Origin: a virus
Length of the DNA: 23,607 nt
Virus record (IMG/VR): IMGVR_UViG_3300009431_000140
Coordinates: 1 to 23,607 of that record
Direction: 5' to 3' (one strand)
Shown: positions 1-23,607 of the stretch, piece by piece
Position numbering within the stretch: the stretch's first letter is position 1
Layout: each line of letters begins with the position of its first letter
Position numbers and translations under genes: made by a program
Notes under the pieces: generated by a model
Seen by the model: only the letters and a program-made list of their open reading frames with translations
Databases searched by the model: none
Told to the model about the DNA's origin: nothing

Positions 1-327
1 CTTCGTGAGGATTTGCCAGAGCAGACGCGGCGTGTCGCGGATCACGTCCCACGCCTGGCTTCGCCACCCGCTCGGCACGTCGTCGTGGAAGAAATCCGAC
101 CACGGACAACAGAAAACGCGGTAGCGGATGCCGGCCGATTCGGCTTGGGCGTTCCATCGCCACGGGTTCCGCCACGTGTCGGTCCGGATGATCTTGGCTG
201 GATCGTGTCCGAAGCGGCGTTGTTCGCGGAACATATAGCAGTTCGCGCAGCCGGCCGAAACGGGCGTGCATCCGCGCCACGGGTTCCACGTGTGGTCGGT
301 CCACAGGATTTTCGAGTTCTCACCCAT
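1..327 (-). CDS. DUF5131 (phage Gp37/Gp68) family protein, 3' part cut by window edge
   Basis: The first 109 residues are visible and the frame is open to base 1, so the C-terminal part lies outside the window. Near residues 14-31 there is a Trp-rich stretch followed by three cysteines (C20, C27, C30), the last followed by Tyr. Further on come an NPW motif, an FCCPWSDFFHDD segment and a VIRDTPRLLWQILTK segment. This pattern is typical of DUF5131, which is common in phages. Its biochemical role is not settled; the clustered cysteines suggest a metal or Fe-S site. The start is the ATG at 325-327, and the bases just upstream come from a repeat (338-370), so the ribosome binding site is weak. It is the most downstream visible gene of the leftward early-type cluster. 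I am confident of the family and not of the function. Confidence 0.85.
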   Translation of the reverse strand, partial: MGENSKILWTDHTWNPWRGCTPVSAGCANCYMFREQRRFGHDPAKIIRTDTWRNPWRWNAQAESAGIRYRVFCCPWSDFFHDDVPSGWRSQAWDVIRDTPRLLWQILTK

Positions 328-337
328 CGTGCGGTTC

Positions 338-370
338 TTTCGTGCTTGGGTCTTTCGTCCTTCGTCATTC
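338..370. repeat. Dispersed ATGACGAA/TTCGTCAT-type repeat, copy 1
   Basis: On the plus strand this reads as TTCGTGCTTGGG, then TCTTTCGTCC, then TTCGTCATTC. Related copies sit at 9910-9986, 10251-10295, 15531-15562 and 16961-16994. This copy lies between the DUF5131 gene and the small gene upstream of it. I associate this family with planctomycete intergenic DNA, from memory and without a search. Confidence 0.6.
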
Positions 371-381
371 CCGCCGGGCGG

Positions 382-615
382 TTACGGCCGGCCGAATAGG
401 ACGGTCATTTCGTTCGGCAGCCGCTCGGTCAGGTCGGCGCCGATGCGGCGCTGCATGTCGAGGCTGGCCTTTTCGAGTTCACCGGGCAGCGGGGAAATCG
501 TGAACGTCTGCGCCGTGGTGTCCAGAATGCGGCGCAGCACGTGTTGAAACGCGGTAGCGACCCGGCCGCCGTCGAGGGCCAAAAGGCTGTCGATGGTTAG
601 TTCTTTTAACGTCAT
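382..615 (-). CDS. Small phage protein of unknown function (77 aa)
   Basis: A 77-residue protein whose ATG (613-615) overlaps the stop codon of the HD-domain gene as ATGA, so the two are probably translationally coupled. It has an LDGGRVATAFQHVLRRI segment near residues 13-30 that looks like an amphipathic helix, then a Thr/Pro-rich middle and a charged C-terminus. I do not recognise a named family. The coupling to the HD-domain gene and the position before the DUF5131 gene suggest an early or nucleotide-metabolism accessory protein, but this is only context. Confidence 0.7.
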   Translation of the reverse strand: MTLKELTIDSLLALDGGRVATAFQHVLRRILDTTAQTFTISPLPGELEKASLDMQRRIGADLTERLPNEMTVLFGRP

Positions 616-1241
616 CGTGGTTTCTTCCTTTGCGGCTTGGACGCGGCTTGGGGCTCCGCGGCGTCGGCCGCGGCGAGCAGGTCGTAAAACCGTGATATGT
701 AGCGGTCGGCCGCCGTGTTGTGCGGCCAGCAGTCTTTCACCCAGCAGCCGGCGGCGTAGCGTTCCTCTTTCGTGCTGATTTCGCGGCCGATCGCCGCGGC
801 GCCGCCGGGCAGCCACCGCTCGGCCTCGGCGACCAGCAGCCGGTCGTCGGCCTCGGCGATCGTCTCGGCTTCGGCCGGCGTCGGCACGTCGAACAGGGCC
901 TTGTAGCAGACGGCTTGCACGCGGTCGACGATCGCCGCCACGGCCGGGCAAGCCGTCTTGAGCGGTTGGTTGATGTCGCCGGTGAACGCTTCGCCCGAGT
1001 CGTGCAACAGCCCGAGAAGCTGAACGCGCGGGCCGTGGCCGTCTTCCTCCAACAGTCGAGAGACGGCGACCGAATGCTGCGCCACGCCATACGGCGCGGT
1101 CAGGTGGCCCGTGAATCGGCAAAGTTTGCCGAGGGCTTGGGCGACCACCACCAGCGAAACTTCGTCCGGGTCCGGATTGGCCAGGTCGAACCACGTCCAG
1201 CCGAAGGTGCCTATACTGGTCGGGGTGAACGTCCCGGGCAT
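612..1241 (-). CDS. HD-domain phosphohydrolase, YfbR/phage type
   Basis: A 209-residue HD-domain protein. A short N-terminal part with FDLANPDPDEV (about 18-28) leads into RFTGH (42-46), then QHS (55-57, first metal His), LLHDSGEAF (78-86, the HD pair at 80-81) and an EADDRLL segment around 130 that supplies the last Asp. This order matches YfbR-like 5'-deoxynucleotidases and phage HD proteins of similar size, which hydrolyse (d)NMPs or dNTPs. The substrate cannot be read from sequence. The phage dATPase DatZ is also an HD protein, but no PurZ partner is visible here. The start overlaps the end of csrA by 31 bases and has a poor ribosome binding site, which fits translational coupling. The C-terminal tail is Ala/Lys/Arg-rich. 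Confidence 0.85.
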   Translation of the reverse strand: MPGTFTPTSIGTFGWTWFDLANPDPDEVSLVVVAQALGKLCRFTGHLTAPYGVAQHSVAVSRLLEEDGHGPRVQLLGLLHDSGEAFTGDINQPLKTACPAVAAIVDRVQAVCYKALFDVPTPAEAETIAEADDRLLVAEAERWLPGGAAAIGREISTKEERYAAGCWVKDCWPHNTAADRYISRFYDLLAAADAAEPQAASKPQRKKPR

Positions 1242-1423
1242 GGCTTGGGCCTTTCGTCAATCGGGGACACGGTGGGCGGGCCGAGTTCTTCGCGGGCGAT
1301 GGGCACGCCGTCGGGCGCGTCGATCCCCAGCCGGACACCGCCGCCGGCGATGCGAATCACGGTGATGGTGGTGTCGTCGCCGATCAGAATCCTTTGGCCG
1401 GGCTTGCGAAATAAGACGAGCAT
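1211..1423 (-). CDS. csrA: Phage-encoded CsrA, RNA-binding translational regulator
   Basis: A 70-residue protein that starts exactly as CsrA does (MLVLFRKPGQRILIGDD). L4 and R6 are present, as is the REE motif with R44. These are the residues of the dimeric beta-barrel that contact GGA motifs in RNA. CsrA binds ANGGA sites in mRNA leaders, often over the ribosome binding site, and usually represses translation. The core is complete to about residue 50, followed by a 20-residue Pro/Arg-rich tail. The ribosome binding site AAAGGA lies 7 bases upstream of the ATG. The leader has its own hairpin terminator (1539-1577) and an ACATGGA motif at 1529-1535. The gene overlaps the HD-domain gene downstream. 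A phage-borne global regulator could retune host or phage late mRNAs. Confidence 0.93.
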   Translation of the reverse strand: MLVLFRKPGQRILIGDDTTITVIRIAGGGVRLGIDAPDGVPIAREELGPPTVSPIDERPKPCPGRSPRPV

Positions 1424-1538
1424 CGGGGAATCCTTTCACTCGATAAAACGGCCGGCCGCGTGCGAGTCATCCCTGCGCGGCCGGGCCTGGCATCCAAGCC
1501 GCCGGCGGTCCGTTCCGCCGGCCGGGGCTCCATGTCTC

Positions 1539-1577
1539 AAAAGGCCGGCGTGGGGGAAAGTTGGGGCCACGCCGGCC
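1539..1577 (-). terminator. Intrinsic terminator-like hairpin upstream of csrA
   Basis: On the minus strand GGCCGGCGTGG (1577-1567) pairs perfectly over 11 bp with CCACGCCGGCC (1553-1543) around a 13-base loop, followed by TTTTGAG. It lies just after the Cys-rich gene ends (1592) and 116 bases before csrA starts, so it could separate csrA from the upstream gene. The U-tract is short, so termination may be partial. A second perfect 8-bp GC stem (1501-1508 with 1513-1520) follows. Confidence 0.6.
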
Positions 1578-1591
1578 AAACGGTCCGCCGG

Positions 1592-2224
1592 CTACGCGTC
1601 GGCGGGTTGGATATCGGGGTCGGTGTCCGGCGCGGGCTCGGGCCGTTCGTTCCACGCCCAATCGGCCGGGCACGTCTGGAAGTGGCGGCAGTCGACGCAT
1701 GGCGTCCTCTCGCACCGCTTGTCGCCGTCTTCGTCGCCGCGCTGCGTGCAGGCCGGCCACGCCATACACACGCCTAGAGCGTTGCAGGCGGCACAAGTCG
1801 CCGGATCGCCGGTCAGCCCCCCGGCGGCGACACACGCACCGCGCATCGGCGTGGGTTGCGTCTCGGGTGCGCGTTCGAGCAGGGCCACGCGCTCGGCAAG
1901 CTCGTCGCGCTCCTCTCGCATCGCCGCCAGGTCGCGCAGCAGTTGGTTGCGTTGCTTTATAATCGCCGGCCGCCCGGGGTGGTTATCGTCCGACCCGTAC
2001 GCCGCCGCGGCCAACTGGTCATAAGCCTCTTGCATTTGCTCGATCGCCGCGGCCACCACGTCCGGGTCGGCAAAATGCCCCAGCACGTCGGGCACCGGAA
2101 AGGCCAGCGTCACAAACGGCACCGGCGCGTCGGGTGTCGCTTTTTGTTGGTGCATCTGGTCGAGAGCCGGCCGCGGGTTCGCGTCGTGGCTCTTTTTCGT
2201 CTCGGGGGGTTGCTTCGTGGTCAC
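1592..2224 (-). CDS. Cys-rich putative zinc-binding phage protein (210 aa)
   Basis: The GTG start at 2222-2224 is chosen because GGAGG lies 9 bases upstream. The N-terminal third is polar and Pro-rich. Residues of about 65-115 form a predicted coiled coil (DQLAAAAYG to ELAERVALLERA). The C-terminal part carries at least nine cysteines in short spacing (CAAC, CVDC, HFQTC and others), which suggests one or two zinc-binding knuckles. I do not recognise a family. Its place between a small membrane protein and csrA in the leftward cluster suggests an early regulatory or host-interaction role, which is inference only. Confidence 0.7.
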   Translation of the reverse strand: MTTKQPPETKKSHDANPRPALDQMHQQKATPDAPVPFVTLAFPVPDVLGHFADPDVVAAAIEQMQEAYDQLAAAAYGSDDNHPGRPAIIKQRNQLLRDLAAMREERDELAERVALLERAPETQPTPMRGACVAAGGLTGDPATCAACNALGVCMAWPACTQRGDEDGDKRCERTPCVDCRHFQTCPADWAWNERPEPAPDTDPDIQPADA

Positions 2225-2237
2225 GTTCGGATCCTCC

Positions 2238-2372
2238 TCAAAACGGGGGCAACGAGTCGATCGCCCACGCCACCACCGAGCCGGCGGCAACGGCGAGCGC
2301 CGCCAGTCCGACGGCAGCCGCTTCGAGCAACATCACACGCCGACGCAGGGTGGTGGTTCGGGGGGCGATCAT
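2238..2372 (-). CDS. Small single-span membrane protein (44 aa)
   Basis: A 44-residue protein with an Arg-rich N-terminus (positions 5-13) followed by one Ala/Val/Leu-rich membrane segment (about 14-38), so the N-terminus is likely cytoplasmic. AGGAG lies 10 bases upstream of the ATG at 2370-2372. It is the first gene of the leftward cluster after the terminator at 2440-2498. A small one-span protein is compatible with an immunity or superinfection function or a holin-like role; nothing in the sequence decides. Confidence 0.55.
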   Translation of the reverse strand: MIAPRTTTLRRRVMLLEAAAVGLAALAVAAGSVVAWAIDSLPPF

Positions 2373-2439
2373 GGTTTGGTCTCTCCTGGTCGCATCGTGA
2401 GTATCAAAAACCCGGCCGGGCCGCTGGGTGGTCACCAAT

Positions 2440-2498
2440 AAAAAAAGCCCAACCCGGCATTTACCGATTCGCGTCGAACGATTCGGCCGGGTGGGCTT
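2440..2498 (-). terminator. Strong intrinsic terminator downstream of the integrase
   Basis: On the minus strand AAGCCCACCCGGC (2498-2486) pairs with GCCGGGTTGGGCTT (2458-2445) with one bulged base, followed by TTTTTTT and ATT. It would end leftward transcripts from the excisionase-integrase operon after they cross the attachment site and insulate the leftward cluster beyond. The loop carries TCGAACGATTCG, one arm of a 12-bp inverted repeat. Confidence 0.85.
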
Positions 2499-2531
2499 CT
2501 TGGATTGTTCAAAGGTGCTCGAATCGTTCGA
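2474..2531. repeat. Perfect 12-bp inverted repeat
   Basis: TCGAACGATTCG at 2474-2485 and its exact reverse complement CGAATCGTTCGA at 2520-2531 are separated by 34 bases. The left arm sits in the loop of the terminator. It could be an operator or a protein site linked to the attachment region. Confidence 0.7.
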
Positions 2532-2779
2532 CTGGGTGAAGGTTACGCGGTCGGAAATTCCTTGGCTAGATGCAAAATCGGCGCCCTCCCTTAACTGGGT
2601 GCCACCAGTCATTAAGTCAACCCCAGCAACGAGTTACGAACCGCCCTGCACAGGGGCCCGACGTTTTGGGGATGTTTTCGGGGTGAAATCCCCGGGAAAA
2701 AAGAGAAGATTTTCAGACTTCGCCACGCGATTGGAAACGGGCGGGGGTCGGGCGGCGAGAAGAGAACGCCGGGAGAGGA

Positions 2780-2798
2780 TGGCACCCAATATGGCACC
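2780..2798 (+). repeat. Paired TGGCACC direct repeat, candidate integrase arm site (left)
   Basis: Two copies of TGGCACC at 2780-2786 and 2792-2798, 12 bases apart, followed by TTCTTG. The same arrangement occurs on the other side of the tRNA half at 3028-3046. A single inverted GGTGCCA lies at 2598-2604. Pairs of short direct repeats flanking a core site are typical of arm-type integrase sites. Confidence 0.5.
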
Positions 2799-2900
2799 TT
2801 CTTGCGCCCCGTGTCGGCCAGCGCAGCACAAAAGCCGGTTAGCAAAAACGCCTATACCCGCAAAATCCGGCCATTATCGGACCAAAATACCGGAACGACG

Positions 2901-2957
2901 TTGATTCGAAATCAGGTGCCGGTTTACCGGTTGAGGGTTCGAATCCCTTGCCCTCCG
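2901..2957 (+). other. attP core: 3' half of tRNA-Ser(CGA)
   Basis: The sequence can be folded as the 3' half of a class II tRNA: an anticodon arm with loop TTCGAAA (anticodon CGA, serine), a long variable arm built on CCGG/CCGG, a T arm around GGTTCGAAT, the acceptor strand GCCCTCC and discriminator G at 2957. No matching 5' half (expected to begin GGAGGGC) lies upstream. Many phages carry such a tRNA 3' end as the att core so that integration rebuilds the host tRNA. It ends 26 bases from the integrase stop codon. The tRNA fold is read by eye. Confidence 0.8.
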
Positions 2958-2983
2958 CTCGTAAGCTCTTTGGCAATTTGGTT

Positions 2984-4177
2984 TTACGTCGATCCCTCTT
3001 TTTCGTCGTTTTCCGGCTCGGGCGGCTTGGCACCTAAAGTGGCACCTTCTTGGGGCGCCGGCCAGACCTTCGAAGCGAGTTGCTGCGCCTGCGGTTCGTA
3101 GTAGTAGTTGAGCGTCGTGTCGGCCGTCTTGTGTCGCATCCATGCGGCCAGTTCCGGGAGGGACAATGTCGCACCCATCCGAGTAGTGAAGGCGCGGCGG
3201 CCTATATCGTGGCTGCTGGCGTACTTCTTGGTCGACGGGTCGGTGATGACTCCGGCTCGTTCGCCGATGCGGCTTATCATGCGGCCGACCGTCTTGACGC
3301 CCATTTGGTTGCCGTGGCGGCCCGGCATCTTGAAGACCGGGCCGTGACGTCGCTTTTCGGGCGTTTCGCAACAGAGAGCCCAGAACTCGGGCGTTATCGG
3401 CTGGATTCGGTCCGTGTGGGCCTTTTCGCCTTCACTGAGTATGCGAACATACGGCATACCCTCGTACGTGTCGATCGACAGCAGTTCGCCGGCGTTCCAG
3501 GACAGGGTCAGAAGCTCCTCGACGCGAAAGCCGCTGTGCCACAATCCCCGCAAAAAATAGGTCCAGCGGTCCGGGTCGCGGCGGCGGATTTTCGGAACGG
3601 TCATTAGTATCCGCTCGAACTCTTCCACGGTGATCGGCCGGGCCCGGGCCATTTTCGACTTGCCTTTTGCCCGGGCCGGCATCCGGATTTTCGGCACCTC
3701 GTCCAGAATGCCGACGTCGTGAGCCCAGCCCAACGCGGCATGTATCGTGCCTAAATACGTGCGAATCGACGCCTCCGCGAGACCCTTGGCCCGTAGTTCG
3801 GCCTGCCACCGACTCAGACAATCGGCTGTGATTGACTGGATGGGTGCAGTGGGCTGGATGAAACGCTGTAGACCATTCGCCGCCGTGCGCCAACTGCCCA
3901 ACGATTTCGGTTTCAGTGATGGCAGGTGTTCCTCTTCGTACCGCTTGCGGAACACGATCCAGTCCATTTCATCCTGGTCAATCAGGCCGTCCTCGATGTC
4001 CAGGGCCAGACGGGCGGCGGCACGTTCGGCATCGCGCTGTCGACCGCATTCGCTGGATCGCTCGCGCCATTTCCGGGTGATCGGGTCTCGCCACCGCAAC
4101 ACCAGGTGTTTGCGGCCTGATCGCCGGACCACCTTCACGCGGACGCCGTCGGCTGGTCGTCGTCGTCGTCGAGGCAT
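2984..4177 (-). CDS. int: Tyrosine-recombinase phage integrase
   Basis: A 397-residue tyrosine recombinase that would catalyse integration at a tRNA-Ser gene. Residues 10-65 are basic and resemble an arm-binding N-terminal domain. Residues of about 73-165 form the SAM-like core-binding domain (SLKPKSLGSWRTAANGLQRF onward). The catalytic domain has R218 in HSGFRVEELLTL, K252, an SSHDIGRRAF box with H323, MRHK with H349, and Y358 in NYYYE, nine residues after that His. The H-to-R spacing in the second box is H-x3-R instead of the usual H-x2-R. The start at 4175-4177 has AAGGA just upstream, and the gene overlaps the preceding excisionase-like gene by 43 bases. Its 3' end lies next to the attP core. 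Confidence 0.95.
   Translation of the reverse strand: MPRRRRRPADGVRVKVVRRSGRKHLVLRWRDPITRKWRERSSECGRQRDAERAAARLALDIEDGLIDQDEMDWIVFRKRYEEEHLPSLKPKSLGSWRTAANGLQRFIQPTAPIQSITADCLSRWQAELRAKGLAEASIRTYLGTIHAALGWAHDVGILDEVPKIRMPARAKGKSKMARARPITVEEFERILMTVPKIRRRDPDRWTYFLRGLWHSGFRVEELLTLSWNAGELLSIDTYEGMPYVRILSEGEKAHTDRIQPITPEFWALCCETPEKRRHGPVFKMPGRHGNQMGVKTVGRMISRIGERAGVITDPSTKKYASSHDIGRRAFTTRMGATLSLPELAAWMRHKTADTTLNYYYEPQAQQLASKVWPAPQEGATLGAKPPEPENDEKEGST
3028..3046 (+). repeat. Paired TGGCACC direct repeat, candidate integrase arm site (right)
   Basis: TGGCACC at 3028-3034 and 3040-3046, again 12 bases apart and followed by TTCTTGG. It lies inside the last codons of the integrase gene (residues GATLGA) and mirrors the pair at 2780-2798 across the tRNA half. 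Confidence 0.5.
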
Positions 4178-4392
4178 TCGGAATTCCTTTCGATCCAGAG
4201 CCGGTAATTGTGGCCGGTGGTCTGGTATGTATTGCCGATCTTTATGTGGAAAACCCCCTGGTATCTCCCGTGGCTCGGGAAAAACACGTTCGCCAAGACC
4301 CATTCGACCGAGTGGCCGAGAATCGCCGCAAGTCGTTTGTGCGTATAAGTTACGTCGTCGTGGATTTCTCCATCGTGGCCGTTTTTTGACAT
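4135..4392 (-). CDS. Putative excisionase / small DNA-binding protein
   Basis: An 85-residue protein directly upstream of and overlapping the integrase. The ATG at 4390-4392 has GGAG 7 bases upstream, better supported than the longer frame to 4518. The YTHKRLAAILGHSVEWVLANVF segment (about 16-37) looks like a winged-helix/HTH recognition unit, with FHIKIGNTYQTTG as a possible wing, and the C-terminus is acidic (DDDDD). Size, position and fold suggest a MerR-like excisionase or directionality factor that would control the integrase. It could instead be a small transcription regulator of the operon. Confidence 0.65.
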   Translation of the reverse strand: MSKNGHDGEIHDDVTYTHKRLAAILGHSVEWVLANVFFPSHGRYQGVFHIKIGNTYQTTGHNYRLWIERNSECLDDDDDQPTASA

Positions 4393-4415
4393 TTTGATTG
4401 CTCCGTGCAAATCGC

Positions 4416-4443
4416 TTGACAAGCCACGGGCAACCCCTACAAT
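4416..4443 (+). promoter_or_regulatory. Sigma-70 promoter, divergent from the excisionase-integrase operon
   Basis: A perfect -35 TTGACA (4416-4421) and a -10 TACAAT (4438-4443) are separated by 16 bases. GCAAAT (4407-4412) and ATTTGC (4442-4447) form an inverted repeat around the promoter and could be an operator. Transcription would run right, away from the excisionase gene, into the hairpin-terminator region ending at 4566. Confidence 0.75.
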
Positions 4444-4449
4444 TTGCCT

Positions 4450-4566
4450 ACGTTGAGCGGGGGTCGACAAGTGGCCCTTTCTTGAAATTGCTGTCCGGAC
4501 GCGGGGTGAATACTGCAATCCGGCAGCGACTGGTTTTTAAGGCGGGGTGTCGCCCCCGCCTTTTTT
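4450..4566 (+). ncRNA. Candidate small RNA (about 117 nt) between promoter and terminator
   Basis: This is the segment from the expected start site of the 4416-4443 promoter to the end of the terminator at 4539-4566. It has no credible open frame with a ribosome binding site. GCTGTCCGGA (4490-4499) pairs with TCCGGCAGC (4519-4527) with one bulge, and then comes the terminator hairpin. The layout (strong promoter, one hairpin, terminator) is that of a bacterial or phage small RNA. Function is unknown; lying divergent from the excisionase and integrase, it could act in lysogeny control or target host RNAs. Confidence 0.5.
4539..4566 (+). terminator. Intrinsic terminator (plus strand)
   Basis: AAGGCGGGG pairs with CCCCGCCTT around a short loop, followed by TTTTTTC (4561-4567). 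The run of T is on the plus-strand side, so it ends rightward transcription from the 4416-4443 promoter. Confidence 0.8.
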
Positions 4567-4641
4567 CATGCGCGACTAGTTCACTTCATACGCCGCCCCT
4601 TTCCGGCCACTCTTGGCCGTGGGCGCAGACGTTCCGCGCAG

Positions 4642-4669
4642 TTGAAACCGATCGGGGAATCCATAGAGA
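4642..4669 (+). promoter_or_regulatory. Weak promoter-like sequence
   Basis: TTGAAA (4642-4647), 16 bases, then TAGAGA (4664-4669). The -35 is good and the -10 poor. It is followed at once by a hairpin with perfect stem CGACGCA/TGCGTCG (4674-4692), and about 60 bases later by a terminator-like hairpin. Confidence 0.3.
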
Positions 4670-4746
4670 ATTGCGACGCATGGCGTGCGTCGATGGGAAG
4701 CCAGTCATCTGGTGCGACCTCCGTGTGCTTATAACGCGGTGGTGGC

Positions 4747-4790
4747 GGGCCCGGGATGCGTCAACATCCCGCGGCCCTTCTCGTTTCTTG
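4747..4790 (+). terminator. Terminator-like GC hairpin (plus strand)
   Basis: GGGCCCGGGATG (4747-4758) pairs with CATCCCGCGGCCC (4765-4777), with one bulged G, around a 6-base loop, followed by a T-rich tail TTCTCGTTTCTT. The T-tract is interrupted, so efficiency is uncertain. Confidence 0.5.
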
Positions 4791-5060
4791 AATGTGGGTC
4801 GCCTCATCATAGTGATTGCTCGGTAAAGAAACAAGACGGGGAAACTCTATGAGGGAATTACGCAATAACGCATCTGCGCGGCTGATTTGCTGGACACTTA
4901 GGTTGTCGTCGAAACTCATCGCGTTGGGCGTCACGGGAATCGCAATCACCCCGACCTGGTCGCCGCTGCCGGCCGCGGTCGATTTTCGAGAGTTCATTTT
5001 CGGGCACAAAAAACGTGTGATGTGGGGTCCGGTCTTGGAAACCGCGATTCCTAACATTTT

Positions 5061-5116
5061 ACCCCCCCCGGGGGGTGTGGGTTGCGGGTGGGTGGTTGGT
5101 GGGGGTAGGTTGGGGG
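5061..5116 (+). promoter_or_regulatory. C8G6 palindrome and G-quadruplex-capable tract
   Basis: Eight C are followed by six G and then runs GGG, GGG, GGG, GGGGG and GGGGG spaced by 1-12 bases. The first four G runs meet the G3+N1-7 quadruplex pattern. The tract ends about 35 bases before the start of the plus-strand gene at 5151 and could affect its expression. Confidence 0.5.
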
Positions 5117-5150
5117 CAACCGCAGCATGAAAAGGAAGGGGGGCCGCGCC

Positions 5151-5546
5151 ATGCCGAGCGTCACTTGCCCACATTGCCTTGAATTCGTCCCGGTCGACGG
5201 GACGTTCGCCGATTGCCCGCTTTGTGGGCTATCTATTGCCGATGCGACGTCCGGCCGTGGTGCGGCGATGGCTGGCCGGTCGGCTCGGGTTCGGCCCCAT
5301 CGTGGCGCGGCGGTGCTGGCTCTTGGGATCGTCGGACTGTTCGTGCCGTTGGTGTGCTTTGTGGCTTGGCAGATGGGCCGGGCAGACTTGCGAGCGATGG
5401 CGGCCGGCGAGATAGACGACCGCGACGGCGGGCTCACGTGGGTCGGCTGGTTGCTGGGATTGGTGCCGAGCATCCTCTGCCTGGCCGCCCTGGCGGTGCT
5501 GGCGACCGCGTTCGCCGTCGGCCTTGTCGGCCTTATACTCGGGTAA
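5151..5546 (+). CDS. Zinc-ribbon membrane protein, probable moron
   Basis: The only confident plus-strand gene. The start at 5151 is preferred to 5127 because a purine-rich AAGGAAGGGGGG lies just upstream. The 131-residue product begins with MPSVTCPHC, and a second CPLC pair about 18 residues later completes a zinc-ribbon. A short polar linker leads to two membrane segments (about residues 52-74 and 94-128) separated by an acidic loop. Zinc-ribbon plus two-helix proteins of this type are common in planctomycete genomes, from memory. Opposite orientation, position at the boundary between tail and integration modules, and lack of phage family resemblance suggest a lysogenic-conversion (moron) gene. 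Function unknown. Confidence 0.8.
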   Translation: MPSVTCPHCLEFVPVDGTFADCPLCGLSIADATSGRGAAMAGRSARVRPHRGAAVLALGIVGLFVPLVCFVAWQMGRADLRAMAAGEIDDRDGGLTWVGWLLGLVPSILCLAALAVLATAFAVGLVGLILG

Positions 5547-5555
5547 CCGCCCGCA

Positions 5556-6176
5556 TCATTCCGAAAGCCGGCTCAGCATTAAATAACCGTCGGTCGCGTT
5601 CCACCCGGACGCACCGGAACTACCCGCCATTATCTTCAGCTCGTCGCCGGCGTCGAACTGGAACGCCGGGTAAACGTATCGCGCCGTCAGCAGGGCGCCG
5701 GCGCTGTAGGTGTTCGATTCCACATGAGCGGCGTTGCCGAGGCTCACAAAGCCGCCGCCCGTGTCGACATAGGCGACCAGCACGCCGGTGGCCGAGCATT
5801 CCACCAGGTCGACCGTGCTCGGCACGGTGGTTACATTGGCCGTCCCTTGGGATGCGGCCAGGTCCAGCGTATGTTGCGCTTCGATCCGCCAGCGGCCGGC
5901 CTGCACGCAAGTCAGAACACCGCCGGCAAGCGTCCAGAGCTTCGTCTCGTCGGGCCGGGTCGAGTCGGGGTTTGAGATTGTGACCAGTTGGTGGCCGCCG
6001 CCGCTCGGGCTGCTTGGCCCGTCCAGGTCGGCCCAATACTCGGCGGGCCATATTGGCGGCACTTCCTTCCGCGGCCGGCGTCGAGGCCCGGGCACAAGAA
6101 GCCCTCGCTGGTCGAACCAGGCGGCCATCTCTTGCAGCTTGGCGACGAAATCGGGGCTGATTAGCTTGCCGTTCAT
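5556..6176 (-). CDS. Putative tail-associated protein with C-terminal beta-sandwich domain
   Basis: A 206-residue protein preceded by GGGGGAG just before the ATG. The first 60 residues include a short helix (FVAKLQEMAAWFDQRG) and a Pro-rich linker. From about residue 65 the sequence is a series of beta strands with a C-terminal YVYPAFQFDAGDELKI segment, like the small C1q/TNF-type jelly rolls at the tips of phage fibres. It is the last gene of the leftward tail cluster and may be a fibre or receptor-contact protein. No certain family is recognised. Confidence 0.75.
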   Translation of the reverse strand: MNGKLISPDFVAKLQEMAAWFDQRGLLVPGPRRRPRKEVPPIWPAEYWADLDGPSSPSGGGHQLVTISNPDSTRPDETKLWTLAGGVLTCVQAGRWRIEAQHTLDLAASQGTANVTTVPSTVDLVECSATGVLVAYVDTGGGFVSLGNAAHVESNTYSAGALLTARYVYPAFQFDAGDELKIMAGSSGASGWNATDGYLMLSRLSE

Positions 6177-6188
6177 AGCTCCCCCGGA

Positions 6189-6704
6189 TTAGGTGCCCGG
6201 CTCTTCGCGGACCCAGACCACCACGCACAGGCCCGCGGCTTGCGCCCCGGCCGAGCCGGCCACGGTGACGACGATCTCCAACGAGTCGCCGTCGGCATAG
6301 TCCTCGGTGGCGATCGCGGCCGCCTCGGGCGTACGGGCGGCCGACGTGTTATCGAAGTCGGCCGTACTGGTCAAGATCGTTGCGTAGGCTGTCCCGGCGT
6401 TGCCCTTTTGCACGTCCACCTCGACCGTGCGGTCGGCCCCGGTGGCCGGCGTCTGGACGATCGCCTCCACGGCGACCACCTTGCCCGCCTCTTTGGCAAT
6501 GTGGATCACCCGCGACACGGCCGCCACGTCGGTTGTCGGGCCGAACAGTTCCACCACGACCGGCGTTTGGTGGATCACCTTTTCGGCGGCGATCGCCGCG
6601 TCGTCGGCCACCGCGTCGTCGTCGACCGTGCCGTCGGGAATCGACATGCTCGACGCGCTGAGCATCCCGAGAACGTGCGTGCGGCCGTTGAGTGTATTCG
6701 CCAT
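6189..6704 (-). CDS. Putative virion accessory protein (171 aa)
   Basis: It starts at the ATG 6702-6704 with AAGGA 9 bases upstream. The first 20 residues read MANTLNGRTHVLGMLSASSM, followed by an Asp/Ala-rich linker (about 22-40) and a 110-residue beta-rich domain (PVVVELFG, VVAVEAIVQTP, TVEVDVQKGN, LEIVVTV). The architecture resembles small trimeric head-decoration or fibre proteins. It lies between the distal tail gene and the beta-sandwich protein, so it is probably structural. Exact role unknown. Confidence 0.7.
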   Translation of the reverse strand: MANTLNGRTHVLGMLSASSMSIPDGTVDDDAVADDAAIAAEKVIHQTPVVVELFGPTTDVAAVSRVIHIAKEAGKVVAVEAIVQTPATGADRTVEVDVQKGNAGTAYATILTSTADFDNTSAARTPEAAAIATEDYADGDSLEIVVTVAGSAGAQAAGLCVVVWVREEPGT

Positions 6705-6717
6705 CGTCTATTGTCCT

Positions 6718-7587
6718 TTACCACTTGGTCGGAATGCCGAGCGCGGAAAACGCTTTCTTCTCCCGCACTCGAAAGCTAATGTACTCCGGATCGGCGTCGG
6801 GGTCCGCCTTGGCACCATTGCCGTCGAGCCGCACGGGTTCGTTCAGGGGCATCCCCTCCGCAAGGATCAGCTTTTCTTCCCCGTCGTCCAACTCGAAAAA
6901 CCCGACGTCCATCCGGCTGACCTTCTCCCAGCCGTCGAGGTCGATCTCGAAGGGTAGCGACAACTCGAAAAAGTCGCCGATCGCGGCGTGTGTCATCTCC
7001 CGCCACATATACGGCTTGAAGACAACCGTGCCGGGCGCCCGGTCGTAGAATTGCTTTGAGTTACAACAATAGATCATCGCGTCGAGCGTGGTGAAATCGA
7101 GCGCGGCCACGTTCGTAACGATCTGCATTGTCGGATTGCCCGCGTCGAGCGTAAACGGCGGGTCGAACGGCGCCCCGGCCGAGTTGGCGAACGGCTTGTC
7201 GTCGAGGTCCTTTTCGAGGGCCTTCTGGAACACGCGGAACCCGCCGCTCCGCCGGGGCGGTTTTTCCAGCGGGTTGTCGTACTGCTTGTCGTCGCCCTTC
7301 TTGCGGGGTTGGCTCGAAAAGGGGATCGTCACCCGCCACCGCTTTCGCGATTGCCGCACGTCGATCAGGTCGGCCACGGCTTCGCCGGCGAACGCGCCCA
7401 AGTCGATGTCGTTTCCGATCGCGTAGACCGAATCGGGCCGCGGGATCCGGTAATCGGAAAGCACAGTCAGGCCGCCGTCGTCCGGGTCGTTCGTCCAGAC
7501 GCGCAGGTCGACCGAAAACAACCGCTCGCCGGTCGCCGTGACCCGCGCCTGTTTGAACCGTTCGACCTGAACGCTGGTAACCGTCAT
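6718..7587 (-). CDS. Distal tail / baseplate hub-type protein
   Basis: The start is the ATG at 7585-7587, which overlaps the tape measure stop as ATGA; the frame stays open to 8154 but that part is the shadow of the tape measure. The 289-residue product opens with a beta-rich segment (VERFKQARVTATGERLFSV), has a basic middle (about 115-150) and ends with alternating strands. Its place immediately after the tape measure is where siphoviruses encode the distal tail (Dit-like) protein or hub. The assignment rests on gene order; I see no decisive motif. Confidence 0.75.
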   Translation of the reverse strand: MTVTSVQVERFKQARVTATGERLFSVDLRVWTNDPDDGGLTVLSDYRIPRPDSVYAIGNDIDLGAFAGEAVADLIDVRQSRKRWRVTIPFSSQPRKKGDDKQYDNPLEKPPRRSGGFRVFQKALEKDLDDKPFANSAGAPFDPPFTLDAGNPTMQIVTNVAALDFTTLDAMIYCCNSKQFYDRAPGTVVFKPYMWREMTHAAIGDFFELSLPFEIDLDGWEKVSRMDVGFFELDDGEEKLILAEGMPLNEPVRLDGNGAKADPDADPEYISFRVREKKAFSALGIPTKW

Positions 7588-9236
7588 CCGTTGGCCCCCA
7601 CTTCCTCGATCCGGACCGGCTCTTGCCGGTCGATCGCATCGACTACACGGACGATGTTTCGATTCAATTTTTCGAGTTCGGCCAGTTGCCGCGCTTCTCG
7701 GCGTTGGCCGGCCGTTTGCGTCTGGTTGAGAAACCGGATTGCCTCGACGCTTCCTTTGTCCATCCCCGCCGGCCCGCGCGACGCGGCGGCCGCGGTCGAA
7801 CCGGGCGTATCGAATCCGAACACGTCGCGCCGGAGGTCCGCATCGGCCGCGGCAATCGCCCGGGCGTACGTCTTCCGGTCGATCGCCCCGACGTCGAGCA
7901 GTTCTTTCAGGTCGTCGCGCTTCTTGGCGTCGCGCTCGAGGTCGGTCATTACCTCGGAACGCACCGACGCGGCCCGGCTCTCGATGTCGGCCCGCCGCTG
8001 TGCCGCTTCGGCCGCTTGCTTTTCGGCGGCCGCCTGGTCTTCGCGCAGCTTGGCGAGTTTGCCCATGTAGTACCGCGCATCGGCCAGGGCCCGGTCGCTC
8101 GCTCCCCGGGCTTTCAACTCCCAAAGCTGGATTTCTTCGCGGCTCATGCCCCATAGGTGGATCTGTTTACCCAGCGCCATAGTCACCTTGTGGACTTCGC
8201 CGCCGATCGAGCTGTCGAACATGGCCCGTTTATTGGCCGAGAGCGCCCGATGCCACGTCTTGACGTCGAGCACGCCTTCCCGATAGAGGCGGTTGATTTC
8301 GTCCTGCTCGGCGGCCAGGCGTTCCAGGGGCCGGATGGTCGATTCGGCAATCTTCCCCGCGGCCGTTTCCATCTTGGCCATTTCTTCGGCCGTGGCGGCC
8401 GTGGCGGCGGCCGCATCGGCCACACCGTCCTCCCAGGGCCCGAACGAGGCGTGGCTCGCACCAAAACTCTCGCCCGAGACGGCGTATGTCAACTCGTTGG
8501 CCATGGATTCCATCGCCGGCGCCATCTTGGCCGTAAACTGTTTCCACCACCCGCTGCGCGCCTTCTCGAACCGGTTCCACGCGTCGTTGCTGGCCTCGAC
8601 GGCCGCCACCTGGTCGGTGGTAAGCGTCTGGTTGAGCGCGGCGGCCTGGTCGGCCATTTCTTTCAGGCCCGCCGAGCCGGCGGCCAGCGTGTTGACCAGG
8701 TCGACGCCCTCGGCGTCGAACAGCTTGAACGCCAGCCGCACCCGGTCGGCCGGGGCCTCGACGGACTCGAACGCGTCGGCGATCTCGTAAAGCGCCGCGG
8801 CCGGGCCGGCCGCTTTCAGCTTGGCCGCATCGAGCCCCAGTTCGCGAATCGCCCCTTGGGCTTCGCCCGTGCCTTTGGCCGCCTCAGCCAGCCGGCGGGT
8901 CATACGCTGCAGGCTCATGTCGAGCTTTTTGTTCTCGACGCCCGTCTGCTCGCCGGCGAACCGCAAGGCCATCAGCTCGTCGGTCGCCATGCCCAGCTTG
9001 GCCGCCGTCTTGCCGATCTTGTCGAGCACCTCGGCCTCTTGCCGCATCCGCGCGAACGCCCGGGCGGCCGCGGCGGCGGCCGCGGTAGCCACCGCCCCCC
9101 AGCCGATCATCCCCAGCCGGCTCTTGCTGGTCGCCGCGGTCAGCTTGCCCAGATACCCGGCGCCTTTGGTCGCGCCGCGGGCCAGGCCCCCGGTGTACAT
9201 GACGACGTTGACGGCGAGTTCATCGAGAATGGTCAT
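7584..9236 (-). CDS. Tail tape measure protein
   Basis: A 550-residue, largely helical, Ala-rich protein. It has a Gly-rich N-terminus, a hydrophobic Ala-rich segment (about 40-62), long coiled-coil regions (for example MRQEAEVLDKIGKTAAKLGM and REDQAAAEKQAAEAAQRRAD) and a globular C-terminus. Such proteins set tail length and occupy the tail lumen. At 550 residues it is short, which predicts a short tail tube. It follows the frameshifted chaperone gene by 6 bases and overlaps the next gene by 4. The bases around its start (TAATGACGAATGACC) resemble the dispersed ATGACGAA repeat. Confidence 0.92.
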   Translation of the reverse strand: MTILDELAVNVVMYTGGLARGATKGAGYLGKLTAATSKSRLGMIGWGAVATAAAAAAARAFARMRQEAEVLDKIGKTAAKLGMATDELMALRFAGEQTGVENKKLDMSLQRMTRRLAEAAKGTGEAQGAIRELGLDAAKLKAAGPAAALYEIADAFESVEAPADRVRLAFKLFDAEGVDLVNTLAAGSAGLKEMADQAAALNQTLTTDQVAAVEASNDAWNRFEKARSGWWKQFTAKMAPAMESMANELTYAVSGESFGASHASFGPWEDGVADAAAATAATAEEMAKMETAAGKIAESTIRPLERLAAEQDEINRLYREGVLDVKTWHRALSANKRAMFDSSIGGEVHKVTMALGKQIHLWGMSREEIQLWELKARGASDRALADARYYMGKLAKLREDQAAAEKQAAEAAQRRADIESRAASVRSEVMTDLERDAKKRDDLKELLDVGAIDRKTYARAIAAADADLRRDVFGFDTPGSTAAAASRGPAGMDKGSVEAIRFLNQTQTAGQRREARQLAELEKLNRNIVRVVDAIDRQEPVRIEEVGANG

Positions 9237-9242
9237 TCGTCA

Positions 9243-9898
9243 TTACCCGTATACGGCCCGGTGGTGGGCCTCTAAATCCGCGCCGCCGATCCGTTCCCGG
9301 CCGTCGTCCACCTCGGCCGCCCGGCCGGGGATAAACGCGTCCGGGTCGATTCGCACGCCGCGTGAGCCAGCGACGGTCGAGCAAATCGCGCCCGCTTGGC
9401 CCCAGCCGTCGATCGGTTCTATCCGGTCTTCTGCCCGCCACAATTCAAGCTCAGCCGCGTCGACCCTTTCGCGGCATTCGCGGTAGGTCATGCCGAGAGT
9501 GCGGGCCAGCTTCAACCAGAAGCGTTTGCGCGGGTCGCTTCGGAGTTTTTTTCCAGCTTCTCGACGTCGTGTTTTCCCAGCCGGCTCAGTCGTGACGCCG
9601 CGTCGAACAACCGCTCGATCGGCCCGGCGTCCGCATCGGCCAGCACGGCGATTTCCTCGGGCGTGTAGCCGTGCGGCACGCCGTCGGCGTCGCATAGGCT
9701 CCATGAGACCACGGTCGCACGCACGCCGACCCACGCGTCGGCGCGGTCGGTCCCGGACCGGAAAATCTCGTCGAGCAAATCGCGTTGCTTGCTCGATATA
9801 CTCCGGACGAAAACGTCGCCGTCCCACTCGGGCACGGGAACCGCCTCGGCACCCATCCGGGCCGCGGCGGCTTTCAAAATCTCGGCTTTGGTTAGCAT
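9243..9898 (-). CDS. Tail assembly chaperone long form (gpGT-like), made by -1 frameshift
   Basis: The short chaperone frame (9898 to 9512) carries A AAA AAC in phase at 9551-9545. A -1 slip there joins the first 118 residues to the overlapping frame that ends at 9243, adding 100 residues (LRSDPRKRFWLKLARTLGMT onward) and giving 218 in total. The extension has no start of its own and contains the Trp/Glu-rich ELELWRAED segment common in T-domain extensions of siphovirus chaperones. A perfect 6-bp stem, GAAGCG/CGCTTC (9541-9536 with 9524-9519), follows the slip site closely. The G/GT pair bridges tail tube subunits and the tape measure during assembly. The position right before the tape measure fits. 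Confidence 0.88.
9512..9898 (-). CDS. Tail assembly chaperone short form (gpG-like)
   Basis: A 128-residue acidic protein, the unshifted product of the chaperone gene. The ATG at 9896-9898 has GAGG 6 bases upstream. It begins with a helix (MLTKAEILKAAAARMGAE) and has the pattern of small siphovirus chaperones that act as assembly factors and are absent from the virion. The last 10 residues are read only when no frameshift occurs. It lies between the small gene at 9981 and the tape measure. Confidence 0.88.
   Translation of the reverse strand: MLTKAEILKAAAARMGAEAVPVPEWDGDVFVRSISSKQRDLLDEIFRSGTDRADAWVGVRATVVSWSLCDADGVPHGYTPEEIAVLADADAGPIERLFDAASRLSRLGKHDVEKLEKNSEATRANASG
9519..9551 (-). promoter_or_regulatory. 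-1 programmed frameshift signal
   Basis: The slippery heptamer A AAA AAC occupies 9551-9545 in the correct phase (codons GAA AAA AAC). A stem-loop, 6 bp with an 11-base loop, lies at 9541-9519, about 3 bases downstream. The frame it opens is exactly the -1 frame. Confidence 0.88.
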
Positions 9899-9909
9899 CG
9901 CGTTGCCTC

Positions 9910-9986
9910 AATGACGAATGACTAAACCCTTCGGACTTCGGGCTTTGGGCTTCATTCGTGCTTGGGTATTTCGGATTTCGTCATTC
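9910..9986. repeat. Dispersed ATGACGAA/TTCGTCAT-type repeat, copy 2
   Basis: AATGACGAAT at the left end and TTTCGTCATT at the right end form an inverted pair around CTTCGGACTTCGGG and GTGCTTGGGTATTTCGG. It fills the gap between the 85-aa gene and the tail chaperone gene and supplies the last codons of the former. Confidence 0.65.
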
Positions 9987-10238
9987 ATCCCCGTCCGGGT
10001 CCTCGACCACCTCGGGCGCCACGGACGTCTTATTCGGCGCGCCGATTTCCCGTTCGACCAACGCCTCGATGCCGGCTTTCAACTCCGGCGAGACCTTCAC
10101 AATCAGGTTGATCGGCCGGCCCGGCTTGGTGCCGCAATAGCCGAGCCGTTTCTTCCCGAGGAAAATCTGGTTCTGGTCAAACCGCGTTCCGTCGTCGCCG
10201 ACGTGCGGCACAATCTTGAGTTGTTCGGGGGTGGGCAT
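9981..10238 (-). CDS. Small tail-module protein (85 aa)
   Basis: The start at 10236-10238 is preferred over 10292 because AAGGA lies 7 bases upstream and the longer frame would consist of dispersed repeat. The product has a central RPINLIVKVSPELKAGIEAL region and an acidic end (EDPDGDE). No family is recognised. It lies between the tail tube and the tail chaperone genes, where many siphoviruses encode small accessory or regulatory proteins. Confidence 0.65.
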   Translation of the reverse strand: MPTPEQLKIVPHVGDDGTRFDQNQIFLGKKRLGYCGTKPGRPINLIVKVSPELKAGIEALVEREIGAPNKTSVAPEVVEDPDGDE

Positions 10239-10250
10239 TGTTGGTTCCTT

Positions 10251-10295
10251 ATTCGTCATTCTTTCTGGCTTGGGTGTTTCGGATTTCGTCATTCC
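10251..10295. repeat. Dispersed ATGACGAA/TTCGTCAT-type repeat, copy 3
   Basis: ATTCGTCATTC at the left and ATTTCGTCATTCC at the right flank CTGGCTTGGGTGTTTCGG. It fills the gap between the tail tube gene and the 85-aa gene. Confidence 0.65.
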
Positions 10296-10296
10296 A

Positions 10297-10713
10297 TTAC
10301 GTACTGGACGTGAACGTCGGCCCCGTCTTGCCGTCCCAATTCCAGGTCACGCGGGCCTTGCGGACCTGGTTGTTGACCAGGGCCCCGAGCTTCACTTTCG
10401 CTATAAAGCCGGTGCCGGCCAGCGTGGCGCCGGTCTCGCCGCCCACGGGAACCGGGTAGGTAATCGTGCCGGTCTGGACCGTGCCCCGCGACGGCGGGTT
10501 ATCCGGGTCGCAAAAAATTTCCAATTCGAGCGGGTCCCAATTGTCGAGGTCGCCCGGCTCTTTCGGCACGTTGCCGGTGGTGGCCAGCACGTCGTCCTCG
10601 ATCACGGGCAACTCGGCCCCGCCCGGGTCCAGCTCGTAGATTTCGGAGAACGCGCCGTCGGTCGAAAGAACGAACGTGCCGGCGTTGCCGGTTCGGCCGC
10701 TTTTGCTTGTCAT
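10297..10713 (-). CDS. Major tail tube protein
   Basis: A 138-residue beta-rich protein. It starts MTSKSGRTGNAG and includes a WDPLELEIFCDPDNPP segment near residue 60 and a KVKLGALVNNQVRKARVTWNW segment near the end. Small siphovirus tail tube proteins have this composition and sit between the tail terminator and the chaperone gene, as here. AAAGGG lies just upstream of the ATG. It would form hexameric rings of the tube. Confidence 0.75.
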   Translation of the reverse strand: MTSKSGRTGNAGTFVLSTDGAFSEIYELDPGGAELPVIEDDVLATTGNVPKEPGDLDNWDPLELEIFCDPDNPPSRGTVQTGTITYPVPVGGETGATLAGTGFIAKVKLGALVNNQVRKARVTWNWDGKTGPTFTSST

Positions 10714-10725
10714 GTCAAAGGCCCT

Positions 10726-11142
10726 TTACGTAACCAGGGTTCTTGAATAGGTAACTCGAAACTCGATCATCACGCGGCACAGCGGCCGGTCGCTGCCGTC
10801 CCGGGCCGGTTCTTTCAAATCGCGCGGCCCGGCGGTCAGGTGCGAGCCGTCGACCAGCACGTCGCCCATCTGCGCCCGTTGCCCGTGGATCGCGCGGCGG
10901 CACGCCTCGGCCAGCGTGGCCGCCACGGCCGACGTGCCGCCGTAGGCGTCGATCTGCACGCGACCGCTGGCCGTCTCGTCGTCGCCGTCGAGCGTCTCGT
11001 CGCCCGCGCCGCCGATCCCCGCCACCCGCACGGCCGGCAGCGGGTCGCCTTGCTCGATCCGCCCGCGCCGCACGCGGTCGGATACTAGATCCGTTACGGC
11101 GGTGGTCGCAAGCAGGTGTTGGATTACGCCGTTAACGAGCAT
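10726..11142 (-). CDS. DUF3168-like tail completion / terminator protein
   Basis: A 138-residue protein of DUF3168 type: an N-terminal helix (NGVIQHLLATTAVTDLVSDRV), PLPAVRVAGIGG, a SGRVQIDAYGGT strand and helix in the middle, and a CRVMIEFRVTYSR strand at the end. Such proteins cap the tail tube and join it to the head. GAGAGG lies 7 bases before the ATG. Order next to the gp10-like gene supports the assignment. Confidence 0.82.
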   Translation of the reverse strand: MLVNGVIQHLLATTAVTDLVSDRVRRGRIEQGDPLPAVRVAGIGGAGDETLDGDDETASGRVQIDAYGGTSAVAATLAEACRRAIHGQRAQMGDVLVDGSHLTAGPRDLKEPARDGSDRPLCRVMIEFRVTYSRTLVT

Positions 11143-11158
11143 GGGTTAACCTCTCCGA

Positions 11159-11614
11159 TCATTCCATCCGTGCCGTTTCCGCAATCGCCTTGCGGGCTTC
11201 GTGACGGAACCTCTGCGCCACCTGGTCGCGGACGGCGTCGGACGCCGGCCTCAGGAAGGCGTTGGGCTCCATGTTCACCGTGCCGAGTTCCTGAAACCCG
11301 GCGTAAAATTGATCCCCTGCAAACAGCTTGTCGGACGTCTGGACCGACACGCCCACCACGCCCTTGCGACGTCGCCGGCCGAATTGGGCCATTGCCCGAA
11401 GCCTCAGGCTCTCTTCCAACTCGCCCGAGTCGACCGGGGCTTGGGCCTTGGTCTCGTCGAGTAATATCCTGGCTGCCCGCCGAATCGCTTTTCGTTTCAG
11501 TTTCTTGGCCACCCGCGGGCCGAACGCGGCGAGCGTCCTTTCCAGCCGGTCGACGCCTTTGATCGTCACCCCGCTGGCCGTCGTGTTTTGGGTCGCCGGT
11601 CCGCCGCGTATCAT
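11159..11614 (-). CDS. HK97 gp10-like head-tail joining protein
   Basis: The start is the ATG at 11612-11614, which overlaps the stop of the head closure gene as ATGA; the frame upstream of it is a shadow. The 151-residue product has the HK97-gp10 pattern: VKGVD-like opening (TIKGVDRLERTLAAFG), a basic helix with APVDSGELEESLRLR, a YAGFQELGTVNMEPNAFLRPA segment and a C-terminal helix. Family members act in joining the head and tail. Confidence 0.85.
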   Translation of the reverse strand: MIRGGPATQNTTASGVTIKGVDRLERTLAAFGPRVAKKLKRKAIRRAARILLDETKAQAPVDSGELEESLRLRAMAQFGRRRRKGVVGVSVQTSDKLFAGDQFYAGFQELGTVNMEPNAFLRPASDAVRDQVAQRFRHEARKAIAETARME

Positions 11615-11949
11615 GCCGCCGTTTCCTTGCAAACCAGAACGTGCCACCGCCGGCGGCCGTCCGGGTTGGCAATCGAGGTGATGTTCAAGTAACGGGCCCC
11701 CCACTTGAGCCGCATTTCACGGGTCAGGCCGGCCAGGTACCGCAGCGTGACAACGTGCGAAGCCGTGGCCGTCGTCTTGCCGGCCACGTCGCCCTCCGTG
11801 CCGGTCATGTCGACCACGCCGGCCGCCACGCTCCGCGGCCCGAACGTCACCCACCGATCGGTCGGTGTGTTGGCATCGTCGACCGTCGCCGGCGCGTTTT
11901 GCTGGACCGTCACCCGGTGTCGCAGTTTGCCGGCCGTGAATCCTTTCAT
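11611..11949 (-). CDS. Head closure / head-tail adaptor protein (SPP1 gp16-like)
   Basis: The start at 11947-11949 overlaps the stop of the connector gene as ATGA. The 112-residue product begins MKGFTAGKLRHRVTVQQ, has a WVTFGPRSVAAGVVDM stretch and ends in RRWHVLVCKETAA. The KLRHRVTVQ opening and the beta-barrel pattern match head-tail adaptor proteins of the SPP1 gp16 type, which close the portal after packaging. Confidence 0.85.
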   Translation of the reverse strand: MKGFTAGKLRHRVTVQQNAPATVDDANTPTDRWVTFGPRSVAAGVVDMTGTEGDVAGKTTATASHVVTLRYLAGLTREMRLKWGARYLNITSIANPDGRRRWHVLVCKETAA

Positions 11950-12536
11950 GCCACGAACCCCCAGCCGAGCGATTCGGCGATCGTGCGGACCGAGAGTTCT
12001 ATTTCGCTGGAAATCGTGCCGATCGCCACCGCTTCGCGGTTCTCCCACCAATGGCCGAACAGCAGCCGGATGGCATGTTTGGCCCGTTCGGGCACGGCGT
12101 CGCGGTCGGCATAGCCGGCCGTAAACCGCACGGTGAGAGCGTCGTCGCGGTCTTGCGTGGTCGGCCAATAGGTGTTGACTATCGGCACGATCCAACCTTG
12201 CTCGTCGCTCGGCGCCATCACGGTAAAATCGGTTGTCTCTTCAAGCGTCTGCGCGTCGCCGGCCGTGTCGTAATAGGACACGCTTGTGACGCTCGCCAAC
12301 GGCGGGCTCGGCAGGTAGAGCCGATCCCGGCCCAAGGGGAATCCGCCCTCGGTCAGGTCGAACACGGTCGGCGTCCAGGTTCGCCCGCCGGCGATCGACG
12401 CGGCGAAAAACTCGGCCGCCGCACGCATCACACGGTCCACCTCGGCGTCGTCGTCGGTCGAGTCGATGCGCATTTGCGCTTTGGCATCGGCCAGGCTAAT
12501 CGGCGTGATGGTCGGGCGTGTGAAGATCGACAGCAC
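11946..12536 (-). CDS. Head-tail connector (gp6 / phiE125 gp8-like)
   Basis: A 196-residue protein with an N-terminal ITPISLADAKAQMRID motif and a following DDDAEVDRVMRAAAEF helix, then ALTVRFTAGY in the C-terminal half and ERAKHAIRLLFGHWWENREAV. These are the marks of the gp6-like connector that docks on the portal ring. The start is GTG (12534-12536) with AAGGGA upstream. It is coupled to the head closure gene. Confidence 0.88.
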   Translation of the reverse strand: MLSIFTRPTITPISLADAKAQMRIDSTDDDAEVDRVMRAAAEFFAASIAGGRTWTPTVFDLTEGGFPLGRDRLYLPSPPLASVTSVSYYDTAGDAQTLEETTDFTVMAPSDEQGWIVPIVNTYWPTTQDRDDALTVRFTAGYADRDAVPERAKHAIRLLFGHWWENREAVAIGTISSEIELSVRTIAESLGWGFVA

Positions 12537-12548
12537 GGCGTGTGTCCC

Positions 12549-12752
12549 TTATCCTTTCGTCGGATCGGCGGCCGCGTTCTCGGCCGGTGCGGCGGTCGCC
12601 GTCTCGGCCGGCCGCTTGGCCGGCTTGCGGACCGCTTGGGCCTGGCCGGCGTCGATCATCCGTTTCCCCTCGGCCGCCGGAACGTCGATCACGTCGCCCA
12701 TCGATTGGGCGAAGTTGTTTCCGGCTCGGCTGGTCAGAAGTTTCACTTTCAC
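12549..12752 (-). CDS. Small head-module protein (67 aa)
   Basis: A 67-residue protein with a GTG start (12750-12752) and GGGAG 9 bases upstream. Residues 1-42 (KVKLLTSRAG, DVIDVPAAEGKRMIDAGQA) look like the small helix-sheet fold often found between capsid and connector genes, and the Ala/Pro-rich tail is probably flexible. Role unknown; it may decorate or stabilise the head. Confidence 0.7.
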   Translation of the reverse strand: MKVKLLTSRAGNNFAQSMGDVIDVPAAEGKRMIDAGQAQAVRKPAKRPAETATAAPAENAAADPTKG

Positions 12753-12829
12753 GGGTCGGTTCTCCCATCGGCGGCCACGCCGGCGAATCGGTGCCGACGT
12801 GGCGTGGTTTCCACTTGGGCCAAGGCCGC

Positions 12830-14176
12830 TTACGATGCGGCCTGAATCAAGTGCTTGACGGGATTCGTGCCGGCGTCGATCAGTTCGCCGTCCATCCGGC
12901 CGAGGGCCACGAATCCCTCTTGATCGTACTCGGCGTAACGCTCGACCAGCCGCTTGAGCCGGACGACGGCCACTTCGCGAATGACGTACTTCTTGAACGC
13001 GCCGAACAGGACGGTCTTGGCGGACGCCTCGATCGTGCCGGCCATGTCCTGGTTGATCTGGACCGGCTTGTCCAACAGCCGATCGGGCTGCCCGCTTTGC
13101 AGGCCCGGCTGCCAGATGTACTGGTTGTCGCCGTCTTTCAACTTGCGAAGCGCCAGCGCGACCGAGTCGTGGAACATGAACCCGGCGTCATTCCGATAGG
13201 CCGGGTCGACGCTGTGAAATAGGTCGATCAGTTCGTCGGCCGTGATGGCCGCCACGGCGGCCGCCGTTTTGCCGGCCGTACTGGACGTGACGATCCCGTT
13301 CGGCTGGCTCGATCCGGTGCCGGTCGTTTGGTGCGTGTTGTAGATTCGGGCCAGCCGTTCACCCAGAAGCGAGCCGAGGATCATGGCCATGTTGAACGCC
13401 GAGTCTTGCAACAGTTCGGCCGAGACGCGCACCAGCTTGGACGTGTACTTGTACGCGTTGAGCGTCTTCTGCCCGACGGCCACGTCCTGCTCGCTGTCCT
13501 CCACGTTCTCGGCGATCAGGGCGCCCGAGTTGCCCGTGTCGTCGACCGTCGGCCATTCCAGGTCGTTGCCGGTCGCGGTCCGCAGGACGGTTGCCACCTG
13601 CCGAACGCCGCCGAAATCCAAGAGGGCCTGTTCGAGGTTCGGCACGAAACCGGTCGGCGAGGTATACCCGCCGGCCGCGTCGGTGCCGACCGACATAGCC
13701 CGGACCAGCCGGCGCACCCGGTCGTAGCGCGTTTCGAGCCCGACGTCGAGCGTTTTGCGGTTCGGGTTCACGCCGCAACGGCGGGCCGCGTCGCGTTGGG
13801 CGTCGGTGGTCTCACACCCCAATTGGGTCAGACACCACGCCTGCATGGCCATCGCCCGGTGCTCGTCGGTGACCGCCTGGTCGCCGTCGCCGCCGGCCGC
13901 ATTCTCGAGCGCCCGGCGGGCCGCGTCGCGGGTCTCGGCATCGTCGATCGCGTCCAGGTCGTCGACCACCTGCCGGCCTTCGGCCTCGACCGCCTCGGCC
14001 CGCTCGGCCATTTCGATCTGGCGCGACAGGCGGTTATAGTCTTCATTGATCGCCGTCCAACGGGCCTCGTCCTCGTCGGTCCACTCGTCGGGCTTGTCGT
14101 GGGCCTTGTCGGCCAGCTCCCGCATTTCGCCGGTCAGCTTGTTTCGCTTTTCGCGAATTTCCAGGGCAGTTGCCAC
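12830..14176 (-). CDS. Major capsid protein, HK97 fold
   Basis: The GTG at 14174-14176 is chosen over the upstream ATG because AAGGA lies 8 bases before it. The 448-residue protein has an N-terminal coiled coil (about 1-110, the delta domain that acts as scaffold and is removed by the protease). The HK97 core follows from SVGTDAAGGYTSPTGFVP near residue 150, with the EWPTVDDT segment, the HQTTGTGSSQPNGIV region, FMFHDSVALALRKLKDG, and a final TVLFGAFKKYVIREVAV. It has its own promoter (14398-14425) and a structured leader of about 215 bases. The adjacent protease gene fits HK97-type maturation. Confidence 0.95.
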   Translation of the reverse strand: MATALEIREKRNKLTGEMRELADKAHDKPDEWTDEDEARWTAINEDYNRLSRQIEMAERAEAVEAEGRQVVDDLDAIDDAETRDAARRALENAAGGDGDQAVTDEHRAMAMQAWCLTQLGCETTDAQRDAARRCGVNPNRKTLDVGLETRYDRVRRLVRAMSVGTDAAGGYTSPTGFVPNLEQALLDFGGVRQVATVLRTATGNDLEWPTVDDTGNSGALIAENVEDSEQDVAVGQKTLNAYKYTSKLVRVSAELLQDSAFNMAMILGSLLGERLARIYNTHQTTGTGSSQPNGIVTSSTAGKTAAAVAAITADELIDLFHSVDPAYRNDAGFMFHDSVALALRKLKDGDNQYIWQPGLQSGQPDRLLDKPVQINQDMAGTIEASAKTVLFGAFKKYVIREVAVVRLKRLVERYAEYDQEGFVALGRMDGELIDAGTNPVKHLIQAAS

Positions 14177-14184
14177 GGTTCTTT

Positions 14185-14190
14185 TCCTTG
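14185..14190 (-). promoter_or_regulatory. Capsid ribosome binding site with CANGGA (CsrA-type) motif
   Basis: CAAGGA on the minus strand, 8 bases before the GTG start of the capsid gene. It matches the CsrA core CANGGA. Ribosome binding sites often look like this by chance. A second copy, CATGGA, is in a hairpin apex at 14251-14256. Confidence 0.4.
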
Positions 14191-14223
14191 CGCTGTTCGC
14201 CGCCGGGTGCGAGGCGCAAAGAA

Positions 14224-14293
14224 AAACGGCCGGCACTCGACGGCGATGGGTCCATGATTTGGAGAAACCACCGCCGACAAGAGACGGCCGTTT
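14224..14293 (-). terminator. Nested hairpin in capsid leader, terminator- or attenuator-like
   Basis: On the minus strand an outer stem AAACGGCCG/CGGCCGTTT (14293-14285 with 14232-14224) encloses an inner stem CGGCGGTGG/CCATCGCCG (14276-14268 with 14249-14241, one G-U pair). CATGGA (14256-14251) lies at the apex. The outer stem runs into TTTTTCTTT, as in an intrinsic terminator. It lies about 100-170 bases after the start site predicted from the 14398-14425 promoter. Confidence 0.6.
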
Positions 14294-14397
14294 AACGATC
14301 GGTCCACTTGTCGAACACGCGAAAAGGCGGCTGGCGTGTAACGCTCAAACCGCAGATTGGTAACACTTTTCGCGGAGTTATTCAGTTGTCAGTCGGG

Positions 14398-14425
14398 ATT
14401 ATAGCAAGAGGTCACGCCAAGTCAA
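14398..14425 (-). promoter_or_regulatory. Sigma-70 promoter for the capsid gene
   Basis: On the minus strand TTGACT (14425-14420), 16 bases, then a perfect TATAAT (14403-14398) preceded by TG (extended -10). It overlaps the end of the protease gene (stop at 14412). The predicted start near 14391 gives a leader of about 215 bases to the capsid GTG. Confidence 0.8.
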
Positions 14426-15044
14426 GCTCGCAAAGACGGGCCCGAGCCCGTTTTTTCAGCCCCTCGGCTTTCCGGCGGCCGCTCTCCGCTTTCCATTGCT
14501 CGTAGCCGGCCCGGGCTTCGTCCGTTTCCCCGCCGCTCCGAACGCCGGCCGTGGTCGCCTGGTAGGCCGGGAACGTCACCGGGCCGACGTCGTACAGTTC
14601 GACCGCTTCCAAGAGCCGCACCTCGGGCCCGTCGTCGCCGCCGTCGATCCAGGTCACCCGCTCGCCCCGGAACGAAAAGCTCGACCCGTCCAAATCGCCG
14701 CGTTCGATCTTCCGCGCGGCGCTGGCGCTGTCGGCGTCGTCCTCGTCGATGTCGATCTCGTAGCGCAGGCCGACCGCGTCGACCGAAAGCCGCATCGTGC
14801 CGGCCGCCGTGCGGCCCAAGAGCCGGTTGGCGTCGTGGTTGAACAGGCCGCGGACGTCGTCCTCGGCGATGGCTCGATCGAAGGCCCCCGGGGCGATCCG
14901 TTCGACCGTGTCGCCCCAGAGTTGGTATTCGGTCCCCTCGTCGTCCGGATCGTAGAAGACGGCCCCGTAGCCGACAATCATCCGTTTGCCGTCGGCGCGG
15001 GTCTCGATCCGGGCCCGGCCGGTGGGTGTATATCGTTTTTCCAT
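14412..15044 (-). CDS. HK97-type prohead protease
   Basis: A 210-residue serine protease of the HK97 gp4 type. After a short strand (YGAVFYD), FDRAI is followed by GLFNHD (H70, catalytic His), then LDGSSFSF (S121-S122, catalytic Ser region) and LLEAVELYDVGPVTFPAYQ near residues 144-162. It cleaves the delta domain of the capsid during maturation. Residues of about 184-198 (QWKAESGRRKAEGLKK) look like a translated planctomycete repeat made of GGAAAGC-type units, so the C-terminal tail may be an added extension. The start lies 3 bases beyond the portal stop. Confidence 0.93.
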   Translation of the reverse strand: MEKRYTPTGRARIETRADGKRMIVGYGAVFYDPDDEGTEYQLWGDTVERIAPGAFDRAIAEDDVRGLFNHDANRLLGRTAAGTMRLSVDAVGLRYEIDIDEDDADSASAARKIERGDLDGSSFSFRGERVTWIDGGDDGPEVRLLEAVELYDVGPVTFPAYQATTAGVRSGGETDEARAGYEQWKAESGRRKAEGLKKRARARLCELDLA

Positions 15045-15047
15045 TGG

Positions 15048-16805
15048 TCAAGCTACCTCGCTATAGGTGGTTGTCTCGGTAATCAGCACGTCGGCAGCCG
15101 CACGGGCCGCATCGTGTTCCATCCGTTGGCAAGCCATGTCGACGGCGCGGGCCAGGTTCTCCGGCGTGGCGTCCATCGCCGCGTCGAGATACCGCGCCAC
15201 GACGTCCAAAACGGCCGCGCGCACGGCCGGCAGCCGTTCGGCCGGTTCGCAGCCCAACACGGCGCACACGGCCCGCACGGCCGGCCCGATGGCCACCGCG
15301 ACGTCGTCCTGACAATTGTCGTGCGGCCCGCCGTCGAGCCGCTCGAATTCGGCCCGCAGCCGCTCGACAAACTCGGCGTATTTTGCCGGATGCGCCGCGG
15401 CCCGCTTCGCCTTCACGGCCAGCCGCCGGACCGAGCGGCCAACGGCCTCGATCAAAAGCCCGCGGTGGGCAACCAGAATCCCGGCCGCATAACCGGCCGC
15501 GGCCTCAGATTGCCGGCCGGCGTCGTCGCCTTCGTCATTGGGTGGTTCGGTATTCGTCATTCCGGCCGGCACGGCCGGCGCCCCTTGCGGCATCCAGTTG
15601 CTTGGTACGAAGTAGGTCTTGCCGCCTTCGGCTTCGGGGATCGGCCGCATGTTCTCGGCCCGGGCGATGTCGTCGCCGTTGGAGACGCCGATCTCTCGAA
15701 AGATTCGGTAGGCCGTTGCCCGGGCCACCACGTCGGCCCGCAATCGGGCCTTGACGTTGTGCTCGAAGAAATGCGAATCGGCCCGCCGCTCGGCCGGCGA
15801 TAACAGCTTGGCCCGGCATTCCATTTGAATTGGCACCAGCCACGGCACCAGGCTCGAATCGAGGTAATCCTGGTTCGATTGTTCCAAACTCGAATAGCTG
15901 GTTTTGGTCGAGTCGCCCAACTTGTGGGCCGGCACGTTGAAGAACCGGGCCACGTCGCGCACCTGTTCCTGCCGCGTCTGTAGAAACTGGCCCTCTTCCG
16001 GCTTGATCGTGGTCGCGTGAAACTTGGCCCCGTCTTCCAACAGGATCGTTTTGGCCACGTTGTCCAGGCTGGCATATTCGGAGTCGAAAGATTTCTTGAA
16101 CCGCTCGACCGCCTTTTCGTTTTTCAGCCCGGCCGGCGTCTGCAAAATGCCGGACGCCCGGGCCCCGTTCTTGAAGAACTTGCTGCCGAACTTCTCCGCG
16201 GCCAGGCCCAAGGCAATCGCGTTGCGGGCCGAGGTGACCATGTCGTGGCCGGCGCTGCCGTCGATCGAAATCCCTTTCAGGTGGTAGACGCTCGACGCCT
16301 TGGCCGTTTTCAGTTTGCCCCCGATCTCGGTGGCGTAGAACAGGGCCTTGCCCGGCACGCGGACCGGGGCAGTCCGGTCGGGCAATAGGTGGTAGAGGCC
16401 CTCAATCTCGCCGTTGGCGCGGTGGCGGGCGTGAACATAGGCGTTATTCCACAATAGCGCGTGAACCATCACGGTGCGCCAGAAGTCGAACGCGTGCGTT
16501 TCTTCGTTCGCTTGCCAACGGATCCGGTCGTAGGCCGTGTGCCGCTTGTCGGGCTCCCGATCGCCGCCGTCGAGCCGCCGGAACACTTCCAAGGGCAAGG
16601 CGGCCACGTCGCCCGAGAGTAGCGCCACGGCCTGCCAGACGGGCGAATAGTCGAGCGCCCCGGCGTGCGTCACCTGGATCCCCGCCTCGGTCGAGCCGGT
16701 CGACCCGAACGCCTCGTCCCACGCTTCGGGGTCGCGCAGGCTAACCGCCGGGTTTTCCATACTGGCCCGGGATTCACGCCGGAAAATAAAGTCAAGGATT
16801 CCCAC
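15048..16805 (-). CDS. Portal protein, HK97 family, with C-terminal extension
   Basis: The start is GTG (16803-16805) with AGAGGAG 8 bases upstream. The 585-residue product has typical portal segments: YSPVWQAVALLSGDVAALPLEV (about 53-74), FDFWRTVMVHALLWNNAYV, SKFFKNGARASGIL, FNVPAHKLGD (289-298), SSLEQSNQDYLDSSLVPWL and MECRAKLLSPAERRA. The portal core ends near residue 410. A linker GMTNTEPPNDEGDD (415-428) is encoded by a dispersed ATGACGAA-type repeat, and then comes a helical, Ala-rich domain of about 155 residues. The protein forms the 12-subunit DNA channel and receives the terminase. Confidence 0.95.
   Translation of the reverse strand: MGILDFIFRRESRASMENPAVSLRDPEAWDEAFGSTGSTEAGIQVTHAGALDYSPVWQAVALLSGDVAALPLEVFRRLDGGDREPDKRHTAYDRIRWQANEETHAFDFWRTVMVHALLWNNAYVHARHRANGEIEGLYHLLPDRTAPVRVPGKALFYATEIGGKLKTAKASSVYHLKGISIDGSAGHDMVTSARNAIALGLAAEKFGSKFFKNGARASGILQTPAGLKNEKAVERFKKSFDSEYASLDNVAKTILLEDGAKFHATTIKPEEGQFLQTRQEQVRDVARFFNVPAHKLGDSTKTSYSSLEQSNQDYLDSSLVPWLVPIQMECRAKLLSPAERRADSHFFEHNVKARLRADVVARATAYRIFREIGVSNGDDIARAENMRPIPEAEGGKTYFVPSNWMPQGAPAVPAGMTNTEPPNDEGDDAGRQSEAAAGYAAGILVAHRGLLIEAVGRSVRRLAVKAKRAAAHPAKYAEFVERLRAEFERLDGGPHDNCQDDVAVAIGPAVRAVCAVLGCEPAERLPAVRAAVLDVVARYLDAAMDATPENLARAVDMACQRMEHDAARAAADVLITETTTYSEVA
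15531..15562. repeat. Dispersed ATGACGAA/TTCGTCAT-type repeat, copy 4 (inside the portal gene)
   Basis: TTCGTCATT, then GGGTGGTTCGG, then TATTCGTCATTCC. It is in frame inside the portal gene and encodes residues 416-425 of the linker. Confidence 0.6.
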
Positions 16806-16995
16806 GGTCGGCTCCTCTCTTGTTGACGTGTCGATAGCAGCCGAACAGGCCGCCGGCCCCCGCGGCGATCAGGCACGCCGGCGGATAGACCCACCAAAGG
16901 CCGACGGCGACCAGGCCGGCCGAGACGACGGCGACCAGGTCGGCCAGGCCCCACGCGCGTTTGTGTCTTTCGTCTTTCGGTTTGGGCTTCGTCAA
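16792..16995 (-). CDS. Small membrane protein between terminase and portal (67 aa)
   Basis: The start is TTG at 16993-16995, which overlaps the large terminase stop. The first 13 residues (KPKPKDERHKR) are encoded by a dispersed repeat (16961-16994). Two short hydrophobic segments follow (GLADLVAVVSAGLVAVGLWW and ACLIAAGAGGLFG), so it is probably a membrane protein. Its end overlaps the portal start. Function unknown; translational coupling in a packaging operon is the only context. Confidence 0.55.
   Translation of the reverse strand: MTKPKPKDERHKRAWGLADLVAVVSAGLVAVGLWWVYPPACLIAAGAGGLFGCYRHVNKRGADRGNP
16961..16994. repeat. Dispersed ATGACGAA/TTCGTCAT-type repeat, copy 5 (coding)
   Basis: TTGTGTCTTTCGTC, then TTTCGGTTTGGGCTTCGTCA. 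It provides the start codon region and first residues of the small membrane protein and abuts the terminase stop. Confidence 0.5.
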
Positions 16996-18647
16996 AACGT
17001 CAGCACCCCCCGATCTTCGTAAACGCTCCGGCCCTCGTCGCCCGCTTCGGCCAGGGCCAGGCCCATTATGGTGGCGATAATGCCGTCGATTTTCCGATGG
17101 TCGTTTTTCTTCGGCTTGATCGGCCGTTTATTCGCGTTGTTATCGCTCTTGACGTTGACATGCCCGGCCTGCCAGCCGAGCACCGGGTGCCCGTTGTGAT
17201 GCAACCGGCCATCGAGAACCAACGCCTCGAACGTGTCGGTCGGCCCGGCCAGGTTCATCATGGATTGCGAGAATTCGACCCGCTCGATCCCCAGTTCGGC
17301 CTCGATGCGGGCGGTGATTTCTTCGGCGTATAGCTTGTCGTAGGCGACGGCCGCGGTGCGGAACGGGTCGACAATCTCGGCAATGTCGTCGAACACCCGG
17401 TTCTGGTTGATCGTCCGGCCCGGGATCAAGATCAGGTGCCCGTCGCTGGCCCATTGCAGGAAGCTGGCCAGGTGGTTCTTTTCCCGGGCCGTCTCTTCCG
17501 GCATCCAGAAATAAGGCAACACGCGAAACGCCTTACCGTCGTCATTGCGGAACACAAGCGAGAACGACGTCATGTCTTGCGTTTTCGATAAATCCAACCC
17601 CGACGAGGCCACCGCGCCGGCCAGGTCGGCCTCGCAAAACTCCCGCCGGCACGCCGACCAGTCGCCCGCTTTGAGCCACGGGTTGGTCGATTGCTGCCAG
17701 ATGTTCAGCCGGTACTTCTTGAACGTGGCGAAGTCGTCGACCGTCCGCCCGGCCCGTTCGCACACGCCGGCAAACTCTTCTCCATTGATCGTGGTCCCCC
17801 AACTCGGGTTTGCCGCCTTCCACACCTCCGGCTCTCGGCAATCGTCGTCGTTCGCATCCTGCGCGGCGCCGTGGTATTGAAACAAGAACGCCTCGTCGAC
17901 GATCTTTCCCGCCTCGACGTCCTGGCCATAATCAAACTGCCGCTTGCCGTAGCCGTCGGGGTTGTCGCCGGCCGTGGAGACTTCCAATTGCATCGGCTCG
18001 GATCGCGACGCGCCGGCGTATTCGATCACCTTGGCCAGCCGCTTGTCGACGACGTGCGTTTCGTCGATGATGATCGAGCCGTTGATTCCCTCCTGGCCCT
18101 TGATGTTATCTCCGGCCAGGATCGTATAGGTCGACCGGCTCGGCAGGTGCGTAATCTTGCCGGTCGATTTGTTGATCTTGCAGACCTTGCCGAGGGCCTC
18201 GGATTGCTCGACCATCGCCAAGGCGTGGGCGTGCATGATGGCCGCCTGCTGGCCGTCTTTGGCCGCGCTGAAAACCTTCTGGCCTTTCTCTCCGTCCGCG
18301 CACAGCAGATACAACCCGACCATCGCGGCCAGCGGGCTTTTTCCGTTTTTCTTCGGCACCCATAACGACGCCTTGCGGAACCGCCGCACCTCCCGGCCCC
18401 AGTGGTCGGACCACCGAACCCAACAGAAAAGCCGCGTCAAGAAGTCGCGTTGCCAATCCATCAGCGCGACCAACTCGCCGGCAAACTCGCCCTCGTAGAG
18501 CCGCAAATGCCCCTCGATGAAATCCAAAATCCCCGTGCCGTATTCGTTCGCCGCGCGCGAAAGGTCCACCCGGCAGCCGGCCCGCGCCGCCCGCTGGTCG
18601 GATTCGTTGCGAATCCAGTCTCGGGTTGTGTGGTCGATTGCGATCAT
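16992..18647 (-). CDS. terL: Terminase large subunit
   Basis: A 551-residue packaging ATPase-nuclease. Walker A is VPKKNGKS (97-104) and Walker B SIIIDETH (191-198, D195 and E196). The nuclease domain has D352 (GLDLSKTQD), D437 (VAYDKLY) and D521 (KIDGIIA). The motif set and the length match the HK97/lambdoid terminase family (Terminase_1). It cuts concatemeric DNA and pumps it through the portal. The small terminase lies 6 bases upstream and the next gene overlaps its stop. Confidence 0.97.
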   Translation of the reverse strand: MIAIDHTTRDWIRNESDQRAARAGCRVDLSRAANEYGTGILDFIEGHLRLYEGEFAGELVALMDWQRDFLTRLFCWVRWSDHWGREVRRFRKASLWVPKKNGKSPLAAMVGLYLLCADGEKGQKVFSAAKDGQQAAIMHAHALAMVEQSEALGKVCKINKSTGKITHLPSRSTYTILAGDNIKGQEGINGSIIIDETHVVDKRLAKVIEYAGASRSEPMQLEVSTAGDNPDGYGKRQFDYGQDVEAGKIVDEAFLFQYHGAAQDANDDDCREPEVWKAANPSWGTTINGEEFAGVCERAGRTVDDFATFKKYRLNIWQQSTNPWLKAGDWSACRREFCEADLAGAVASSGLDLSKTQDMTSFSLVFRNDDGKAFRVLPYFWMPEETAREKNHLASFLQWASDGHLILIPGRTINQNRVFDDIAEIVDPFRTAAVAYDKLYAEEITARIEAELGIERVEFSQSMMNLAGPTDTFEALVLDGRLHHNGHPVLGWQAGHVNVKSDNNANKRPIKPKKNDHRKIDGIIATIMGLALAEAGDEGRSVYEDRGVLTF

Positions 18648-18653
18648 TTTATT

Positions 18654-19100
18654 TCAATCCGCGGCCGGTTTCTCTTCCGGCCTTCCCTCTTCCGCGCCCC
18701 TTGCTCTCGCCGGAATCGAATCCTCCGGCTTCTCTTCCGGCGGGAAGTATTCGGCGACCCGGGCCGCCTCGATGGGGGTTATTCCAAACTTGGCCCCGAG
18801 CTTTTGTACCGCGTCGCCGTACTGCTTGACCGCCAGCCGGTTGTCGACGTCCAGCGGCTTCTCTTTGGCCGCCGCGATCGCCCGACACGACAGGTCGTAC
18901 AGTTCGCAAAGCTGGCGCAGCATGGCCGCCTCGGGGCTCTTGGCGGCGATCCGCCCGCCCAGCGGCCCGGCCATCACGGCCCGCCACATGGCCCTTTCGT
19001 TTTTCGTCAGGTTCGCCGGCGTCGGCGCACGCTTCACCGCCGGCGCCGGTCCAGACCGGTCGGGGCTCTTGCGTCGTCCACTTGTCGCCGTTCCTGGCAT
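18654..19100 (-). CDS. terS: Terminase small subunit, P27 family
   Basis: A 148-residue protein if started at the ATG 19098-19100, which has GGAAAG just upstream; a longer start at 19127 lacks a ribosome binding site. The N-terminus (PGTATSGRRKSPDRSG) is basic, as in P27-like small terminases. The APTPANLTKNERAMWRAV helix and the LRQLCELYDLSCRAI helix follow, then VQKLGAKFGITPIEAARV near the C-terminus. It recognises phage DNA for packaging. It lies between the HNH gene and the large terminase, a common order. Confidence 0.88.
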   Translation of the reverse strand: MPGTATSGRRKSPDRSGPAPAVKRAPTPANLTKNERAMWRAVMAGPLGGRIAAKSPEAAMLRQLCELYDLSCRAIAAAKEKPLDVDNRLAVKQYGDAVQKLGAKFGITPIEAARVAEYFPPEEKPEDSIPARARGAEEGRPEEKPAAD

Positions 19101-19136
19101 CTTTCCTATTTCTCGAGTCGATCGCATCGGAAAGCG

Positions 19137-19490
19137 TCATTTGGTCGCCGCCGTTTCCCGGTTCGTTTTCTTCGTGTGGCATCGCACGCAAAGCGTCTGC
19201 AAATTGTCCAAGTCCCACGCCAATCCCGGGTGCGTTTCCCGCGGCAGCTTATGGTCGGCGTGGGCCGATTCGCCGGCCGGTTTGCCGCACGCCTGGCAAA
19301 CGTAGTAGTCGCGCACCAGGCAGGCCGCCCGCAATCGCTGCCACCGGTCGGAGTTAAAAAACGCCTTGTCGTCCCGGCTTGCCGCCCGCCGCTTCTCGGC
19401 CGTCCGCCGGCGACGCGGGCAACCGACACCGGTGTGCGTCGTCCGGCAGGCGCTGCACCAGTGTGTCGGCCGTTTCGCCGTCGTCGTCAT
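19137..19490 (-). CDS. HNH endonuclease
   Basis: A 117-residue HNH nuclease. An N-terminal CSAC..GC knuckle (12-24) is followed by the classical CxxC (CQAC near 66), HADHKLP (HNH His), NLQTLC and a final CVRCH. Small HNH proteins next to terminase are common in HK97-like phages and take part in DNA cleavage at packaging together with the terminase. The start overlaps the end of the preceding gene region closely (stop at 19494). Confidence 0.92.
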   Translation of the reverse strand: MTTTAKRPTHWCSACRTTHTGVGCPRRRRTAEKRRAASRDDKAFFNSDRWQRLRAACLVRDYYVCQACGKPAGESAHADHKLPRETHPGLAWDLDNLQTLCVRCHTKKTNRETAATK

Positions 19491-19493
19491 CGC

Positions 19494-19976
19494 TTACGCC
19501 TCGACGATCAGGTCCACCTCGGCGACCACCGTTTGGGCCTCCGTGGCGTCGGTGTTGCACGTAATCGTGATTCGGGTTCGGCCGACGTCGCCGCCGGCGA
19601 CCGTGAATTGCACGGCGCCGCCGATCGGCACGGACTTGCCGTCCACGTCGATCGCCGACGTATTGACCACTTCGCTGGTAATCGTCAGATTCTCGTCGGT
19701 CGCCTCGACCGTCGGCGGCCCGGCCAGTTGTTCGGTCAACGTCCCGGTCGGCACGCCGTCGGCGTCGAGGTCCTGGTCGAGCAAATCGACAAGCGACACG
19801 GCGCAGTGCCGCACCTCGGCTTGCCGCTTGCTCGGCAATTGTCGTGCGGTCCCGCCCATTTGTGCCTCCCAGTGCAATCGGTTCGTTTCCAACCACCACC
19901 CGAGGCCCTCGGCCGTCGGCACGGGCTCCAACACGAACGGCGGCGCCACTTCGACAATGGTCAGAATCGAAATCAT
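19494..19976 (-). CDS. Putative fibre-adaptor-like protein with C-terminal beta domain
   Basis: A 160-residue protein. Residues 1-60 form an N-terminal part with two Trp/Glu-rich helices (GLGWWLETNRLHWEAQ). Residues of about 88-160 are a beta-sandwich with DENLTITSEVV, GAVQFTVAGGDVGRTRITITC and AQTVVAEVDLIVEA, like small adaptor domains at phage fibre bases. The ATG at 19974-19976 has no clear ribosome binding site, and a repeat (19983-20046) lies just upstream. Function is inferred. Confidence 0.65.
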   Translation of the reverse strand: MISILTIVEVAPPFVLEPVPTAEGLGWWLETNRLHWEAQMGGTARQLPSKRQAEVRHCAVSLVDLLDQDLDADGVPTGTLTEQLAGPPTVEATDENLTITSEVVNTSAIDVDGKSVPIGGAVQFTVAGGDVGRTRITITCNTDATEAQTVVAEVDLIVEA

Positions 19977-19982
19977 ATTTGT

Positions 19983-20046
19983 AGCTTTGAGCTATGGGCT
20001 ATGGGCTTCTCCAACCGCGCCAGCGCGTGGCTCATAGCGCATTGCT
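19983..20046. repeat. Intergenic repeat-like segment (GAGCTATGGGCTATGGGC type)
   Basis: A segment with tandem CTATGGG units at one end and an imperfect inverted counterpart GGCTCATAGCGC at the other. It fills the gap between two virion genes. It resembles short palindromic planctomycete repeats, from memory. Confidence 0.4.
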
Positions 20047-20052
20047 TCCCTT

Positions 20053-21210
20053 TCAACTTGCCGCCCCGATCTCTTCCGGGTCGCCGGTGGTGATTGCTTG
20101 CGTTGTGGCAACCGTGGTCCCGTCGTCTTTGTACGTCTCGACGGCGCTCGATGTCTTGCGTGCCTTCTTGAAGAACCGGCGCCACGTCTGGACGACCATT
20201 TCGCGGAAGTTGGCCGCCACGCCCGACGGTTCGGTCGTTGAAATGCTGTCGAGGCCGTCGCTCGCCAGCTTGTAGCCCGTTTTGGTCGCCAGGGCGTCGA
20301 GGATCACGTCGAGCCGGCCGCCGTCGGTCCAGTCGGCGGCGATGGTTGCGGCGGCGACGATCGACGACAACGCGCCGACGGCGTCCGCGATGCCGGCTTG
20401 CGTGCGTGCCGGTTCGCCCGTCGCGGCCACGAGCTTGACCTGGTCGAGCCGCAGCGCATCGCCGGACGTGGCCGTGTCGGACGTGCATCGGATTTCGGCC
20501 GCGCCGTCGTTTCGGTGCGCCGCGTCCAGGTCGAACCGCCGCGTCTGGTCGGTGTCGTTATGGGTGAACGCCGTGGCGTCGTCCGATAGTTGTTCCCACG
20601 CGGCGGTCAAGTAGTTATACGCATAGACATGCACCGTCGTGCCGGCCTCGCCGTAGTACCGGCCGGTAACTTCCAGCGCGACGGGCGTCAGCGCCGCGAG
20701 CACGGTGTTGAACAGGTACGACAACGACATGCCGGCGCCTTCGTCCTGGACCGTGTGGTAGGCCGCATTGCGGGTCGCGACGTCGGTGTAGGCGCCGCTC
20801 ACCTGGCCGAGCGAATCGCTCATCGCCGACGGCGCATGCGCGGACCGCACGACCGGCCCGGCCGCGGACGACGCGAACAGGGCGTCGTAGGTGGCTTGTG
20901 TCACCACCTGGAAATCGAACCGCACGGGCAGGGCGCCCGATTCGTGAACGGCAACCGTGAGGACGCCGCACGTGTTGGTGTCGGTCGTGTCGAATTCGCA
21001 ATTGTAGTACCCGCCGGGCGTGCCCTCGTCGAGCGCGCAGGCGGTGGCGTCGTTCTTGGCCGCGAACCCCTGGCCGTTTTTGGAAAGGCCGACGTCGGAC
21101 GCCGAGAGCGTGAGCGACCCTTCGGCCGTCTTCCCGTCGTCCTCGTCGAGGAACGGCCCGATCAGCACGTCGACGGCCGTCGATTGTCGCAGTACGCCAG
21201 CAAATGCCAT
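20053..21210 (-). CDS. Baseplate / receptor-binding-type phage protein (385 aa)
   Basis: The ATG at 21208-21210 has GGGAGGA 8-9 bases upstream; the longer frame is a shadow of the LamG gene. The N-terminal domain (RQSTAVDVLIGPFLDEDDG, LSASDVGLSKNG, CEFDTTDTNTCGVLTVAVHESGALPV) is a pattern I recognise from many uncultured-phage tail proteins, similar to BppU-like N-termini. The middle contains a jelly-roll-like region and the C-terminus a GYKLASDGLDSI / WRRFFKKARKTSSAVETY block. It is likely an exterior virion protein that contacts the host. Confidence 0.8.
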   Translation of the reverse strand: MAFAGVLRQSTAVDVLIGPFLDEDDGKTAEGSLTLSASDVGLSKNGQGFAAKNDATACALDEGTPGGYYNCEFDTTDTNTCGVLTVAVHESGALPVRFDFQVVTQATYDALFASSAAGPVVRSAHAPSAMSDSLGQVSGAYTDVATRNAAYHTVQDEGAGMSLSYLFNTVLAALTPVALEVTGRYYGEAGTTVHVYAYNYLTAAWEQLSDDATAFTHNDTDQTRRFDLDAAHRNDGAAEIRCTSDTATSGDALRLDQVKLVAATGEPARTQAGIADAVGALSSIVAAATIAADWTDGGRLDVILDALATKTGYKLASDGLDSISTTEPSGVAANFREMVVQTWRRFFKKARKTSSAVETYKDDGTTVATTQAITTGDPEEIGAAS

Positions 21211-21212
21211 GA

Positions 21213-21953
21213 CTATAATCCTCCCGCCATTTTGTAATGATGAATCGCCGCCGGCACGTTGGAGAACGGCCAGCAGTTTCCGGCGTCGCTGCCGGCGTAG
21301 TCGGCCGCTTCGGCGTCGGTCAGAAAACGGTGCCAGAGGTCGAGATAGTCGACCGCGCCGGTCCATTCGCCCAGGGCCACGGCGCTCCAGGTGTACGAAC
21401 CGAGCGAGAACAGCGGGCCGGCGTTCTGGTGGATCGGCAGGCCGGTCGCACTGCTGGCCGTCGTGCCGTTGACCGTAAACCTTACGCTCGACGCGTCCAC
21501 GCGCAACAGCCAGGCGAACCAAGCGCTCTCGGCCGGGGCGTCGATGGTGACGAAATCCACGGCCGAACCGTCGTCGCTCCAGACGGCCCGCAGCTTGTCG
21601 GACGATCTCAGGAAGTCGACGTGCCACAACCGCCCGGCGCCGCCGCCGTCGTTGGCGTCGTACCGTGCGGCGAGCATCGGGTTGGCCAGCGTCGTCTTGT
21701 CGTCCAGCCGGGCCAGGCCGCCGATCGAGAACGCCGGATACGTCGCACTAGGCAAGGCAAACTTGGCGTGGCTGCTGGTCAGGTGGTGGCTGGACGATTC
21801 GAGAAAGTCGGCCGCGTAGCCGTACGTCCCGTCGGTGCGCCCGACCGTCCCGACCAGGTCGGCCAGTACCAAACCGCTCACAGCGTCCACCCGCGACGCC
21901 CCGGCGGTCTCGCTCATGTCGAAGTGGGCAATATGGTCGGTCGAGAGGCTCAC
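21213..21953 (-). CDS. LamG/concanavalin-like surface protein
   Basis: The start is the GTG at 21951-21953, one base after the stop of the preceding gene and with AAAGG upstream; the ATG at 21989 is a shadow. The 246-residue product is a single beta-rich domain with DHIAHFDMSE, DFLESSSHHLTS, FSIGGLARLDD, SVRFTVNG and VDYLDLWHRFLTDAEAADY. That is the strand pattern of LamG/concanavalin jelly rolls, which end with a DEVRIW-like strand. It probably binds a carbohydrate on the host surface. Confidence 0.85.
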   Translation of the reverse strand: MSLSTDHIAHFDMSETAGASRVDAVSGLVLADLVGTVGRTDGTYGYAADFLESSSHHLTSSHAKFALPSATYPAFSIGGLARLDDKTTLANPMLAARYDANDGGGAGRLWHVDFLRSSDKLRAVWSDDGSAVDFVTIDAPAESAWFAWLLRVDASSVRFTVNGTTASSATGLPIHQNAGPLFSLGSYTWSAVALGEWTGAVDYLDLWHRFLTDAEAADYAGSDAGNCWPFSNVPAAIHHYKMAGGL

Positions 21954-21954
21954 G

Positions 21955-22263
21955 TTAATCGCCTTTCGTCGCCGCGTCACGGCCGGCACAGTGCCGCGTC
22001 ATGTCGCAGAGTGTTTCGTTCAGTTTCACCGAATCGGCCCGCCGGTCGGCTTCCCACTTGTCTTGCCGCTTGGCCAGCGCGTCCAACACGGCGGTGAATT
22101 CCTTCCGTTGGCCGGGGAGCGTCTTGGTCAACAAGTACCAAAGCACCCAAACCAAAACGGCGAACGCCCCGCCTTGGATCGCATAGTTCGCAAACGGCAT
22201 GTCGGTCACGTCCCCCACGCCGATCAAGGTAGCCGAGGTCGCCAACAGGAATAGGACTCGCAT
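21955..22263 (-). CDS. Small membrane protein, possible holin
   Basis: A 102-residue protein with two hydrophobic segments (about 2-16 and 28-46: GGAFAVLVWVLWYLL) and a charged coiled-coil tail with two Cys near the end. Alternatively a later ATG at 22202 would leave one segment. Size and topology resemble small phage holins or tail-tip membrane proteins. I cannot decide, and no endolysin is visible next to it. Confidence 0.65.
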   Translation of the reverse strand: MRVLFLLATSATLIGVGDVTDMPFANYAIQGGAFAVLVWVLWYLLTKTLPGQRKEFTAVLDALAKRQDKWEADRRADSVKLNETLCDMTRHCAGRDAATKGD

Positions 22264-22285
22264 CGCTGCCTCGCCTCGTCACTTC

Positions 22286-22374
22286 CGTTGGAAATTGGAA
22301 ATTCCTTGTTGGGTGTTGGATATTCGGGGCGTTGTCGAATATCCAATATCCAACAAGGAACGCCCAACACCCAA
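22286..22374. repeat. Palindromic repeat B, copy 1
   Basis: An 89-base element with CCTTGTTGG and GGATATTCG on one side and CGAATATCC and CCAACAAGG on the other, preceded by GGAAATTGG. It lies between a membrane protein gene and the 75-aa gene. A near-identical copy is at 22622-22709. Confidence 0.9.
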
Positions 22375-22378
22375 TACG

Positions 22379-22606
22379 TTATTCGTCATTCTCCCGCCCG
22401 CACTCACATTCCGGCGTCACGCACGGCGCCGCCGCGGCGGTTGCCGGATCGGTCGCCAGCGGGCCGTTGTCGGGGTTGGCCGCGTTCAGGGCGTTGGCCA
22501 TCGCGTCGGCGTGTTCGGGAAACGCAAACGGCAATTGCAGCGGCCGCCCGGCGTCGTCCACCAGGTGGTGACCGTGCGTGTCGTTTTGCTCCCGGTGAAA
22601 TTGCAT
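22379..22606 (-). CDS. Small phage protein between two repeats (75 aa)
   Basis: The start at 22604-22606 has GAAGGAA just upstream; the longer frame would translate repeat B. The 75-residue product has a His-rich start (REQNDTHGHHLVDD), an LQLPFAFPEHADAMANAL segment, an Ala-rich middle and a Cys-containing end (CVTPECECG). No family is recognised. Repeat copies flank it on both sides. Confidence 0.6.
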   Translation of the reverse strand: MQFHREQNDTHGHHLVDDAGRPLQLPFAFPEHADAMANALNAANPDNGPLATDPATAAAAPCVTPECECGRENDE

Positions 22607-22621
22607 TTCGCCATTCCTTCG

Positions 22622-22709
22622 CGTTGGAAATTGGAAATTCCTTGTTGGGTGTTGGTCATTCGGGCGTTGTCGAATATCCAATATCCAACAAGGAACGCCC
22701 AACACCCAA
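22622..22709. repeat. Palindromic repeat B, copy 2
   Basis: An 88-base element differing from copy 1 by two substitutions and one missing G. It keeps the palindromic arms CCTTGTTGG/CCAACAAGG. It lies between the membrane-anchored gene and the 75-aa gene. Confidence 0.9.
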
Positions 22710-22716
22710 GGTCATA

Positions 22717-23262
22717 TTATGTTGTCTTTCCAGCCGCGTCGCCGACCGGTTCGGCCGGCGGGGCAGCTACGGCCGCGGCGTACGCCTTGGCCTGTTCGAT
22801 CTCGATCGCCGCGTCGTGCAGGTTTTGGCCGTGGATCACCATCACCCGTTCCATCAGCGCCGGTTCCTTGGCCACCGCTTCGGCTAGGCGGTCGAGGTCG
22901 GCCGCGTTGTCCGCGCCGGCCCGCTTGGGCAGTTGGAAGTAAAAACACTCGGTCAGCGCGGCGAGCATTCCGGCGTCGGTCGATACCTTTTTGCGCAGGT
23001 CGCGAACCGCTTTGATCGTCTCGGCCGCGGCCAGGCTCGACACCTTACCGCAAATCAGGGCCATTCCGGGCAGTTGCCAGCGGGAGCAAACGGTCCCGAG
23101 TTTTCCGTACTCTTGCTGCCAGCCGTCGATCTTGCGTTTGAGTTCGAGCGCTTGGCCGGCCCGTTTCTTCACGTGTTGCCGAATCTGCGCCCAGCCGAGC
23201 ACGCTGGCAACGATCGCAAGCAAAATGATCAGGCCGGTTTGGATTTGGGGGTCGAGGTTCAT
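22717..23262 (-). CDS. Membrane-anchored helical protein (181 aa)
   Basis: One N-terminal membrane span (QTGLIILLAIVASVLGWAQI, residues 8-27) is followed by a basic helix (RQHVKKRAGQALELKRKI) and a long helical domain with three cysteines. The C-terminus is Ala-rich. The layout (anchor plus cytoplasmic or periplasmic coiled coil) fits a lysis accessory or tail-linked membrane protein; the family is not recognised. Its start is separated from the edge gene by a short GC-poor gap with GCTTTCCGCTTTC units (about 23297-23316). Confidence 0.7.
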   Translation of the reverse strand: MNLDPQIQTGLIILLAIVASVLGWAQIRQHVKKRAGQALELKRKIDGWQQEYGKLGTVCSRWQLPGMALICGKVSSLAAAETIKAVRDLRKKVSTDAGMLAALTECFYFQLPKRAGADNAADLDRLAEAVAKEPALMERVMVIHGQNLHDAAIEIEQAKAYAAAVAAPPAEPVGDAAGKTT

Positions 23263-23319
23263 TTCGTTTTGACTCCGAATAGTAGGGGGTAGTTAAGGTT
23301 TCCGCTTTCCGCTTTCGGT

Positions 23320-23607
23320 TTACTCGGTCAGCACGGTTTGAAAATGGCCGACGACGGCCTCCTTTCCGCTCCGCAGGGAAGCGACGACGGCGCCGACGGC
23401 AAACAGCACGCCGACAAGGGCCAAGCCGGGAAGCGTGTAGTCGGTGGCGTCTTCTCGCTCGACCGTGTCGGCGGCATTTTCAGCAGCTAACCGGGCCGCT
23501 TCGGCGTCGACGGCGGCTTGACGCCGGGCTTCGTGTTCGGCAAGCATCGCGCCGAGTTGGTTGATACCCTCGCCATTGGCGGCGACGCCCTTTTCGATCT
23601 CGACCAG
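23320..23607 (-). CDS. Coiled-coil protein with C-terminal membrane span, 5' part cut by window edge
   Basis: The frame is open to the right edge, so only the last 95 residues are visible; the ATG at 23547 is internal. A helical, Glu/Ala-rich region (MLAEHEARRQAAVDAEAARLA) is followed by a membrane segment (YTLPGLALVGVLFAVGAVVASL) and a 15-residue tail. The layout suits a membrane-tethered coiled coil. Family and function are not recognised. Confidence 0.65.
   Translation of the reverse strand: MVEIEKGVAANGEGINQLGAMLAEHEARRQAAVDAEAARLAAENAADTVEREDATDYTLPGLALVGVLFAVGAVVASLRSGKEAVVGHFQTVLTE

Follow-up and report, generated by a model that had tools for sequence, protein, structure and literature searches.

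The stretch of DNA analysed here (the window) is a full IMG/VR record of 23,607 bases, which was handled as linear; the record has no reported terminal repeat and the fragment is not closed. A second IMG/VR contig (L002) is 99.8% identical to window positions 7064-23607 and extends 2,664 bp further to the right without reaching the left end of the window, giving a phage genome of at least 26.3 kb. The window encodes a major head protein and a terminase large subunit, a marker of tailed phages (Table 1). The terminase is less than 60% identical to records of the searched phage collection and the integrase had no match in the annotated phage collection; the lineage is little known, with no close record in the collection searched. 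Just past the right end of the window, L002 carries a trypsin-like protease gene (PF13365; L002 1861-2952, plus strand) and, at the end of the contig, a methyltransferase-like gene. Synteny between DUF5131 and this methyltransferase-like gene did not close the circle, as both occurred in only 6 of 80 relatives and in mixed order, and exact-match probes, one taken at the left end and one in the arm on the integrase side, found no second copy or closing contig among viral contigs.

Table 1. Genes and sites of the window that bear on the attachment site
Feature	Position	Strand	Basis or remark
DUF5131 gene, truncated at the left end of the record	1..327	-	phrog_2045
HD nucleotidase (5'-deoxynucleotidase type)	612..1241	-	phrog_318, E 2e-38
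CsrA-like regulator	1211..1423	-	PF02599, E 1e-19; phrog_9500
Putative pair of integrase arm-type sites on the P arm, TGGCACC-N5-TGGCACCTTCTTG	2780..2805	+	22/26 identical to right-hand pair
Predicted attP core: tRNA-Ser(CGA) 3' half, T33/anticodon loop to discriminator base	2906..2957	+	Pattern scan and in-silico joins
Tyrosine integrase	2984..4303	-	phrog_1, E 2e-26; PF00589, E 4e-07
Putative pair of integrase arm-type sites on the P' arm, within the integrase gene at its 3' end	3028..3053	+	Like-placed pairs in integrated relatives
Small conserved gene overlapping the integrase start	4135..4392	-	In L107 and L121, relatives lie directly upstream of integrases
Major head protein	12830..14236	-	phrog_10, E 7e-77
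Terminase large subunit	16992..18647	-	phrog_9, E 2e-118; tailed-phage marker

Next to the integrase stop, with 27 bp between the tRNA end and position 2984, lies the 3' half of a tRNA-Ser(CGA), TCGAAATCAGGTGCCGGTTTACCGGTTGAGGGTTCGAATCCCTTGCCCTCCG. It holds the anticodon loop from U33 (anticodon CGA at 2907-2909), the 3' strand of the anticodon stem, a long class II variable arm, the T arm, the 3' acceptor strand (GCCCTCC, 2950-2956) and the discriminator G (2957). No tRNA 5' half lies upstream of 2906, and ARAGORN found no complete tRNA in the window. A preliminary description of this DNA had placed such a half, lacking its 5' part, at 2901-2957 beside the integrase stop. Its location, identity, missing 5' half and position next to the integrase all held; its start did not, since the core shared with hosts begins between 2902 and 2906. 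Identity with nearly all hosts begins at T33 (2906), and only in hosts with a T at position 32 (L068, L108) does it extend to 2902. Joining the 5' halves of four host genes (L105, L106, L107, L108) in silico to the window from 2906 onward produced a complete tRNA-Ser(CGA) of 83-84 nt in each of the four cases, indicating that the fragment can functionally replace the 3' half of a planctomycete tRNA-Ser(CGA). A split or intron-containing tRNA was ruled out, as no Rfam intron family matched and the halves act as attachment sites in relatives; the only Rfam matches in the window were low-scoring and fell under gathering scores.

A scan for the core with the anticodon side, T arm and acceptor end fixed (CGAAATCAGGTGCC, a gap, GGGTTCGAATCC, NNNN, CCCTCC) across 84,980 genomes, one per species and 257 billion bases in all, matched 38 stretches. 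All 38 are planctomycete by record title, so the match is not due to chance, and planctomycete tRNA-Ser(CGA) genes with a matching 3' half, which the preliminary description proposed to look for, do exist. Most of the matches are complete tRNA-Ser(CGA) genes, and about ten are 3' halves in which unrelated sequence replaces the 5' half. Planctomycetes are probably the host group of the phage. Few genomes share the variable-arm loop GGTTTACC of the window: among 397 genomes of the order, a 40-base stretch containing it was found, with one mismatch, in G180 alone. G180 thus has the closest host variable arm, and there the tRNA is complete and is followed by a related integrase. An attB for exactly this phage was not found among the genomes searched, and the core pattern had no match in viral contigs.

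Peptide patterns revealed no close relatives of the integrase in IMG/VR or the GTDB contig collection, and relatives were located by whole-genome tblastn. Their homology to the integrase begins near residue 43, and the true start may lie near 4177. The closest integrases in the order, at L107 (G228; 49% identity) and L108 (G134; 49-50%), both adjoin a complete tRNA-Ser(CGA). The same holds for weaker relatives at L105, L106 and L111; at L108 the identity with the window runs on beyond the end of the tRNA (CGTAAGCTCTTTGGC). Position and conservation make the product of the small gene overlapping the integrase start a candidate excisionase or recombination directionality factor.

The mechanism of integration at tRNA genes is textbook knowledge, and in integrated relatives of the window element the tRNA next to the integrase is complete and the opposite end holds the fragment. 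An integrase-like reading frame was found on the 3' side of 12 complete sites versus 2 half sites, some of these integrase matches being only 22-25% identical. Together with the complete tRNAs beside both closest integrases, this count agrees with the premise of the preliminary description that the integrase-side junction receives the host 5' half. Both integrase-bearing half sites sit inside chromosomal contigs, of 0.84 Mb in G134 and 6.9 Mb in G163. The G134 half site (C2:569477) is the middle one of three sites, with TGCAACA arms on its left and TAGCGCAGCT arms on its right, and the G163 half site (C1:4669827), followed by an integrase, lies 15.7 kb past a complete tRNA-Ser that has its own integrase-like gene. 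Both are junctions of elements stacked in tandem. Because half sites with an integrase also occur within chromosomes, the order of left arm, core and right arm is in itself no proof of a free genome. In several genomes the 3' half of the tRNA is present two to four times, and integrative elements of Pirellulales commonly stack at tRNA-Ser(CGA) (G134 C2:517827-592494, G163 C1:4654103-4671137 and the G003 contigs).

The core is flanked on both sides by arm-type repeats, present at the sequence level. The left copy, TGGCACCCAATATGGCACCTTCTTGC, begins about 126 bp before the core, and the right copy, TGGCACCTAAAGTGGCACCTTCTTGG, about 71 bp after it; the two form a direct repeat with 22 identical positions of 26, whereas 2000 first-order Markov shuffles of the left flank gave at most 18 and the rest of the window at most 17. 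These TGGCACC repeats probably bind the integrase. Integrated relatives have pairs of like geometry and element-specific motif to the right of attL and again to the left of attR, namely TGTTGTAA in G030, TGTAGCCA in G011, TGTTACC in G050, TGCAACA and AGCGCAGC in the two tRNA-Ser elements of G134, and TCCCACCC/TCTCACCC at both ends of a tRNA-Lys element of G134. Thus one motif marks both ends in six integrated relatives, five at tRNA-Ser and one at tRNA-Lys. We also compiled seven stacked-type junctions, defined as half sites with right-hand arm pairs or a right-side integrase (L152, L144, L083, L091, L066, L077 and L150); the left motif differs from the right in six of them, the exception being L150 (G228 C431). 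The match between the arms of the window therefore favours a single element on both sides. The arm rule has exceptions or sometimes escapes detection: a simple scan found no matching arms in four further pairs of full and half sites from draft genomes (G009, G002, G017, G012), which may be different elements of one array or may have been missed by the scan. The site at G228 C431:8213 is a tRNA-Ser half in a chromosomal bin and, like the core of the window, is flanked on each side by the same arm pair, here TGTAGCCAA. Its contig measures 13.9 kb and has an IstB-like gene, and the site may be either an additional attP or a point where two like elements join.

The genes to the left of the core lie on the same strand as the structural genes and all belong to phage protein families, in keeping with the phage-type genes that the preliminary description had seen on the far side of the tRNA half; GC content is similar across the attachment site (66% to the left, 65% to the right). 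The description had also assigned these genes to the same phage, and the chromosome of G134 supports that assignment. There, the tRNA-Ser element that runs from a complete tRNA (C2:517827) to the half site at 569477 ends in an HD nucleotidase (567441-567839) and a CsrA gene (568490-568633) in the strand and order of the window, and a second element runs from a complete tRNA-Lys with an integrase (C1:262836) to an exact 48-base copy of the tRNA-Lys 3' end at 317311. In both elements of this one chromosome, HD and CsrA lie about 1-2 kb inside attR and are ordered and oriented as in the window. Relatives of the HD nucleotidase occur in only 3 of the 397 genomes of the order, so it is not a common host gene, and as HD and CsrA form the conserved end of two integrated elements, the left genes belong to the phage. 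Circularising an element of the G134 type would give the order HD, CsrA, half tRNA, integrase, as found in the window. No HD nucleotidase was found in viral contigs or in ten viral records with related terminases. The tRNA-Lys unit of G134 carries AcrB-type, ArsP permease and ABC genes, and none of the ten large proteins scanned in it was a phage structural protein; with island-type cargo of this kind, we call it an integrated element rather than a prophage.

These observations strongly support reading the site as attP, and the L-core-R arrangement posited in the preliminary description is sustained by the complete tRNAs on the integrase side of relatives, the matching arms and the common origin of the left genes. 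A molecule with left arm, core and right arm together does not represent a single lysogen, and it is likely that the genome was not integrated; excised, replicating or packaged DNA would be the simplest source of an intact attP. Taken as a whole, positions ~2780-3053 are quite probably the attP of a temperate tailed phage with a Pirellulales-type planctomycete host, sequenced in an excised state (circular, replicating or packaged).

An intact attP could also be read out of a chromosome if two tandem copies of the same, or a near-identical, phage were joined at one tRNA-Ser(CGA), because such a junction has exactly the attP sequence and the matching arms do not argue against it. Tandem arrays at tRNA-Ser(CGA) do occur in related chromosomes (three sites in G134, and G163), and G003, whose separate contigs hold one full site and three half sites, is likely another. 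However, the chromosomal arrays that we saw mostly pair unlike elements with differing arm motifs, arrays are rare in the Islander survey (125 versus 3919 islands; PMC4383910), no contig that joins a complete tRNA-Ser to this integrase was found, and the core pattern and a 27-base integrase-gene probe had no match in viral contigs, so we regard such a repeat as unlikely.

Stacking of two different elements in a chromosome, with the left 2.9 kb derived from another element, has precedents at this very locus, in the unlike arms of G134 C2:569477 and the half site followed by an integrase at G163 C1:4669827. The arms of such a junction are expected to carry different motifs, as in six of the seven stacked-type junctions, whereas those of the window share one, and HD and CsrA form the attR-side module of the very G134 element that carries one of the two closest integrases; we therefore consider this origin very improbable. 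Equally improbable is an assembly chimera at the tRNA fragment. Repeated tRNA 3' halves in host genomes could join unrelated contigs, but the arm motif match spans the join and the gene order is that of the integrated relatives after circularisation.

For the favoured reading, a free phage carrying attP, we propose that the tyrosine integrase would attach to both arms at their TGGCACC direct-repeat pairs, and that its strand exchange with the host tRNA-Ser(CGA) gene would take place within the anticodon-loop part of the core, where the crossover presumably lies. The phage would thereby split the host gene and supply a substitute 3' half: the integrase side would gain the host 5' half, which would leave an intact tRNA next to the integrase, and the host 3' half would be displaced to the other end, beyond the HD nucleotidase and CsrA genes. 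The product of the small gene at 4135-4392 may, by its position, act as the excision factor, and the molecule sampled would be the free form.

This scheme resembles the class A islands of the Islander survey, which use anticodon-loop tRNA sites and make up 2083 of 3919 islands; there too, an element with an attP of ~250 bp carries a 3' tDNA fragment, crossover occurs in the anticodon loop region, and integration restores the tRNA by the integrase and displaces the host fragment (PMC4383910). The window phage differs in having a probable planctomycete host and in being known from unclosed sequence rather than from an isolate. In mycobacteriophages, paired arm-type repeats of direct orientation differ between related integrases; the attP sites of Giles, L5 and Cluster K likewise have pairs of short repeats (~11 bp) on either side of the core, which are directly oriented in Giles and L5, and their arm sequences vary even among related integrases at one site (PMC3203893). 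In contrast to these phages (PMC3203893), the window has an integrase of another lineage, another tRNA and a P' arm that falls within the integrase gene at its 3' end. The Pirellulales elements of G134 (L108) and G228 (L107) share with the window the tRNA, the layout and an integrase that is 49-50% identical, and G134 also shares HD and CsrA at attR, but no relative of the window terminase was among the matches listed for either genome. Tandem integration of SGI1 likewise produces half-site junctions between neighbouring elements that resemble attP (PMC2297512); in the window the arms match each other, making a junction of unlike elements unlikely.

These results give an uncultured planctomycete phage an attP defined at the sequence level, the tRNA that it targets and a probable group of hosts. 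Matching arm repeats can distinguish a genuine attP from the junction between stacked elements, and the comparison can be applied to other metagenomic records in which a tRNA half adjoins an integrase. More speculatively, tRNA-Ser(CGA) could be a recurrent stacking site in Pirellulales at which an attachment end, with the integrase on one side and HD nucleotidase and CsrA on the other, is interchangeable between phages and cargo islands, element-specific arm codes would keep stacked neighbours separately excisable, and a phage-borne CsrA beside attP would link carbon-storage regulation to lysogeny; we hold this combined proposal to be doubtful at present.

Two kinds of repeat lie elsewhere in the phage genome. 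An imperfect palindrome of ~87 bp (TTGGAAATTGGAAATTCCTTGTTGGGTGTTGG...) has three intergenic copies (window 22288-22374 and 22624-22709, and L002 509-603) and looks like a small dispersed hairpin repeat. A second dispersed repeat, ending in TTCGTCATTC, occupies short intergenic gaps at window positions 330-370, 9946-9986, 10254-10294 and 15522-15562.
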